Part shown: positions 1 to 64,000 of the stretch, piece after piece | How positions within the stretch are numbered: position 1 is the stretch's first letter | Layout of the letters: every line of letters starts with the position of its first letter | Source: Methylocystis sp. | Lineage (GTDB): Bacteria; Pseudomonadota; Alphaproteobacteria; Rhizobiales; Beijerinckiaceae | NCBI RefSeq assembly: GCF_021731785.1 | Contig: NZ_JAKFWS010000041.1 | Coordinates: 1-64,000, forward strand | Direction of reading: 5' to 3' | DNA: 64,000 bases | The notes under the pieces: generated by a model | Database searches by the model: none | What the model was told of the DNA's origin: nothing | Seen by the model: only the letters and a program-made list of their open reading frames with translations | Position numbers and translations under genes: made by a program

Positions 1-126
1 GGAGTCTTGCCGAAGGAGTCTTGCCGAAGGAGTCTTGCCGAAGGAGTCTTGCCGAAGGAGTCTTGCCGAAGGAGTCTTGCCGAAGGAGTCTTGCCGAAGG
101 AGTCTTGCCGAAGGAGTCTTGCCGAA
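1..126. repeat. 14-bp tandem repeat array, nine perfect copies
   Basis: The unit GGAGTCTTGCCGAA is repeated nine times without a mismatch and touches the left window edge, so the array may be longer. Fourteen is not a multiple of three, so all three forward frames stay open and give the same 14-residue periodic peptide; that is a by-product of the repeat and not evidence of a gene. The array ends 39 bp before the stop codon of the flippase-like gene on the minus strand. Perfect identity suggests recent slippage expansion. Confidence 0.95.
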
Positions 127-165
127 GCTGCAGGTCGCGCCAACGGCTCTATGCCCCCTGCGAGA

Positions 166-1263
166 TCACGCCGTCGAGCGCGCTTTCAGCCAGCGGAAAA
201 ATGCAATTCCAAGAAAGCCGACGACAATCAGCGTGTGCGGCGCGGTAATCGAGAAATGATATGCGAGCGCCGCGGAAATGGCGCGTTCCTTTTGAACGCC
301 GTAGGCATTCACGAGATAGGCGACCACGCCGGCCTCGAACAGCCCCAGGCCGGCGGGGCTCGCGGGAACCGCGATCGCCAGCGCGCCGATGATCAATAAG
401 GTCGTCGCGTGGACGAGGGTGAAATCGATTTCGGGCAGCAGGGTTCTGAACGCGACGTAGACCAAGCAGACGTTAGTCGTCCAGATCGACGCCGTGAAGA
501 AGACAGTTCTCGCCGCGCGGTGGTGGGCGACCAGTCGCTCGGCCTGTTTGAAGATCGTGTCCAGCCGCGCCGCCTTCACGATCTTCCATTGTGGAAGGCC
601 CCAGACGACGCTCCTGCGCCGGATGGCGAATATGCCGGCGAAAATCATGGAAATGATCACGGCGGCCGTGAGCAAGATGAAGGGATCGATGATGCGCGAG
701 TCCGCGCTTGCCAAGATCACCAATGATAAAATTATGATCGCGGTTACGTCATAGAGTTTTTCCAATAGGACGGCGGCCGTGACGCTTCCGACGGCGTAGT
801 CGAAATAGGAGTGTCCAAAATAGATTTTGACGCCTTCGCCGGCTCTGAACGGAATGAGGCTGTTGAAAGTGAACCCCATGGTGGCGATCAGAAAACCGGA
901 AAAGAGCCGGCCCCCCAGCAGCGTCGAAAGGCGCGAGCCGTAGAACAGCAAGACGAACACATTCATCGTCATTGCCAACAGAATCGCGCTGAGAGGGATT
1001 TGTTTCAGCTGCGACGCCAGATCGGCGAATTCGATGTTGCGGTAGAGCCAATATGAAATGAACGCGAAAAAGCATGCGTTTAAGATCAGCACGAAATATC
1101 CGCCGCGCTGAGAAATGTATTTTATTGAGCCGGCGGCTGGCTGCAGTCCGGAATTCGCGGGCAAAGGCCGAACGCCGCCCGCAGGCGACAGAATTTCGCT
1201 CAAGCGAAATTCGCGCGTCAAAGGCGTGGGTCGAAAGAGATCGTCCTCTACGCTCATGGCCAT
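166..1263 (-). CDS. Lysylphosphatidylglycerol synthase TM / flippase-like membrane protein (UPF0104)
   Basis: The 365-residue protein has a short polar N-terminus (about 1-50) followed by seven to eight hydrophobic segments. Segments such as FTFNSLIPFRAGEGVKIY and AVPASPAGLGLFEAGVVAYL match the LPG_synthase_TM / YbhN-AglD family, polytopic inner-membrane proteins related to the flippase part of MprF. No C-terminal aminoacyl-transferase domain is present, so lysylation of lipid is not expected; a lipid or lipid-linked substrate flippase role is inferred from the family. Two ATGs six bases apart (1263 and 1257) could serve as start; neither has a strong Shine-Dalgarno. It is the last gene before the 14-bp array and is transcribed toward it. 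Confidence 0.8.
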   Translation of the reverse strand: MAMSVEDDLFRPTPLTREFRLSEILSPAGGVRPLPANSGLQPAAGSIKYISQRGGYFVLILNACFFAFISYWLYRNIEFADLASQLKQIPLSAILLAMTMNVFVLLFYGSRLSTLLGGRLFSGFLIATMGFTFNSLIPFRAGEGVKIYFGHSYFDYAVGSVTAAVLLEKLYDVTAIIILSLVILASADSRIIDPFILLTAAVIISMIFAGIFAIRRRSVVWGLPQWKIVKAARLDTIFKQAERLVAHHRAARTVFFTASIWTTNVCLVYVAFRTLLPEIDFTLVHATTLLIIGALAIAVPASPAGLGLFEAGVVAYLVNAYGVQKERAISAALAYHFSITAPHTLIVVGFLGIAFFRWLKARSTA

Positions 1264-1361
1264 CCCGCTAAAGTGAGGAATTGGGCGTCGACTTGAAGGC
1301 GGAAAAATGGCCGGCGCGATAAATGGCCGGCCATCGGATTCCTCACAAACTCGCCGTCTGC

Positions 1362-2087
1362 TTAGTGCAGATACTGGCCGCCGTTGATCGTCAGAGTCGA
1401 GCCGGTGATGAAGCCCGCGTCATCGGCCGCCAAGAACACGACCGCGCGCGCGATTTCCTCCGGCTCGCCGAGACGGCCGACGGCGATATAGGGGATGATG
1501 TGCTTGTCGAGCACGTCCTGCGGCACGGCCTTCACCATCTCGGTGGCGATATAGCCCGGCGCGATGGCGTTGACGGTGATGCCCTTCGACGCGCTCTCCT
1601 GCGCCAGCGCCTTCACGAAACCAATGTCGCCGGCCTTGGAGGCGGAATAGTTGGTCTGGCCGGCCTGGCCCTTCTGGCCGTTGATCGACGAGATGACGAT
1701 GATGCGGCCGAAGCCGCGATCGCGCATGCCGTTGATCACCGGCCGCGTGACATTGAACAGCGAATTGAGATTGGTGTTGATCACCGCCTGCCACTGGGCA
1801 AGCTCCATCTTGTGGAACAGACGGTCCTTGGTGATGCCGGCGTTGTTGACGAGAATATCGACCGGGCCAATGTCTTTCTCGATCTGGGCGAGGCCGGCGG
1901 CGCAGGCGTCGTAGTCGGAAACATCGAATTTATAGACCGGAATGCCGGTCTCACCCTTGAACTTATTGGCGGCTTCGTCATTGCCGGCGTAGGTGGCCGC
2001 GACAGTGTAGCCCGCCGCTTTCAGCGCCTTGGAAATCGCCTCGCCGATGCCGCGCGTGCCGCCTGTCACAACTGCAGTTCTTGCCAC
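1362..2087 (-). CDS. phaB: Acetoacetyl-CoA reductase
   Basis: The 241-residue short-chain dehydrogenase reduces acetoacetyl-CoA to (R)-3-hydroxybutyryl-CoA with NADPH, the second step of polyhydroxybutyrate synthesis in the cytoplasm. Visible features are the nucleotide-binding TGGTRGIG near residue 10, the structural NNAG, the catalytic serine in VISSINGQKGQAG, and the catalytic Tyr/Lys pair in TNYSASKAG. I chose the GTG start at 2087 because AAGGAGA lies eight bases upstream and the product then has the usual family length; a longer upstream reading only adds non-homologous sequence. It lies downstream of phaA on the same strand, separated by a palindromic repeat, and the regulator phaR is divergent beyond phaA. 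Confidence 0.95.
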   Translation of the reverse strand: MARTAVVTGGTRGIGEAISKALKAAGYTVAATYAGNDEAANKFKGETGIPVYKFDVSDYDACAAGLAQIEKDIGPVDILVNNAGITKDRLFHKMELAQWQAVINTNLNSLFNVTRPVINGMRDRGFGRIIVISSINGQKGQAGQTNYSASKAGDIGFVKALAQESASKGITVNAIAPGYIATEMVKAVPQDVLDKHIIPYIAVGRLGEPEEIARAVVFLAADDAGFITGSTLTINGGQYLH

Positions 2088-2130
2088 TTGGACTCTCCTT
2101 GGTATGTGTCTTCGTTTGAAATGCGCTCGG

Positions 2131-2312
2131 CCCCTCCCTCGAAGGGGCGCATACCTCACCCTTGCGGGGAGGTCGGTCGCCATCGCAGGCAAGTTTAATA
2201 GCCTGCGTATACTTGGCTGCGAGGCGACCGGGTGGGGCATGGTTTGACAACACTGTCATATCACCCCACCCCGAACCGCTGCGCGGTTCGACCCTCCCCT
2301 TCAAAGGGAGGG
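2131..2312. repeat. Intergenic palindromic repeat between phaA and phaB
   Basis: The 260-bp gap between phaA and phaB contains nested stems: CCCCT...AGGGG at 2131-2147, GAACCGC/GCGGTTC at 2273-2289, and CCCTCCC/GGGAGGG at 2292-2312. The outer arms are purine/pyrimidine-rich and resemble those of the element downstream of phaR. This architecture is typical of dispersed extragenic palindromes. A stem in the phaA-phaB transcript could act on mRNA stability, which is inference. Confidence 0.6.
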
Positions 2313-2347
2313 ATTTGCGCCTCTTCTCGCCGCGCTGCGCTCTATGA

Positions 2348-3520
2348 TTACCGCTCCACCGTCAATGCGATGCCCATGCCGCCGCCGATGCAGAGCGTCG
2401 CGAGGCCTTTCTTGGAGCCGCGCCGCGCCATCTCGTGCAGAAGCGTGGTGAGCACGCGCGCGCCCGACGCGCCGATCGGATGGCCAATGGCGATCGCGCC
2501 GCCGTTGACGTTCACGATCGCCGGATCCCAGCCCATGTCCTTGTTGACCGCGAGCGCCTGGGCCGCGAAGGCCTCATTCGCTTCGATCAGGTCGAGGTCC
2601 GAAACTTTCCAGCCGGCCTTCTCCAGCGCCTTGCGCGAGGCCGGAATCGGGCCAGACCCCATCACCGACGGATCGACGCCGGCGGTCGCCCAGGAGGCGA
2701 TACGCGCGAGCGGCGTGAGGCCGCGCTTCTTGGCCTCGTCGGCGCTCATCACGATGAGCGCCGCGGCGCCGTCGTTGATGCCCGAGGCGTTCGCCGCCGT
2801 CACCGTGCCGTCCTTGGCGAAGGCCGGGCGGAGCTTGGAGACGCCCTCCATTGTGACGCCGTGTTTGATGTATTCGTCGGCGTCGACGACCACGTCGCCC
2901 TTCTTGGTCGAAATCGTATAGGGGACGATCTCGTCCTTGAACTTGCCGGCCTTTTGCGCCGCCTCGGCCTTGTTCTGAGACTTGACCGCGAATTCGTCCT
3001 GCTGCTCGCGGGTGATCTGCCACTGCCTGGCGACGTTCTCGGCGGTCACGCCCATGTGATAATTGTTGAAGGCGTCAGTGAGCCCGTCGACGATCATCGT
3101 GTCGACGAATTTCACGTCGCCCATTTTGGTGCCCGTGCGCAGCTGCGCCGCATGGGTCGACAGCGACATCGACTCCTGGCCGCCGGCAACGACGATATCG
3201 GCGTCGCCCGAAGCGATCTGCTGGGCCGCAAGCGCAACCGCGCGCAGGCCGGAGCCGCAGACCTGATTGATGCCGAAAGCGGTGGCGCTATCGGGAATTC
3301 CGGCCTTGATTGCCGCCTGGCGCGCCGCATTCTGGCCCTGGGCGGCGGTAAGCACCTGCCCGAGAATGACCTCGCTGACCTCATTGGGCTGGACTTTGGC
3401 GCGCTCGAGAGCGGCCTTGATGGCACCGGCGCCGAGCTCGTGGGCCGGAACCGTTCCAAAGGCTCCGTTGAACGATCCGACGGCGGTGCGCGCCGCGGAA
3501 ACGATCACGATATCGGTCAT
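2348..3520 (-). CDS. phaA: Acetyl-CoA acetyltransferase (beta-ketothiolase)
   Basis: The 390-residue thiolase condenses two acetyl-CoA to acetoacetyl-CoA, feeding phaB. The acyl-carrying cysteine is in [10 protein letters not shown] (about residue 88), the catalytic His in [10 protein letters not shown], and the second cysteine in CIGGGMG near the C-terminus, so all thiolase residues are in place. AAGGAGA sits eight bases before the ATG. Length and sequence match biosynthetic PhaA thiolases rather than FadA-type degradative enzymes. It is transcribed with phaB; phaR starts 242 bp away on the other strand. Confidence 0.95.
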
Positions 3521-3762
3521 CTGTCGCTCTCCTTGAAAAATAGTCCAACCTCCCGACCGCCTCAGCCGGCCAGGGGGCGAATTGCTGGTCTTTCGCGCCT
3601 GCGGTGGGCAAGCCGCGGCCCGTTTTGCACGGAATCGAACGGTAGCGAAAGGCTTTCAGCATGAAAATATTGCCGCAGGCGCCAATTTGCGCGTATCGTC
3701 CGAGCTAGGCGATTGAAATTGGACGGGCGGCGGCCGTGCGGCGAGGGGAGCGTGTCAGGCGT

Positions 3763-4395
3763 ATGGCGACCGAAAAGAAACCCACAACCATCAAGAAATA
3801 CGCCAATCGTCGACTCTACGACACCGGAACAAGCACCTATGTGACGCTTGAGGACCTCGCGGGCATGGTGAAGCGCGGCGAGGATTTCGTCGTGTGCGAT
3901 GCAAAAACCGGCGATGACATCACCCGTCCGGTGCTGACCCAGATCATCTTCGAGCAGGAGGGCAAGGAAGGCCAGAGCCTGCTGCCGATCGCCTTTCTGC
4001 GCCAGCTCATTCGCTTCTACGGCGACTCGATGCAGATGCTGGTGCCGAGCTATCTCGAATTCTCGATCGACAAGCTCACTAAGGAGCAGCAGAAGTTTCG
4101 CGACCAGTTCACCTCGGCGCTGGGCGTCGGCGCCGGTCCCTTCGCCGAGCCGACGCGCGCCGCTTTCCAGTCGCTCGAAGAGCAGGCGCGCAAAAACATG
4201 GCCGTGTTCCGTCAGGCGCTGACCATGTTCAACCCCTTTGGGGTGCCGACGGAAGGCATGATGACCACCGGGCCGGCGCTCGACGAGCAGGAAGGCGCTG
4301 GCGGCGCGCGCAAGGAGGGTGGCGACGTCGCCGATCTGAAGCGCCAGCTCGACGAGCTGAACAAGCGGATCGATAATCTATCGAAGCAGGGTTGA
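3763..4395 (+). CDS. phaR: Polyhydroxyalkanoate synthesis repressor PhaR
   Basis: The 210-residue protein begins with the PHB/PHA accumulation regulator DNA-binding domain (TIKKYANRRLYDT at the N-terminus, then ITRPVLTQIIFEQE), followed by the PHB-granule-binding region (LIRFYGDSMQMLVPSYLE). A C-terminal heptad segment, VADLKRQLDELNKRIDNL, predicts coiled-coil oligomerisation. In the family PhaR binds both DNA and nascent PHB and represses phasin genes and itself. The start at 3763 gives the standard N-terminus MATEKK; an in-frame ATG-less extension upstream is not conserved. It is divergent from phaA-phaB. Confidence 0.93.
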   Translation: MATEKKPTTIKKYANRRLYDTGTSTYVTLEDLAGMVKRGEDFVVCDAKTGDDITRPVLTQIIFEQEGKEGQSLLPIAFLRQLIRFYGDSMQMLVPSYLEFSIDKLTKEQQKFRDQFTSALGVGAGPFAEPTRAAFQSLEEQARKNMAVFRQALTMFNPFGVPTEGMMTTGPALDEQEGAGGARKEGGDVADLKRQLDELNKRIDNLSKQG

Positions 4396-4420
4396 TGCGT
4401 TCAGCATGAACGCTGGGTTC

Positions 4421-4597
4421 TTCCTTCTCCCGCTTGCGGGAGAAGGTGTCGCGCGAAGGCGCGACGGATGAGGGCCAACGCTGTTCAGAAAATTGCAATG
4501 CCCTCACCCGACCCGGCCAAAAGCCCGTCGTTAGCGACGGGCGTCTTTACAGACGCCCTTTGGCCGGGCCACCCTCTCCCGCAGGCGGGAGAGGGAA
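4421..4597. repeat. Composite palindromic repeat downstream of phaR
   Basis: The region between the convergent phaR and ychF genes holds several perfect stems: CCTTCTCCCG/CGGGAGAAGG at 4423-4446, GTCGCGC/GCGCGAC just after, GCCCGTCG/CGACGGGC and GGCGTCT/AGACGCC in the middle, and CCCTCTCCCGC/GCGGGAGAGGG at 4572-4595. The outermost arms are also complementary to each other, so the whole element can fold as one large hairpin. It may end transcription from both sides but lacks a clear U-tract. Confidence 0.75.
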
Positions 4598-4612
4598 GAC
4601 GCGTATTGATAT

Positions 4613-5710
4613 TTAAGTATTGAACCTGAAATGCATCACGTCGCCGTCGGCCACCACATATTCCTTGCCCTCTAACCGCAGCCGGCCGGCGTCGCGCGCG
4701 CCCGCTTCGCCCTTGTTGGCGACGTAATCGTCATAGGCGATCGTCTCGGCGCGAATGAAACCCTTCTCGAAGTCCGTGTGAATCACGCCTGCCGCCGCCG
4801 GCGCGCGCACGCCTTTCTCGATGGTCCAGGCGCGCGCCTCTTTCGGGCCGACGGTGAAATAGGTGATGAGATGCAAAAGGTCGTAGCCGGCGCGGATGAC
4901 GCGATTGAGCCCTGGCTCGGCGAGGCCGACAGCCTCAAGGTAGTCTTTCTGCTCGTCGGCCGGCAGCACGGCGATCTCGCTCTCGATCTTCGCCGAGACG
5001 ACGACCGCGGCCTCGCCTTCCTCGGCCGCGCGCACCACAACTTTCGCCGAATGGGCGTTGCCCTCGGACGCCGACGCCTCCTCGACGTTGCAGACATAAA
5101 GCACGGGCTTTGACGACAGGAGCCCGAGCCCGAGGAAGGCGGCGCGCTCGTCGCTGCTGACCTTTGCGAGACGCGCCGGCTTGCCCTCGCGCAGTAAAAC
5201 GAGGCTGCGGTTCATGAGGTCGACGAGTTCCTTCGCCTCCTTGTCGCCGCCCTTCGCCTTCTTTTCTTGCGCTATGACGCGCTTCTCGAGGCTCTCGAGA
5301 TCGGCGAGCATCAGCTCGGTCTCGATCGTCTCGATGTCGCGGATCGGATCGACGCCGCCCTCGACATGGGTGACGTCGCCGTCGTCGAAACAGCGCACGA
5401 CATGGGCGATCGCGTCGCATTCGCGAATATTGGCGAGAAACTGATTGCCGAGCCCTTCGCCCTTGGAGGCGCCGCGCACAAGGCCGGCGATATCGACGAA
5501 GGTCAGTCGGGTCGGGATGATCTCCCTGGAGCCGGCGATCTTGGCAAGCTCCTCAAGCCGCGGGTCGGGCACGGCGACTTCGCCGACATTGGGCTCGATC
5601 GTGCAGAAGGGATAGTTTGCGGCCTGCGCCGCGGCGGTCTGCGTGAGCGCGTTGAAGAGGGTCGACTTACCGACGTTCGGCAAGCCGACGATTCCACATT
5701 TAAAGCCCAT
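4613..5710 (-). CDS. ychF: Redox-regulated ribosome-binding ATPase YchF (Obg family)
   Basis: The 365-residue protein starts [16 protein letters not shown] (G1), has [16 protein letters not shown] (G3 and switch II) and a C-terminal TGS domain from about residue 280 ([15 protein letters not shown], then [16 protein letters not shown]). YchF hydrolyses ATP rather than GTP and associates with ribosomes. The ATG at 5710 gives the universal N-terminus; the 21-residue upstream extension is not family-like. It converges with phaR across the repeat at 4421-4597. All motifs are intact. Confidence 0.95.
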
Positions 5711-5940
5711 ATCCGTCCCGGTTTTCGTTTGTGCGTTGCGGCGCGGTATGCGGGGCGGCGTGAGAAAAGGCAAGCGCCCGTCAAGGCCAGTCGTCTCGCG
5801 CCGTCGCTGAAGTCAGCAAACGTCGGCGACTCGTTTACGCTTACCAAAGGAAGGAGTATGCGAGAATTGGAAATGGGCGCGTGATTCTCATCGCGCCCAG
5901 GGGGCGCACCGCGACGCGATGCGCGCGACACGGCGTCAAA

Positions 5941-7392
5941 ATGAAGAGAACCGCTTCCGCTCGCAACTTCCGCCTCCTGCTCGCGGCGCTGTTGGCGGCG
6001 GCTGCGACCGGCGCGCCGGTGCGGGCACAGACTGGAACGCCCGAAACGGCGCCTGCGCCGGCCCAATCAACGCCGGCGCCGGGTCCGGCGCAATCGACCT
6101 CGCCGCCGTCCGAGGCTGCGCCTTCGACGCAGGCGCCACCGCTCGGCGCCGCGCCCGCGAGTCCGGCGCAAACGCCGCCGCCGCCGTCCGAGGCTGGGCC
6201 TTCGACGTCGGCGCCGCCGCTCAGCGCCGCGCCCGCCGCGCCGGCGAGTCCGGCGCCCGCGCAGGCCGCGCGCAAGCCAAAGCCGAAACCCGCGCCGCCG
6301 CGCGAGACCGCGCTTTCCGACGATCCCACGCCGGCCTTACAGCCGCAAACCTTCTACACGACCTCGAAGGCGGCGGATCGCTACCGGCAGATCGTCGATG
6401 CCGGCGGATGGCCGACCGTCGGCGTCTCGCTTCGGCCAGGCTCGAAGGGCGCGGCGGTGTCGACGCTGCGCCGGCGCCTCGCCGCTGAAGACGACAGCAT
6501 CGCCGATGCGGCGAAACCGAAGTGGGACGCCGACCTCACGGCTGCGGTGAAGCGCTTCCAGTTTCGTATGGGTCTGAAACAGACCGGCGTCGTCGCCGGC
6601 GCGACGCTGCGCGAACTCGACGTGCCGGCGGAGACAAGGCTGCTCCAGCTCGACTCGACCGCGCGGCGGCTCACCGCGCTCGAATTCGCTTTCGGTCCGC
6701 GATATATCGTCGTCAATATTCCATCGACGGCGGTCGACGCGGTGGAAGACGATCGCGTGGTTCGCCGCTATGCCGCGATCGTCGGCGATCTCGAGCATCA
6801 CTCGCCGGAGCTGCAGGCGAAGGTCGTCGCGGTCAACATCAATCCGACATGGACGGTTCCAGCGTCGATCGTCAAAAGCGAGATCGCGCCGAAAATGCTG
6901 AAGGACCCGACCTACCTCAAGCGCTCGCACATCCGCGTGCTCAACGCGCATGGCGAGGAGGTCGATCCGCGCTCGATCAACTGGGCGAGCGAGCGCGCCG
7001 CCCAATACACGCTGCGTCAGGATTCCGGTACGGACAATTCGCTGGGATCGATCCGCATCTCGATGCCCAACCGCTATTCCGTCTATATGCATGACACGCC
7101 GTCGCGAAATCTCTTCGCCAATGATTATCGCTTCCTGTCGCATGGCTGCGTGCGCGTGCAGGGCGTCGTCGATCTCGCGGCCTGGCTGCTCGACGGCGAA
7201 TCCGGCTCGCAGATGAGCAAGGATGAGATCAACAAGCAAATCGCATCGGGCGCGCGCGAGGAGGTGAAGCTGACGCATCATGTGCCGGCGGCGTGGGTCT
7301 ATATGACCGGCTGGGCGTCGGCGGACGGCGTCGTGCATTTTCGTGACGACGTCTATCATCTCGACGAAGTTGGCGAAATCGCCGAACAGTGA
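5941..7392 (+). CDS. L,D-transpeptidase (YkuD domain, LdtD/YcbB-like)
   Basis: The 483-residue product has a signal peptide (MKRTASARNF... ending at VRAQ, about residue 30), then a roughly 100-residue Pro/Ala/Ser/Gln-rich linker with internal repeats of AQSTPAPG type. A peptidoglycan-binding-1 domain follows (RPGSKGAAVSTLRRRL to VVAGATLRELDVP), then a YkuD catalytic domain with the nucleophile Cys in SHGCVRVQ and its His in YMHDTPSR. The family forms 3-3 meso-DAP crosslinks in periplasmic peptidoglycan. The ATG at 5941 was chosen because it starts the signal peptide; a GTG 60 bp upstream is in frame. It is divergent from ychF with about 230 bp between them. Confidence 0.88.
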   Translation: MKRTASARNFRLLLAALLAAAATGAPVRAQTGTPETAPAPAQSTPAPGPAQSTSPPSEAAPSTQAPPLGAAPASPAQTPPPPSEAGPSTSAPPLSAAPAAPASPAPAQAARKPKPKPAPPRETALSDDPTPALQPQTFYTTSKAADRYRQIVDAGGWPTVGVSLRPGSKGAAVSTLRRRLAAEDDSIADAAKPKWDADLTAAVKRFQFRMGLKQTGVVAGATLRELDVPAETRLLQLDSTARRLTALEFAFGPRYIVVNIPSTAVDAVEDDRVVRRYAAIVGDLEHHSPELQAKVVAVNINPTWTVPASIVKSEIAPKMLKDPTYLKRSHIRVLNAHGEEVDPRSINWASERAAQYTLRQDSGTDNSLGSIRISMPNRYSVYMHDTPSRNLFANDYRFLSHGCVRVQGVVDLAAWLLDGESGSQMSKDEINKQIASGAREEVKLTHHVPAAWVYMTGWASADGVVHFRDDVYHLDEVGEIAEQ

Positions 7393-7430
7393 CGCCTCGT
7401 TCGTTTAAGCGGTCAAGTTGCGCATGGGCC

Positions 7431-7871
7431 CTACAGCGTCAAGCGGTAGCGAACGAAATTGTCGGCTTGAACGAATTCGTCATAGAGCCGCCGCGCGCGC
7501 TCATTGTTTGCGCTCGTAAGCCAGTAGAGCTGTGACCAGCCGCGCATGCGTCCTAGATCAATGAGATCATGAATGAGCGCGCGCCCGACGCCGGCGCCGC
7601 GAAAGTGAGGAGCGACGAAAAGGTCTTCGAGGTAACAAGTCGGAGAAGAGGTCCAACTGCATTCATGCAGCACAGAGACCGAGAAGCCGGAGACGCGCGT
7701 GTCTATTTCCGCGATCCGACCGATCAATGGGGACGTCGGATCAAGCAGGCGGCGTAACGTGTGTTCCGTTACGTCTGCCGGCACGGCCGCTTCATAGAAA
7801 TCATTGTAGCCGGCCCAAAGCCTGCGCCAATCTTGCGCGTCTGTCTCTCGGATGTCCCGCACGAGCGTCAT
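7431..7871 (-). CDS. GNAT-family N-acetyltransferase
   Basis: The 146-residue protein carries the acetyl-CoA-binding motif HFRGAGVGRALI near residue 90, after the beta strand YLEDLFVAP, and ends with the usual NERARRLYDEF helix. Its ATG overlaps the stop of the ABC permease gene (ATGA), so it is the last gene of the uptake operon and likely translationally coupled. GNAT enzymes acetylate amines; the substrate cannot be read from sequence, but the coupling suggests it may modify something brought in by the transporter. Confidence 0.85.
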   Translation of the reverse strand: MTLVRDIRETDAQDWRRLWAGYNDFYEAAVPADVTEHTLRRLLDPTSPLIGRIAEIDTRVSGFSVSVLHECSWTSSPTCYLEDLFVAPHFRGAGVGRALIHDLIDLGRMRGWSQLYWLTSANNERARRLYDEFVQADNFVRYRLTL

Positions 7872-8665
7872 TCGTCTTGCGCTCTGGCGCTCTCATGCCA
7901 GCCGCGCAGTAGAACATGGGACAGCGCTGCGAGCGCGCCGTAGATCGCAAGTCCGCTCAACGAAATGAGCGCCAGCGCCGCGAACATGCGCGGAATGTCG
8001 AGACGAAATCCTGCCTCGACGATGCGATAGGCGAGTCCGGTTCCCTGTCCCGAGGCGCCCGCGGCGAGTTCGGCGACGATCGCGCCGACGAGCGCCAATC
8101 CGCCGCCGATTCGCAGACCGGTGAGAAATTGCGGCAGCGCCGACGGCAGCCGCAGATAAATCAGCTTCTGCCATGGCGACGCATGATAGAGGTCGAAGAG
8201 ATCACGCAAGCCGAAGTCGACAGAGGCCAATCCCAGCGACGTATTTGAAAGAATCGGAAAGAAGGCGACGAGAAAGGCGCAGACGAGCACCGCATTGCCG
8301 GGTTGCATATAAACAAGCAACAAAGGCGCGATGGCGATGATCGGCGTCACCTGCAACACGATGGCGAAAGGTAGCAGCGCGCGCTCCAGCCATCTCGACT
8401 GCGCGATAAGAAGCGCCAGCGCCACGCCGCAGACAGCGGCGATAACAAACGCCTCGAAAGTGACGCCGAGAGTTACGAGCAGCGACGAGAACAGAAGGTC
8501 GCGGTCTTCGATAAGCTTGTCGAGAATCGCGGAGGGCGCGGGGAGGATATAGGGCGGAATGTTCTTCCATCGCACGAGGCCCTCCCACAGGGCCAGCGTT
8601 GCAACGAAGACGGCGAGCGGAACGCCGATATCGCGCCATGGAATCATTTGTCGCCGCCGGCTCAC
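7868..8665 (-). CDS. ABC transporter permease, nitrate/taurine/ThiX type
   Basis: The 265-residue inner-membrane protein has about six hydrophobic segments and the binding-protein-dependent permease EAA loop (YHASPWQKLIYLRLPSALP then FLTGLRIGGGLALVGAIVAE). It would form the channel for the substrate delivered by the NMT1-type binding protein. I use the GTG at 8665, whose last bases overlap the stop of the ATPase gene (GTGA) and which has AGAGG upstream; an ATG at 8647 is an alternative. Third gene of the operon. Confidence 0.88.
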   Translation of the reverse strand: MSRRRQMIPWRDIGVPLAVFVATLALWEGLVRWKNIPPYILPAPSAILDKLIEDRDLLFSSLLVTLGVTFEAFVIAAVCGVALALLIAQSRWLERALLPFAIVLQVTPIIAIAPLLLVYMQPGNAVLVCAFLVAFFPILSNTSLGLASVDFGLRDLFDLYHASPWQKLIYLRLPSALPQFLTGLRIGGGLALVGAIVAELAAGASGQGTGLAYRIVEAGFRLDIPRMFAALALISLSGLAIYGALAALSHVLLRGWHESARAQDE

Positions 8666-9456
8666 TGCGTCGCCTCTTCGATTGAGATGCGGAGAGCCTG
8701 CGACGCGCGGCGGCAAATGTCGGCGAAGCTCTTGCTCGACCGATAGTCGTCGTCGCGCGCGATCGCCGGGTCGATCCGGATGTCGTCGATGATTCTGCCG
8801 CCGCGCCGCGACATCACGACGATTCGGGTCGAAAGATAGGCGGCTTCGAACACCGAATGAGTGACGAAGACGATCGTCGCGCCCAGCCGGCGCTTAAGCA
8901 CGAGCAAATCGTCGTTGAGCTTGAAGCGCGTCACTTCATCGAGGGCGGCGAAAGGTTCGTCCATCATGATCAGCGCCGGTCGCGTCACCAAGGCGCGGGC
9001 GATGGCGCAACGCATCCGCATTCCACCGGAGAGTTCGCGCGGCAGCGTGCGCGCGAAATCCGCAAGACCGACATGCGCGAGCGCTTCATTGACGTCCGGC
9101 GCCGCATCTTGGCGCGAAAGGCCGCCAAGGCGCAGCGGCAAGAATACATTGTTGAACACATTCGCCCAAGGCAGCAGCGTCGCGTCCTGAAAGACAAAGC
9201 CGATGTTGTTCTTGATGTCAGGCGCGCTCCAGTCGATTGACCCTGCGGTCGGACTCGCGAGACCGGAGATCAGTCGTAAGACCGTGGATTTTCCGCAGCC
9301 TGAGGGCCCGAGAAGGGTCAGAGTCTCGCCTTCGCGCACGTCGAGATCATAATCGGCGAGGGCGACGAGCCCGTTCGGGAACGTCTTGCCGACGGCGCGG
9401 AGTGAAACCAGCGCGGGCGTCGTTCTTTGCGCATCAGCTAAGTCAAACGCGGTCAC
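8662..9456 (-). CDS. ABC transporter ATP-binding protein, nitrate/taurine/ThiZ type
   Basis: The 264-residue ATPase has Walker A GPSGCGKST (about residues 50-58), Q-loop in GFVFQDATLLPW, signature LSGGMRMRCAIARAL, Walker B ALIMMDEPFAALDE and the switch His in VFVTHSVFEA. Sequence and gene order match importers of the SsuB/TauB/ThiZ class. It starts 16 bp after the binding-protein gene stops and overlaps the permease gene by four bases. Cytoplasmic motor of the operon. Confidence 0.92.
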   Translation of the reverse strand: MTAFDLADAQRTTPALVSLRAVGKTFPNGLVALADYDLDVREGETLTLLGPSGCGKSTVLRLISGLASPTAGSIDWSAPDIKNNIGFVFQDATLLPWANVFNNVFLPLRLGGLSRQDAAPDVNEALAHVGLADFARTLPRELSGGMRMRCAIARALVTRPALIMMDEPFAALDEVTRFKLNDDLLVLKRRLGATIVFVTHSVFEAAYLSTRIVVMSRRGGRIIDDIRIDPAIARDDDYRSSKSFADICRRASQALRISIEEATQ

Positions 9457-9472
9457 GACGGCGTCCCCGGCG

Positions 9473-10480
9473 TCATTTCGGCCGTAGCTCCATGCCGACC
9501 TTCTTGCCGATGAAGCGCAGCGTATAGCCGCGTTTGTAATCGATATCCGAGGGAACGACTCCGGCTTTCGCCATCTTGTCGAAAAAGCTCTTCATCCGCG
9601 CGTCGGTGATCACGCCGACGCCTTGCGTCAGCGCGTCGCCCGAAACGACGATGCCGCGCGCCTTCATTTTGGCGATCGAATAGGCGATCTGCCCATCGGT
9701 CATCTCGGGATTGTCGCGCTTGATCAGATCGTTCGCCCCAGCATTGTCGCCATAAAGATAATTGTACCAGCCGATGATCGACGCATCGACGAAGCGCTGC
9801 ACCAGGTCCGGCGTCTTGGCGATCGCGTCGGCGCGGGTTTCGATCGTCGTCGAATAGCCGTCATAGCCATAGTCCGCCAAGAGAAAGATGTTGGGCGTGA
9901 AGCCCCCCTCACGTTCGATGGCGTAAGGCTCCGAGGTTAGATACCCCTGCTGAATCGAATTTTTGTCGGCGAGGAAAGGCGCAGAGTTGAAATTATAGGG
10001 CCTCATGTTCTTGTCCATGAATCCGTATGCCTGCTTCAGCCATTGCCAAGCGGATGCGCGCATGTCGCTCGCGATGAAGGCCGTCGCTTTGGGCAGGTCG
10101 TCGAAGCGATCGAGGCCCACGCCTGGATGCGACATGAGAATCATCGGATCGAGCTGAAACATGCTCGCGACGGTGACGACCGGCACGTTCTGTTGCACCG
10201 ATTCGAACATTTGGATGGTGTTGGCGCCCATCGCGAAGTTGACTTTCCCTGCAGCAAGCAGCAGGCGCGCATTGAGCTGGGGCCCGCCTTGCATAATGGT
10301 CACGTCGAGTCCGTAGCGCGCGTAAGTGCCGTCGGCGACGGCCTGATAGAAGCCGCCGTGCTCAGCCTGTGCACGCCAATTGGTGGCGAAGCTGACCTTG
10401 TCGAGCGCCTGCGCACGCCCTGCGAAGAGGAGGGCGATCGCAACAAACAGGACTCCGGCGAAGGCGCTGCGCGCTGTCAC
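9473..10480 (-). CDS. ABC transporter substrate-binding protein, NMT1/THI5 family (ThiY-like)
   Basis: The 335-residue protein has a signal peptide cleaved around FAGRAQA (about residue 25) and the NMT1/THI5 fold signature WRAQAEHGGFYQAVADG. This family binds pyrimidine precursors of thiamin (ThiY), riboflavin-type flavins (RibY) or related aromatic compounds in the periplasm. No TPP riboswitch is recognisable upstream, so the substrate is left open. Start is GTG at 10480 with GGGAGAAAG a few bases upstream. First gene of the four-gene operon. Confidence 0.85.
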   Translation of the reverse strand: MTARSAFAGVLFVAIALLFAGRAQALDKVSFATNWRAQAEHGGFYQAVADGTYARYGLDVTIMQGGPQLNARLLLAAGKVNFAMGANTIQMFESVQQNVPVVTVASMFQLDPMILMSHPGVGLDRFDDLPKATAFIASDMRASAWQWLKQAYGFMDKNMRPYNFNSAPFLADKNSIQQGYLTSEPYAIEREGGFTPNIFLLADYGYDGYSTTIETRADAIAKTPDLVQRFVDASIIGWYNYLYGDNAGANDLIKRDNPEMTDGQIAYSIAKMKARGIVVSGDALTQGVGVITDARMKSFFDKMAKAGVVPSDIDYKRGYTLRFIGKKVGMELRPK

Positions 10481-10735
10481 GTTTCTTTCTCCCTCGGCCA
10501 GTTCGTCGTTAAGCTGTATTGTAGTCCAGAAACCCTAGACACGGGCTGGCGATGAACTGCTGCGGGCAACGATATCCGAGCGCGCAGCGCCGGTGAAGCG
10601 CATTGTCGCGCTCGAACCGTCTCGTTTGGACGGCGGATCACGGCGTGGGCGATTCCGGCCCGGGGCGCGACTTAATGGCTGGCTCTCAGTTCCAGTCAGG
10701 CGGCGCTTCAAGGGGAAGCGCGACGAACAGGCCGA

Positions 10736-12298
10736 TCATGTCGACGCGGCCTGAACGGCGTCCTGCGCCACGGCGGCGGCGATGCTGCGCTCGCCGGGCT
10801 TCAGCGCCTTGATCTGATAATTTTCACATTGCGCGCTTAACGCGGCAAGACCGCCATAGAGCTTCTCGGTGTCGCCATAGCCGATCGCGGCGAAACGATA
10901 AATGAGCCGCCGCACGAGGCTGGCCTCCAAAAAATAGCCGGAGTGAACGTCGACCTCGCGCCTGACGTGGATCAACAGTAGGCGCAAATGTCCAAGCCAG
11001 GACAGATTCGGCCTGCCGCCGCGCGTGGCGTCCGTCACGACTCCATTGCCGGCATCGTCGATGCTGTCGGTGCAGTCGAAATAGGTCAGCCTTTGCGCGA
11101 AGGATTCTTCCGACTGCGCGGCGTCAATCTCGGCGTAGAGTTGGTAAAGCGTGCAGGCGCCGACTCGCAGATTGCCGAGCGTCAGCTGCTCGGAAATTCC
11201 CCATCCCGTCAGCACGCCGACATTGCCGAGTCGATAACCGAATCTCCGGCTCATCGTGGGCAGCGAAAAGAAGTTCGCCGTCGTCGAAATGTTGCGCAGA
11301 ATTTCATCGCCCTCGTTGGAGAAGAGATGGGCTTCCTGAAAGCGGATCAATGACGAATGCAGCGCGTTGCTCCGGCCCAACAACAGGACTTCCGCCGGAA
11401 TGTCCGGCGAGACCAGCACCAGGCGGCGCAAGAGAAAGCTCTCGCCGATCTTCGATCTGATCTCGCGCCGCCTGCGCTCCTCGTCGCCCCCTGGAATTTC
11501 CAAGCTTCGCATGGCGGCCATCGCTTCGGGCGAAAACACATCGGTCAGAATTCGCACGGCGTTGGTGACGACGAAGGCGCCCATGCTGTGGCCGATAAAG
11601 GATAGGTCGACCTTTCCGGAGAGATCGTCGGCGGATGCGGCGGGCCGAGCGTTGGGAAGTTTCGACAATTTGTCGTCGATTTCCCGAATGAGGTTCACGA
11701 GGTCCGGCACGCCGTAATTCGTCGCCCGAAAGCCGTCGCGAAAATAGACGATGAGCCGCAGCAGAAACAGCGTAATCGGGATCACGGCCATGGTCGCCGT
11801 CACCGCGGTCGCGGCGACGCGCGCGAATTTCCACCAATCGCAGATTTCAAAATAGAAATTCACCAGATAGACGGCGGCCAGCGCTGCGAACAATACGCCG
11901 AGGAGAAAGATCGGCGCTGCGCTCAAACCGCTTCGCCAGGGCGTGCCCGCCGCTTCCGACGGCCAACGATATCCGATGCAGACGAGGCCGCGGTCTTGAA
12001 GCTCGGCGTCCTCATTCACCGCGACGAACGACCGCCGATAAGTCTCAAGAGCGCTGTCGCGGGGCGTATTGAAGCCATGCACGGTAATGAGCAGTTTGGG
12101 CTTTTCCTGCCTGGCCAATGTTTCGACGATTCGATCAATCGTCGAAGGCTTGCAGTACTCTGGCGTCGGCAGGACGCTTTCCTTGTCGTCGAAATTTATC
12201 GGCGCCGTGCTCTCGATAAAGAACGCCGGCGTGAAAGCCTTGCCGACCTGCGCCGCGACATCGACCTCGTAGGTCGCCAATTCCTGAATTCTGGCCAT
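10736..12298 (-). CDS. Membrane-associated alpha/beta-hydrolase (DUF900-like)
   Basis: The 520-residue protein has an N-terminal hydrolase segment (LLITVHGFNTPRDSALETY, resembling the oxyanion strand of DUF900-type hydrolases), two to three transmembrane segments around residues 125-190 (APIFLLGVLFAALAAVYLV and TMAVIPITLFLLRLIVYF), and a nucleophile elbow LSFIGHSMGAF. The serine of GHSMG is the predicted nucleophile. The hydrolase core is thus interrupted by a membrane domain, which is unusual. ATG 12298 is preceded by a CGGAGCGG-type site; an upstream in-frame ATG adds 27 non-conserved residues. Substrate unknown. Confidence 0.7.
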   Translation of the reverse strand: MARIQELATYEVDVAAQVGKAFTPAFFIESTAPINFDDKESVLPTPEYCKPSTIDRIVETLARQEKPKLLITVHGFNTPRDSALETYRRSFVAVNEDAELQDRGLVCIGYRWPSEAAGTPWRSGLSAAPIFLLGVLFAALAAVYLVNFYFEICDWWKFARVAATAVTATMAVIPITLFLLRLIVYFRDGFRATNYGVPDLVNLIREIDDKLSKLPNARPAASADDLSGKVDLSFIGHSMGAFVVTNAVRILTDVFSPEAMAAMRSLEIPGGDEERRRREIRSKIGESFLLRRLVLVSPDIPAEVLLLGRSNALHSSLIRFQEAHLFSNEGDEILRNISTTANFFSLPTMSRRFGYRLGNVGVLTGWGISEQLTLGNLRVGACTLYQLYAEIDAAQSEESFAQRLTYFDCTDSIDDAGNGVVTDATRGGRPNLSWLGHLRLLLIHVRREVDVHSGYFLEASLVRRLIYRFAAIGYGDTEKLYGGLAALSAQCENYQIKALKPGERSIAAAVAQDAVQAAST

Positions 12299-12463
12299 GG
12301 AACCGCTCCGAATTTTTCGTTTGAGCGACAATCCTTGGGTGAGGACAATCCTTGGGTTGGTATGAGTCTGGCGCAGCATGCCTCAGGCTCGACTGTGCGA
12401 CAAGTCAAGGCGGCATCCGCCTTTTTTGTGAAGTCCGTGTGTCGACCAAGCGCCGGCGCCGCG

Positions 12464-12966
12464 CTAGCCATTCGCGGCGCGGTCTTCTTTCCAAATTCCC
12501 CAACGCGAATAGAGAAAGATGAGCAGAAGCAGCCAAAAGGCGATGAAGCCGTCCGAAAAAATCGTGAAGAAATTATAGGGCGCGAAATCGCCTTCGCGCA
12601 GCGTCTGCATGACATGGCCATAGGTCGCGCCGAGCAGGAAGAAGGACCAGCCGAGCCCGGTCGCGATCCAGAACGAGCCGCCGATCCATAGGCTGAGAAA
12701 GCCGAGGATCCCCCAGGCCCGTCGTGAAATCCAACCTCGAACTGAAACGGGTTTCCCGGCGGCCAGCCGATGCTCTTCGCCGTCGCGTCGGCGAAGAATA
12801 TATGAGGAATGAAGCCGAAGACGAATCCGATAACGCCCACGTCGAGCACGAGGGCGTAGCGCAGCAGCAGGCGAATGACGTGGGCGCGAGTCCTCTGGAC
12901 TTTGCTTAGCGCCAGATGAACGAGGGGCAATAGCACGCTCAACAGCGCGACGACGATCATAACCAC
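12464..12966 (-). pseudogene. DUF6790 family membrane protein, interrupted by a -1 frameshift
   Basis: The first 80 or so codons from the GTG at 12966 (GGAGG upstream) encode a DUF6790 N-terminus ending NPFQFEVGFHD. The remaining typical sequence (WGILGFLSLWIGGSFW to GHVMQTLREGDFAPYN) continues in another frame and stops at 12464. The switch falls at 12716-12725, where a run of three C (GGG on the coding strand) appears to have lost one base; adding one G restores HDGAWGILGF. DUF6790 proteins are roughly 160-residue four-helix membrane proteins of unknown role. It may be a true pseudogene or a sequencing error in a homopolymer. Confidence 0.75.
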
Positions 12967-13106
12967 TTTGAAACACCTCCGAGCTTAATCATGGGGGCGT
13001 CTGAGGCTGGCGCGGTTCGGTCGCCTATTGTAATGGCCTCTGGCGCGAAAACCACCGGCCAAGCCTTACCCGCGCCTTCGCGCCCCGAATCACTCTAATA
13101 TCGCTC

Positions 13107-15122
13107 ATGGCTTCAAAACCCGACCTTTTCAGCGGCGCGCCGCGTAAGGCGCCCACAGCGAAACCCGCGGCAAAGCGCGGGCCGGCGGAATATTCGGCTG
13201 CGTCGATCGAAGTGCTGGAGGGACTCGAGCCGGTCCGCCGGCGCCCCGGCATGTATATCGGCGGCACGGACGAGGCGGCGATGCATCACCTCTTCGCCGA
13301 GGTGCTGGACAACGCCATGGACGAGGCGGTGGCGGGCCACGCCACCTTCATCGAGGTGATGCTGGAAACTGGCGGCTGGCTCACGGTCGTCGACAACGGC
13401 CGCGGCATTCCCGTCGATCCGCATCCGAAATTTCCAAAAAAATCGGCCTTGGAAGTGGTGATGACCACGCTCCACGCCGGAGGCAAATTCGATTCAGGCG
13501 CCTATCAGACCTCCGGCGGTCTGCACGGCGTCGGCGTTTCCGTCGTCAATGCGCTGTCCGAAAAGCTTGAAGTCGAGGTGGCGATCGCCGGCCAGCTTTA
13601 TGGCCAGGAGTTTGCGCGGGGCCTGCCGCTCGGCAAGCTCAAGACGCTTGGCCGGGTCAACAACCGGCGCGGCACCAAGGTGCGCTTCAAGCCCGATGCG
13701 CAGATTTTCGGCGCGGGCGCGCATTGGAAGCCGGCGCGGCTCTTCCGCATGTCGCGCTCCAAGGCCTATCTCTTCGGCGGCGTCGAAATCCGTTGGCGCT
13801 GCGATCCGTCGCTGATCGAGCCCGGCGCCGACACGCCGCATGAAGCGGTGCTGCGGTTTCCCGGCGGCCTGAAGGATTATCTGGCGCGAGAAATCCACGG
13901 CAAGGAGTTCGTCACCGATCAGCCGTTCGTCGGCAAGGTCACGCGTGAAGGCGGACATGGTTCGCTGGAATGGGCGGTCTCCTGGCTCGCCGAGGACGAT
14001 GGCTTCGTGCACTCCTACTGCAACACCATTCCGACGCCAGACGGCGGGACGCATGAGGCTGGATTTCGCGCGGCGCTGTTGAAGGCGCTCAAGGACCACG
14101 CCGAGCGCGTCAATCAGGCGAAGCGCGCCAAGGACATCACCGCCGACGATCTCATGGGCCAGTCGGCCGCGATGATCTCCGTCTTCATGCGCGAGCCGGA
14201 GTTTCAGGGCCAGAACAAGAGCCGGCTGATGAGCGCGGAGGCGGCGCGCATCGTCGAGAGCGCGGTGCGCGACGCCTTCGACCATTGGCTTGCCGGCGCG
14301 CCCTCGCAAGCCAACAAGCTGCTCGACTTCGCCGTCGAGCGCGCCGAGGAGCGCCAGCGCCGCCGCGCCGAAAAGGACATCGCCCGCAAGACCGCGACCC
14401 GCAAGCTGCGGCTGCCCGGCAAACTCGTCGACTGCACCAATAATTCGGCGCAAGGTTCGGAGCTGTTCATCGTCGAAGGCGATTCCGCCGGCGGCTCGGC
14501 CAAGGAAGCGCGCAACCGCACGACGCAGGCCATCCTGCCGCTGCGCGGCAAGATTTTGAACGTCGCGTCGGCGACGAAGGACAAGCTCCTCGCCAATCAG
14601 CAGCTCGCCGATTTGACGCAGGCGCTCGGCTGCGGATTGGGCGCGCATTACCGCGACGAGGATCTGCGCTATGAGAAGGTGATCGTGATGACCGACGCCG
14701 ACGTCGACGGCGCCCATATCGCGTCGCTGCTCATCACCTTCTTCTATCGGCAGATGCCGCGGCTCATCGAGAACGGCCATCTCTATCTGGCACAGCCGCC
14801 GCTCTACAAGCTCACGCAAGGCGCGAAAACCGTCTATGCGCGCGACAATGAGCATCGCGACGAATTGATCGCCAAAGAATTAACGGGGAAGGGCAAAATC
14901 GAGACGGGCCGGTTCAAGGGGCTGGGCGAAATGAGCGCGGCTCAGCTCAAGGAAACGACGATGGATCCAAAGAAGCGCACGCTCCTCAAGGTCATCGTCG
15001 AGCCGGAAGATCGCGAGGAAACCGCAGACTGCGTCGAGCGGCTGATGGGCGCCAGGCCGGAAGCGCGCTTCGCCTTCATCCAGGAACGCGCCGCTTTCGC
15101 GACAGAACTCGTCGATATTTAG
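13107..15122 (+). CDS. parE: DNA topoisomerase IV subunit B
   Basis: The 671-residue type II topoisomerase subunit decatenates replicated chromosomes with ParC. It shows the GHKL ATPase box (EVLDNAMDEAV and VDNGRGIP), GMYIGGTDEAAMHH, the QTSGGLHGVGVSVVNALS lid region, and the TOPRIM motifs FIVEGDSAGGSAKEA and DADVDGAHI. A 30-residue polar N-terminal extension precedes the conserved domain, usual for alphaproteobacterial ParE. GyrB-specific insertions are absent and the length fits ParE. It stands alone, divergent from the DUF6790 remnant. Confidence 0.95.
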   Translation: MASKPDLFSGAPRKAPTAKPAAKRGPAEYSAASIEVLEGLEPVRRRPGMYIGGTDEAAMHHLFAEVLDNAMDEAVAGHATFIEVMLETGGWLTVVDNGRGIPVDPHPKFPKKSALEVVMTTLHAGGKFDSGAYQTSGGLHGVGVSVVNALSEKLEVEVAIAGQLYGQEFARGLPLGKLKTLGRVNNRRGTKVRFKPDAQIFGAGAHWKPARLFRMSRSKAYLFGGVEIRWRCDPSLIEPGADTPHEAVLRFPGGLKDYLAREIHGKEFVTDQPFVGKVTREGGHGSLEWAVSWLAEDDGFVHSYCNTIPTPDGGTHEAGFRAALLKALKDHAERVNQAKRAKDITADDLMGQSAAMISVFMREPEFQGQNKSRLMSAEAARIVESAVRDAFDHWLAGAPSQANKLLDFAVERAEERQRRRAEKDIARKTATRKLRLPGKLVDCTNNSAQGSELFIVEGDSAGGSAKEARNRTTQAILPLRGKILNVASATKDKLLANQQLADLTQALGCGLGAHYRDEDLRYEKVIVMTDADVDGAHIASLLITFFYRQMPRLIENGHLYLAQPPLYKLTQGAKTVYARDNEHRDELIAKELTGKGKIETGRFKGLGEMSAAQLKETTMDPKKRTLLKVIVEPEDREETADCVERLMGARPEARFAFIQERAAFATELVDI

Positions 15123-15300
15123 CGCGCGGTCCATGAAAAAGCGGACGCCGGCTTTTGCGCAAAGCGCGCTCTAAGCTTTTGGAATCGATAAATTCATTAG
15201 CATTTGGGCGATTGCGCCCAAATGCTGCGCGATCTAGCCCCTCGCGTCCGGGACCGTCCGGGAGTATGCTGCGGGCCTCCCGACAAACGACAGGCGCCGC

Positions 15301-16365
15301 GTGACCGACACGGAAATTCGTCCAACGACCGAGGATGCGCGCTCTGCGCGGTCCTTCTGCGACGAGCAGGCCTTCGCCTTGGAGCGGATGCAGCTCGCGC
15401 TGGACGCCGGGCGCACCGGCATCTGGGATTGGAATCTCGTCACCGGCGAGGTGCATATCGACGAGCGCGTGCGCCACCTGTGGGGACTTCCCGAGGGCGT
15501 TCCGGCAAGCTTCGAGATTTTCCGCAACGCGCTGCATCCGCAGGACAAGAAGCGCACCAAAGAGGCCGTCGGCGTCGCGCTCGATCCCAATCACGAAGGC
15601 GATTACGAGATCGAATATCGGGTCATCGGTCAGACCGACCGCATCGAGCGCTGGGTTTCGGTGCGCGGCCGCACCTTCTTCGAGGACGGCAGGGCGGTGC
15701 GCATTCTCGGCACCGCGCGCGACATCACCCCGCGTAAGCAGCGCGAGCAGCATGTGCGCGTGTTGCTGCGCGAACTCGTGCATCGCTCGAAGAACCTGCT
15801 CGCCGTGGTGCAGGCGATGTCGCGGCAGACAGCCGCCGGTTCGCCTTCGCTTGAAGAATATCAGCGCAAATTCGCCGCCCGTCTGCAGGCGCTGTCGATG
15901 GCGCATGATCTACTCGTATCGCAGGACTGGCGCGGCGCCTCGATGCGCGAATTGGTGCGGGCGCAGCTCGCCTATTGCATGGACACGCCTCGCGGCGACC
16001 TTTCAGGGCGCGCCAAGATCGATGGGCCGAAAATCATGCTGAAGCCTGAGGCCGCGCAAAACATCGGCCTGGCCTTGCATGAACTCGCGACGAATGCGCT
16101 GAGTTATGGCGGCTTGTCGCGCCCCGACGGCGCCGTCTCGCTGATGTGGCGGTTTGAAGACGGGCGGCTCAACATCGAATGGCGTGAAAGCGGCGGTCCG
16201 GCCGTGGCGATGCCGCCGCGCGAAGGCTTTGGCCATAAAGTGATCAAACGCCTTGTCGCCCAGGCGCTCGATGGAACGGCGACGTTGAACTTCCCGCCCG
16301 AGGGATTGGTCTGGACGCTGTCGATTCCGTCGACTTACGCAACGGTCAGGGAAGAGCAGGCGTAG
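15301..16365 (+). CDS. PAS-domain HWE-family sensor histidine kinase
   Basis: The 354-residue protein has one PAS fold (about residues 25-145; GIWDWNLVTGEVHIDERV to ILGTARDITPR) and an HWE kinase core. The phospho-acceptor His is in LLRELVHRSKNLLAVVQAMS, the N-box is IGLALHELATNALSYG, and the WRE signature is IEWRESGGP. There are no transmembrane segments, so it senses a cytoplasmic signal. HWE kinases in Hyphomicrobiales act in light, general-stress and adaptation pathways; no partner response regulator is adjacent. The GTG start has no strong Shine-Dalgarno. Its end overlaps the convergent DUF2252 gene by 20 bp. Confidence 0.88.
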   Translation: MTDTEIRPTTEDARSARSFCDEQAFALERMQLALDAGRTGIWDWNLVTGEVHIDERVRHLWGLPEGVPASFEIFRNALHPQDKKRTKEAVGVALDPNHEGDYEIEYRVIGQTDRIERWVSVRGRTFFEDGRAVRILGTARDITPRKQREQHVRVLLRELVHRSKNLLAVVQAMSRQTAAGSPSLEEYQRKFAARLQALSMAHDLLVSQDWRGASMRELVRAQLAYCMDTPRGDLSGRAKIDGPKIMLKPEAAQNIGLALHELATNALSYGGLSRPDGAVSLMWRFEDGRLNIEWRESGGPAVAMPPREGFGHKVIKRLVAQALDGTATLNFPPEGLVWTLSIPSTYATVREEQA

Positions 16366-17716
16366 CGCCCCGCTGCGCACAGAATGCTTCGTAGTCTCTG
16401 GCGTTTTGCCGGGCATAGAGCATCGCGAATGATGCGAGCGCGTCATCGAATGCTTCGCTCTTGCCCATGTAACCCGCAAGAGTCGCGGCGTCGCCGGAGC
16501 GGACGTGTGCGCGCGCTAAAGTGCGCCCGCATAGTTTCGCGTAATCTCTCATGTCGTGACTCTGCAGCAATTCCGTGAGTCCGCCCAATCGGCGCGTCTT
16601 CAGCTGGCGCATATAGAATTCTCGCTTGGAAGCCGGGTCGAGCATGGGCCCTAGAAAAATGTCCGACGCCGCCTGCATCATGCGCTGACCTTCGACGACG
16701 CGCGTGCCCTGCGAGCCGGGCCATGCGCCAAGGCCGAAGCGTTCCAGCACCGAACGCTTCGCTTCCTTGATCTGAAGGAAGAGCCGCTCATCGTCCGGGC
16801 TCATGAACAGCGCGATCGTGCAATAGGTTCCGACGCTGCCGACGCCAACGGCCTTGAAGGCGATGTCACATAAACGGTAGCGGCGCAACAAAGAGGCGAC
16901 CTGCGCCGGCAAGTTCGCGAAGGCGGCGGCGAGCAGGCCGTCGACGTCGAATTGATTGGCCTCGTCTTCTTCCAAGTGGAGGAGCCGCGGCCGCTTGTCC
17001 TCAACCCGCCAGTCGCCAGAAGAGTCTTTCACGACCTTTGGAAAATTGTCCGCATAATCATCTTCGTGATGCGACGCGATCGCGGCGTGCACGGCTTCGT
17101 GAAGAACCCGATTGCGGAGCCCCGCGACGACGTCATGCAGCGGCACGCGCGTATTCCACGCCTCGAGCGGAGACAAGGCGGCAAGTTTGGTCACCGCGCG
17201 GCGGTAGGCCTTGACGGCGGCTCGCGCGGTGGATCTTGCGGCTTGCTCACTCCTGCCGGCGACAAGCGCTGCGACGACGGCGCTTGTCGCCAAACGGCGC
17301 AAATCGATCGTGACATCCATATTAGGCAGCGTCTCGTCGAAATCATTGACGTCGAACAGCGGATGTCCTTCCGGCGAGACGAAGGCGCCGAAATTCATCA
17401 GGTGGCAGTCGCCGCAAACCTGCGCGGGAATACCGGGCGCCGGCTGGGTAGCAAGATCGGCGGCCATCACATCGGCGGCGCCACGCAGAAAAGCATGCGG
17501 CGATTCCGCCATCGATTTGCGGCGAAGCGGAAGCAGGGATTGGATCCGATCGCGCTCGGTCTCGGCGATTATCGCGGTCGCGTTTCGGTTTGCGGCGAGC
17601 AAGAAATCCGCGAGCGCTTCGCGCGGCACGATCTGGCGCAGAGCTTTCCCGGCCGCATAGCGGGCGCGACGATCAGGGCCGCGCTCAGTGACGCCGGTCC
17701 ACGTTCCAACATTCAT
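16346..17716 (-). CDS. DUF2252 family protein (kinase-like fold)
   Basis: The 456-residue protein matches DUF2252 over its length, with the characteristic VCGDCHLMNFGAF and LFDVNDFDETLP blocks, resembling the catalytic and metal-binding loops of aminoglycoside-phosphotransferase-like kinases, and VGSVGTYCTIALF further on. The biochemical role is not established. ATG 17716 has TGGAGA ten bases upstream; a further ATG 60 bp upstream is in frame but adds unlike sequence. It is convergent with the HWE kinase and overlaps its 3' end by 20 bp. Confidence 0.85.
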   Translation of the reverse strand: MNVGTWTGVTERGPDRRARYAAGKALRQIVPREALADFLLAANRNATAIIAETERDRIQSLLPLRRKSMAESPHAFLRGAADVMAADLATQPAPGIPAQVCGDCHLMNFGAFVSPEGHPLFDVNDFDETLPNMDVTIDLRRLATSAVVAALVAGRSEQAARSTARAAVKAYRRAVTKLAALSPLEAWNTRVPLHDVVAGLRNRVLHEAVHAAIASHHEDDYADNFPKVVKDSSGDWRVEDKRPRLLHLEEDEANQFDVDGLLAAAFANLPAQVASLLRRYRLCDIAFKAVGVGSVGTYCTIALFMSPDDERLFLQIKEAKRSVLERFGLGAWPGSQGTRVVEGQRMMQAASDIFLGPMLDPASKREFYMRQLKTRRLGGLTELLQSHDMRDYAKLCGRTLARAHVRSGDAATLAGYMGKSEAFDDALASFAMLYARQNARDYEAFCAQRGATPALP

Positions 17717-17786
17717 TGTCGGCAATCTCCAAAAAACAACAGGCGATGATGGCGTTTCGATCGGCTGGATCAGCATGCCATCGCGA

Positions 17787-18200
17787 TCATCCCAGCAAGT
17801 CGATCAGCGGGCCGATCAGCGGCGCGTCGGCGGGCGGCATCGGATAGTTGCGCAACTCGCGCGCCCGCGCCCACTTCACCGACTGTCCCTCGGACGGCGT
17901 AATGAACCCCTCCCACTTACGGCAGACGTAAAGCGGCATCAGCAGGTGGAAGTCGTCGTAAGCGTGGCTCGCGAAGGTTAGGGGCGCGAGGCAGGGCACG
18001 CAGACGCGCACGCCGAGCTCCTCTTCGAGTTCGCGGGCCAGCGCATCCTCCGGCCGCTCGCCGGGATGAAGCTTGCCGCCTGGAAATTCCCACAGGCCGG
18101 CGAGCGCCTTGCCTTCAGGACGCTTCGCGATGAGCACGCGATTGTCGGCGTCGACGAGCGCCGCCGCCACAACGAGAAGGAGGTTCACGGGTGAGCTCAA
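17787..18200 (-). CDS. mutT: Nudix hydrolase, MutT type (8-oxo-dGTP diphosphatase-like)
   Basis: The 137-residue protein contains a full Nudix box (GGKLHPGERPEDALARELEE then ELGV), fitting GX5EX7REUXEEXGU, preceded by GLWEFPGGK as in MutT. MutT enzymes clear oxidised dGTP from the nucleotide pool. The likely start is TTG at 18200, overlapping the lipoprotein stop (TTGA); GTG at 18188 is an alternative closer to usual MutT length. It is probably co-transcribed with the lipoprotein gene. Confidence 0.88.
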   Translation of the reverse strand: MSSPVNLLLVVAAALVDADNRVLIAKRPEGKALAGLWEFPGGKLHPGERPEDALARELEEELGVRVCVPCLAPLTFASHAYDDFHLLMPLYVCRKWEGFITPSEGQSVKWARARELRNYPMPPADAPLIGPLIDLLG

Positions 18201-18718
18201 TTGCCGGAGAGAACCACTTTCACCGGGCCGTTTTCCTGTCCGGTGACCGTCACTTCCTCATACATCGCGCCGCCTTCAGACGTCTGCGAATCCTTTGGCT
18301 TCCAGATGAGCCGCGTGGTGAGGTAGTAGCGCCCGGGCGCGACGTTCTCGAATGTGAAGCGGCCATCCGGCTCAACGGTCGTCGTACGCGTGAGCGCGGC
18401 ATATTGCGCGTCCGGCTCGACTTTCGGGATCGACGCGGCCGGCAGAAATTTCACCGAGCCGTAAAACTTCTTGATTCGTTCCTGTGCATAAGTCGTTGCC
18501 GGAATGAGCCTTACGGTTTCGCCGGCGGCGTAGCGAACATTCGATTTCCCGGAGGCGTCACGCAGAAAGGCTTGTCCGGCGATGACGCCTCTGCCCGGCG
18601 CCCTGATGTAATTCGCCTGGGACGGGTCGAATGCGAGGTCAGGCGCAGGTCCGCGCGCGGTGTTGCACGCCGAAAGCGCGGCGAGGGGCGCGACCATGAG
18701 AAGTTTCACCCAACGCAT
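18197..18718 (-). CDS. Lipoprotein with a carboxypeptidase-regulatory-like fold
   Basis: The 173-residue product has a lipoprotein signal with lipobox LSAC (cysteine about residue 18). The rest is a beta-rich segment ending TTVEPDGRFTFENVAPGRYY, characteristic of transthyretin-like/carboxypeptidase-regulatory repeats. No enzyme motif is seen. ATG 18718 is preceded by GAGGAG; a second ATG nine codons upstream is possible. It is coupled to the Nudix gene by a four-base overlap. Confidence 0.75.
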   Translation of the reverse strand: MRWVKLLMVAPLAALSACNTARGPAPDLAFDPSQANYIRAPGRGVIAGQAFLRDASGKSNVRYAAGETVRLIPATTYAQERIKKFYGSVKFLPAASIPKVEPDAQYAALTRTTTVEPDGRFTFENVAPGRYYLTTRLIWKPKDSQTSEGGAMYEEVTVTGQENGPVKVVLSGN

Positions 18719-18769
18719 GAGCACAACGCTCCTCGACAAACGCATTTGCCGCCGCCTGACGCCCGCTGA

Positions 18770-19009
18770 TCAAGCGGGCGAAGCGGTTTGGGCGGCGATC
18801 AGGCAGTTTAGCACGTCAAATATCTTCCTGACGACCGCGACGCTTGGCGACGGTTCCGCCGCGGTCGGATCGGTCATCACGCCCGAGGCCGCGGCGGAGG
18901 GAGAGCCCGCCGCGAATCCTTCAGGCGTCGGACAAGATTTTCGCGCAATATCAAATCCCTCGGCGGCTCTATGAAAGAGCTTCGTCGTCGGCTCCGCGTC
19001 CTTCACCAT
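18770..19009 (-). CDS. Small hypothetical protein (weakly supported)
   Basis: A 79-codon reading frame from ATG 19009 sits just after argJ on the same strand. It encodes an Ala/Pro/Ser-rich protein with a hydrophobic C-terminal stretch (VAVVRKIFDVLNCLIAAQ). It fills the gap between argJ and the lipoprotein gene, but I recognise no family and the ribosome site is weak. It ends inside a CGCCCGCT/AGCGGGCG hairpin (18760-18780). Confidence 0.3.
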   Translation of the reverse strand: MVKDAEPTTKLFHRAAEGFDIARKSCPTPEGFAAGSPSAAASGVMTDPTAAEPSPSVAVVRKIFDVLNCLIAAQTASPA

Positions 19010-19047
19010 ATCCGCCGATACTTGCGTTCGCGGACGCCACGCGATGA

Positions 19048-20295
19048 TCAGCTCCGGTAGTCGCCGTTGATCACGACATAGTCCTTGGTGAGGTCGCAGG
19101 TCCAAACTGTCGCCGCGCCTTTGCCTAGGCCAAGATCGACATTGATGACGATTTCGTCCCGCTTCATGATCTGCGAAACTTCCGCTTCGTCATAGTCGGG
19201 GTCGCGCAGCCCCTTATGGGCGACGCGCACGCCGCCGAACCAGATCGCGAGCCTGTCGCGGTCGGCCTTTTCGCCGGCCTTGCCGACCGCCATGACGATG
19301 CGGCCCCAATTGGCGTCTTCGCCGGCGATCGCGGTCTTCACGAGCGGCGAATTGGCGATCGAAAAGGCGACGCGCTTCGCCGCCTTGGCGCTGTCGGCGC
19401 CGGTCACCGTCACTTCGACGAATTTGCGGGCGCCTTCGCCGTCTTTCACCACCTGATGAGCGAGGTCGAGCAGCACGCCGTCGAGTGCCCGCCTGAAATC
19501 CACGAGCCGCTTGTCGCTCGCCCGTTCGATTTTCGGCGCCCCGCGTTTCTTTGCGGCGCCCGTCGCGAACAGCAACAGCGTGTCGGACGTCGACGTGTCG
19601 CCGTCGACGGTGATCGCGTTGAAGCTTCTCTTGGCGCCGCCCTCGAGCATCGCCTGCAGCGCTTCGGCGCCGATCGCCGCGTCGGTGAAGACGAAGGCGA
19701 GCATCGTCGCCATGTCCGGCGCGATCATTCCCGCGCCCTTGGCCATGCCGCTGATCGTTACCTCGAAGCCGCCGATCATCGCTGTGCGCGTCGAAAGCTT
19801 CGGATAAGTGTCGGTGGTCATAATCGCGCGCGCCGCCTCTTGCCAGCTGTCCGGCCGCGCGTCTTCGACGAGCTTCTCCAAGAGCCCGTCGAATTTATGC
19901 GCATCGAGCGGCTCGCCGATCACGCCCGTCGAAGCGAGGAAGATCTGGCGTTCGGGCGCGCCCGTCGCCGCGGCGGCGAGCTTGGCCGAGAATTTGACCG
20001 CCTGCGCGCCACTCTTGCCGGTGAAGGCGTTGGCGTTGCCCGAATTGACGAGCAGCGCGCGCGCCTTGCCGCCTTTGAGCCGGTCGCGGCACCAGTCGAC
20101 CGGCGCCGACGGACATTTGGATTTGGTGAATACGCCCGCGACAGTCGTTCCGGCATCGAGCAAGGCCAGCATCACGTCGGTGCGTCCGGCATAGCGCACG
20201 CCAGCGGCGCCGACGGCGAATCGCACGCCTTCGAGCGGCGGGATTTCTGGCGGGGATTGCGGCGCGAGCGGGGAGACCGGGGCGTCATGAGCCAT
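19048..20295 (-). CDS. argJ: Bifunctional glutamate N-acetyltransferase / N-acetylglutamate synthase
   Basis: The 415-residue ArgJ transfers acetyl groups from N-acetylornithine to glutamate in the cyclic arginine pathway. The autocleavage site is [16 protein letters not shown], with scission expected before the Thr of ATML to give alpha and beta chains; the threonine is the nucleophile. The conserved [14 protein letters not shown] and the C-terminal [15 protein letters not shown] are present. ATG 20295 begins MAHDAP. The parvulin gene lies directly upstream on the same strand, 123 bp away. Confidence 0.95.
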
Positions 20296-20418
20296 AGCGG
20301 AACCTTGCAAATCGGAGTGGACCTGGGCGGGTTTGACGACGCTTCAGGTCCACGTCAAGGCTTCGCTGCGGAATGGATCTGGAAGAATCTCCGGTTAACG
20401 GAGAGGGGCGCTTAGGGG

Positions 20419-21321
20419 CTACTTCTTCTTTGCCGGATCGGCAGGCTTGGCGCCTTCCGCCGGCTTGGCGCCCGGCGAGCCTTCGGCCGGTTGATCCGCG
20501 CGCTCGATCTTGGAGCCGTCTCGCAATTTCATGACGAGTTCGCTCTGCGCCTTCTGCACCACGTAGCGGGCGACCTGATCCTTGACCTGGTCGAGCGGCG
20601 GGAAAACTTTCGGGCGCTTCTCGTCAAGCTTGACGATGTGCCAGCCGAACTGCGTCTTGATCGGATCGGAAATCTGGCCCGGCGCCATTTTCGCCGCAGC
20701 GTCGCCGAACTCCGGCACCATGCGGTCCTTGGTAAACCAGCCGAGATCGCCACCCTTGGCGCCGGGATCCTTCGACAGTTCGGTCGCGACCTTGCCGAAA
20801 TCCTCGCCGCCCTTGACGCGCTTCAGCGCGGCTTTGGCTTCTTCTTCGGTCGGCACCAGAATGTGATGGGCGTGATATTCGGTTTCCTGCTTCTGGTTTT
20901 TCGCCGCCTCGTCATAGGCCTGCTTGATCGCGGCTTCGGTTGCGGCCTTTTGGGCGACGTCGCCGAGCAGCGTCTCCATCAGCGCCTTGTCGCGCAGATA
21001 GGCCAGTTTCTTGGCGAATTCCGGCGTTTCGGCGAGCTTGTCGGCCTGCGCTTTTTGCACGACGAGCTGCTCGTCGATAAGGAAATCGAGCACATAAGTC
21101 TCGCGCGCCTTGCCTTCGAGCTGGCGCGGAACGGCGGCGCCGAGATCCTCCATCGCGAGCTTCAGGTCATCGTCGGTGATCTCGACGCCATTGACCTTGG
21201 CGAGCGTTTTCGCCGCCGCGGTCGTCGCACCGGCGGCGCTCAACGCCAGCAGGGCGGCAAGCGCGGACGCTCCAAGCGCGGCGCGGGCGAGAGAACGCGC
21301 ATTCTTGCGGGCGTGAGACAT
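20419..21321 (-). CDS. Periplasmic peptidyl-prolyl isomerase, parvulin type
   Basis: The 300-residue protein has a signal peptide (to about residue 38, ending TTAAA), a SurA-N/trigger-like helical segment, and a parvulin domain around residues 135-235 with EYHAHHILVPTEEEAKAAL, SKDPGAKGGDLGWFTKDRMV and TQFGWHIVKLDEKRP. The tail is Ala/Pro/Lys-rich with repeated AKPAEG. It resembles alphaproteobacterial PpiD/SurA/PrsA-like chaperones for envelope proteins. ATG 21321 has TGGAGC upstream. It is next to glnE and argJ on the same strand but with independent spacing. Confidence 0.88.
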   Translation of the reverse strand: MSHARKNARSLARAALGASALAALLALSAAGATTAAAKTLAKVNGVEITDDDLKLAMEDLGAAVPRQLEGKARETYVLDFLIDEQLVVQKAQADKLAETPEFAKKLAYLRDKALMETLLGDVAQKAATEAAIKQAYDEAAKNQKQETEYHAHHILVPTEEEAKAALKRVKGGEDFGKVATELSKDPGAKGGDLGWFTKDRMVPEFGDAAAKMAPGQISDPIKTQFGWHIVKLDEKRPKVFPPLDQVKDQVARYVVQKAQSELVMKLRDGSKIERADQPAEGSPGAKPAEGAKPADPAKKK

Positions 21322-21445
21322 GATGTGCTCCAAAAAAGGGGCCAGGGCGGCCTTGAACAAAGCGGCCGTCGCCGCTGGCGGAAAAGCTCCTGCGCGAGGA
21401 ATCCGGCGTATCTATGCCTGCGGGGACGGTTCTGACAACTCCCGC

Positions 21446-24403
21446 TCACACTGAAACCGGGCGCTCAGCGACTTCCCCGACGACGCTCGTAAAAATTTCC
21501 CGGATCCGCTTCTGCGTGTCGGCGAGCAGGGCTTCGAGGTTGGAAAGATCGGGCGCGTCGCCGACTCGCAGCAGCAGCTCCGTCAGTCCGCGCGGCGCAT
21601 CGGCGGGCCGGAACGCCTCGGAGACGGCCAACCGCATCAATTGGGTCAGGCCCTGATAAAGCCTTGACGCCTCAGCCAACGCTCCTGCCGCGCCAGAGTC
21701 GAGAAAGCCGGCGTCTTTAAGTTGCTCCAAGGCGACCGTGGCGGTCGTCGAGAAAAGCTCAGGATGCTGTGGGCCATGGCGCAGCATCAGATATTGGGCG
21801 ATGAACTCGATGTCGACGAGCCCGCCGGGGACCTGCTTGACCTCCCAAGGGCTTCCCGACCCCTTTTCCTTTTCGATCCGCCGGCGCATGGACAACACGT
21901 CGTCCTTCAATTTTTGCGGGTCGCGGGGCGTCATCAGAGCGGCGCGAATCGTCGCTTCCACGCGATTTGCGAACGCCTCAGGACCGGCGATGACGCGGGC
22001 GCGGGTCAGGGCCATATGTTCCCAGGTCCAGGCCTCATGCGCCTGGTAGTCCGAAAAGGCGGCAAGGCTCACCGCGATCGGGCCGCTGTTGCCCGAAGGC
22101 CGCAGGCGAAAATCCACCTCATAGAGCAGACCTTCCGCCGTGGGCGCGGAAAGGGCGCTGATCAGCCTCTGGGTAAGGCGGCCGTAATATTGCTGCGTAG
22201 AAATCGGCCGCCCGGCGCCTTTCGATTCCGCCAATGGATCGGCGTCATAGAGCAGCATCAGATCGAGATCGGACGCCGCCGTCATTTCGCGCCCGCCGAG
22301 CTTGCCCATGGCGACGACTGCGGCGGCGCCGCCCTCGATCGTTCCATGTATTCTGGCGAATTCGTCGCAGACCAGCGTGAAAAGCCGGGAAATCAGCGTT
22401 TCGGCGAGTCGCGTATAGGCGAAGCCGGCTTCCGCCACCGAAACCGAGCCCGTCAGGATGCGCACACCAATGAGGAATTTCCGCTCCTGTCCGAAAATGC
22501 GGGCGCGGTCGAGCGCGTCTTCATAGGAGCGCGCCTCCAAGAACTGCTCCGCGAGCCGCAGATCGAGCTCCGCCTGCGACGGCACGTTTTCGAAGAACGC
22601 GGGTTCGAGCAGCGCGTCCAATACGCGCGGTCGGCGCGAAATGGTCTCGGCGAGCTTCGGCGCCGCGCCCATGATCGCAGCGAGCAGGTTCAAGAGACGC
22701 GGCTGGGACACCAGAAGCGAGAAAAGCTGCACGCCGGCCGGCAGTTTCGAGATCAGCTTGTCGAAGGCGAGAAAGGCGGCGTCGGCGTTCTCTGTGGCGG
22801 CCATCGCTTCGAGCAGGATCGGCGTCAGCTCGGTGAGGCGTTCGCGCGCCACGGTCGAGCGGGTGGCGGCGTAGCGGCCGAAATGCCAGCCGCGAATGGT
22901 CGCCGTCACCGTCTTCGGATTCGCAAAGCCCATGTCGACGAGCGTCTCGATCGTGCCCGGATCGTCGTCGTCGCCGGTGAACACCAGATTGCCGGCCGAG
23001 GACGTAAGCTGCGGCGCGCTTTCGAAAAGCTTTGCGTAGTGGCTCTGCACCACGTCGAGCCGCTTCAGCAGCGCTTCGGCGAAATCGGCGTAGCCGGCAA
23101 AGCCCATCATTCGGCCGATGACGGCGACGCCCTCTTCAGTTTCGGGTAGCGCATGTTTCTGTTCGTCGGCGATCATCTGAATGCGATGCTCGACGTCGCG
23201 CAAAAAGAGATAGGCGTCGCGCAGATCGTCCCGCGCCTGCGGCGCGACCCAGCCGCTCTCGACGAGCTGGTCGAGCATGGCGAGCGTTTCGCGCCCGCGC
23301 AGGCGACGATCGCGTCCGCCGGTGATGAGCTGCTGGGTCTGCACGAAGAATTCGATTTCGCGAATGCCGCCGCGTCCGAGTTTGATGTTGTGGCCGGCGA
23401 CGGCGATCTTGCCATGTCCCTTGTGCGCGTGAATCTGCCGCTTGATCGAGTGCACGTCGGCGATGGCGGCGAAGTCGAAATATTTGCGCCACACGAAAGG
23501 CGCGAGTTCTTGCAGGAACTGCTCGCCGGCGAAGATGTCGCCCGCCGCCGGACGCGCCTTGATATAGGCGGCGCGCTCCCAGTTTTGGCCCATGCTTTCG
23601 TAATAGCTCAGCGCCGCTTCGAGCGGGATGGCGATCGGCGTCGCGCCGGGATCGGGGCGCAGCCGCAAATCGGTTCGAAACACATAGCCGTCGGCGGTGC
23701 GCTCGCTCATGATTTTCACGATGCGTTTGGTCAGTCTGACGAAGAAGTCGACGTCTTCCGAAGGGTCGGCGGGCCGCGCGCGGGAACGGTCGAAGAAGAC
23801 GATGAGATCGATGTCGGAAGAGTAGTTCAGTTCGTATGCGCCGCCTTTGCCCATGCCAAGAAAGATCCAGCCAGAGCCGCGCTCGGGATCGCGTTGGTCG
23901 GCGAGTTCGATCTTGCCGGCGAGCGCCGCGGCGCGCAGCGTGAAGCGGACGGCGGCGGAAAGCGTGGCGTCGGCGATCCGCGTGAGCGCTCGCGTCGCCT
24001 CAGGCATGTCCCAGACTTTGGCGAGATCGGCGAGCGCGATGACCAGCGCGGCCTCCTGCTTGGTGATGCGCAGCAGCCGCATCAGCTCGGCTTCGTCTTG
24101 CGTTTCGACGTTCTGCGTTTCTGCGATGAGGGCTTCAATGCGCTGCGCGGGATCGCTCGTGAGGATGCGCGCGAGCCTCGCCGGATCGCGCGCGGCAAGG
24201 TCGGTCAGATAGGGCGAAGAGCCCAATACGCCGAGGAGCAGATCGCGCGCGCTCGGTCGCTCGCGCAGCGCCGCTGCGAGCGCGCCATCGGCTGCGCTGT
24301 CCTTTTCGAGAACGCGCGCGAGCGCCTCTTCGGCCCTTCCAGCGTCGAGGGGCTGAATGAAGACCTTGGCGCGGTCAATGAGGGCGTTGGCGTCCGACGG
24401 CAA
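21446..24403 (-). CDS. glnE: Bifunctional glutamine synthetase adenylyltransferase/adenylyl-removing enzyme
   Basis: The 985-residue protein has two nucleotidyltransferase domains. The N-terminal adenylyl-removase site is GMGKGGAYELNYSSDIDLIV (about residue 180) and the C-terminal adenylyltransferase site is AMGKLGGREMTAASDLDLML (about residue 700), each with its paired aspartates. Helical GlnE_C regions follow both. The enzyme adds or removes AMP on glutamine synthetase under control of PII. Full length and all catalytic aspartates are present. Long open frames on the opposite strand here are composition shadows. Confidence 0.96.
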   Translation of the reverse strand: MPSDANALIDRAKVFIQPLDAGRAEEALARVLEKDSAADGALAAALRERPSARDLLLGVLGSSPYLTDLAARDPARLARILTSDPAQRIEALIAETQNVETQDEAELMRLLRITKQEAALVIALADLAKVWDMPEATRALTRIADATLSAAVRFTLRAAALAGKIELADQRDPERGSGWIFLGMGKGGAYELNYSSDIDLIVFFDRSRARPADPSEDVDFFVRLTKRIVKIMSERTADGYVFRTDLRLRPDPGATPIAIPLEAALSYYESMGQNWERAAYIKARPAAGDIFAGEQFLQELAPFVWRKYFDFAAIADVHSIKRQIHAHKGHGKIAVAGHNIKLGRGGIREIEFFVQTQQLITGGRDRRLRGRETLAMLDQLVESGWVAPQARDDLRDAYLFLRDVEHRIQMIADEQKHALPETEEGVAVIGRMMGFAGYADFAEALLKRLDVVQSHYAKLFESAPQLTSSAGNLVFTGDDDDPGTIETLVDMGFANPKTVTATIRGWHFGRYAATRSTVARERLTELTPILLEAMAATENADAAFLAFDKLISKLPAGVQLFSLLVSQPRLLNLLAAIMGAAPKLAETISRRPRVLDALLEPAFFENVPSQAELDLRLAEQFLEARSYEDALDRARIFGQERKFLIGVRILTGSVSVAEAGFAYTRLAETLISRLFTLVCDEFARIHGTIEGGAAAVVAMGKLGGREMTAASDLDLMLLYDADPLAESKGAGRPISTQQYYGRLTQRLISALSAPTAEGLLYEVDFRLRPSGNSGPIAVSLAAFSDYQAHEAWTWEHMALTRARVIAGPEAFANRVEATIRAALMTPRDPQKLKDDVLSMRRRIEKEKGSGSPWEVKQVPGGLVDIEFIAQYLMLRHGPQHPELFSTTATVALEQLKDAGFLDSGAAGALAEASRLYQGLTQLMRLAVSEAFRPADAPRGLTELLLRVGDAPDLSNLEALLADTQKRIREIFTSVVGEVAERPVSV

Positions 24404-24543
24404 TTTGGCCTTCCTCTTAGGGCGTCGAGAGTGGCTTTGCGCCGGGAAATAATCCGGCTATGCGGTAAATCAGCTTTCAGAGTCGACAAGCGATCGTCAA
24501 TGGGAAAAGGGAACCGGACCATCGTCCTTCGAGACGCTGCCTT

Positions 24544-24713
24544 CGATCTCGGGCCTGCCCGAGATCGACATTTAATTCGCAAGTCGGGTAAACCCGACTT
24601 GCGGGCGCTCCTCAGGATGAGGGTCCTTGGTTCCGCAAAAAAGGCTTAACGTCGTCGCCATGGTCTTTGTGTTGAGCGAAGCAGAGCCACAAGCTCCCTC
24701 ATCCTGAGGAGCG
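24544..24713. repeat. Intergenic palindromic repeats between glnE and the DUF815 gene
   Basis: The 335-bp gap between the divergent glnE and DUF815 genes holds CGATCTCGGG/CCCGAGATCG (24544-24567), AAGTCGGGT/ACCCGACTT (24581-24600) and an 18-bp inverted pair CGCTCCTCAGGATGAGGG (24606-24623) / CCCTCATCCTGAGGAGCG (24696-24713). The CTCCTCAGGATGAGG core is a common dispersed repeat in Hyphomicrobiales. Confidence 0.75.
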
Positions 24714-24738
24714 TGCCGCCAATGATGAGAAAGATTTC

Positions 24739-25587
24739 ATGTCGCAAGAGGATGTCGCGCAGCTTCTCGCCCGCATTGCCGGAGCGCTGGAGCGGCTGGC
24801 GCCGCCGCAGCCGGATGCGCCGGATTTCGCGGCCGCCGAGGCGTTCGTGTGGCGCGCCGCCGGCAGGGCGTTCCATCCAGTCGCCCGCGTCAACCGCGTC
24901 GACCTGGCGCTGCTCAAGGGCGTCGACCGCCAGCGCGACATGCTTCTCGCCAACACCAGCCGCTTCGCGCAGGGCCTGCCCGCCAACAACGCGCTGTTGT
25001 GGGGCGCGCGCGGCATGGGCAAATCCTCGCTGGTGAAATCGGTCCACGGCGCGCTCGCCGACAAGGGGCTGAAACTCATTGAAATCCACCGCGAGGATAT
25101 TGAAGCTTTGCCCGCGCTGCTCGGCGCGCTGGCGCGGGCGCCGTTCCGCTTCATCGTTTTTTGCGACGACCTTTCGTTCGACGGCGCGGAGACGAGCTAC
25201 AAAGCGCTTAAGACCGCGCTCGAAGGCGGCGTCGAAGGGCGCCCCGACAATGTGCTGTTTTACGCCACGTCGAACCGCCGCCATCTGTTGCCGCGCGACA
25301 TGATGGAGAATGAGAGCGCCACCGCGATCCATCCCGGCGAGGTCATCGAGGAGAAAATCTCGCTCTCCGATCGCTTCGGACTTTGGATCGGCTTTCACAA
25401 TTGCAGCCAGGACGATTATCTGGCGATGGTCTTCGGCTATGTCGATCATTTTGGCCTCGACGCGCCCGAGGCGACGATCCGCGCCGAGGCGCTGGAATGG
25501 TCGATCACGCGCGGCGGGCGTTCGGGCCGCGTCGCCTGGCAGTTCGTGCAGGACCTCGCGGGGAGGTTGGGGAAAGCATTGTCCTAG
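24739..25587 (+). CDS. DUF815 family P-loop ATPase
   Basis: The 282-residue protein matches DUF815, single-domain AAA+ proteins. Walker A is LLWGARGMGKSSLVK (about residues 88-102), Walker B IVFCDDLSFD, sensor YATSNRRHLLPRDM with the family NE and DRFGLW motifs after it. The cellular role is not established. The ATG follows the palindromic repeat and no Shine-Dalgarno stronger than GAAAG is seen. Monocistronic. Confidence 0.9.
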   Translation: MSQEDVAQLLARIAGALERLAPPQPDAPDFAAAEAFVWRAAGRAFHPVARVNRVDLALLKGVDRQRDMLLANTSRFAQGLPANNALLWGARGMGKSSLVKSVHGALADKGLKLIEIHREDIEALPALLGALARAPFRFIVFCDDLSFDGAETSYKALKTALEGGVEGRPDNVLFYATSNRRHLLPRDMMENESATAIHPGEVIEEKISLSDRFGLWIGFHNCSQDDYLAMVFGYVDHFGLDAPEATIRAEALEWSITRGGRSGRVAWQFVQDLAGRLGKALS

Positions 25588-25702
25588 GATCCATCGGCGA
25601 TGCTTCGGCTACTTTGGCGTTCGCCCCATTTTATTTTTTAGCGCCCCGCTATCTTTCGCCCTGCGTCATGCTTAGCCTGAGCCGGGGCGAAAGGGGGGCT
25701 GC

Positions 25703-26215
25703 ATGAACGTCAGACATATTGCGCTTATCTCGACCACGTTGGTTCTGTCGCTGGTTTTTTCCACTGGAAGCGCCTTCGCGTTCTGTGGCGTGTTGCAGGC
25801 GTCGGCGAGCGGCTATTCCCGAGAGGAAGCGCTTTCGAAGGCCAACAACAAGGGACTTGTCGAGGTTCGAAGGCTTGAGGGCAATTACGGGCGCAGCGCC
25901 GTTCACTACCAGCCCGCGGTGTCTTCCTGCCGGGAAGGCGGGAGGGTGAGTTGCTCCATTTCCCAAAAATTCTGCGTCGACAGCGGCCAGCGGCAACGGC
26001 CGGCGCGCGGCGAGGAAGGCCACTCCATGCATGGCTGCCCGCCCGGCACGCGGCAGGTTCCGGAAACGGACAATTGCGTCCCGGTGCGCAAACGTTCCGG
26101 CGAATTTGAAAGCCAGCCGTGGAAAAAGCCGGGTTGCCGCACCTGGAAACAGAGTTGCGACAGGGGCGACGGCAGGGCCTGCGGAAGATATGAATCGACC
26201 TGCCAGGTCAATTGA
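25703..26215 (+). CDS. Secreted cysteine-rich hypothetical protein
   Basis: The 170-residue product has a clear signal peptide (MNVRHIALIS... cleaved near AFA|FCG, residue 27) and about nine cysteines in the mature part, including CREGGRVSCS and CRTWKQSCDRGDGRACGRY. It is basic and probably disulphide-bonded in the periplasm. It begins with a DUF4189-like stretch (GYSREEALSKANNKG), a domain found in small secreted proteins, but the match is weak. No neighbour suggests a function. Confidence 0.6.
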   Translation: MNVRHIALISTTLVLSLVFSTGSAFAFCGVLQASASGYSREEALSKANNKGLVEVRRLEGNYGRSAVHYQPAVSSCREGGRVSCSISQKFCVDSGQRQRPARGEEGHSMHGCPPGTRQVPETDNCVPVRKRSGEFESQPWKKPGCRTWKQSCDRGDGRACGRYESTCQVN

Positions 26216-26453
26216 GGCGAGAACATCCCGGGACGCCTGCACGGCGAGCGTCCCGGATTGTCGTTGTCTGTGACTTTGTCCTCATTGCCGCGGGGGCTGG
26301 CCCGTTTGTTTGATCGTCTCTGACGACGACTTTCATTTCGTCTGCGATGCGTCCGAAGCGCCGCTCCCCGCGGAGCGGTGCGCTGGATGGCTTTCCGCGC
26401 GTCGCTGCGCTCGCAGTCGTCATGACGCGAAGCGTCGGGATGTTCTGCGAACG

Positions 26454-27158
26454 TCAGACGAGAGTCTTCGCCTTGAACCGACACAAATCGGCGATGATGC
26501 AGCGCGGGCATTCGGGCTTGCGCGCCTTGCAGACATAGCGTCCGTGCAGAATAAGCCAGTGATGCGCATGCAGGAGATATTTCTGCGGCACGATCTTCTC
26601 GAGTCCCGCTTCGACCTCCTCGGGCGTCTTGCCTGTCGCGAGCGGCAACCGGTTGGAGACTCGAAAAATATGGGTGTCGACCGCGATCACCGGCTCGTGG
26701 AAGGCGACATTGAGCATGACATTCGCCGTCTTGCGGCCAACGCCCGGGAGCGCCGTCAGCTCTTCGCGCGTCTTGGGCACTTCGCCGCCATGACGCTCGA
26801 CGAGCAGTCGCGACAGGGCGACGATGTTTTTCGCCTTGGCACGAAAAAGGCCGATCGTTTTGATGAGGTCGCGCACGCGCTCCTCGCCGAGCGCCGCCAT
26901 CTTTGCGGGGGTGTCGGCCAGCGCGAAGAGCGCCGGAGTCGCCTTGTTGACGCCAGCGTCGGTCGCTTGCGCCGACAGCACCACGGCGACGAGCAGCGTG
27001 AACGGGTTCTTGTAGTTCAATTCGCTCTTGGGTTCCGGATTGGCGGCCGCGAGACGCGCGAAAATCTCGTCTATGCGCGCCGCCGCAGCGGCCGCCGGCC
27101 GTCGGCCGGGTCGCGTTCTCTTGGGGACACGCGCGCTTGAAGTGTTTGTTTCCGCCAT
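26454..27158 (-). CDS. nth: Endonuclease III (DNA glycosylase/AP lyase)
   Basis: The 234-residue base-excision repair enzyme removes oxidised pyrimidines. It has the helix-hairpin-helix TALPGVGRKTANVMLN with catalytic Lys, the catalytic Asp in VIAVDTHIFRVSNRL, and the [4Fe-4S] cysteines in CKARKPECPRCIIADLC (C-X6-C-X2-C-X5-C). A basic Ala-rich N-terminal extension of about 30 residues precedes the domain. ATG 27158 fits; an upstream frame into the DUF2244 promoter is spurious. It is divergent from the DUF2244 gene with 50 bp between starts. Confidence 0.94.
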   Translation of the reverse strand: MAETNTSSARVPKRTRPGRRPAAAAAARIDEIFARLAAANPEPKSELNYKNPFTLLVAVVLSAQATDAGVNKATPALFALADTPAKMAALGEERVRDLIKTIGLFRAKAKNIVALSRLLVERHGGEVPKTREELTALPGVGRKTANVMLNVAFHEPVIAVDTHIFRVSNRLPLATGKTPEEVEAGLEKIVPQKYLLHAHHWLILHGRYVCKARKPECPRCIIADLCRFKAKTLV

Positions 27159-27208
27159 GGGCGCGTTATAACTTCTAGAATCTGGAGGAGAAAGCGGCGG
27201 CAGGAGAA

Positions 27209-27700
27209 ATGTCCGACCCCTTCGAGCGAAAAATTTACGAAGCGCGACTGACGCCGCACCGGTCAATGACGCCGCACGCTTTTTACGCTTTCATCCTGAT
27301 ATTCTGTTTTGGCCAGGCGCTGTTCGCGCTGCCCTTTTTCTTCATGGGCGCTTGGCCGGTCGCCGGCTTTATGGGACTTGACGCGCTCGGCCTTTATCTC
27401 GCCTTTCGCGTGAGCTTCCGCGCCGCGCGCGGCCACGAGACGCTTGACCTCACGCCGCTCGAACTCGTTTTCGCGCAAATCGGCGCGCGTGGGCAGCGAC
27501 GGGAATGGCGGTTCAATCCCTCCTGGGTGCGCCTCGAGCAGACGGTGCATGAAGAATTCGGCACCGAGCGGGTCGAACTGGTCTCGCGAGGCGAAAGCGT
27601 CGAGATCGGCGCCTTCCTGGGGCCGGACCAGAAGGCGGAACTCGCGCGCGATCTTAAGCGTGCGCTGGTCGATGCGCGGACAGGCGCGCGTTTCAGCTAG
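27209..27700 (+). CDS. DUF2244 integral membrane protein
   Basis: The 163-residue protein has two adjacent transmembrane segments (FYAFILIFCFGQALFALPFF and PVAGFMGLDALGLYLAF) and a soluble C-terminus with the DUF2244 signature WRFNPSWVRLEQ and ELVSRGESVEIGAFLGPDQK. The family is of unknown function and widespread in Alphaproteobacteria. GGCAGGAGAA precedes the ATG. Its end overlaps the convergent DedA gene by four bases. Confidence 0.85.
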   Translation: MSDPFERKIYEARLTPHRSMTPHAFYAFILIFCFGQALFALPFFFMGAWPVAGFMGLDALGLYLAFRVSFRAARGHETLDLTPLELVFAQIGARGQRREWRFNPSWVRLEQTVHEEFGTERVELVSRGESVEIGAFLGPDQKAELARDLKRALVDARTGARFS

Positions 27701-28344
27701 CGTCGCTGGCTTAGCATGGCGTCGGCTTCGCGAATGAGCCGCGCCTCGTGCCGTTTATAGTAGCGCCAAAGCATGAACAGCCCAATCGCCAATCCGCCGG
27801 CGAGCGCTATCGCGATCGGACCTTTGATTTTCTCAAAACCGGCGGTGAGGAAATAGCCGCCGTAGCCGAAGACGCAGGCCCAAACGATGCCGCCCGTCGC
27901 GTTGTAGATGAAAAAGCGGCCGGGCGGCAGATGATTTGCGCCGGCGAGCGAGGCGGCGAGAATGCGCAGCAAGGCGAAGAAGCGACCAAAAAACACAATG
28001 GTGCCGCCCCAGCGATAAAAGAGATATTGACCGAGGCGCAATTTCTCCGGTCCTAGCCCCACGTAATGACCGTAACGTTCGAGCAGCTTGGTGCCATATT
28101 CCCGCCCGATCCAATAGCCGACATTATCGCCGACGATTGCGCCGGCGGCGGCCGCCACCACAATATTTTCAATCGCCATAGCGCCGGTTAGCCGCGCAAA
28201 AATCGCGGCGCCGACAAGCATGGTTTCGCCCGGCAATGGAATGCCCGCGCTTTCGAGGGCCACGACTACGAAGATCGCCCAGTAGCCATATGTCGAGAGG
28301 ATGGAGGCGATTTGCGCTTGGTCGAGGAGATGCGACATCCGCAT
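27697..28344 (-). CDS. DedA family membrane protein (SNARE-associated type)
   Basis: The 215-residue protein shows the DedA signature ALESAGIPLPGETMLVGAA, GDNVGYWIGREYG and FFGRFFALLRILAASLAGAN, with re-entrant and transmembrane segments. DedA proteins act in undecaprenyl-phosphate recycling or membrane-potential maintenance; which applies here cannot be read. Start could be ATG 28344 or ATG 28338. It converges on DUF2244. Confidence 0.88.
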   Translation of the reverse strand: MRMSHLLDQAQIASILSTYGYWAIFVVVALESAGIPLPGETMLVGAAIFARLTGAMAIENIVVAAAAGAIVGDNVGYWIGREYGTKLLERYGHYVGLGPEKLRLGQYLFYRWGGTIVFFGRFFALLRILAASLAGANHLPPGRFFIYNATGGIVWACVFGYGGYFLTAGFEKIKGPIAIALAGGLAIGLFMLWRYYKRHEARLIREADAMLSQRR

Positions 28345-28483
28345 TCAAGAAAGAGACGATCCGCCACACTCATTTAGGCGCAAAAATGCGCATGGCGACT
28401 TTAAAGTCGTGAAAAAGCGTATGGCGACGTCGCCGAAGCCACGCCGCCACTCATTCAGAAGGCGCGTCAGATCGAATAGGCGG

Positions 28484-28843
28484 TCAGTGATACCTCAGCG
28501 CATTCTCGCGCGCTACGCTGAACGCATAGGGCGGCGTCGCAGCTGCGGCCTCGCCGTCTATAAAGAAGGGATCGCGTTCCAACGCCGCTTCCAGCACTTC
28601 GCGCAGGCCTCTGAGCAAAGGCTGGTCGTCGCGAACGACTTTGGCGCGAAGCGCCTCTTGCGTCGCTTCGTCGGTCCGGCTCGCGAACTCGCGCACTGCC
28701 AGCACGACATATTTGCCAACGCTAAGGCCTTTCTCTCCGGCGGCCGTGCGCACGCGCTCGGCGAAGTGACCGCCAATGCAAGCCAGCGCAGCTTGCGCGA
28801 CCTTGTCGTTAGAGCAGGAATTGATCAGATCCAAGATGACCAT
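28484..28843 (-). CDS. Conserved hypothetical protein
   Basis: The 119-residue soluble protein begins MVILDLINSCSNDKVAQAAL and contains GEKGLSVGKYVVLAVREFA. I recognise it as a type of small protein recurrent in Hyphomicrobiales but know of no assigned function. The helical pattern resembles a ribbon-helix-helix-like or small regulatory protein, which is speculative. It stands alone between DedA and a 505-bp gap. Confidence 0.5.
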   Translation of the reverse strand: MVILDLINSCSNDKVAQAALACIGGHFAERVRTAAGEKGLSVGKYVVLAVREFASRTDEATQEALRAKVVRDDQPLLRGLREVLEAALERDPFFIDGEAAAATPPYAFSVARENALRYH

Positions 28844-28982
28844 GACGACCTCCGCCCTTCAACTCGCCCCTCGTGCTTCTTGCCTAGTGCATTTTGGCCG
28901 CGGCTGTCCCACGGCTGTTGTTTTTGTCGGCGTCTCAGCGACCTCAATTCTTGGCCGCATTTCTTGCCGTCAAGCTATCCAA

Positions 28983-29150
28983 TTCACCTGAACGTCGTCT
29001 AACTATCCCGTTCAGCTGAACGTCATCTCGAAAAAAGATCGCTGAAAAATTTTGCCCCCATCCCAATTCCGGACGGGATTTAGCAAGCTGGCGAACGAGA
29101 CGGTCGACGGCCATAGTCAACTGTCGTTACAGCAGTCAACTGTCGTTACA
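28983..29150. repeat. Two pairs of short direct repeats in a 505-bp non-coding gap
   Basis: Within 28,844-29,348, where I see no convincing gene, TTCACCTGAACGTC (28983-28996) recurs as TTCAGCTGAACGTC (29011-29024), 28 bp apart. The second copy forms the palindrome GTTCAGCTGAAC. AGTCAACTGTCGTTACA occurs at 29115-29131 and again at 29134-29150, 19 bp apart. Both pairs could be protein-binding sites; no regulator is assigned. Confidence 0.55.
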
Positions 29151-29348
29151 AGAGCCGCGCCTGCCGCGTTTCTAACTGAAAGCCGTGACAGGTTCGCGAC
29201 GAAAGTTCGTCAGTTTTTCAATAACATATCGCTTGGCCGCGCTGAGGCCGCAGCTCGACCTACGAGTCAACTCATTGCCAAATGAATAGTTCCCGGCGGC
29301 CAAAAAATTCGTAGCTGCAACGCAAAAACTTTTGGCGCCGAAGACAGC

Positions 29349-29789
29349 CTACCAACTGCCCACATTGGGCGCTGAAGCCCATGGTTCGGCCGGCGGCATC
29401 GGCGCGCCTTTCTGAAGCAGTTCGATGGAGATTTTGTCCGGCGTTTGCACGAACGCCATGTGGCCGTCCCGCGGCGGCCGATTGATCGTCACGCCGGCCG
29501 CCTGCAGGCGCGCGCAAACTTCGTAAATATTCTCAACGGCGAAGGCGAGGTGGCCGAAATTCCGCCCGCCGGCATATTCGCGCTCGTCCCAGTTATAAGT
29601 GAGTTCAATCGTAGGCGCGTCCTTTTCCTTGGCCTCGCTCGCGTCCTCGGGCGCAGCGAGATAGACGAGCGTATAGCGCCCTTTCTCATTCTGAGTGCGG
29701 CGGACTTCTTTTAGTCCGAGCACGTCGCAAAAAAAATAAAGCGAAGCCTCGAGGTCGCCGACCCGGATCATGGTGTGGAGAAATTTCAT
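29349..29789 (-). CDS. gloA: Lactoylglutathione lyase (glyoxalase I)
   Basis: The 146-residue metalloenzyme converts the methylglyoxal-glutathione hemithioacetal to S-lactoylglutathione. The N-terminal [20 protein letters not shown] carries the first metal His, [11 protein letters not shown] the first Glu, [13 protein letters not shown] the second His and ISIELLQKG the final Glu. ATG 29789 is preceded by AGGAG. It is divergent from the CDF transporter. Confidence 0.93.
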
Positions 29790-29903
29790 CTGGCGGCTCC
29801 TATCTGATGGTTCGGCCAAATTCTATCATTTGGGGGCGCGGTTTGCGCCCGCATCGGTGCCTTGCTAGGGCTGAGGCCTGCAACATTAGAGTGGCGCGTT
29901 TAC

Positions 29904-31304
29904 GTGACCCAGACAAAGGCTCTTCCGCGAGCGGCGACCAGCGTTAAGCTCGCGGCCGCCAAAGCTTCGATCGCTGCGAGCGCTCTTCTCGCAGTCGCGA
30001 AGCTCGCCGCCGGTCTGTGGTCAGGCTCGCTGGCGTTGCTGTCGGAGTCCGGCCACGCCTTCGTCGATACGGGCGCGACGGCGCTGACTTTTTTTGCGGT
30101 GCGCGAAGCGGAGAAGCCGGCGGACGAAGAACACCACTACGGCCACGGCAAATATGAGGCGCTCGCTGCGCTGATCGAAACCGGCTTCCTGTTCGGTCTG
30201 GCATTGTTCGTCGTCGGCGAAGCGTGGCGGCGCTTGCAGGAGAAGAATGTCGAAATCGACGTGGGCTGGCCGGTCTACGGCGTTCTCGTCGTCTCCATCG
30301 CCATCGATTACGTGCGCTCCCGTCAGCTGAGCCGGATCGCAAAAGCGGAAGGCAGCGACGCGCTTGCCGCCGACGCGCTGCATTTTGCGAGCGATTTGGT
30401 GTCGTCGACGCTGGTGCTGCTGGGTCTCGTTGCGGCGCATTATGGGTTCGAGCGTGGCGACGCGCTTGCCGCCTTCGGCGTAGCGGCTTTCATCGCGATC
30501 GCCGGTTTTCGGCTGGGCCGGCGCACCATCGACACCTTGCTCGACGCCGCCCCACGCGAACTTGCGCCGCGCCTCAAGCGCGCGATCGCCGAGGTGCCGG
30601 GCGTCATCGCCATCGATTCGCTGCGCCTGCGCACTATCGGCCCGGACATCGTCGGCGAGGCGGCGATCGGCGTTGCGCGGGGACTTCGCGTGGAGCAGGC
30701 GGCGCGAATAAAATCGGCCGTGGCCGACGCAATCGCCGACGTGACGCCGCGGGCCCGCCTCACGCTGTCGGTCGAGCCGCAGGCGCTTGACGACGAAACG
30801 GTTGCGGAACGCATCCTGCTGGTCGGGGCGCGCCGCCATATTCACGCGCATCATGTCATCGCTCAGCAGATCGAGGGCCGCCTGTCGATCGGCGTCGACA
30901 TCGAACTCGACGGCGCCATGCCGCTCGGCCGCGCGCACGCAATCGCCGCCGATTTCGAAAGCGCATTGCGCGACGAATTCGGCGCCGACGCCGAAGTCGA
31001 GACCCATATCGAACCGCTCGAAATGCACCTGCTCGCAGCGCAAGCCGCGGATTCTACAATCGCCGGCGCGATCGAAGCGGCGCTCGCCCGCGTCGCCGCC
31101 CAGACCCGTCCGAACGCGCAGGTGCGAGACGTTCGGGTCCGCCAGACCGCCGGCGGATTCGTCGTCAACTTTCATTGCCGAATTGACGCCGCCGTAACGG
31201 TGCAAAACGCGCATGACGCGCTCGATGAAATCGAGCGCCGGACGCGCGAGGAATTTCCGGCGATTCTACGCATCGTCGGTCGCGCCGAACCGGCTGACGG
31301 CTGA
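29904..31304 (+). CDS. Cation diffusion facilitator transporter with extended C-terminus
   Basis: The 466-residue inner-membrane protein has the CDF membrane core: LWSGSLALLSESGHAFVDTG (TM2 metal site H/D) and ALAADALHFASDLVSSTLVL (TM5 metal site H/D), with the His-rich loop EEHHYGHGKYEAL between TM2 and TM3. The His-for-Asp change at the first position of each site is common in Zn/Cd/Fe members. About 200 residues of cytoplasmic C-terminus contain two ferredoxin-like CDF regulatory domains (IGVARGLRVEQA and GVDIELDGAMPLGRAHAI), more than the usual single one. GTG 29904 is favoured over a longer frame from 29862. Metal specificity is not assignable. Confidence 0.85.
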   Translation: MTQTKALPRAATSVKLAAAKASIAASALLAVAKLAAGLWSGSLALLSESGHAFVDTGATALTFFAVREAEKPADEEHHYGHGKYEALAALIETGFLFGLALFVVGEAWRRLQEKNVEIDVGWPVYGVLVVSIAIDYVRSRQLSRIAKAEGSDALAADALHFASDLVSSTLVLLGLVAAHYGFERGDALAAFGVAAFIAIAGFRLGRRTIDTLLDAAPRELAPRLKRAIAEVPGVIAIDSLRLRTIGPDIVGEAAIGVARGLRVEQAARIKSAVADAIADVTPRARLTLSVEPQALDDETVAERILLVGARRHIHAHHVIAQQIEGRLSIGVDIELDGAMPLGRAHAIAADFESALRDEFGADAEVETHIEPLEMHLLAAQAADSTIAGAIEAALARVAAQTRPNAQVRDVRVRQTAGGFVVNFHCRIDAAVTVQNAHDALDEIERRTREEFPAILRIVGRAEPADG

Positions 31305-31350
31305 GCCCGCCGCATAGCCAAAAACGCGCGCTTGGTCTATGAGAGACGCC

Positions 31351-31608
31351 ATGACGCAGGAGCCGGACGCCGCCGCAGACATCGCTTCGATGCCCTTCGA
31401 ACAAGCGATGCAGGAGCTCGAGCGCATCGTCGGCGATCTGGAAAAAGGCGCCGTGTCGCTCGACGAGTCGGTGAGGCTCTACGCGCGCGGCAAGGCGCTG
31501 CAGGCCCGCTGCGAGAATCTCCTCGCCGAGGCCGAATCCCGAATCGAGAAGATCACTCTTGGGGAAAGTGGACAGCCGACAGGAGTCGCGCCTTTCGACG
31601 TCGAATGA
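31351..31608 (+). CDS. xseB: Exodeoxyribonuclease VII small subunit
   Basis: The 85-residue helical protein has the family core MPFEQAMQELERIVGDLEKG followed by LDESVRLYARGKAL and CENLLAEAESRIEKI. XseB subunits coat the XseA catalytic subunit, which is not in this window. ATG 31351 gives the usual length; ATG 31339 would add four residues. Confidence 0.92.
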   Translation: MTQEPDAAADIASMPFEQAMQELERIVGDLEKGAVSLDESVRLYARGKALQARCENLLAEAESRIEKITLGESGQPTGVAPFDVE

Positions 31609-31651
31609 TAAATTATATTTGAGTTTTGCATTAGGAATAAGGAATTTTGCC

Positions 31652-32806
31652 ATGACCAAGAAGCTGGTCATTTTCTGCGATGGCACATGGAACGGTTTGA
31701 CCGCGCGAGGCACCAACGTTCTGCGGACTTTGCAAGCCATTGAGAGCGGCGATGAGGGCGGCGTCCCGCAACTCATGCATTACGTTGCAGGCGTCGGCAC
31801 GCGGCGCGGCGAAAAAATCCCGGGCGGAACCTTCGGCTATGGAATCTCAGGCAATATCAAGGACGCATACTCCTTCCTTGTCAGCAATTACGAAGAGAAT
31901 GACGAAATATATCTTTTCGGCTTCAGCCGGGGCGCCTACACGGCGCGAAGCATAGCGGGTCTGGTGCATAATCTCGGCATTCTCCGACGATGCAACATGC
32001 CTCAGGTTTCGATCGCCTACGGACATTACAAGGACAGGTCGGACGGCTGGCGGCCAAAGGGCACAGACGCCGCCCAGTTTCGAAGCGACTACTGCCATCC
32101 CTGGCCGGTGAAAATCCGCTTTCTCGGCGTATGGGACACCGTCGGCGCACTGGGAGCGCCTTACGGCGAATTCCTGGGATATCTCGTCGACAAAATGTTC
32201 GGGTGCAGTTTTCATAATGTGACGCTAAGCGAGAGCGTCGACAGCGCCTATCACGCCGTAGCCGCCGACGAGCGTCGCTGGCCGTTCCGTCCGACGCACA
32301 TCGAACTCACTGACTATCATCGGCAGCGAAACGAGAAGAATTTGGCGGAGCGCGGATTTCCGCTCTACAAGCAGAAATGGTTTCCAGGCGTGCATTCGAA
32401 CGTCGGCGGCGGCTACAGTCAATACGGCCTGTCGGATTGCGCTCTGGAATGGATGGTGGAATGCGCGCGCCTAAACGGGCTTAACATCGCGCCGCTGGAC
32501 AAGGCAAAATTTTCCAAGGATCGCCTTTTCAGCAAGGATTATTCGCAGCCGATCGAAAAGAGCCAGACGCTTTACTACCAATTGCTGACGGCAGCTTTTG
32601 TCAAAGCGCCTTCGCTTCTGGGGTTGAAGTCGGTCTATCCGCGCGACGACCATGAACTGGTCAAACACCTCACTTGGCGTGGCGAATATATTCGTCCGAT
32701 TGGACCGGACGAGGACATCGACGCGGTGCTCGAAAAGCGGAAGGTCGATAAACAATACGACAAAATGTGGAGCGATCTCGAAGCAAAGCGAGGCCGCGGC
32801 GCCTGA
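31652..32806 (+). CDS. DUF2235 alpha/beta-hydrolase (Tle1-like phospholipase fold)
   Basis: The 384-residue protein starts MTKKLVIFCDGTWNG, the DUF2235 N-terminal motif, and has the nucleophile elbow FGFSRGAYTARSIAGL (Ser at about residue 95). PGVHSNVGGGY later supplies the conserved Asp/His-bearing loop region. DUF2235 includes the T6SS lipase effectors Tle1, but no VgrG, PAAR or T6SS gene is nearby and there is no signal peptide, so a housekeeping or envelope hydrolase is equally possible. AAGGA lies nine bases before the ATG and an AT-rich stretch (31610-31640) may hold its promoter. Confidence 0.82.
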   Translation: MTKKLVIFCDGTWNGLTARGTNVLRTLQAIESGDEGGVPQLMHYVAGVGTRRGEKIPGGTFGYGISGNIKDAYSFLVSNYEENDEIYLFGFSRGAYTARSIAGLVHNLGILRRCNMPQVSIAYGHYKDRSDGWRPKGTDAAQFRSDYCHPWPVKIRFLGVWDTVGALGAPYGEFLGYLVDKMFGCSFHNVTLSESVDSAYHAVAADERRWPFRPTHIELTDYHRQRNEKNLAERGFPLYKQKWFPGVHSNVGGGYSQYGLSDCALEWMVECARLNGLNIAPLDKAKFSKDRLFSKDYSQPIEKSQTLYYQLLTAAFVKAPSLLGLKSVYPRDDHELVKHLTWRGEYIRPIGPDEDIDAVLEKRKVDKQYDKMWSDLEAKRGRGA

Positions 32807-33075
32807 TGGGCGCTGCAATACAATCCGCCTGCTCCTCAAGGGGAGGGTAGGGGCGTCGCCTGCCGCATTGGGGCGCAAAAAACTTTGTGACGAATTTGCG
32901 CCGCTCGGAAGGCGCGCCGTCGCTGCGCCCGCCAAAAAAAAGTTACGCGCTGACCGGGCGCGTTAACCTTCACGGCTGGCGCAAGTTAACCAGCGTTCCT
33001 GGAAGCTTAAGCCGAGGACAGACGCGCGCCTCGTGGCCGAGGCGCAGACGCGATAAAAAACCTATTATTTCAAGG

Positions 33076-33093
33076 TGATATGAGGTCATATCA
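33076..33093. promoter_or_regulatory. 18-bp AT-rich palindrome in the gap before the BTLCP gene
   Basis: TGATATGA-GG-TCATATCA is a perfect inverted repeat in the 431-bp non-coding gap 32,807-33,237. It sits at the start of a markedly AT-rich stretch (33,050-33,210) upstream of the BTLCP peptidase gene and could be an operator in its promoter region. Nothing else is visible in the gap. Confidence 0.4.
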
Positions 33094-33237
33094 AATTTTA
33101 TGGGTTTTTATAGCGCAAAATTATACTTACTGGAAATCGGAGAAAATCTGAACGCTTTCGCGTAAAATGCGGCGGAAATACTTTCATCGACCGCAAAACA
33201 ACAAATCTAACCTCGCCTCATGTCACGGAGGCGGGTT

Positions 33238-33861
33238 ATGTTGGGCGTTATCAGCAAGGCGGTTATGGCTCTCGGGATGGCGGGCGCGGCGCTTGTCGCG
33301 GTCAACGCGAAAAGCTTCGCCGGACCGGAAACCGCGACTTTCGCGACGATCGGTTTGGAAACCAGCGTGCCATATGGCTGGGTGGACTTCTGCCAGCGCT
33401 ACCGGGGCGAGTGCCGGGACGATGAAACCGCGCCTCAGGATGTCGAACTCACCGCCGCCGTCTATCGCAAGATCGCGCGCATCAACGGCTGGGTGAACAA
33501 GAACATCGATCCGGTTGCGGACACGGATCATTGGGGCTCGGTCGACCAGTGGGACTATCCCGGCGACGGCAAGGGCGACTGCGAAGATTTCGCGTTGCTG
33601 AAGCGCCAAATGCTGATCGAAGAAGGCTTTCCCCGGCAGGCGCTGCTGCTCACGGTGGTCAAGGAGAAGAACGGCGAAGGCCACTCGGTTCTCACGGTCA
33701 AGACCAACCGCGGCGAATTCGTGCTCGACAACCTTTCCGACGAGATGCGGCCGTGGACGCGCGTTCCCTATCGTTTCGTCAAGCGTCAGTCGCAGCGCAA
33801 TCAGAATGTCTGGGTGGCGATCGGCCCGGCGACCAGCGCCCCGCTCTATGTCTCGCGGTGA
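33238..33861 (+). CDS. Transglutaminase-like cysteine peptidase (BTLCP, DUF920)
   Basis: The 207-residue protein has a signal peptide (MLGVISKAVMALGM to NAKSFA) and the bacterial transglutaminase-like catalytic triad: Cys in GDGKGDCEDFALLKR, His in GEGHSVLTV and Asp in FVLDNLS. The family is periplasmic; LapG in gamma-proteobacteria is a relative that cleaves surface adhesins. GGAGG seven bases upstream supports ATG 33238 over an ATG six codons earlier. It converges with the carbonic anhydrase gene, 9 bp apart. Confidence 0.88.
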   Translation: MLGVISKAVMALGMAGAALVAVNAKSFAGPETATFATIGLETSVPYGWVDFCQRYRGECRDDETAPQDVELTAAVYRKIARINGWVNKNIDPVADTDHWGSVDQWDYPGDGKGDCEDFALLKRQMLIEEGFPRQALLLTVVKEKNGEGHSVLTVKTNRGEFVLDNLSDEMRPWTRVPYRFVKRQSQRNQNVWVAIGPATSAPLYVSR

Positions 33862-33870
33862 GGCCGGCGC

Positions 33871-34401
33871 TCAGGCGATCAGCGTCAGCCCCTTGGCGTA
33901 GCGTTGGCCGTTCTCGACATAATGTTTCGCCGATTCGAGATGACGGGCGCGCGCGTCCTCGCCGAGCGTGCGGATCGCCTTGGCGGGCGCGCCGACGATC
34001 AGCGAATAGTCGGGAAATTCCTTGCCCTCGGTCACCAGCGCATTTGCGCCGACGAGGCAGTTCGCGCCGATCTTCGCGCCATTGAGGATCGTCGCGCCCA
34101 TGCCGATCAGGCTCGCCGCGCCGATCATGCAGCTATGCAGAATGACGCCATGGCCGATGGTGCAGTCCGGCCCGATGACGAGCGGGTAGCCCATGTCGGT
34201 ATGGAGGACGCTGTTTTCCTGAATGTTGGTGCGGGCGCCGACCGTGATCCATTCATTGTCGCCGCGCAGAACGCAGCCGAACCAGACATTGGCGTCCTCC
34301 TCAAGGGCGACCCGGCCGATGATCTGCGCGCCGGGCGCCACATAGAAGCGGCCGGGGGCCGGGAGGCGCGGCGCGATTCCGTCGATCGTGTAAAGCGGCA
34401 T
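33871..34401 (-). CDS. Gamma-class carbonic anhydrase-like hexapeptide protein
   Basis: The 176-residue left-handed beta-helix protein has hexapeptide repeats from about residue 25 to 140, with metal-ligand-like histidines in NIQENSVLHTDMG, CTIGHGVILHSCMIG. It resembles the YrdA/PaaY/CamH group. Most such proteins bind metal; carbonic anhydrase activity varies. ATG 34401 has GGAGG nine bases upstream. Confidence 0.88.
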   Translation of the reverse strand: MPLYTIDGIAPRLPAPGRFYVAPGAQIIGRVALEEDANVWFGCVLRGDNEWITVGARTNIQENSVLHTDMGYPLVIGPDCTIGHGVILHSCMIGAASLIGMGATILNGAKIGANCLVGANALVTEGKEFPDYSLIVGAPAKAIRTLGEDARARHLESAKHYVENGQRYAKGLTLIA

Positions 34402-34906
34402 TGGCGAAGCCTCCATAAAATGAGGCGCGACATTGCCATTTCCGGCCTTTCACAGGCAATGGCGCAGAGCCCAGGCCAGTGGAAACTACGGAAATTTTGT
34501 CGCGCCGGGCTGCGGCCCGGCAATTGATGATTTCGGCTTCGTCCTCGATCAGGGGACTTCAGCTGTTTGCAGCGACCGGCAGTTTCTCGGAAAAGCCGGG
34601 TAGGAGCGCGCGCCGCCCGCTCGACGCACATGCCGACGCCGACTGGTTGTTGGTTTTGGTCGCGGCGAACCGGGCCTGGCGCTGGCCGAGATCGAGGCGC
34701 GACTTCTGGAAGAGCGCCAATTCAAGACGACTCGATTTTGTGATTTTTCCAGCGCCCTGACGCGGGCAAGCCGGCTCATCGTGAATGCCGCCGCGTCCGC
34801 GGTTGCGCGGCGGCGCGTATTAATCGCCGGCGTTTCCTTCGCGGCGCGCGGGTCTGGACAAGTCGCAGCGCGCTTTCTATAAGCCCGACACATCGCGCTC
34901 GCGCGA
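34402..34906. other. Non-coding gap before tRNA-Phe
   Basis: No convincing gene is visible in this 505-bp stretch. A GCCGGGC/GCCCGGC hairpin lies at 34504-34521. The 3' part is probably the tRNA-Phe promoter region. Confidence 0.5.
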
Positions 34907-34982
34907 GCCCAGGTAGCTCAGTTGGTAGAGCATGCGACTGAAAATCGCAGTGTCGGTGGTTCGATCCCGCCCCTGGGCACCA
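34907..34982 (+). tRNA. tRNA-Phe (GAA)
   Basis: The 76-nt gene folds as a full cloverleaf: acceptor GCCCAGG/CCTGGGC, D arm GCTC/GAGC, anticodon arm TGCGA/TCGCA with loop CTGAAAA (anticodon GAA), T arm GGTGG/CCGCC with TTCGATC loop, and an encoded CCA end. It is the last core-genome feature. The integrase stop codon lies 70 bp downstream, so its 3' half is the probable attachment site of the element that follows. Confidence 0.97.
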
Positions 34983-35052
34983 TTAAAAACAATGACTTAG
35001 AAAAAACTGCTCGGACACTTACGACACAGTTTTCCACCCGGTTTTCCAACTT

Positions 35053-36087
35053 TCATCCCTTTTTGTTCCCGAGGATGTCGAGTCGGAGCACCGCTTCGCG
35101 CGCCTGCGGCAGGTTGTCGGCTGTCTCCGAATAGTGCTGCGCCATGACGAGCGTCTTCTGCCCCAGAACCCGCCGGATGGTATCGAGGTCAGCTCCTGCT
35201 TCGCGAAGGCGGGTGCCAAGCGTATGACGTAACCCGTGCATCGTGAGTCCTGGGTCGACCAGTCCTCGCTGCTCCAGTCGGTCGATGAATTTCCCGAACG
35301 TCGCGTTGAAGCCGCTCTCCGTCCAGGTCTGCCCTTGAGAGTTGGTCGCGATCGTCAGCGCGTCGTGTTGCGGAGCCGACGCCAGTATGTGCGCAAGTAT
35401 TGGATGAATGGGGATCGTCACGTCGACGCCGCGCTTGCGCGTCGTGATGCGGCCGACGCCATCGCGGAGTGTCGATTTAGTCACCCGCAACACATCTCCT
35501 TTGCGCAGCCCGCCGAACATGGCGAGCGCAATGGGCACGCGCAAATAGGGGGCAGCGTGGTCTAGAACGGTGCGGCACTCGGCCTCCGTCCAGGGACGAT
35601 TGGCACGCGGCTTCGACTTGTCTCGGCCGATCTTGCGGATGCCTCTCGTCGGGTTATCGCGCATCCAGCCGTTTTCTCGGGCGTGCTCGAAAACGACTGA
35701 CAATGCCACGACGGCATAATTTGCCATCCACCGTCCGCGCTTTTCTGCGATCTCGTCGCGGAGCCCAGCAACCCAAGCAGGCGTTGCCTCAACAAGGGGC
35801 ATTGGCGACAACGGCTCCAGGACTGCGAATGCTCGGTCATAAGAATTACGCGTCGCGGGTGCCAGGTCGCAGAAAAACGTGGAGCGCCGGTAGCGTTCGA
35901 TGGCCGCACCTAACATGCCTGGTAGAGATGCGGCCTTGTGTGCTGCGCGCTCCAACTGCGCCAACTCGACGAAGAACTCGGCCGTGCCAAACTTGGCATT
36001 GATCCGTGTCATCGACTTGCGATGATAATAGTAGTCACGGCCCTTCGACCGGACTTTCTTGATGCCTTTAACGCGGACGGCGGCCAC
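35053..36087 (-). CDS. int: Tyrosine recombinase/integrase
   Basis: The 344-residue protein has a core-binding SAM-like domain (about 50-150) and a catalytic domain. Box I Arg is in AMFGGLRKGDVLRV (about residue 195), box II is HGLRHTLGTRLREAG (H about 284, R about 287), and the Tyr nucleophile is in LVMAQHYSE (about residue 319). The position usually His/Trp in box III is Gln (LGQKTL). The GTG at 36087 has GGAGAAG six bases upstream. It is immediately beside tRNA-Phe, transcribed toward it, and overlaps the preceding recombinase-like gene by 20 bp, so the two are translationally linked. Confidence 0.92.
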   Translation of the reverse strand: MAAVRVKGIKKVRSKGRDYYYHRKSMTRINAKFGTAEFFVELAQLERAAHKAASLPGMLGAAIERYRRSTFFCDLAPATRNSYDRAFAVLEPLSPMPLVEATPAWVAGLRDEIAEKRGRWMANYAVVALSVVFEHARENGWMRDNPTRGIRKIGRDKSKPRANRPWTEAECRTVLDHAAPYLRVPIALAMFGGLRKGDVLRVTKSTLRDGVGRITTRKRGVDVTIPIHPILAHILASAPQHDALTIATNSQGQTWTESGFNATFGKFIDRLEQRGLVDPGLTMHGLRHTLGTRLREAGADLDTIRRVLGQKTLVMAQHYSETADNLPQAREAVLRLDILGNKKG

Positions 36088-37390
36088 GGGGCTTCTCCAC
36101 ACGACCCAACCACTCTGAACCGCCCGATGATGTCCCACCTCCAGCGGGATTGTCGAGCCACGCGTCAAGCGCCTTGATATCGTAACGCTCAAGCCTTTTG
36201 CTGTTGCCCAATTTTATCGGTGGCACCGGGCAAAGCCTGAGGAAATACTCGACGCTAAGCGCGCAGTAGTGAGCGGCCTCTTCGCGTCTCAACAAGCGCG
36301 GGAGGGGCCGGGCATCTTCTCGACGCGACTCGCTTTTCCTTTTAGGCGGAGAGTTTTCGGCTAACGCGTGCGGTTTCTCCGAGTGCTGCTGATCTTCTTC
36401 CGTGGCAAGAGGCGGTAACAGCCATCGGTCATGTGCGTCGCGCAACTCGTCCAGTTCAGCGGGGCTCATGCGTTCGTACAAAGGAAGCGACGCTCCATCC
36501 GCCCAGCCTCCTCGGTACGCAAGCTGTGGTACGTTTCGATTGCGAGCGAGTTCGAGCGTTGCCCATATCGAATGCAGATCGCGTACGCGCAGGTTCTTAA
36601 GACCCGCGCCGTTGCGCGCCTCCGCGAAAACATGGCGGATAGACGCTCCCGCGTTACGTCGTTCTTTGTATGGCTCGCCGTTCGGCCGAAGAAACACGGC
36701 ACCTTCACGACGGGGCAGATGAAGCAACGCCTCGAACAGGAGCGGATGGATGGGCACCTGTCGTTTTGCCGTACTTTTCGTCTTAGGGAATCGAATCTCC
36801 TTTCGAACAAAATCGATCTGCTCCCAGCAAAGCGACAGACACTCCTGGGCGTGACCTCCCGAAAGGAGGAGACAAATAAAGAGCGGCCGGAACCGCTCAT
36901 CACAAGCCCTGATGATGCGATTGGCGTCTCTCGGGTGCAACGTTGGAACTTTCTGTGGCTGCCGCTCCGTCGGCGGCGCTGCTATTTTCCGGCGCTCACA
37001 CAGACCCTTGTCGGCAGCGAAATTGAAGATCGCCCGGATTCTTGTGAAGTAGTTGCGCCGGATTGTTGATGCTTTGCCATTCGGATGAAGGCGCTCGGCC
37101 ACGCGATCGATCACTTCCTGGGTGATGTCATCCAGCGGCATATGGCCAAATGTCGCGAGGAGTCTTTCATAGCCGCTTAAATTGCCCGCAGCTTCCTCGT
37201 ATAGCGAGCACACTTCGTCGAAGGTCAGTTGTGTTTCGTTGCAGCCATTCTCGCTGGCATCAGGATGTTCCAGAGTCGCTCGGCTCTGCACCTCGGAGAC
37301 GGTGGAGGCGCTCTCTTGACGCTTTTCTTGTGTTGCTTCCTGATTCGGCGTTTTGTTCCCCGAAGGGGAACTGTGTGAGACACTTTCCAT
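36068..37390 (-). CDS. Catalytically degenerate tyrosine-recombinase-like protein fused to an excisionase-type HTH
   Basis: The 440-residue protein has a phage-integrase fold (core-binding about 60-150, catalytic-like about 150-320) with key residues changed. Box I reads SGGHAQECLSL with His (about residue 180) instead of Arg. Box II reads RDLHSIWAT, so the HxxR pair is replaced by Arg and His (about 270 and 273). The Tyr in LPLYERMSP (about 305) remains. Residues about 320-365 are a polar linker; about 365-410 form a MerR/Xis-like HTH (LLRREEAAHYCALSVEYFL then SKRLERYDIKALDAWLD). Start ATG 37390 has GGAG ten bases upstream. It probably binds att DNA without cutting and may combine integrase-partner and excisionase roles; this is inference. 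Confidence 0.75.
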   Translation of the reverse strand: MESVSHSSPSGNKTPNQEATQEKRQESASTVSEVQSRATLEHPDASENGCNETQLTFDEVCSLYEEAAGNLSGYERLLATFGHMPLDDITQEVIDRVAERLHPNGKASTIRRNYFTRIRAIFNFAADKGLCERRKIAAPPTERQPQKVPTLHPRDANRIIRACDERFRPLFICLLLSGGHAQECLSLCWEQIDFVRKEIRFPKTKSTAKRQVPIHPLLFEALLHLPRREGAVFLRPNGEPYKERRNAGASIRHVFAEARNGAGLKNLRVRDLHSIWATLELARNRNVPQLAYRGGWADGASLPLYERMSPAELDELRDAHDRWLLPPLATEEDQQHSEKPHALAENSPPKRKSESRREDARPLPRLLRREEAAHYCALSVEYFLRLCPVPPIKLGNSKRLERYDIKALDAWLDNPAGGGTSSGGSEWLGRVEKPRGRRPR

Positions 37391-37898
37391 GTGGCGGACT
37401 CCATGACGGTTCGCCGCCATGTCGGAGGGCGCGCCAACGCCGCTCGCGACAGGCCCTATGACCTCGCGTTATAGGGCCACTTGCTTGGAGCGCGGGTCGT
37501 CAAAGACGTGACGGCACCGACTCTGCGCGAGCAACCCGAAGTTAAAAGTGAAGGAGGGGCGAACAGCTTGGGCCGCAGACGCAAGCCAGTACTGTTCTTA
37601 GGTAGAAGCTATAGCGGCATCATGGCCGCGCTCCATATTTTTCCGCACTTGTCTTCGTGTGCGGAGCCATGTGGTAGCGCGGCTAGACCGGTAGATTCTG
37701 AATAACTACCGCCACAACTGTATATCTATCCGCGCTGGCGCGTCGAATACTAGCACGGCTGAAGGGCACCGTGCCCATCCCGTGACGCTAAATGGCTACG
37801 CGCTATTAAAGCTATGTCAAGCACTTTTTGCATTTTTTATGAGGAACGAAGAGCCGACGAATATTTTCGACGGCTCTCGTAGTTTGTTGGAAGCGCAT
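37391..37898. other. Non-coding gap, promoter region of the recombinase pair
   Basis: No gene is supported here. Short frames lack family resemblance and ribosome sites. The segment must carry the promoter for the two recombinase genes transcribed leftward and the 3' end of the small gene transcribed toward it from the right. Confidence 0.5.
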
Positions 37899-38156
37899 CT
37901 ATCGGCTGCGCCGATCATTCCCGCGCTTTTCTTCCTTCGGCCGTGGCTGCCTCGAACCCTGCTCGGCCGGCGGGTCATCGTCCTTCGGAACGCGCAAGAC
38001 GATGCGGCCGTCGATAGGAAGCGCTTGCAGGACAACGTTTAGCCCGCCGCCATCGGCATGTTCGAATGCTGCGCCGATCGGCAGCCAGTAGTCGTCAGCG
38101 CCTTCGCGCTTGACGACAGTGTAGGCGCGATAGGCCGGTTGCGCATTGTTGGCCAT
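37899..38156 (-). CDS. Small conserved mobile-element protein
   Basis: The 85-residue soluble protein reads MANNAQPAYRAYTVVKREG, then DDYWLPIGAAFEHADGGGLN and VVLQALPIDGRIVLR, ending in a charged tail. This pattern (two beta strands around IGAAF and the LPxDGRIVLR end) recurs in small proteins of plasmids and integrated elements in Proteobacteria, with no known function. AAGGA is nine bases before ATG 38156. It is two bases downstream of the preceding small gene, so they form a two-gene unit divergent from the ATPase operon. Confidence 0.65.
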   Translation of the reverse strand: MANNAQPAYRAYTVVKREGADDYWLPIGAAFEHADGGGLNVVLQALPIDGRIVLRVPKDDDPPAEQGSRQPRPKEEKRGNDRRSR

Positions 38157-38158
38157 GG

Positions 38159-38419
38159 TCAATGTCCTTCTTTCTTCGCGCCAAGCCCGAGAGCAGCGGC
38201 GACTGTGTTGCGGATCATCGCGAGCGCATCGTCGAGCGACGCGACTCGCGCGCTGGCGATCTCGTCATTGACGAATTCAAGCAGTTCCTCGTCGAGATAG
38301 GTGCCGGCGAGCGAGACGGCTAAACGTCCGTCGCCCGTCGGCATGATCTCGACCGACACGAATTGAAGGATGGGTGGCGGCTGTGCAGACACGTTTGCGC
38401 CTGCCGACTTTTCAAACAT
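38159..38419 (-). CDS. Small hypothetical protein
   Basis: The 86-residue acidic protein (LQFVSVEIMPTGDGRLAVSL then AGTYLDEELLEFVNDEIASA) looks alpha/beta and cytoplasmic. I do not recognise a family. ATG 38419 has GGAG seven bases upstream. First gene of the two-gene unit, facing away from the operon that starts at 38,631. Confidence 0.6.
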   Translation of the reverse strand: MFEKSAGANVSAQPPPILQFVSVEIMPTGDGRLAVSLAGTYLDEELLEFVNDEIASARVASLDDALAMIRNTVAAALGLGAKKEGH

Positions 38420-38630
38420 CGAACTACTCCGTCATGCGTGACCGACACCCACGAGAGATGCCGGTCGACACGACGGAGCGTCTCTAAGGAAAGGATACCG
38501 CGCGCTAGAAGCCGCGCAAGGCAAGGGCGTGCTTGGGGAAAATTATCGCGACGAGCACGCCCCTAACTTTTCGTCTGCGCGAATCGATTCAACCATGACG
38601 CTGTCCTCGAACCCAAGGAAGGAGGGCGTC

Positions 38631-39062
38631 ATGAAAAAATATCTGCTTATCCCCGCCACGGTGCTGTTCGTTCTGGCGGCCACCCCCGCATCCGCTGTAT
38701 GCAGGTACGATAACTCATCTGGCCAGTACCGATGCTACGCGTCGGCAAGCACAAACGCGGCTACGAATGGCGAATGGCCGCCAGAGCTGGTCATCTTCGG
38801 TGTCTACGGGCTAATAATCGCTGCCGTCGCCGCAATTGCAGCCCTGACCGGCGGCGCTGCGCGGTCGCCTAAAGAACTTCAGCCGAGCGAATCGGCCGAG
38901 CACTACGACCAGGAAGCCCAGCGTACTCGCGCCTATGCGCGCAAGCTCGATGCGGAAGCGTCGCTCGCTGAAAGCCAACTGCGCACTTCGCTGAAGCAGG
39001 ACGAACTAAAGGAGTTTGAGTCATTCCTGCGCGACAAGAACGCGCGCGGACGGCGTAAGTAG
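38631..39062 (+). CDS. Signal-peptide membrane protein with coiled-coil tail
   Basis: The 143-residue protein has a signal peptide (MKKYLLIPATVLFVLAATP to ASA), a short exported loop with two cysteines (VCRYDNSSGQYRCYA), one transmembrane helix (LVIFGVYGLIIAAVAAIAAL) and a cytoplasmic charged helix rich in Glu/Gln/Arg (about 90-143). GGAAGGAGG precedes the ATG. First gene of a five-gene operon ending with the Ser/Thr-rich small protein; it may anchor the ATPase to the membrane, which is inference. Confidence 0.65.
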   Translation: MKKYLLIPATVLFVLAATPASAVCRYDNSSGQYRCYASASTNAATNGEWPPELVIFGVYGLIIAAVAAIAALTGGAARSPKELQPSESAEHYDQEAQRTRAYARKLDAEASLAESQLRTSLKQDELKEFESFLRDKNARGRRK

Positions 39063-39071
39063 GGGGAGGGC

Positions 39072-39782
39072 ATGTCGAAACAACAACTCATCCCTCCAAT
39101 GCGCGTGCTGCCGAGCGAGCAGCACGCCGAAACCATGGCGACCATCGTGCCGGTGCGGAGTCAGCCCGGGGGCCTTATCGATGGCTACTTCAACCGCGTT
39201 GAGGCGCGATCGCACACGAAGACGTTCAGCGCGCTAACGGCGCGGACTTCCGCCGAGGCCGAACTGTTCGACGCGCAGAAGGGTCTGATCGAAGCGTATG
39301 GCCGCCGGCAACGAGCGCTTGCGGAATTGCATGAACTTCCGGAAATCCTGGCGAGCGAACGAGCGACACGGCGAGCTGAACGCGCGGACCAACTGCGCCA
39401 AGCGCAACATCGCTACGAAGTCGCAGAGGTCAAGCGATTGACGGAACTGGCGCATGTTGAGACCACACTCGTAGACGCGCAGCAAGCGCTCCGGGCGCAG
39501 CGCGAGTATGGTTACACGACATATGAACTTGCCTGGAAAAAGAAGTATCTAGAACTGCTCGATGTCGAACTCGGCCACGCCGAGCGACTTGCCATCCTGC
39601 GGCAGCATGACAAGAGCCTTGCAAAGGCTTTGAGCGCCCGGCGCTCGCAGACCATCAACGCAAGCATAAGTGACGATGCCGTAGACGACACGCTGCATAC
39701 GCAGCGCTCGGAATTGGCGGCGTCCGGCCTCGACACGAGCCGTATCGATTCATTGATCGAACGGCGCAAGGCGCGCGGCTAG
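39072..39782 (+). CDS. Coiled-coil hypothetical protein
   Basis: The 236-residue protein is largely helical and charged; residues about 60-180 show heptad-like patterns (ALTARTSAEAELFDAQKGLI, AELHELPEILASERATRRAE). No signal peptide or membrane segment is present. It starts nine bases after the membrane protein and ends three bases before the ATPase, so all are co-translated. I recognise no family. Confidence 0.6.
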   Translation: MSKQQLIPPMRVLPSEQHAETMATIVPVRSQPGGLIDGYFNRVEARSHTKTFSALTARTSAEAELFDAQKGLIEAYGRRQRALAELHELPEILASERATRRAERADQLRQAQHRYEVAEVKRLTELAHVETTLVDAQQALRAQREYGYTTYELAWKKKYLELLDVELGHAERLAILRQHDKSLAKALSARRSQTINASISDDAVDDTLHTQRSELAASGLDTSRIDSLIERRKARG

Positions 39783-39785
39783 CCC

Positions 39786-42257
39786 ATGGACATAATCGCG
39801 CAGCGGGCGTTAGCGCGTCGCGCGGCACTTCAAGCGGAGCTGCGCGCAAAATATCCCCACCTTTTGCCAAAACCTCCCGCGCAGCCGATCCCAACACCAC
39901 CCGTTGATCGCACGGCGATTGCACTCGGCCGAGACGAACGCGGGCGGGCCATTTTGCTCCCCGAGCGGCCGCGTCTCGAACATATGCATGTCATCGGAAC
40001 GACCGGCGGCGGCAAGAGCAAGTTCATCGGACATTGCTTTCGCCAGGACGTGATTCAGGGCCGAGGAGCCTTGATCCTCGATCCTCACGGGGAGCATCCT
40101 GACAGCCTCTATCGCGAGAACCTCGTGTGGCTCGAAACGTCCGGTTACGAGCGTAAGCGTGTCGTCCACATCATCGACCCGAACGCCGCCTCACACACAA
40201 TCGGCTTCAATCCTCTGGCGCTCCCTGACGACGACATCGATCTCTCCGTCGTGGCCGGCTTGATGCTCGACGCCTTATCCAAGGTTTGGAATGGTGAGGA
40301 TACCAGCACGAAACCGACAATCGAACGGGTGGCGACCACAGCCTTTACTGTGCTCGCTGATCTGAAGCTGACGCTCGTCGAAGCGCCGCTACTCCTCGAC
40401 CCGAAAGATCGACACGGCCTGCGCGCCTATGCGCTCGAACATGTCCGCGACCGGTTTGCGCGGGACGAGTTGCTGCGGCTCCATGAACTCTCGCTCGATG
40501 CGCGGCGGGCGCACGACTTCGACATTGAAGTCGTCGGCCCCATCAATCGTCTCGCGCGCTTCCTGCGGCCCTCAGCGATTCGCGCGATGGTCGGCCAGAC
40601 CGAGCGGCTGCTCGATTTCCGGGAGGCTTTCGACGAAGGGCATATCATCCTCTGCAATCTGTCCGGCGGCTCGCGCATCTATCAAAAAGACGCCGACCTG
40701 CTCGCTCGGCTCCTATCGCGCTTCCTTTTCTTCCACGCGAAAAGGAGAGCGCGCACGGAGCGACCGTTCGTCGTCTATCTCGATGAGTGTCACCGCTACC
40801 TGTCGAGCGATCTCGAAGGTATGCTCGCAGAATCAAGAAAGTATGGCTTAGCCGTCGTCTTAAGTCATCAGTGGCTGATGCAAACTGCGGTCGAGAGCGA
40901 GAACATGCTCGCCGCCATCCGCAACGCAACCAACGTCAAAGTCGTCTTCCGGCTCAAAGACCCCAAGGAAGCGGAAGATCTAGCGCACACGGTCATTCCG
41001 CTCGATCTCGAAATGCCGGTCCAAGCACTGACGGGGCCGACGGTCATCGGCCACCGGCGCACCCGGCTCGCGAACGAATCGAGGGGCACGAACACCAGCC
41101 GCACGACCACGCGCGGGCTGTCGGTTGCGGATACAGAGGCCTTCGGGGAGACGATCGCCGAATCGATCGGGCAAAGCTCCTCGGACGGATACAGCGTCAG
41201 CCACACCAGGGGCGAAAGCACCTCGGAAGGCGTGACCACCGGCGCATCGTTCGGCGAGAACGCCGCCCAAGGTTCATCGACGATGGCGGTCAGCAGCAGC
41301 GGCTCCAGCATGTCCATGGGCATCGTGACGATGCCGACGGATCAGACACTGTTCATGCCGCAGGTGCCGACGATCCTTTCCGAAAACTACGGGGCGGGAT
41401 ACAGCACGTCCGAATCGCTCGGCTCGGGCGCAAGCTCGATGCGTGGGAAGTCGGCCGCGATCTCGGAAGCCAAGAGCCGGATGAATGGCCGCTCAAGCGC
41501 CACATCCACGGCCCACAGCCGATCGGTTACGCAGTCTTCCTCGATCTCACGCGCCGAAAGCTTCGTACAAGCACGCTCGATCGCGCAATCGGTGAGCGAA
41601 GGGGAAACGACCGGCGAAAGCGAGTCCCGCGGTTCAAGCGAGGCGCTCGAACCTATCCTGGAAGACCGCCCCTCCTCCGTCCATGGCAAGGAGAACGTCC
41701 TCTACATGGCGGCGCAGACGCTGCGCACTCTTCCCACGGGCCACGCCTTCCTCAACTACGTCGGCCGGCACGGAATGGTCGCGTCGTTCCTCGTCGTCCC
41801 TCCGATAAAGGACGTGCCGATAACGAACGACGCCTTCAACGCGCTGCGTGAACGGTTCCTCTCTCAAAGCGCCGCGGCGATCCCTGCCGCCCTCGCCCGC
41901 ACGCTTGTCGATGAGCGTGAACGCGCGTTCCTCGAATTCACACAGCAGAAAGCGACGCAAGAGCCGGAACCGGAATCATTTCGGGTTACGGCGCGCTTTG
42001 TCGCGGCTCGTCGCGGGATTGCCGGGCGTGTCGCGGCCAGTCGCGCGCTGTCCGGGCAGGACGCGCAACCTGCAGACGTGATCGACGACGCACCATTGAC
42101 CGACGGTGGCCAGGAACAGGCGGAGCCCGCGCGCAGTCAAGGGTCACGATCGCCGGCGGCGACGGCGCGCAGCGCCGCCCTTGACGGGGCGCGAGCCCGC
42201 CCGAAGAAGGCTCGCCATGCGGTCAATGGCGCATCCCGCACTCCCTCGAAGGTATAA
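39786..42257 (+). CDS. VirD4/HerA-like P-loop ATPase with a long Ser/Thr-rich insertion
   Basis: The 823-residue protein has Walker A IGTTGGGKSK (about residues 70-79), followed by LILDPHGEHPDSLYR, typical of DUF87/TraD-type DNA-pumping ATPases. Walker B is FVVYLDECHRYLSSD (about 328) and VVLSHQW supplies a sensor. Residues about 425-625 are an unusual Ser/Thr/Gly/Glu-rich low-complexity insertion (for example AVSSSGSSMSMG, SRSVTQSSSISRAES), after which the fold resumes with VLYMAAQTLRTLPTGHAFL. The C-terminus is Ala/Arg-rich and disordered. Its role is likely DNA transfer or translocation for the element; no relaxase or secretion channel is visible. It overlaps the next gene by one base (TAATG). 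Confidence 0.75.
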   Translation: MDIIAQRALARRAALQAELRAKYPHLLPKPPAQPIPTPPVDRTAIALGRDERGRAILLPERPRLEHMHVIGTTGGGKSKFIGHCFRQDVIQGRGALILDPHGEHPDSLYRENLVWLETSGYERKRVVHIIDPNAASHTIGFNPLALPDDDIDLSVVAGLMLDALSKVWNGEDTSTKPTIERVATTAFTVLADLKLTLVEAPLLLDPKDRHGLRAYALEHVRDRFARDELLRLHELSLDARRAHDFDIEVVGPINRLARFLRPSAIRAMVGQTERLLDFREAFDEGHIILCNLSGGSRIYQKDADLLARLLSRFLFFHAKRRARTERPFVVYLDECHRYLSSDLEGMLAESRKYGLAVVLSHQWLMQTAVESENMLAAIRNATNVKVVFRLKDPKEAEDLAHTVIPLDLEMPVQALTGPTVIGHRRTRLANESRGTNTSRTTTRGLSVADTEAFGETIAESIGQSSSDGYSVSHTRGESTSEGVTTGASFGENAAQGSSTMAVSSSGSSMSMGIVTMPTDQTLFMPQVPTILSENYGAGYSTSESLGSGASSMRGKSAAISEAKSRMNGRSSATSTAHSRSVTQSSSISRAESFVQARSIAQSVSEGETTGESESRGSSEALEPILEDRPSSVHGKENVLYMAAQTLRTLPTGHAFLNYVGRHGMVASFLVVPPIKDVPITNDAFNALRERFLSQSAAAIPAALARTLVDERERAFLEFTQQKATQEPEPESFRVTARFVAARRGIAGRVAASRALSGQDAQPADVIDDAPLTDGGQEQAEPARSQGSRSPAATARSAALDGARARPKKARHAVNGASRTPSKV

Positions 42258-43246
42258 TGGAAAGCATGACCCACGCGGCGGCGACAGCGCGGCAAGGGGG
42301 AGGGAAGCGGTTCGTGCGCCCCGACGAACTGCCGGCGTTTTCGCTGACGCCTCGGAGCCTACGACTCTTGGCTCATGTCGCGCGACACAAACTGATTGCC
42401 TCTGATGATCTCGCGGCGCTCGATGGCGGGAGCGTCCAGAACGCCAAGCGGGAGCTGCGAACGCTATGGGCGCATGGCTATCTCATGCGGCCGGAAGCGC
42501 AGCTGTGGTCGGTGGCCATCACCGGGCCGCAGCCGATGGTGTATGGACTGACTAACAAAGGCGCACGACTCCTGCATTCGCATGGTCATCGCATCGATCT
42601 CGATATTGATTGGTCGGAGAATTGCCGACGGTCTGGTGTCGCTTTCATCGATCACGCCGTCGCGCGCTCCCGCCTCATGTCGGGAGTCGAGGTCGCCGTG
42701 CGCGGTCTTGATGACGTTGACCTGCTCCACGCGCATGAGGTGATCGCGCTTGCGCCTCCGGCGACGCGCAAGGCGCGCCAGCCGCTCAAGTGGGAGGCAA
42801 AGGTTTCTGATAACGGCAAGATGGTCCCCGCGTCGGTTATCGCCGACGATCTATTCGCGTTGCGCTTTGCGAACGAAACCGAAAGCTATTTTTTGGTCGA
42901 GATAGACCGCGGGCAGATGCCGGTGCGCCGCCACACGAATGCAGAAGAGGAAGTGGGCGGCAAGCGGCGCTTGCGCACACACTACAAGCACAAGCTCGCG
43001 ACCTATTGGCACGGCTGGAAGCAAGGCCGGCCGCTGCAACAGTTCGGCGTCGAACAATTGCGCGTGCTCACGGTGACGACCTCCGTCGAACGCATCCGCA
43101 CGATGCTTGATGCGCTTCGCGAAGTGACGGGTGGGAAGGGAAGTGAACTGTTTCTATTCATTGAGGAAGAGGCGCTACGCAAAGCGAACCCGCTCGAAGC
43201 GCTATGGATTACTGGGAAGGGGAGAGAGTGTCGGTTGACGGAGTGA
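42257..43246 (+). CDS. Replication-relaxation family protein (Replic_Relax)
   Basis: The 329-residue protein has an N-terminal winged-helix segment (LTPRSLRLLAHVARHKLIAS to YGLTNKGARLLHSHG) and a C-terminal nuclease-like alpha/beta part with VIADDLFALRFANETESYF and LVEIDRGQMPV. This is the arrangement of Pfam Replic_Relax proteins, found on plasmids and ICEs and usually next to TraG/FtsK-like ATPases. The ADD...EIDRG residues recall the D...ExD/K of the PD-(D/E)XK fold. ATG overlaps the ATPase stop codon, indicating coupling. Confidence 0.78.
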   Translation: MESMTHAAATARQGGGKRFVRPDELPAFSLTPRSLRLLAHVARHKLIASDDLAALDGGSVQNAKRELRTLWAHGYLMRPEAQLWSVAITGPQPMVYGLTNKGARLLHSHGHRIDLDIDWSENCRRSGVAFIDHAVARSRLMSGVEVAVRGLDDVDLLHAHEVIALAPPATRKARQPLKWEAKVSDNGKMVPASVIADDLFALRFANETESYFLVEIDRGQMPVRRHTNAEEEVGGKRRLRTHYKHKLATYWHGWKQGRPLQQFGVEQLRVLTVTTSVERIRTMLDALREVTGGKGSELFLFIEEEALRKANPLEALWITGKGRECRLTE

Positions 43247-43277
43247 ACGCGGCAGGCAGCATGAAAGGATCGCGAGG

Positions 43278-43487
43278 ATGTCAGACAAAGAGAAGAGCAA
43301 GCACCACGATTCAGTGACTATTGCCACGGGGCGCTCCGTGAGCATTTCGAAAGGTGTAACGATAAGTTGGAGTTCGTCGGAGATAGATGCTGAAGGTCGA
43401 TTAGTCTCGACGGGGTCAACTACCAGTCGATCTGTTTCCATCGGTGAAAGCACCTCGATTCGCGAAGAGGAATCTTCGGACGAATAG
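43278..43487 (+). CDS. Small Ser/Thr-rich hypothetical protein
   Basis: The 69-residue protein is dominated by alternating Ser/Thr and Val/Ile (SVTIATGRSVSISKGVTISW, SRSVSIGESTSI), a pattern also seen in the insertion of the upstream ATPase. A GGATCGCGAGG site lies before the ATG. It ends 29 bp before a strong hairpin. No family is recognised. Confidence 0.5.
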   Translation: MSDKEKSKHHDSVTIATGRSVSISKGVTISWSSSEIDAEGRLVSTGSTTSRSVSIGESTSIREEESSDE

Positions 43488-43516
43488 CCGCGCGTATCCG
43501 CCGGGTGGGTGGGTAG

Positions 43517-43549
43517 TTCCGAACCTGGGCCGATTAGCCCAGGTCGGAA
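43517..43549. terminator. Strong hairpin between convergent genes
   Basis: TTCCGAACCTGGGC and GCCCAGGTCGGAA pair around a six-base loop with one bulged base. It sits between the operon end (43487) and the end of the convergent DUF3768 gene (43560). There is no U-tract, so efficient intrinsic termination is uncertain. Confidence 0.6.
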
Positions 43550-43559
43550 GGGGGAGACG

Positions 43560-43877
43560 TCAGTACTCCTCCGCGAGCATGATGGTCAGCACGCGTGTCG
43601 TCACGGCAGGATTCGCCGGGTCCGGGGACGCATAGCGGAGGGTGAGGTCGTAGCAGTCGATTTTCCAGAGAATCGTCTGCTCGCCGAACCCGAAGCTACC
43701 GAAGTCGTGTTCGCCGTACGGGTCGTTGTTCTCCGTGAAGGCGGTATACGTCGCCACCCGGTGGAGGATGCGTCCCTGCGCTTCTTCGGGAAGCGCTGCG
43801 ATGCCTGACGTGACGAACACGCTGCCGCCAGCGCCAGTACGACGGAAGACGTCATTGAGCTCAGTGATGGTGCTCAT
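43560..43877 (-). CDS. DUF3768 domain protein
   Basis: The 105-residue protein matches DUF3768: STITELNDVFRRTGAGGSVF, GEHDFGSFGFGEQTILWKID and the C-terminal TTRVLTIMLAEEY. The family is small, soluble and of unknown function, and very common on alphaproteobacterial plasmids. ATG 43877 gives the standard length; a longer frame upstream is not conserved. Confidence 0.88.
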   Translation of the reverse strand: MSTITELNDVFRRTGAGGSVFVTSGIAALPEEAQGRILHRVATYTAFTENNDPYGEHDFGSFGFGEQTILWKIDCYDLTLRYASPDPANPAVTTRVLTIMLAEEY

Positions 43878-44070
43878 ATGGAAGCGGGGTGAGTGCTGGT
43901 AAGTCGACCAATTCCGAGGCCTGCCCGGAACGCCGTCGTTGGAGTGGCCGACCAAGCGCGCGGTCAACGGGCGCAGCCCTTGACGGCGCGCTGCGGCCGC
44001 GACAATGCGGCGATGACGGGCGGCCGGGAGCGGGGAATCTGATTGAGCGCGCGGCCTTCGTGAATCATGC

Positions 44071-44098
44071 AAAAGCCCCGCGACATGGCGCGGGGCTT
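44071..44098 (-). terminator. Rho-independent terminator after the ArdC-type gene
   Basis: On the minus strand, a ten-base stem AAGCCCCGCG/CGCGGGGCTT with a six-base loop is followed by TTTTGC. It begins four bases after the ArdC stop codon. Confidence 0.8.
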
Positions 44099-44102
44099 CT
44101 TG

Positions 44103-44984
44103 TTATTCGATATCTGCGGCTGCTTGCATCGTCTCTTCTGCTTCTGCCGAAAACGACCGCAGGTAGTCCGCAGCTTGCGATGCTTTCGAGGCGGCCGTGA
44201 AGATCGCGCGGTCGTCCTCTTTGAGAAGTGACAGCCAACTGTCGATGTAGCCGGCGTGGCGCAGCTGGCCCTCTACGCCAAGCTGCGCGCACAGGAACGC
44301 CGCGCCCAACTCGGCGACCAGCTCCTCGGCCGCATATGCCTTGGTGCCGAAGCGGTGATTGAGGTCGCGATCGAGCCGCGTTTTGTGCCCGCTCCAGTGG
44401 ACAAGCTCATGCAGCTTGGTGGCACGATAGTGCTGCACGTTCTCGAAAGATTCGGGATCGGGAAGCACGATGAAATCGAAAGAGGGGACGAAGCACGCTT
44501 TGTTTCCTCCGTGGCGGATGTCTGCGCCCGTCGCCGCGGCGAATATATCGGCCGCACCGGCGGGCGGCGGCTGCGCCGGCGCTGTGTCGGGCGTGGTGAG
44601 TCCCTCGACTTGCGCGACGTTGAACACGGTGAAGGCGCGCAGCATGGAAATCCGCCGCTCTTCATCTTCGGCGTCGACCGTCTTCACCGCGAACCGTTTG
44701 GTAAAGACGATCTGCGTGCCCTTTTCGCCCTTGCGTACACGGGCTCCCTTGTCGAGCGCCTGCTTGAAGGTGAGCCAGGCATGGGAAGGGAACCCGTGCG
44801 TATCGGCTGCGTGCCAGAGTATCGGGATATTGATGCCTCGATAGTGATGCCCGGTGACGGCGTTCGCCGGCATGATGCCGATGCGGCCGCCGCCCTTCCA
44901 CGGCTTCACCCACGGCGCTGCGCCTTGTTCGAGTTCGGCGATTATGGAACGCGTGACGTTCTCATAGACGGCGGCGATGTTCAT
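44103..44984 (-). CDS. ArdC-type anti-restriction protein with zincin-like metallopeptidase domain
   Basis: The 293-residue protein has an N-terminal ssDNA-binding ArdC domain (VTRSIIAELEQGAAPWVKPW then HYRGINIPILW) and a C-terminal zincin-like domain with HELVHWSGHKTRLDRD and the downstream Glu in YAAEELVAELGAAFLC. ArdC homologues on conjugative plasmids protect incoming single-stranded DNA from restriction. ATG 44984 has GGAGG five bases upstream; an in-frame ATG at 45107 would add 41 residues. A terminator follows directly. Carriage beside a type I restriction locus on one element is notable. Confidence 0.88.
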   Translation of the reverse strand: MNIAAVYENVTRSIIAELEQGAAPWVKPWKGGGRIGIMPANAVTGHHYRGINIPILWHAADTHGFPSHAWLTFKQALDKGARVRKGEKGTQIVFTKRFAVKTVDAEDEERRISMLRAFTVFNVAQVEGLTTPDTAPAQPPPAGAADIFAAATGADIRHGGNKACFVPSFDFIVLPDPESFENVQHYRATKLHELVHWSGHKTRLDRDLNHRFGTKAYAAEELVAELGAAFLCAQLGVEGQLRHAGYIDSWLSLLKEDDRAIFTAASKASQAADYLRSFSAEAEETMQAAADIE

Positions 44985-45134
44985 CGCCGCCTCCGTGTCA
45001 AAGACCGGATCATTGGGCTGCTCCTCGCTGTCAGCGAACCGGGAATCGGCGCGCTGAAGCGCAAGGAGGAGCCGGCCTAGTGCATTGTACCGCCTGTCAG
45101 CATGCACGAACGGTCGTGCTGTCCACCGCGACGA

Positions 45135-45341
45135 TCAAAAGAGTTTGCCGGCGCGGTACAGGAGCGAGCCGACCCACAAGACGAGCGTGAGGTAGTAGAG
45201 CGTCCAGCCTTCTGCTGGCGGGAACCATCGCGAGATCGTGCGGAAGTTCTGCAGGTACCAATCGCGCCCGAAGTGCACCATGACGTTGGCGCTGATCGCG
45301 TCGATGAGGAGGATGTAGAAGACGATTGCCTCGATGCTCAT
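45135..45341 (-). CDS. Small two-helix membrane protein
   Basis: The 68-residue protein has a membrane segment at each end (IEAIVFYILLIDAISANVMV and LYYLTLVLWVGSLLYRAG) with a polar loop between (HFGRDWYLQNFRTISRWFPP). AAGGA lies seven bases before ATG 45341. No family is recognised. It lies upstream of, and is co-directional with, the ArdC-type gene's neighbourhood. Confidence 0.6.
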   Translation of the reverse strand: MSIEAIVFYILLIDAISANVMVHFGRDWYLQNFRTISRWFPPAEGWTLYYLTLVLWVGSLLYRAGKLF

Positions 45342-45520
45342 GTCAGAATCCTTGAAGGAGCGTAATTTGACAGACCGCCGTTTTCGTGGGGTGATTTTTG
45401 AGAATGATAATCGCTCGGTAGGGTAGAGCAGCGTCAGCAGGCATCGGCCGTGGCGAGTGACCAAAATCATAACATGAAGCCGCGCCTGGCCGTTGGCGGC
45501 CCTATGGTACAATGCCTCGC

Positions 45521-45868
45521 ATGGACAAGAACTTTGCTGATGTGCTTGAAGCGCTTGAGTTCATCAAGGAGCGCATGGCGACGAAGGACGACTTGGCAGA
45601 ATTGCGCGATGAATTGCGTGCAGAGTTTAAGGGAGACATTGCCGAACTCGGCAGGGAAATGACTGGCGAAATAGATTCGCTACGCACTGAAATGCAGGAA
45701 GGGTTTGCGTCAATTCGCGGCGAACTTCGAGACATACGGCAGCGACTTGAGGCGCTGGAGGAAATGGCACGCAACAGCAGCGGGCTCACGAAAGAGATCG
45801 ATCACTTGATGGAGCGCGTACGCGCGATCGAGAAGCACCTCGACATTAAGCACAAGCTTGCTGCGTAG
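45521..45868 (+). CDS. Coiled-coil hypothetical protein
   Basis: The 115-residue protein is an almost continuous amphipathic helix (MATKDDLAELRDELRAEF, then heptads through IDSLRTEMQEGFASIRGEL). Such proteins, beginning with an MATKDDL-type motif, are frequent on mobile elements and in phages, without known function. A TACAAT hexamer ends just before the start codon region, hinting at a leaderless or very short-leader transcript. A terminator follows. Confidence 0.6.
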   Translation: MDKNFADVLEALEFIKERMATKDDLAELRDELRAEFKGDIAELGREMTGEIDSLRTEMQEGFASIRGELRDIRQRLEALEEMARNSSGLTKEIDHLMERVRAIEKHLDIKHKLAA

Positions 45869-45882
45869 TTCGATCGGCAGGG

Positions 45883-45904
45883 AATGGCTCAACAGAGCCA
45901 TTTT
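45883..45904 (+). terminator. Intrinsic terminator-like hairpin
   Basis: AATGGCTC-AACA-GAGCCATT followed by TTC lies 14 bases after the coiled-coil gene. It also lies downstream of the small membrane gene ending at 45954 on the other strand, so it may act for both. Confidence 0.65.
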
Positions 45905-45953
45905 CAAGCGTCGCACAATCTTTGTTTCGCGACACATGCCGAAACGTTTTTGT

Positions 45954-46286
45954 TTACTTTTTCGATGTCAGTTTACTCCACAGTTTTAGGAGTCCGACAA
46001 GTAGCAACCCGGTCACAAAAAGTATGCCTGCTACCAAAACTAACCTATCCCCTCCCAACTCTCCTAGCGCGTCGATCGTTAGCAAACCGCCTATCAATGC
46101 AGCCCCGCTACCACTTATCTTGATGTGAAAGGCAATATTTTTATACTCTTCAGAATTTTGAGCCACGATTTTCTTCTTATCTATTTCGTTGAAACGATAC
46201 CACCAGTATTGAAATGGCGGGTGCGCCGCTACCAACAACCCTAGTACGAAGATGGCGGTACCGAGAACGAGTAGCAAGACGTGCAT
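45954..46286 (-). CDS. Small membrane protein, third gene of the RHS cassette
   Basis: The 110-residue protein has three hydrophobic segments (VLLLVLGTAIFVLGLLVAAH, ISGSGAALIGGLLTIDALG, LVLVAGILFVTGLLLVGLL). It starts nine bases after the previous gene stops and shares the lower GC of the RHS gene. No family is recognised. Position after an RHS gene makes an immunity role possible but unproven. Confidence 0.6.
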   Translation of the reverse strand: MHVLLLVLGTAIFVLGLLVAAHPPFQYWWYRFNEIDKKKIVAQNSEEYKNIAFHIKISGSGAALIGGLLTIDALGELGGDRLVLVAGILFVTGLLLVGLLKLWSKLTSKK

Positions 46287-46295
46287 CTTTGTAAT

Positions 46296-46655
46296 TTAAG
46301 TGGTCATTCGGCTTTTTACTTCCGCGATGAACGCATCGGGGTCATCAGGTGTGAAAAAAGCGAAAATAAACCACCTGTCTTTCATTTCTATAGCGACACG
46401 TCTAGTAGCCAGAGGCCGAGTAGGCAGGTGCATTCCCGGAACAAGTGCAACTTCCCACACGGGTGCAACACGCATCGCAACAATTTTGTTATATGGGACT
46501 TTGTACAGCGGCAAGAAATGGAATAAGCGGACAAGAATATCTCTATCTCGGATTTCATAGCTGAAGATAAGTCTAAAGAGATAGAAGAAGGCAAAAGCCG
46601 CCAATAGCATCACTGCTATCGTCGCTGCCAACCAAAGTGTTCTTTCTAAAATCAT
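46296..46655 (-). CDS. Small membrane protein directly downstream of the RHS gene
   Basis: The 119-residue protein has an N-terminal hydrophobic hairpin (LWLAATIAVMLLAAFAFFYL then FRLIFSYEIRDRDILVR) and a soluble beta-rich C-terminus (VPYNKIVAMRVAPVWEVALV, TRRVAIEMKDRWFIFAFFTP) resembling a bacterial PH-like domain. Only eight bases separate it from the RHS stop codon. It is a candidate immunity protein by position; sequence alone does not show it. Confidence 0.6.
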   Translation of the reverse strand: MILERTLWLAATIAVMLLAAFAFFYLFRLIFSYEIRDRDILVRLFHFLPLYKVPYNKIVAMRVAPVWEVALVPGMHLPTRPLATRRVAIEMKDRWFIFAFFTPDDPDAFIAEVKSRMTT

Positions 46656-46663
46656 ATGTTTCT

Positions 46664-49600
46664 TTATTTTTTAGTCTTACTATCTTTACTACTGCTATCC
46701 TTAGCTTCGAATGTTTTTACTGTAGCGGTATTTGTATTTGTTGGATACACGCTAAACGAGATTGCAGGTTCAAGACCGAGAGCGGCGGTAATTGTCCAAA
46801 CGCCACTCTTTGAGACTGACCACGAGATTGAACCAATGCCGAGACTTAGAGTATTCGTGACACCGGTGCCTGCAAGTTGGGACATCCTCGTGGCGTTTGT
46901 AAGCGTTACACCTCCACTTAGCCCACCAGAAAGGCCCAGAACAGTGTAGGGGTTTGGACCACTTCTCGATCCCTCCAGAGTTGTGCTGTGGAATGCTCCG
47001 CCTACGAGACCTCCGTATGAAGTATAACCACTGATATCCGTTGTATCGGTAAAAGGATTTCGATCTGTTACAAAACCTCCTCCAACCGAACCTTGACCCG
47101 CAAAACCAGAGCCAAGCCCTGCAGCGCCGGAAAGATCACCCTGGAAGAAAAAGCCCCAGAGACCCTCTGGGTCTTTCATTGTTATGGGATTCCCGCGCGC
47201 ATAGGCATACGAATTTTGCATTTGGGGGTCGGCCAAATATTCAGCTTGGGAAATCGAGCTGCCTCTTGACCGGGTATTTCCATTCCAGCCTGATGCGTTC
47301 GTTGAATTCAATCCGCCCATTGTCCGAGCTGCATTCATTGACTGAGGATTGTAAAGTGCGCTCTTACCATTTGCGCTCTGTCCAATTTCCCAGAAGACAG
47401 GATCCTGTGAGAGGAACTGACCACGAGACCCCTCGTAGTAACGCGCATTCAGGTAACTCAAATTTGAACTTTCGTCGAATCTTTCGCCGATGAATTCTCG
47501 GTCGCTGACATCCTCACCGCTTTCGATTCTTTTGGTGCCATAAGGATAGTAGTCGAGTGTCTGCACCACGTCACCACTGGCATTGGTGACCATGTTGGCA
47601 GAACCTAAGTGATCCGAGTGGATGTAGCTAGCGGACGTGGTCGCTTGGCTGTACGAACTCGGCGTGGAGGAACTGACGAACCGGATGTTGTCGAAATAAG
47701 CCGTCGTGATCGTATTTGAGATAAACGTGAATCCTCTGGACGTCGTTGCCGTCGCCGCCGAATTGATGTCGGTCAGAGGAATGCGGACGTCATACCAGGT
47801 GCTCGGAGCCAACGCTCCAGTGTAGGTGGTGAGATTCACTTCTCCCAAGGAGTTGTTGGCGGTATCGTGCATCTTTATGATGAGCTGGGTGGGGCTGGTG
47901 GTGCCTGAGTAGAATTGAAAGGCAAGATGCGTGGAGCCTGCGGTATTAAAGCCCGCGTGATTTAAGAACAGGCCCCCGTACGCCGCGGTATAGGCGACCT
48001 TGGCTGCATAGAGTCCTGTCGCAACGGTGGAGGTTGATGTGAAGTGGTTACTGGTGTTGTACGACCAGTCGGACCAGCCCGATCCGAGTCCTTCACTGTA
48101 CAGGGTTCCGGTGGTTGAGGTTGCGATGATCTTTAAGAATCGGATGTTGTCGTAGGAGACGGTGGTGGCGGTATCGGAGATGAACGTGAAGCCTCGGGAG
48201 GTCGTCGCTGCGGCCGAGGCATGAATATCGGTGAGAGGTACGGCAACATCGTACCAGGTATTGGCACTGAAGCTGCCGGTGTAATCACTCAAATTCACCG
48301 TCCCAAGCTCTGCGTTCGCCGTATCGTGCATCTTTACGATGACTTCTCCCGGGGGGACAGCGCCGCTGTAGAACTGGAATCCGAGGTGGGTGGAGCCGGT
48401 GGTGTTGTACCCCGCATGGTTGAGGAAGAGGCCACCGTAGGCCGACGTATAGGTCACGCCGATAGCGTAGGTGCCGCTGTATACGTGCGCTGTAGAGGCA
48501 AAATCCCTGGTCGCGTTATACGACCAGTCGGACCACCCTGTCTGGAGTGAATCACTGTAAAGCGTCTGCGGAGCAAGGAGCAGGGCACCGCCACCGGTGA
48601 TCGTACCGACCATGTCCCCGCTCGGAGTGAACACGTATTTCGTAGTCGTACCCGTTGAAGTGATGCTGAAGTACTTGTTGGGGTAGTAGGTGGAGAGTGC
48701 GCCGACGCTCATCCGCGACCGTTGGTTGGAGTGGTCATACGCATAACTTGAGGTCGCGTTTCCCGCCGCCGCCTCAAGGAGGCGATTTCGATAGTCCCAC
48801 GCATAACCGGTTGACCCTTTTGAAATGAGGTTGCCGTTGTTGTCGTATGAGTACGTCGTGCCGTTGATCGTGGTGGGGGCGTGAGGGTTGGAGTAATTGG
48901 TCTCCGCATAGGTATACGTCCCCATGTCAGTGCTTGAAGTGATGTTGCCAATGCTGCTGTACGCGTACGTACGAAAATATGGCGTTGAGCTTGCGACCGT
49001 GGTGGAGGCCGTTATGAGACGATTCAGGTCATCATAGGTGTACGCTACCGTTTTACCGAGTCCGTTACTCGAGTAGTCGGTAAGCTGCGTAATGTTGCCG
49101 TTCGCGTCATACGTGTAGGAAACATTCTGGAGATTCGCGCTTCCCTTCGTAGTCACAATACTACTAAGGCGATAGAGCTTCGCAGGATCATACGTATACG
49201 TACTCGCAGAACCGTTTTGGAATGCCTTGTACGTAACCTGTCGCGTCGGCCCATAATCAAAGTCGGAAACCATGTTCACCACATTGCCGCCGTTTTCTTT
49301 TTGTTGCACGGCTTCGAGAAGTCCCGCCGTGTTGTAGATGTATGTGACCTCGGAAAGGTCCGGGTACATGATATTGGTCACATTACCCTGTCGATCATAC
49401 GTATGTGTAAGCACGTATGTCGTGCCGCTGATATTCTCTTTCTCGCTTTCCACGAGCCCGAGAGGGTTGTAGGAGTAATTCACTACGGTATCTGTCGAAG
49501 TCGCCGCACAGAGCCTCCCTTTGCCCTGAGTGCAGGAGTCATATTTGTATAAGATTTCCGTCCCACTCCGGCCCGTATAGTCTTCCGTAAGCGGCCTGTT

Positions 49601-52600
49601 GAGCGCATCGTATGTCCAGTTCACCGTCTGACTTTTGGGATCGACCTGTTGCGTCATGTTGCCTGCGTCGTCGTAGGCATACGTGTAGGTGCCGAAGGTA
49701 CCGTCGGCCGACGCGTGCAGGTCTTGTGCAGTGAGACGGCGCGAGAGGCCGTCGTAAGTGAAGTTGCGGATGTTACCGAGTGCGTCGGTGATCTTTGTCA
49801 GGTTATTGATGGCGTCGTACGCATAGTACGTCGAATATGTGTCCCCACCGTTCTTCTCGTTCACCTGCACGAGGTTGTCGAACGCATCTCGGAAGAATTC
49901 TTTCTGTTTTCCACGTGGATCGGTCGTCGTCACCTTCCAAGGGCTGTACGCGTTCGTCATAGAACCGACTGCATTCGTGGTATTGGTCGGACGCCGGAGC
50001 GCATCATAGACGTACGTCGTAAAAAGTTGCGTCGTCGTTGTGGGCGATGTGTACGAACTACTTGAGGAGAAGTACGGTAGCGACTCTGACGCTACAAGCC
50101 CGTTCTGGCCGTATGTGGTATCGCGCGCGATGAAGGTATTGCTTACCTCGGCGGTCTTGCGCTCCTGGATTAGGCGGCCGAGGCCGTCGAGGTATTGGTA
50201 TGTGTCTGTTGTGGTCGCGCTGTTGAGATAGTCAGTACGGCGCACGGACGACGGCAGCGTGTTATCGATGTAGGTGAAGGATGACTTGGTGACAAGGGTT
50301 GAGGGCGTCGTAAGGTCGGGCTGCTTCAAGAGTACCGGCCGGCCGACGCCGTCATACACCATCGCCGTGACGAGGCCATTAGGGTCGGTCGTGGTTGCAA
50401 CTTTTCCCGAGGCGTAGTCGTAGATGTAGGCGGTCGGCTGTGAGAGTGCATTGGTGCTCGTTGCGACGAAGAGATTGTAAGAGTCGTAGGTGTACGAGGT
50501 CGCGTTCCCCCTCCCATCCTTCGACTGCGTGACGAGGCCGTACGAATTGTATGCCCGAGTGGTGCTGGCGTACGAAGTGCCGTTCTTCCACTCTTCGGTC
50601 TTCGTCTCATTGCCAAGACTCACGGAACCGAGCGAGAGATTGTCGTAGTAGCGGCGGGTCTGCTTAACCTTCGTGCCACTCTGGTCGACAGTAACTTCAT
50701 CCGATGGCGCGATCTTCACACTGGAGCTCGCACTTGACGCGTATGTGATCGTGGTTGTGCGGATGTCGGTTCCAGTGTCGGTGAAGGTTCCATCGGTCGA
50801 CGCGGTAACCTCTCCCCAATCCTTCTGCTCTGTGAGGTTCCCAGTGCTCGTCGAGTATGTGAACGACACCGCACGATCGCGATGCGTCCCGCCGCCGTCA
50901 TACGTAAGGTCGATAGTCTGCGCGAGAAATGGAAAGCTTGCGCCCAGTGTCGTCGATGCTTCGTCCCTCTTGGTGATCGTTATCTTGTACTTGTTGCCGG
51001 ACAGGTCGGTTGTCACAATGCGAAACGGCATACCGATCTTCGCGTATGAGTCGTTGTATTCCCCGATCGTCGAGGTCGAAGTGTTTCCTTGGTGGAAGTA
51101 CGAGGTGATGATGTTGTCGGGATTCGTTTCAGTTACGGTACCAAAGCCCGCGAAGCGCCGATCGATGGGGCTTCCCCACCAGTTAGCACCGCCAACATAC
51201 GAATACGTAGAGGAACTGATCGTACCCAGTCCGTTATTCATGGTGACCGATTGCACGACATCGTACGAGGTCGGCAAAGGGTCTAGGCGATTGCCTAACC
51301 CATCTTTGATAGTGCCCGAGGATTGGTACGCATACGAGACGGTGCCGCCGGTCGGTAACGTGATGGTAGTGAGGAGATCGGAAGAGCCGCCATTACGGAT
51401 GTACGTTGTCGAGGTGCTGCTTTCGCCAGTCACTTGCTGGCTTCGAGAAAAATCGTCGAGCCCGTCACCGTTGAGGTCAGTCAATTGCAGGCCACTGATG
51501 ACGCCGTTGTAGAGGAACGACTCGGGGTACGCGGGACTGGTGGATGCTGCGGGCCATGTGGTGCCGTAGCTCTGTGTCGTATATGTCTCCGTGATGGGCG
51601 TGCCGTTGTTGTCGGATCGCATCACATCAGGAAGTCGGTCAGCGTTTACGTCACTGATCGCGATGCCTCTGGAGTATCCATCCGCCGAGACGACGAACGG
51701 CGCGCTGTAGCTTGCATCATATGTCCAGGCGAGGTTCCCCTGGTTGATGTATACCTTCTGTACCGTGCCGCTACTGTCCGAGTATGCGCGGACGAGATCG
51801 ACGAGACCGTCGCCGTTCACGTCGACGAGTCGCACCCCTTTATCTTTATTGAATACGGAGAAGGTCTCGGGAATGGCTGGCGTGGTCGTTGCCGCCCAAC
51901 CATCGCCGGTATTCAGGTAGATTGTTTGTGAGGCCGGGTTCACGCCGTCAGACCATGACCGCACGGCGTCGGGCAGACCATCACCATTCACATCGCCGAA
52001 GCGGACGCCGTTGTCATAGCCGTTATCGATTATGAACGGTACGGAGGAGCTTGCCTGGTTCACCCAAGTGAGCGTGGACGTGCCGGTGGTTGTCGCCAGA
52101 TAGAGCTTCTGGATGTCTTGAACGCCATTAGACCATGCGCGAACCAGGTCGGGCAGACCATCGCGGTTCGCGTCCAGAAACACAACTCCCTGCGAGGTCT
52201 GAAAGCTCGTCACATACTCGGGCACAGAGATGGATGAGTCGAGGACGAAACTGGAGCCGTTGTTTAAGTAGACTTTGTTGAAGTAGCAGGTGCCGCCGCA
52301 GCCGTTCGGATAGGTATGCGAGCGAAGTATGTCTGTGAGACCATCACCGTTAACGTCAAGCGTGCGTACGCCAAGGTCACCACCGACGCCTGCAATCGCA
52401 AAAAATGCTTCGGGATATGCCCACTGACTCGTTGCATCCGTCCATGTCTTGGTCGCGTGCGTGTACGAGAACTGTGTCGATGGCTTCGTAACAATGTTCC
52501 CCGAAGGGTCGCGGCCCGACTCGGTAACACTGGAGAGGAGTGATCGATTTCCATTATCGCCATTTGCGTATGCGAGCGCGTACTTGCGTCGCCAGTTTGA

Positions 52601-53683
52601 AGAGACAGACGCGCTGACCTCTTTAATCCTATACTGGGTCTTGATAAGGTAGCCAGCCTCGTACGACACCTCTGGATCAGGTCGTGACTCCGTGGTGAAG
52701 GCGACATCAAAGATTCCCGTAGTGGAGCTTGCGCCCGTGTAATTGATGTTGGATGGATACAGCTCATTATTATCCTTAGTGTACGTGTAGCTGATGAAAT
52801 TATTGTTCCGGTCGTATGCCGTTTCGAGCATCCACTGATACTTTTTCGATGTATCGCTCGGATTCTCGTATCGCGCCTGCGCATTCTGTCCATAGGTGTA
52901 TGTCGTGCCGCTCTTGTCGGTCATCTGCCAGTGAGTACTGCTGGCGAATTGGTAAACGTGATAGCCGCCGTTATCGATGCGGGGGCGGTATGATGTGCTC
53001 GTACCAACCTGCACAAGCTCCCCGTCCACCGAACTGTAGAACGTGGTCGTGCCATAGAGCTGATCAATACCTGTCTTATTCAGCCGCTTGATATATGGAA
53101 TCGAGAGAGACCATCCGAAGCCGAGCTGGTTTCGGCGTTCGGAATTCTGACTATTGTAGACAAGGGAAAGGTACGGTTGCAGGCCATTTCGGCCTGGAGG
53201 AATGATCAGGTTGTACGGAATGGAAAGCGAACCATCGTTGAGATTGGGTCGCAGTTTCTCTAATGAAGGTAGCGGCGTTACGGCAGCGCTTGAATTAATC
53301 GTGGTGTCGCCGATGGCGGACTGTGTGGAAAATTCTTCGGGGGGATTCTCGGAGTCTGGTTCCTTTATGGTTGAGTCAGGTTCAGTGGTTGCAGGTGCTG
53401 CAGCAGCATCGATAACAGAGCCTGCTTCCGCAGGCACGTCAATCGTGGCCGGGTTGGCAGCAGCAGGTGTGGTTTCAAGCTCTGTAGTAGGAAGCTGCGG
53501 TACTTCAGGAGCAGTATCCGGCGTCTCGGCGGGTGCGGTGATCTGTGAGTCGCTTACCGACGCGTCGGCCGGTGTGCTCTGGGCAAATGCGATACCTGTC
53601 GATACGACATTGAGGGCAGCAACTAGAACACCGGCAACAATCTTCTTCGCCGTATCAATTTGCCGGGAATAGGCCGACCCCAT
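46664..53683 (-). CDS. Giant SpvB/FG-GAP/RHS-repeat secreted protein
   Basis: The 2,339-residue protein is built of: a signal peptide (to about residue 35, GIAFAQ); a Pro/Thr/Ala/Glu-rich linker (36-140); an SpvB-like N-terminal domain (about 145-420, DGSLSIPYNLIIPPGRNGLQ); six FG-GAP calcium-loop repeats (about 435-745, such as DVNGDGLPDAVRSW); many RHS/YD repeats (about 930-1690, such as YTYDSYNLF, YAYDAINNLT); two copies of a 150-residue galactose-binding-like domain (1708-2005); SYIHSDHLGSANM; the RHS core end RYYEGSRGQFLSQDP (about 2080); and a 240-residue Gly/Ser/Thr-rich C-terminal region. The layout is TcB/TcC-like and suggests a shell carrying a C-terminal cargo. GC is visibly lower than around it and Thr/Ser content very high, pointing to foreign origin. 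The start lacks a Shine-Dalgarno. Confidence 0.85.
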   Translation of the reverse strand: MGSAYSRQIDTAKKIVAGVLVAALNVVSTGIAFAQSTPADASVSDSQITAPAETPDTAPEVPQLPTTELETTPAAANPATIDVPAEAGSVIDAAAAPATTEPDSTIKEPDSENPPEEFSTQSAIGDTTINSSAAVTPLPSLEKLRPNLNDGSLSIPYNLIIPPGRNGLQPYLSLVYNSQNSERRNQLGFGWSLSIPYIKRLNKTGIDQLYGTTTFYSSVDGELVQVGTSTSYRPRIDNGGYHVYQFASSTHWQMTDKSGTTYTYGQNAQARYENPSDTSKKYQWMLETAYDRNNNFISYTYTKDNNELYPSNINYTGASSTTGIFDVAFTTESRPDPEVSYEAGYLIKTQYRIKEVSASVSSNWRRKYALAYANGDNGNRSLLSSVTESGRDPSGNIVTKPSTQFSYTHATKTWTDATSQWAYPEAFFAIAGVGGDLGVRTLDVNGDGLTDILRSHTYPNGCGGTCYFNKVYLNNGSSFVLDSSISVPEYVTSFQTSQGVVFLDANRDGLPDLVRAWSNGVQDIQKLYLATTTGTSTLTWVNQASSSVPFIIDNGYDNGVRFGDVNGDGLPDAVRSWSDGVNPASQTIYLNTGDGWAATTTPAIPETFSVFNKDKGVRLVDVNGDGLVDLVRAYSDSSGTVQKVYINQGNLAWTYDASYSAPFVVSADGYSRGIAISDVNADRLPDVMRSDNNGTPITETYTTQSYGTTWPAASTSPAYPESFLYNGVISGLQLTDLNGDGLDDFSRSQQVTGESSTSTTYIRNGGSSDLLTTITLPTGGTVSYAYQSSGTIKDGLGNRLDPLPTSYDVVQSVTMNNGLGTISSSTYSYVGGANWWGSPIDRRFAGFGTVTETNPDNIITSYFHQGNTSTSTIGEYNDSYAKIGMPFRIVTTDLSGNKYKITITKRDEASTTLGASFPFLAQTIDLTYDGGGTHRDRAVSFTYSTSTGNLTEQKDWGEVTASTDGTFTDTGTDIRTTTITYASSASSSVKIAPSDEVTVDQSGTKVKQTRRYYDNLSLGSVSLGNETKTEEWKNGTSYASTTRAYNSYGLVTQSKDGRGNATSYTYDSYNLFVATSTNALSQPTAYIYDYASGKVATTTDPNGLVTAMVYDGVGRPVLLKQPDLTTPSTLVTKSSFTYIDNTLPSSVRRTDYLNSATTTDTYQYLDGLGRLIQERKTAEVSNTFIARDTTYGQNGLVASESLPYFSSSSSYTSPTTTTQLFTTYVYDALRRPTNTTNAVGSMTNAYSPWKVTTTDPRGKQKEFFRDAFDNLVQVNEKNGGDTYSTYYAYDAINNLTKITDALGNIRNFTYDGLSRRLTAQDLHASADGTFGTYTYAYDDAGNMTQQVDPKSQTVNWTYDALNRPLTEDYTGRSGTEILYKYDSCTQGKGRLCAATSTDTVVNYSYNPLGLVESEKENISGTTYVLTHTYDRQGNVTNIMYPDLSEVTYIYNTAGLLEAVQQKENGGNVVNMVSDFDYGPTRQVTYKAFQNGSASTYTYDPAKLYRLSSIVTTKGSANLQNVSYTYDANGNITQLTDYSSNGLGKTVAYTYDDLNRLITASTTVASSTPYFRTYAYSSIGNITSSTDMGTYTYAETNYSNPHAPTTINGTTYSYDNNGNLISKGSTGYAWDYRNRLLEAAAGNATSSYAYDHSNQRSRMSVGALSTYYPNKYFSITSTGTTTKYVFTPSGDMVGTITGGGALLLAPQTLYSDSLQTGWSDWSYNATRDFASTAHVYSGTYAIGVTYTSAYGGLFLNHAGYNTTGSTHLGFQFYSGAVPPGEVIVKMHDTANAELGTVNLSDYTGSFSANTWYDVAVPLTDIHASAAATTSRGFTFISDTATTVSYDNIRFLKIIATSTTGTLYSEGLGSGWSDWSYNTSNHFTSTSTVATGLYAAKVAYTAAYGGLFLNHAGFNTAGSTHLAFQFYSGTTSPTQLIIKMHDTANNSLGEVNLTTYTGALAPSTWYDVRIPLTDINSAATATTSRGFTFISNTITTAYFDNIRFVSSSTPSSYSQATTSASYIHSDHLGSANMVTNASGDVVQTLDYYPYGTKRIESGEDVSDREFIGERFDESSNLSYLNARYYEGSRGQFLSQDPVFWEIGQSANGKSALYNPQSMNAARTMGGLNSTNASGWNGNTRSRGSSISQAEYLADPQMQNSYAYARGNPITMKDPEGLWGFFFQGDLSGAAGLGSGFAGQGSVGGGFVTDRNPFTDTTDISGYTSYGGLVGGAFHSTTLEGSRSGPNPYTVLGLSGGLSGGVTLTNATRMSQLAGTGVTNTLSLGIGSISWSVSKSGVWTITAALGLEPAISFSVYPTNTNTATVKTFEAKDSSSKDSKTKK
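47673..48562 (-). repeat. Tandem duplication of a 150-residue domain within the RHS gene
   Basis: Copy 1 (48562-48104) and copy 2 (48103-about 47673) encode the same domain: both contain GWSDWSYN, AYGGLFLNHAG, GSTHL-FQFYSG, IVKMHDTAN or IIKMHDTAN and ATTSRGFTFIS. Many positions differ, so the duplication is not recent. The fold looks like a beta-sandwich carbohydrate-binding type. They are placed inside the RHS region, just before the core. Confidence 0.9.
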
Positions 53684-53806
53684 ATGTCCATATGCTACGC
53701 TTCTTCGGAAACTTCGGCTACTAGCGCGTGTGGATATGACATGTTGAAACGTTACGTCCGTTTGAAGTGAGAGCAGGTTGCTCCTGCGGCAGACCTGCAG
53801 TCCCTT

Positions 53807-55048
53807 TCAACGAATCAATGCTTGTTCAATTAGAGTTCGAGGCCGGCCGAAGTTGCGCTGACTTTGCTTGATGACGCTTACCAGCCGGCTGGCTGGCAGC
53901 ATCATGTGCGGCGCGCAGTTGATCGGGTAGCGGTCGCCGTAAGCGGCGCGGCGTAGCCATGCCGTGAACGGCAATTGCGCGGCAAGCGTGTTCGGTTCCA
54001 TGGGATGGAACTCGGGTGCCAGCAGCTTTGCGTCCGCGCCGCCGACGCGAAAGACGATGAGCGTCCCGGCGTTGCCCAGCACGGCCGCGCGAACGTGCGG
54101 CGCGATCTGGTCGGTAAATTGATGGCTCAAGCAGAAGTACGCGCCGTATTTGCGCGCCTCTGACATGAGCGACGCGAAAGCATCGGTGCCGAAGCTCTGG
54201 AACTCATCGACATGCACGAAGAACGGCACGCGCTCCCCTTCTGCGATCGTGCTGCGGCTCATGGCGACGAGCTGGAGGTGCGAGACGAACAGCGACCCCA
54301 AAAGATTCGCCGCCTGCTCGCCAATGACGCCCTTGGCGAGATTGGCGATGACGATCCGGCGATTGTCCATCGCGAACGAGAGGTCGAACTTTGGCGATGT
54401 TTGGCCGATGATGGCGCGCACGTTCGGGCTCGTCGCGAACTGCCCCGCTTTATTGAGGATCGGCGCGACCGCCTCGGTGCGGAAGCGCTGATCGTATCCG
54501 GGGAATTCGTGCTCCCAAAATCGTCGGGTCACCGGGTCAGTGAGATGACGGACGGTCTCCGATCGGAACTGCTCGTCGGTGTAGAGACGTGGCAAGTCGA
54601 TAAGGGTCGCCTTCCGACGGTCGAGTAAGGCCGAAAGGCCGTGGTAGAGAAAATGCTCCAGCCGCGGCCCCCAGGAATCACCCCACAGGTGCTTGAACGC
54701 CGACACTATGCCCGAGGCTGCGAGCGCCCGGCGTTCCGGCGGGATGCCGGCGAGCGGATTGAAGCCGACAGGCCGCACCGTGTCCGCGACGTTGAGATAA
54801 CAGACCTCATTGACGCGCGGGCGCGGGATGCAATCGGCAATCGCCTCGGCCAGGTCGCCGTGCGGGTCGATCACGGCGACGCCGCGCCCGGCGAGGATGT
54901 CGCGCATGGCGAGATTGAAGAGAAGGGTCGATTTGCCCGAGCCGGACTTACCCACCACGTAAATATGCCGGGCGCGCTCGTCGAGCGTGAACTCGATTGC
55001 GTCGCCGCGCGAGGCGGTGGTCGCTATGTGAAATCGCGCCGGCTCCAT
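53807..55048 (-). CDS. VirD4/HerA-like P-loop ATPase (DUF87/TraD type)
   Basis: The 413-residue protein has Walker A YVVGKSGSGKSTLLFNLAM (about residues 30-48), VAVIDPHGDLAEAI, Walker B VPFFVHVDEFQSFGTDAF and sensor YFCLSHQFTDQI. The same architecture occurs in the 823-residue ATPase without the Ser-rich insertion. Such proteins are coupling-type motors on plasmids and integrated elements. ATG 55048 begins the conserved part; its ribosome site is weak (GGAG 13 bases upstream). It lies between the RHS cassette and the origin-like region. Confidence 0.8.
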   Translation of the reverse strand: MEPARFHIATTASRGDAIEFTLDERARHIYVVGKSGSGKSTLLFNLAMRDILAGRGVAVIDPHGDLAEAIADCIPRPRVNEVCYLNVADTVRPVGFNPLAGIPPERRALAASGIVSAFKHLWGDSWGPRLEHFLYHGLSALLDRRKATLIDLPRLYTDEQFRSETVRHLTDPVTRRFWEHEFPGYDQRFRTEAVAPILNKAGQFATSPNVRAIIGQTSPKFDLSFAMDNRRIVIANLAKGVIGEQAANLLGSLFVSHLQLVAMSRSTIAEGERVPFFVHVDEFQSFGTDAFASLMSEARKYGAYFCLSHQFTDQIAPHVRAAVLGNAGTLIVFRVGGADAKLLAPEFHPMEPNTLAAQLPFTAWLRRAAYGDRYPINCAPHMMLPASRLVSVIKQSQRNFGRPRTLIEQALIR

Positions 55049-56086
55049 ATGCCGGGACAATCTCCGGTGCGATATCGCGCGCAAAGCGTGCGATGTTTTG
55101 CCGTCATGCGCCCGCCTACTTGTGGAGATCGGCGGCGCGGCTCGCCGGGCTGCCTGGTGAGGCGTTGCCGACGCGGTACGCGGAGATTGTCCCGGTGTGT
55201 GCAGCGAACACACCCCGTTTTACGAGTATACCGCGTGTGCGCTATCCGACCGCGATGTTGCGTGGATACCCACTGCATCGCTCGCGCTGTCCCCTATCGC
55301 GCGAGCACACGTCAGAACGAAGCCTTCCCGCCGCGGTCATCCACGTCCGGTCACGTCCTGTCGCGGCGGGGAGGCGTCCATTTTAGAGTCCCGCATTCGT
55401 CGTCGCCCAATCGTGCTTTTCTCCTCGTTGGCCCCAAGAGCCCCTCGCGAAGTTCCCCCCGCTTTTGTCGGAGGTCGACGCCGACGTCGGGTATCGGACG
55501 CGTTCGATAGCCCGGAGCGCAGCGAGGACTATCGCGACGTGTTCGCTACCCCGACGGAGGGAACCCGCAGGGCGTCGGCCGTACGGCGCAGCCGGCCGAC
55601 CCCGCGCCGCCAGTCGAGCATCGCAGCCCCCAGGCGAGAAGCGCAAGACCGCGCGCCCCAACGGGCACTGCGAGTGGTGCGCCCCAGCGCCACTCCGCAG
55701 GCTACGGAGGGAGCGGCCGCCAGTTTTGTCCCACTCGTCCAGCCCACTAAGGCATGGACGGTGGATGACAAAATGGCGGCGCGGGGTCGGGCGGCAAGCC
55801 CGACAAAAGCGGGGGGTATTCGCGAGGAATTTTGAGACGTTATCGCCACAGGTAAGGTACGAACGGGATCGTGCCCTCGTTCATACCCGGTTGGCGGCGG
55901 TTCCCTTCTTCTTAGGAAACCACACAGTGCGTGATGCGAGGACTATCGGACTGCGTGCGCTGTCCGCTAGCCCGGACGATCTCGCGCTGTGTTGTTGAAG
56001 ATATTAGATACATACTAAGCGAGCGACGGCGGAGCGAAACGAGCGAGGAATTGAGCGACGAAACGCCGGTCGCGAGGTGCCGTTTT
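55049..56086. other. Non-coding, origin-like region
   Basis: About 1 kb without a credible gene; open frames here are Arg/Pro-rich and without family resemblance. Visible items are GCGAGGACTATCG at 55522-55534 and again at 55936-55948, an isolated CTGTCGCGG at 55358, and an AT-richer stretch at 55,990-56,025 just before the iterons. With the adjacent iteron array this is the likely replication origin of the element. Confidence 0.55.
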
Positions 56087-56169
56087 TTCCGTCAGAACCC
56101 ACAACCCCTTCCGTCAGAACCCACACCTGCTTCCGTGAGAACCCACGGCTATTTCCGTCAGAACCCACA
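56087..56169. repeat. Four iterons with 22-bp period (predicted replication origin)
   Basis: TTCCGTCAGAACCCACA occurs at 56087-56103, 56109-56125, 56131-56147 (variant TTCCGTGAGAACCCACG) and 56153-56169. Each start is exactly 22 bp from the next, about two helical turns, with unrelated five-base spacers. This is the classic form of an initiator-binding array for iteron plasmids. The RepA-type initiator gene lies 2.5 kb to the right. Confidence 0.88.
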
Positions 56170-56179
56170 CCAATTACAC

Positions 56180-58492
56180 TCATCTGCTAGCTGATGGATC
56201 GGTCGCCTTATCAAGGATTGCGAAATGTTCAGGCGAAATCTCTTTCATTATTTCGAAAAGCGTGGCCAAGACGTTTTGGGTTTCTGGAATAAGAGCCGGA
56301 TCAAATCCTCCCCCTGTTATATGGGACTGATCGTTGCAGAATTTATAAATTGCATCCAGCTTTTCCGCTGAGAACCCTTCACTCTTCAGTTGCTCCATCT
56401 TTTTGTAGGGGTTCTCCCCGCTCGGAACGCGAAACATGAGGAAGGAGTCCCAGACTTTCCGTGCGATGTTTGGAACAGGGTAGGCCCGCGTGATCGACCC
56501 ATCTTGCTCGGCTCGCATTTCCTTCAATTTGCCGAAAAGGTAGTGGTATTCGCTCTCGTACTTCCAGAGTTCCCTATCCATCTCCTCGATCACCGCGCGG
56601 CGCTGGTTGCCGTCGACGTAGTTCTTGATCATGAGATACCGAGCTCCTCCCGCGTTCTTCCGCCAATTCAGCAGAAGTTTCAGGAATTCAAAATTGTGGG
56701 TGAACACGAAGACCTGGCGGCAGCTGGATACAGCGTTCTTGAGAAAACTGAACGCCTGGTATAGCGAGTTCGAGTCCAGGCTCGATATAGGGTCGTCGAT
56801 CACCACGATCCCGTCTCGTTTGGAGAAGTGGCCATCGCCCAGATGCACGACAAAGTACACGAACGCTATGGCGGTTTTTTCCCCTTCGCTCAGGTGTAAG
56901 GCGGGACTATCGGCGCGCATAATGCGGTAACCGACTATCTTGTTCGTCTCGTCATCTGCTGAACCAGCTTCGAGAGTTTCAGGAATAAAGCTAAGCTCGG
57001 GGCGGCCGAGAAATGTCCGGAGTCCGCTATTGATCTGCTCGCAAGCCGCGTGGTCGGAGGAGATCTTCGAACGAGCATCTGCGATTCGACCCTGGATTTC
57101 TGTGATCTCTGCTTTGCGGAGAGATAGTTCTGCGCTCAAGCCGCTAAGCACAAGGTTACGCTTAGTAACGTCGTCGTAGATCGTGCTGAGGTAGTGATGC
57201 TTAAGCGCTTGAACCGACTTCTGCTGGACGCCGAGGAAGTCGCGTGACTTAGCGTTGTGCAGATCGATCACATCGATCGTCGCCTTGATGGCGTTGCCGA
57301 GCGGATTGGTATCAATAGACAGGTCAAAAGTGAGCGCTTCGGTAGTCCGAAGCTTCTTATCTTGGAGCGCTCGTCCAAGAGCTTCGATCTGTTTCAGAAG
57401 CGTCGACCGAGCGGCTTCTACCCGGGCAAGAGCGGACTCATAGGAACTCTGCAATTCTCGATAGAGGCGCGCCGGGTCGGGAGCCGAAAAATTTGAGAGA
57501 ATGCGGTGAACCTCTCGAAGGGAGATCAAGACATCATCAATCTCACGCTTCAGTTTCCTGTCTGAGTCGCTGAAATGCCGGGCCAACTGCGCTAGGCGCT
57601 CGGCTGAAATGAGATTTCCGCAGAATTCGCACGATGCGGAGTTATGGCGGGAGCGAATCGATAAGCCCGTTTCGATCCACTCTGAAATGTCAGGGTTTTC
57701 AGCTAGGCGATGTAGGATCTCGCTCTCGACCGTAATGCCGCTCAATCGGCGCGCCTGATCGCAGATATCCCGAGCGACCGGCAAGATAGAATTACGACGC
57801 CCGCCGTAATCCATATCTGGCAGCGAAAGTTGCTCCACGTCCGCAAGCATTTCCTGTTTAAGAGCTAAGACGTGGGCCTCCCGCTGCTCGTCGGTAAGCA
57901 GCTCCGGCTCGGACATCTGGGCGAAATCCTTTTTCGCATCGGGAGCGCGATAGGTGCGTGAGGCAGCAAGGCTTCCGGCAACCGCAGCTCCGATCGTCTT
58001 CGCGATCTCGGTGAACGCGGTTTCGTTCCTGCGCTCCTCCTGCCTAGCCTTTTCCTCTATGGCCTTCAGTTCTCGAATTTTGCCAATCTTGTTCCGATCC
58101 CGAGGATCTCCATTGAGAAGCAAGTCGTCCTGTTCGATCTGGGCAGCAAGCTTCTTATTGTCTTCGCCGAGCAAGATGGATATCGAATTCGCGGAGGATT
58201 CCAGGACGCGGACATTCCGTTGGATGTAGTCTTGATTGAAGACCCGCACCGGGAACGGGAATCGATCGGATTCACTGAAAACGGAACCTGCTGAATCCTC
58301 GATGACGTACTCTAGCTCATCAAGGCGTTCGCCGCTCGCCGCCGCGCCAAAAAGGCGAGTCAATGTTGTCTTGCCGCAGCCGTTCCAGCCGTAAATTAAA
58401 TTGAAGGCTTGGAAACTCGGGGTAGCGGGCGACCAAGAGAAATCCGCGAAGACGAGGCCGAGGTTTTTTATCCGATTGATTTTCGACAACAT
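56180..58492 (-). CDS. AAA_13 family ATPase, PrrC/RloC-like
   Basis: The 770-residue protein has Walker A YGWNGCGKTTLTRLFG (about 34-49), central coiled coils with a CEFC zinc-hook-like motif (about 288-291), the ABC-type signature LHLSEGEKTAIAF (about 532) and Walker B GIVVIDDPISSLDSNSLY (about 562). This is the AAA_13 layout of the anticodon nucleases RloC and PrrC. The C-terminal NIARKVWDSFLMF and FCNDQSH could align with the PrrC Arg-Glu-His triad, with Asp in place of Glu (about R677, D681, H724). The product may cleave tRNA on phage or restriction stress; this is inference. It ends 11 bp from the iterons and is near a type I restriction locus. Confidence 0.78.
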   Translation of the reverse strand: MLSKINRIKNLGLVFADFSWSPATPSFQAFNLIYGWNGCGKTTLTRLFGAAASGERLDELEYVIEDSAGSVFSESDRFPFPVRVFNQDYIQRNVRVLESSANSISILLGEDNKKLAAQIEQDDLLLNGDPRDRNKIGKIRELKAIEEKARQEERRNETAFTEIAKTIGAAVAGSLAASRTYRAPDAKKDFAQMSEPELLTDEQREAHVLALKQEMLADVEQLSLPDMDYGGRRNSILPVARDICDQARRLSGITVESEILHRLAENPDISEWIETGLSIRSRHNSASCEFCGNLISAERLAQLARHFSDSDRKLKREIDDVLISLREVHRILSNFSAPDPARLYRELQSSYESALARVEAARSTLLKQIEALGRALQDKKLRTTEALTFDLSIDTNPLGNAIKATIDVIDLHNAKSRDFLGVQQKSVQALKHHYLSTIYDDVTKRNLVLSGLSAELSLRKAEITEIQGRIADARSKISSDHAACEQINSGLRTFLGRPELSFIPETLEAGSADDETNKIVGYRIMRADSPALHLSEGEKTAIAFVYFVVHLGDGHFSKRDGIVVIDDPISSLDSNSLYQAFSFLKNAVSSCRQVFVFTHNFEFLKLLLNWRKNAGGARYLMIKNYVDGNQRRAVIEEMDRELWKYESEYHYLFGKLKEMRAEQDGSITRAYPVPNIARKVWDSFLMFRVPSGENPYKKMEQLKSEGFSAEKLDAIYKFCNDQSHITGGGFDPALIPETQNVLATLFEIMKEISPEHFAILDKATDPSASR

Positions 58493-58676
58493 AATACAGC
58501 GTACTCGAATAAGTTATTCGACCGGGGCGGAATATATCGTGGAATAGACTGCACTTTAAGAAACTTGCTGAACACGCGCAAGCTGCGTCGGCGGCGCGCT
58601 ATTTACCGAGTCGACGAGGCACGTAGATCGGGACTATAACCCCTGCCGATGTTCGTGACATGCAGGCTCTTGAGGA

Positions 58677-60155
58677 TTATCGGTCGACGCGCCATTGGGC
58701 GAGCGTCTTGATTTTGGAGGTGTGACGCTGGGCAGTGATCTGATCGCGCTTGCGTTCGAACATCGTCTTGCGGAGTGACCCGGAGAAGGATGCCGACTGC
58801 GCGGTCGCGGCTTTCTCAATGGCGTTGCGTTCGGCGCGGGAGAGCGTCTTGAAGATGTGTCGCGCCTGCGAGCGGCGATAGACCTCGTAGGCGGCGCGCT
58901 CGTCTTCAGCCTGTCGCTCCTGGGATGCCTTCGCCTCGGCCTTCTTCATTGCCGCCCGTGCGCTCCTGCCCGATAGGTAGCCGGCGAGATACTGGCGGAC
59001 GCCGCCGAGGGTCTGCACGTCGAACTTGGTGCGCTTCGCCTCGGCGAGCGCATAGTCGAAGAAGGCGGGCATCTCCTCGAAGCCGATCTGGGCAAGAAGG
59101 CTCTTGGCGGTCTCGACTTCCTTGGAACTGACATAGGCCTGCGACTCGACCTTGCGGCCGGTGCGCTTCTCGACGAAGAGGTAGGCGACGCGCAGCGGCT
59201 CTGCGACACTGCGCTGGTCGTTGGCGAAGTCCCACTGCAATTCGCCCTGTGACCGGTTGCGGTAGAAGCGATCATAGTCGCGGAAGAAGCCCGCCCCCGG
59301 CCGGAAGGCGATGACGAATCCGGCCTCGTCCCCTTTGGCCTTGGTGATGCGGAAAGAGGACAGGAAGCGGGTGGCGATGAGCTGCTCAAGATGCGGCCCG
59401 AGCCGCTCCTGGATCTTCGACACGTGCTTCACCGTGGCCAGCCCCCCGAGCCATTCGAGGCACATGTCGTCGTAGCGCTTCTGGAACTCCAGCTTCGTCC
59501 GGTTGCGGCCGTCGTACAGATTGGCGAAATGGAAGAAGGCGCGCATGTAAAGGGCCTGGCCAATGGTGCCCAACTCCTGCATCAGGGTGAAGTTGAGGCA
59601 GGTGAAATGATCCTCCCCAAGCGACCGGACGATCGGCTCTGCCAGGGTAATGGTGCAGGCCTCGATCGGGTCGCTGGCGAACTCGCGCCGCTCGATGAGT
59701 ATCTCGGGGAAGATATTGAACGAGTGCTCGACGTGCCGGCCGTTCTCCTTTTTGAAATGGGTGCGGATGAACGTGTAGTGAATCTGGTGCAAGGCGCGGG
59801 CGAGCTGTTCGCTGTCGCGGCCGCCCCACTCCTTACGGCCGATGAGCCGGCCGATCTCCCGCCGGGTGAAGGAGATTTCGTTGCGGATGGGTCGACCGTA
59901 GTCGGAGTGCTTCTTGAGGAGCGCGACGAATATCTTATGCGCCAAGGGGCCTGGCTGCCCGAGCCTTGGGTCGGGGCGGATGGTGATGTGCCGCTCGGTC
60001 TCGCCCCGGCGCAAACGTATCTCGTCGGTGTGCTTCCCGGCCGCCCGGTGATCGTGACAGAAGAGCGCGCCGGCGACGCGCAGTAGGGTGCTCTCCATGA
60101 AGAGTTTTTCTTCGGTCGGGGTTTGCAGCTCCTCCTTGCTGTCGGTTGCGCGCAT
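58677..60155 (-). CDS. repA: Plasmid replication initiator protein A (RPA type)
   Basis: The 492-residue protein shows the RPA initiator pattern: HITIRPDPRLGQPGPLAHKI, SFTRREIGRLIGRKEWGG, FNIFPEILIERREFAS and FCHDHRAAGKHTDEIR near the N-terminus, consistent with tandem winged-helix domains. The C-terminal third is basic and helical. It should bind the iterons and open the origin. ATG 60155 is used; a GTG at 60212 would add 19 residues but lacks a ribosome site. A CTGTCGCGACAG palindrome lies upstream of it. The HTH protein gene precedes it on the same strand. Confidence 0.85.
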   Translation of the reverse strand: MRATDSKEELQTPTEEKLFMESTLLRVAGALFCHDHRAAGKHTDEIRLRRGETERHITIRPDPRLGQPGPLAHKIFVALLKKHSDYGRPIRNEISFTRREIGRLIGRKEWGGRDSEQLARALHQIHYTFIRTHFKKENGRHVEHSFNIFPEILIERREFASDPIEACTITLAEPIVRSLGEDHFTCLNFTLMQELGTIGQALYMRAFFHFANLYDGRNRTKLEFQKRYDDMCLEWLGGLATVKHVSKIQERLGPHLEQLIATRFLSSFRITKAKGDEAGFVIAFRPGAGFFRDYDRFYRNRSQGELQWDFANDQRSVAEPLRVAYLFVEKRTGRKVESQAYVSSKEVETAKSLLAQIGFEEMPAFFDYALAEAKRTKFDVQTLGGVRQYLAGYLSGRSARAAMKKAEAKASQERQAEDERAAYEVYRRSQARHIFKTLSRAERNAIEKAATAQSASFSGSLRKTMFERKRDQITAQRHTSKIKTLAQWRVDR

Positions 60156-60190
60156 ATCCTCGAAGTATAGCCTGCGACAGCCGTCGTTCC

Positions 60191-60202
60191 CTGTCGCGAC
60201 AG
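60191..60202. promoter_or_regulatory. 12-bp palindrome upstream of the initiator gene
   Basis: CTGTCGCGACAG is a perfect palindrome 36 bp before the repA ATG and 22 bp after the HTH gene stop. It contains the same TGTCGCG core as the phased array inside the HTH gene, so it is a good candidate operator for that protein. Confidence 0.55.
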
Positions 60203-60224
60203 GCCGCGACACTGTGGAGAACTC

Positions 60225-60896
60225 TTACTGCTGATGCTGCTGCGGGAACTGCTGCGACGCCTGGTGCGGGTCTGGCGATCCGAGCAACGGTGCCAGCATC
60301 CGCTGCAACCCGCCGATGAGCACGTTGGTCTCTCGGCTGCGCTCGGTTAGTTCCTTGATTTGCGCGTCCTTGGTTGAGACCTGTCCGCGTAAAAAGTCGA
60401 CCTCGCTTTCGAGGCGGGCGACATAGCGCGTGTCGGCGTCGGTTGTCGCGACCTGTCGCGGCTTGTCGTCACTTGTCGCGGCTGCTGTCGCACCTTGTCG
60501 CTCGGCATTTCCTAGGTTTTCATCGTGCATGTCGCCGCTTGTCGCGTCATGTCGCGGCACGTCGTGGCCTGTCGCTGCTTCCTGTCGTGGCCTGTCGTGG
60601 CTCGAAACGCCAGTATTATCGACCGCGAACGGTCGCGACATGTCGCGACTTGTCGCGTCATTGATTTCCTGAACATAGGCGATGTGCTTGTCGAGCGACG
60701 CCGGTGAGATGAGATATTTCTCGCCGAAAGGGGTTTCGATCAGCCGGGCTTCAAGGTGGCCTTTGGCGCAATAGCGCTGCACGCTGCGGGGCGTCCGGGG
60801 GAGCCCGGCGCGGGCATATCGCTCCAAGGCCTCGTCGATGGTGAGCGTAAAGTCCGTGTCGAGGCTTGTCGCGACATGTCGCGGCTGGTCGTCCAT
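60225..60896 (-). CDS. HTH/coiled-coil DNA-binding protein, probable replication or partition regulator
   Basis: The 223-residue protein has an N-terminal MerR/excisionase-like HTH (about 15-75; TIDEALERYARAGLPRTPRS then RYCAKGHLEARLIETPFGEK), a low-complexity polar middle (about 79-150) encoded by phased TGTCG repeats, a coiled coil (about 150-195; ARLESEVDFLRGQVSTKDAQ) and a Gln-rich tail. HTH-plus-coiled-coil proteins next to repA often control replication or partition (KfrA-like). Its own gene is full of sites like those upstream of repA, so it probably binds there; this is inference. Confidence 0.65.
   Translation of the reverse strand: MDDQPRHVATSLDTDFTLTIDEALERYARAGLPRTPRSVQRYCAKGHLEARLIETPFGEKYLISPASLDKHIAYVQEINDATSRDMSRPFAVDNTGVSSHDRPRQEAATGHDVPRHDATSGDMHDENLGNAERQGATAAATSDDKPRQVATTDADTRYVARLESEVDFLRGQVSTKDAQIKELTERSRETNVLIGGLQRMLAPLLGSPDPHQASQQFPQQHQQ
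60443..60656. repeat. Helically phased decamer array (TGTCG core) inside a coding sequence
   Basis: On the plus strand, YTGTCGCGRC-like units start at 60444, 454, 464, 474, 486, 496, then 530, 540, 550, 560, 570, 583, 593, then 631, 641, 651. Almost every step is exactly 10 bp, that is, one helical turn. Some units are variants (GTCGTG, CGTCG, GGTCG). Another three, at 60867, 60877 and 60887, mark the start of the same gene. Because 10 is not a multiple of three, the units fall in all reading frames and encode different residues, indicating selection on DNA. Confidence 0.88.
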
Positions 60897-61057
60897 GGGG
60901 GAATGATACCCCGGCTCCTTCCACGCCTCGCCGGGTTATCCCCAAGACGTGCAACCAATTCAGAGAGGGCGAGCTAGGATACAGGGCGCGTGTAGGTTGG
61001 CAACTAAACAGGCCGGGTGTAGATGGACGACAAATATATTCAGAGTAGTATGGCGAT

Positions 61058-63412
61058 ATGCTGACAGAGGCCGATACGTGCCGCAAACTCGTAGTACCAA
61101 AGTTGACTGCTGCGGGTTGGGATTCTGACCCACATTCAATTGCGGAACAGCGGAGCATCACTGATGGGAGAATTGTTCCCGTCGGGCAGGGGTTCGTTCG
61201 TAAAGCGCCGAAGCGTGTCGATTTTCTTCTGCGCTATACGAGAGATTTTTCATTGGGCGTTGTTGAAGCAAAGGCCGGTTACCGGACAGCGGCCGACGGT
61301 ATGCAACAGGCGAAGCAATATGCAGAGATGCTTGGACTGAAATTCGCCTATGCGACGAACGGTCATGAGATTCTCGAATACGACTACACGACTGGCCTTG
61401 AAACGAAAGTCGACACTTTTCCAACACCGGCTGACCTTTGGAAGCGATACCGCGCGGCGAATGGATTGAGCGACGACTCCACGGCCGAACGGCTTGTGAG
61501 TCCCTACAACCACACAGCCGGTCTCAAAGAGCGGTACTACCAGGAGATTGCGATCAATCGCGCGGTTGAGGCGATCCTCAAAGGCCAGCGACGAACGCTC
61601 CTCACAATGGCGACGGGCACCGGCAAGACGACGGTAGCCCTGCAAATTTGCTGGAAACTTTGGTCTTCGCGGTGGAATAGAACTGGGGAGCATCGCCGGC
61701 CACGCGTTCTTTTCCTCGCGGATCGTAATATCCTGGTTGATGACCCGAAAGATAAGGATTTCGCGGTGTTTGGCGACGCGCGCCACAAGATCGAAGGTGG
61801 TGATATCGTCATGAGCCGCGAGATGTATTTTGCGACCTATCAAGCACTCGCAGAAGACAGCAATCGGGAAGGCAAATTCCGCGCTTATCCGCCCGATTTC
61901 TTCGATCTTATTATCATCGACGAATGTCATCGAGGCAGCGCGCGCGACACGAGCTCGTGGCGCAATATTCTCAATTATTTTGAGCCTGCCTTTAAACTCG
62001 GTCTGACGGCGACGCCGCTTCGCGACGACAGCCGTGACACATACCGATACTTCGGAAATCCGCTTTACGAGTACAGTCTGCGCCAAGGCATAGACGATGG
62101 CTTTCTGGCCCCGTATCGGGTGCATCGGGTTATCACTGAATGGGATGCTGCCGGGTGGCGGCCCAGTAAGGATGATGTTGACCGCTACGGCCGCCCGATC
62201 CCTGATGATGAATACGAGACGAAGGATTTTGAGCGGGCGGTGGCACTGCGCGCCCGCACGGAAGCGATAGCCCGCCATCTCACGGACTTTTTGAAAGGGA
62301 GCGATCGGTTCGCGAAGACAATAGTCTTCTGCGTCGACCAAGAACATGCAAGCGAAATGAGAACGGCGCTAAGCAACCTCAACGCTGATCTCGTTAAGCA
62401 ATATCCCGACTATGTGTGCCGAGTGACGGCGGATGAGGGGGACATAGGGCGGGGTCATCTCGCGAATTTTCAGGATTTAGAGAAGAATACGCCTGTAATC
62501 CTCACTACATCGCAATTGCTGACGACGGGGGTGAACGCGCCAACCTGCAAGAACATAGCCCTTGCGCGGATCGTCGGTTCGATGAGTGAATTTAAACAGA
62601 TTATCGGGCGCGGAACCCGTGTGCGGGATGACTACGGAAAACTGTGGTTCAATATCGTCGACTACACAGGGTCGGCGACGCGTCTCTTTGCCGATCCGGA
62701 CTTCGATGGCGATCCCGTGCGTCTCACTGAGGAAGAAATCGACCACGAAGGCGAAGTCACGGCGACACGCGAGACAGCGACGGAAGAGCCAGCGGATCAA
62801 GAAGAGCGGCCCGTCATAATTGAGCCGCCTGCGGAGGAACGGCGGAAGTTTTATTTTGATGGAGGACAGGTCGAGGTTGCGGCGCACCTCGTGTATGAGC
62901 TGGATCCGAATGGCAGGCAACTGCGCGTCGTTCGGTATACCGACTATGCTGCCGACGCGGTTCGGACACTTTGCCGAGACGCCATCGATTTGCGGAACAA
63001 GTGGGGTAACGTAACGCAGCGTGCGGAAATCATAGAGGCGCTGAAGGATCGGGGGGTCAGTTTTGAACAACTGGCCGAAGAGCTCAAACAGGGGGAGGCT
63101 GACCCTTTCGATCTGCTGTGTCATCTTGCGTTCAATGCGCCACTCAAAACGCGACGCGAACGAGCGCAACAGCTCAAGGCGAACAAGCCCGACCTTTTCG
63201 CGCGATACTCACCCGAGGCGCGAGTCATCCTTGAAGAGCTCCTTGAGAAATACGCGGAACATGGCGACGCGCAATTCGTGCTACCGGATGTGCTGCATGT
63301 GCCGCCGATTTCCGACCATGGGCAGGTAGCTGAAATTGTCCGTTATTTCGGCGGCGCGGATCAAATGCGCATAGCCGTAACCAACTTACAGAATGAACTC
63401 TATGCCGCCTAA
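61058..63412 (+). CDS. hsdR: Type I restriction endonuclease, R subunit
   Basis: The 784-residue protein has an N-terminal PD-(D/E)XK nuclease (D55 in KRVDFLL, E70 and K72 in VVEAKAG) followed by SF2 helicase motifs: Walker A MATGTGKTT (about 184), DECH box IIIDECHRG (about 288), motif III GLTATPL and motif VI IIGRGTRVRDD. The C-terminal HsdR region (EcoEI-type) binds the methylase complex. It is in the type I-B/EcoEI group by length and motifs. It is divergent from the HTH gene, with 161 bp between starts, and overlaps hsdM by 11 bp. Confidence 0.93.
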   Translation: MLTEADTCRKLVVPKLTAAGWDSDPHSIAEQRSITDGRIVPVGQGFVRKAPKRVDFLLRYTRDFSLGVVEAKAGYRTAADGMQQAKQYAEMLGLKFAYATNGHEILEYDYTTGLETKVDTFPTPADLWKRYRAANGLSDDSTAERLVSPYNHTAGLKERYYQEIAINRAVEAILKGQRRTLLTMATGTGKTTVALQICWKLWSSRWNRTGEHRRPRVLFLADRNILVDDPKDKDFAVFGDARHKIEGGDIVMSREMYFATYQALAEDSNREGKFRAYPPDFFDLIIIDECHRGSARDTSSWRNILNYFEPAFKLGLTATPLRDDSRDTYRYFGNPLYEYSLRQGIDDGFLAPYRVHRVITEWDAAGWRPSKDDVDRYGRPIPDDEYETKDFERAVALRARTEAIARHLTDFLKGSDRFAKTIVFCVDQEHASEMRTALSNLNADLVKQYPDYVCRVTADEGDIGRGHLANFQDLEKNTPVILTTSQLLTTGVNAPTCKNIALARIVGSMSEFKQIIGRGTRVRDDYGKLWFNIVDYTGSATRLFADPDFDGDPVRLTEEEIDHEGEVTATRETATEEPADQEERPVIIEPPAEERRKFYFDGGQVEVAAHLVYELDPNGRQLRVVRYTDYAADAVRTLCRDAIDLRNKWGNVTQRAEIIEALKDRGVSFEQLAEELKQGEADPFDLLCHLAFNAPLKTRRERAQQLKANKPDLFARYSPEARVILEELLEKYAEHGDAQFVLPDVLHVPPISDHGQVAEIVRYFGGADQMRIAVTNLQNELYAA

Positions 63413-64000
63413 ACCGAAAAATGCAAAAAGTGAGGTAAAGCTCACGACCACGCAATCGTTAGGCAGCCTCCTTAAGTCCGCGCGCGACATGATGCGGAAG
63501 GATAAGGGGCTGAACGGCGATCTTGACCGGCTGCCTCTGCTCACTTGGATCATGTTCCTAAAGTTCTTGGATGACCTTGAGACGCAGCGCGAAGAGGAAG
63601 CAACGCTCGCCGGAAAGGCATTCCGACCGGCAATCGATGCGCCTTATCGGTGGCGTGATTGGGCGGCAAATCCGCAAGGAATTACGGGCGACGAGCTCTT
63701 GGCGTTCATCAACCAGGACGAAGCTGTCCTGCCCAACGGCAAGCGTGGTCTTGGCCTTTTCGCCTATCTGCGGCAGTTAACGAGCTCGAACGGCGACAAT
63801 CGCCGGGATGTCATCGCGACGGTCTTCCGCGGCGTCGATAATCGCATGAAGAGCGGCTATTTGTTGCGAGACGTGATCAACAAAATCGGGGGTATTCATT
63901 TCACATCGAGCGAAGAGCTCCACACGCTCGGAGCGCTTTACGAGTCTATGTTGCGCGAAATGCGCGACGCAGCCGGCGATTCCGGGGAATTCTACACGCC
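63402..64000 (+). CDS. hsdM: Type I restriction methyltransferase, M subunit (partial, cut by the window end)
   Basis: From ATG 63402 the frame is open to the window end (599 bases). It encodes the HsdM N-terminal helical domain (SLGSLLKSARDMMRKDKGLN, LLTWIMFLKFLDDLE, then LRDVINKIGGIHFTSSEELH) up to the start of the GEFYTP motif that leads into the SAM-binding N6-adenine methylase. HsdM partners with HsdS, which is expected further right. It overlaps hsdR by 11 bases in another frame, so the two are coupled. Confidence 0.92.
   Translation, partial: MPPKPKNAKSEVKLTTTQSLGSLLKSARDMMRKDKGLNGDLDRLPLLTWIMFLKFLDDLETQREEEATLAGKAFRPAIDAPYRWRDWAANPQGITGDELLAFINQDEAVLPNGKRGLGLFAYLRQLTSSNGDNRRDVIATVFRGVDNRMKSGYLLRDVINKIGGIHFTSSEELHTLGALYESMLREMRDAAGDSGEFYT

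Follow-up and report, generated by a model that had tools for sequence, protein, structure and literature searches.

Binding sites that lie inside a gene and encode a linker of its product are already known; the cited sources describe them for lambdoid O and for RepA_N of pSK41. At ori-lambda, the initiator-binding repeats are located in the middle of the O gene, which contains 4 iterons, and the protein becomes longer where there are additional repeats (PMC7466680). In pSK41, four Rep boxes occupy the central part of rep; this part encodes a linker domain, and a winged helix-turn-helix (wHTH) is found in the N-terminal domain of RepA_N (PMC5703833). The wHTH proteins BldC and RdfS form cooperative head-to-tail oligomers, and in the extended complex of BldC on direct repeats, each subunit takes up roughly one turn (PMC5859096, PMC11963761). 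KfrA of IncP-1 and IncU plasmids combines an HTH head with a coiled coil and is autoregulated; the site of KfrA from RA3 consists of five 9-bp repeats (PMC7821693).

Here, we analyse a gene at positions 60225..60896 (minus strand; 223 codons plus stop, delimited as an open reading frame) of the window, i.e. of a 64,000-bp stretch of a Methylocystis sp. contig, whose coding DNA carries an array of the word CGACA. As in lambdoid O according to the cited account, repeated sites inside the gene encode a disordered linker; in contrast to lambda, many units of ~10 bp occur in two segments of the gene, a separate initiator gene is located downstream, and the predicted product is a MerR/Xis-type wHTH with a coiled coil, which has no match at E ≤ 1 among the PHROG families. 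The arrangement resembles the one described for pSK41 with respect to the mid-gene sites encoding a linker and the N-terminal winged HTH, whereas RepA_N is another initiator family. BldC and RdfS represent the closest fold group; however, BldC as described has no coiled coil, and the described sites of both are promoters or attachment DNA and not their own coding sequence. An HTH head and a coiled coil are likewise predicted features shared with KfrA, whose described site overlaps a promoter. At E ≤ 1, the comparison with Pfam gave no RepA_N, O or KfrA family match. Within the literature and databases searched, and as far as these searches go, four features are new: the protein family, the dense words at one-turn spacing in two segments that encode disordered parts, the association between word and recognition helix, and the setting in an integrative element. 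Among the matches listed, literature searches with the word gave nothing on the family, and those on gene-embedded origins and integrative elements gave no description of this arrangement.

The encoded protein and its genomic setting

In the AlphaFold2 model of the 223-residue protein, a short disordered N-terminus precedes a wHTH domain (aa ~12-85) and a disordered linker (aa ~90-150; pLDDT <50), which are followed by a coiled coil (aa 153-201) and a Q-rich tail. Fold neighbours of the model are BldC, Xis, MerR proteins and RacA. Judged from the model, the protein is a predicted MerR/Xis-type wHTH joined by a linker to a coiled coil, in agreement with the HTH/coiled-coil protein proposed in the preliminary description. 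The Pfam family PF12728 (HTH_17) scored 16.4 bits, which is under its 27-bit cut-off, and a sequence search of solved structures with the family alignment A3 gave none at E ≤ 1.

The locus had been assigned to a plasmid. This setting was rejected, because the contig is chromosomal, carrying YchF and a GyrB/ParE-type gene, and because the unit is located inside an element flanked by tRNA-Phe. The integrative element of ~39.4 kb occupies 34936..64000 of the window (tRNA-Phe at 34936-34985), its other end, at contig position 74312-74361, being outside the window; it is bounded by the 3' part of tRNA-Phe and a direct copy of this part, matching in 49/50 bp. It encodes two tyrosine integrases, a TrwB-type coupling protein, Replic_Relax, ArdC and a type I restriction subunit. 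Among the 72,556 plasmids of PLSDB, no record matched the 223-residue protein at E ≤ 1e-5; matches at E up to 5 (49 Enterococcus, 1 Staphylococcus; best listed E 0.8) were taken as noise, and two divergent family members gave none at 1e-3. The element also contains a 2339-aa open frame (46664-53683), and the contig starts with a perfect 14-bp tandem repeat (1-127; 9.1 copies of GGAGTCTTGCCGAA).

The longest open reading frame downstream (58677..60212, minus strand) encodes an RPA-type replication initiator, although translation may actually begin at the ATG at 60155. The neighbour previously named repA is a divergent RPA-family match; PF10134 scored 27.1 bits against a cut-off of 27.0. The protein also has matches of ~25% identity in two Rubrobacter plasmids, annotated as TrfA. 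RPA-like relatives, 60-92% identical, adjoin the family gene in L001, L002, L003 and L005; in L004, L027, L031, L032, L034, L035, L038 and L041 a small protein with an FTQVPN-type motif does so, and HTH_36 was confirmed in all three proteins of this type that were scanned. In L037, a Rep_3 initiator is located ~0.6 kb from the family gene, on the other side of which a VirC1/ParA-type gene (L037:9157-9810) is divergently oriented. In sum, besides the window, 13 of 21 wider loci have an initiator-like gene in the vicinity of the family gene; limited tests, in part on short stretches, identified no initiator in the other 8. Four RPA-family stretches without a family gene (one with a partial RPA match) contain no 10-bp CGACA pair. 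The genome of the window has its canonical RPA gene on a different contig, and a 23-bp repeat occurs near it in 2.7 copies (L314:8471-8533).

Upstream of the family gene, 48 bp before the start codon, lies TGGGGATAA (TTATCCCCA on the plus strand; 60936..60944, minus strand), which we take to be DnaA-box-like. Of 24 family genes that otherwise diverge, and for which the start codons were chosen by hand, 15 have it at -47 to -50 with at most one mismatch; exact GGGGATAA is present upstream in 13 of the 24, the background being ~0.018 per 250 bp. A -10-like hexamer, TATCAT (60903..60908, minus strand), was noticed by eye 7-12 bp before the ATG; if it were the -10, the transcript would be leaderless. 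The list of a promoter scan does not include TATCAT and contains another candidate at 60976-61003. In the family genes with an upstream TGGGGATAA, a -10-like hexamer that adjoins the ATG was seen by eye to follow it.

The CGACA array and its conservation

The coding strand of the gene contains 19 exact copies of CGACA: three at the start codon, one in the wHTH-coding part and 15 in the linker. As stated previously, they occupy all reading frames (7/7/5). The linker array (60431..60655, minus strand), whose unit consensus is ~GYCGCGACAR as read from 91 units in seven close genes, was originally counted as 16 units in 210 bp; it comprises 15 exact units over 225 bp. Eight of the 14 steps are exactly 10 bp, the order being 10, 48, 10, 13, 20, 10, 10, 34, 10, 12, 10, 10, 10 and 13 bp. 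The proposed 10-bp step with rare steps of 12 (one) and 13 (two) misses those of 20, 34 and 48 bp, and the notion that every site is on one face of the helix has to be given up: the six uneven steps (12, 13, 13, 20, 34 and 48) indicate phased runs, not one face throughout. The three units reported at the start codon were recovered at 60857..60881 (minus strand) with exact 10-bp steps, and CGACA triples near the start are also present in L017, L020 and L022. The single copy in the wHTH-coding part (60689..60693, minus strand) has the same place in L001, L002, L004 and L009. A further group at 60175..60211, between the family gene and the presumed RPA start, consists of the palindrome CTGTCGCGACAG at 60191-60202, in accordance with the palindromic copy described upstream of repA, and of three plus-strand CGACA (60175-60179, 60197-60201 and 60207-60211), the last two being 10 bp apart.

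In order to estimate chance expectation, synonymous codons were permuted within the gene 2000 times, keeping protein and codon use. The crowding of the gene with these units, claimed earlier, is well outside this expectation: the number of CGACA words was 19 versus 6.85 expected, and that of pairs exactly 10 bp apart was 10 versus 1.03; neither value was reached in any permutation (0/2000 each). An unbiased scan of all 5-mers ranked CGACA/TGTCG at the top (22 on both strands versus 7.9). Among 10 neighbouring control genes, three had a nominally unusual 5-mer (p<0.05), namely L037:6837-7664, L002:3685-5223 and, strongly, L034:3058-3852; excess 10-bp pairing was present only in L002:3685-5223 (p 0.013), an RPA-like gene adjoining an array. 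In the whole 160,688-bp contig, there are 11 same-strand 10-bp CGACA pairs, all of them between 60197 and 60881.

The preliminary description had held that the DNA rather than the peptide is under selection and had proposed an alignment of homologues as a check. We compared five relatives, three from one Alphaproteobacteria MAG, one from a Methylocystis MAG and one from Rhodoplanes elegans. Their linkers are only 36-69% identical to that of the window protein (39/73, 52/75, 31/74, 34/70 and 24/66), whereas identity is 70-98% in the better kept parts, with 48 to 64 of 68 residues in the wHTH and between 28/40 and 49/50 in the coil. In the linker, 298 of 347 bases of the repeat cores match the window, as against 413 of 727 non-core bases; these sums come from comparisons that are not independent, with cores defined on the window sequence. 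Inside codons with a changed amino acid, 57 of 93 core bases were kept versus 152 of 441 non-core bases. The word thus persists while the linker peptide drifts, which, at the level of sequence comparison, supports selection on the DNA more than on the linker peptide.

Recurrence of the word within and outside the family

In a sample of 397 genomes of the order, the family was found in 11 by a profile search with the full alignment and in 12 with the wHTH alignment; in the class and phylum samples it was found in 2/385 and 2/349 genomes, each of the three counts including the genome of the window. It occurs within three small families (2/5, 1/3 and 1/2 genomes). A search of IMG/VR with the family alignment A1 gave no relatives. 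For the word analysis, 24 family genes were used, leaving out the repeats L006, L007, L023, L025 and L047, other re-fetches, and the fragment L018. CGACA was enriched, i.e. reached by at most 16/2000 permutations, in 12 of the 13 genes with a [VIL]QRY[CA] recognition helix versus none of the 11 others; the thirteenth gene, L009, is cut by a contig end. Other words, picked after inspection, were enriched elsewhere: GCGACGC in L026 and L057 (0/2000), weakly in L013 (36/2000) and nominally in the window gene (27/2000), and CCAGAC in L010 (1/2000). In L057 and L026, GCGACGC is likewise placed before the wHTH and in the linker. A word that changes with the recognition helix is expected if the array is read by the encoded protein; due to the clade structure, the association corresponds to few independent events. 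Even relatives whose proteins are no more than 21-26% identical overall have CGACA arrays. A conserved peptide without phasing, named beforehand as the observation that would speak against the DNA-level reading, was not seen among the CGACA members; on the other hand, none of the words tested was clearly in excess in 8 of the 24 genes (L009, L011, L012, L014, L015, L016, L019 and L065).

Outside the family genes, a GCGACA triple was found once in the 397 genomes (G341:C42); by eye, it adjoins a stretch resembling a tRNA 3' end (L321, reverse strand near 1500). Viral contigs of IMG/VR contain 97 stretches with three GCGACA at 10-bp steps versus 26 for the reversed word, and at least 120 at 11-bp steps; the stretches of the first viral scan encode no family member (family alignment A3). 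An open reading frame of ≥180 aa covers the array in 47/97 cases (10 bp), in 4/26 cases (reversed word), and in 69 of the 120 11-bp stretches among the matches listed. Of the first 10 covering proteins from 11-bp arrays, 8 match DnaD-like or replication-initiation families; for 10-bp arrays the number is 2/8, these being the first ten minus L087, which was left out, and L091, which had already matched Prim-Pol; for the reversed word, 1/4 is an initiator. Six of eight dense arrays picked by hand are located in O-like, DnaD-like, initiator or Prim-Pol genes, helicase-loader families also being among their matches, and two gave no match. GCGACA arrays inside phage replication-type genes were observed in L209, L244, L211, L091 and other viral loci. 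The array-covering viral proteins indicate that replication genes often have arrays embedded in them. By analogy, this supports a role in replication, and at the same time it leaves the neighbouring initiator as a possible reader. Since the word itself was the search criterion of the viral scans, its sharing is partly due to selection of the stretches.

Readings of the array

Words that are kept while the peptide drifts suggest that the gene probably doubles as a landing strip for its own product. The best single reading, to which we assign a probability of about 0.5, is that the encoded protein binds these sites both as an operator and as part of a replication or maintenance complex. The putative sites of the wHTH/coiled-coil protein would be written in its own coding DNA, one helical turn apart, and mainly in the parts encoding the disordered N-terminus and linker; we propose that this placement allows the DNA to be kept without harm to the fold. 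By analogy with BldC, subunits might bind cooperatively, head to tail, along the array. The start-codon cluster would then act as operator in autoregulation, and the linker cluster would build a nucleoprotein complex from which the initiator encoded next to it, RPA-like in the window and of HTH_36 or Rep_3 type in other loci, would start or maintain replication of the excised element. A more specific version is possible but is put forward tentatively: a family of integrative elements would use a self-templated filament with one turn per subunit, in which a BldC-like wHTH with a coiled coil assembles on the words in those parts of its own gene that encode disordered segments, and word and recognition helix coevolve; the filament would take the place of a classical iteron initiator in licensing whichever replication protein is encoded nearby.

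The array could also consist of iterons that are read by the adjacent initiator, be it RPA, HTH_36/DnaD-like or Rep_3, with the gene merely hosting the origin. The initiator-like genes near the family gene are in line with this idea, as are the viral GCGACA arrays inside initiator genes, with steps of 10 or 11 bp, and the matches of one scanned HTH_36 partner to some of the same PHROG families. We consider this a serious rival but less probable than the preferred reading, because CGACA remains constant across three unrelated initiator types and 10-bp pairs are missing from the four RPA-family stretches that have no family gene; moreover, the viral evidence is conditioned on the word, and the reversed-word control also gave an initiator in one of four cases. 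It is less likely still that the array serves as a centromere in partition or positioning, with the protein acting as a ParB-like or single-protein Par/KfrA-like factor: all frames of the 160,688-bp contig lack a ParA-type KGGxGK[TS] motif, and an integrated element should need little partition.

That three units directly follow the -10-like hexamer and the ATG, and that further ones just precede the RPA gene, would suit a large operator which silences the family gene and the initiator gene and does nothing else; yet 15 linker units, 240-460 bp into the gene, appear to exceed the needs of an operator, making autoregulation as the sole function quite improbable. Tandem duplication or low complexity of the protein might finally have generated the units with no function of the DNA, given that the linker is of low complexity and that a tandem-repeat finder calls short arrays there. 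This origin is very improbable, as the units occur in all frames, exceed synonymous permutations and recur in relatives, and as codons with a changed amino acid retain core bases more often than non-core ones.

With binding by the encoded protein as the preferred reading, the family would offer a natural series of genes, each of which contains both a DNA-binding helix and the likely sites that vary along with it; from this series, the recognition rules of MerR/Xis-type wHTH domains on direct repeats could be read and tested. The findings further point to a way in which some integrative elements may be replicated or maintained once they are excised, and they suggest that the replication genes with embedded, helix-phased arrays are by no means confined to lambdoid phages and staphylococcal plasmids.
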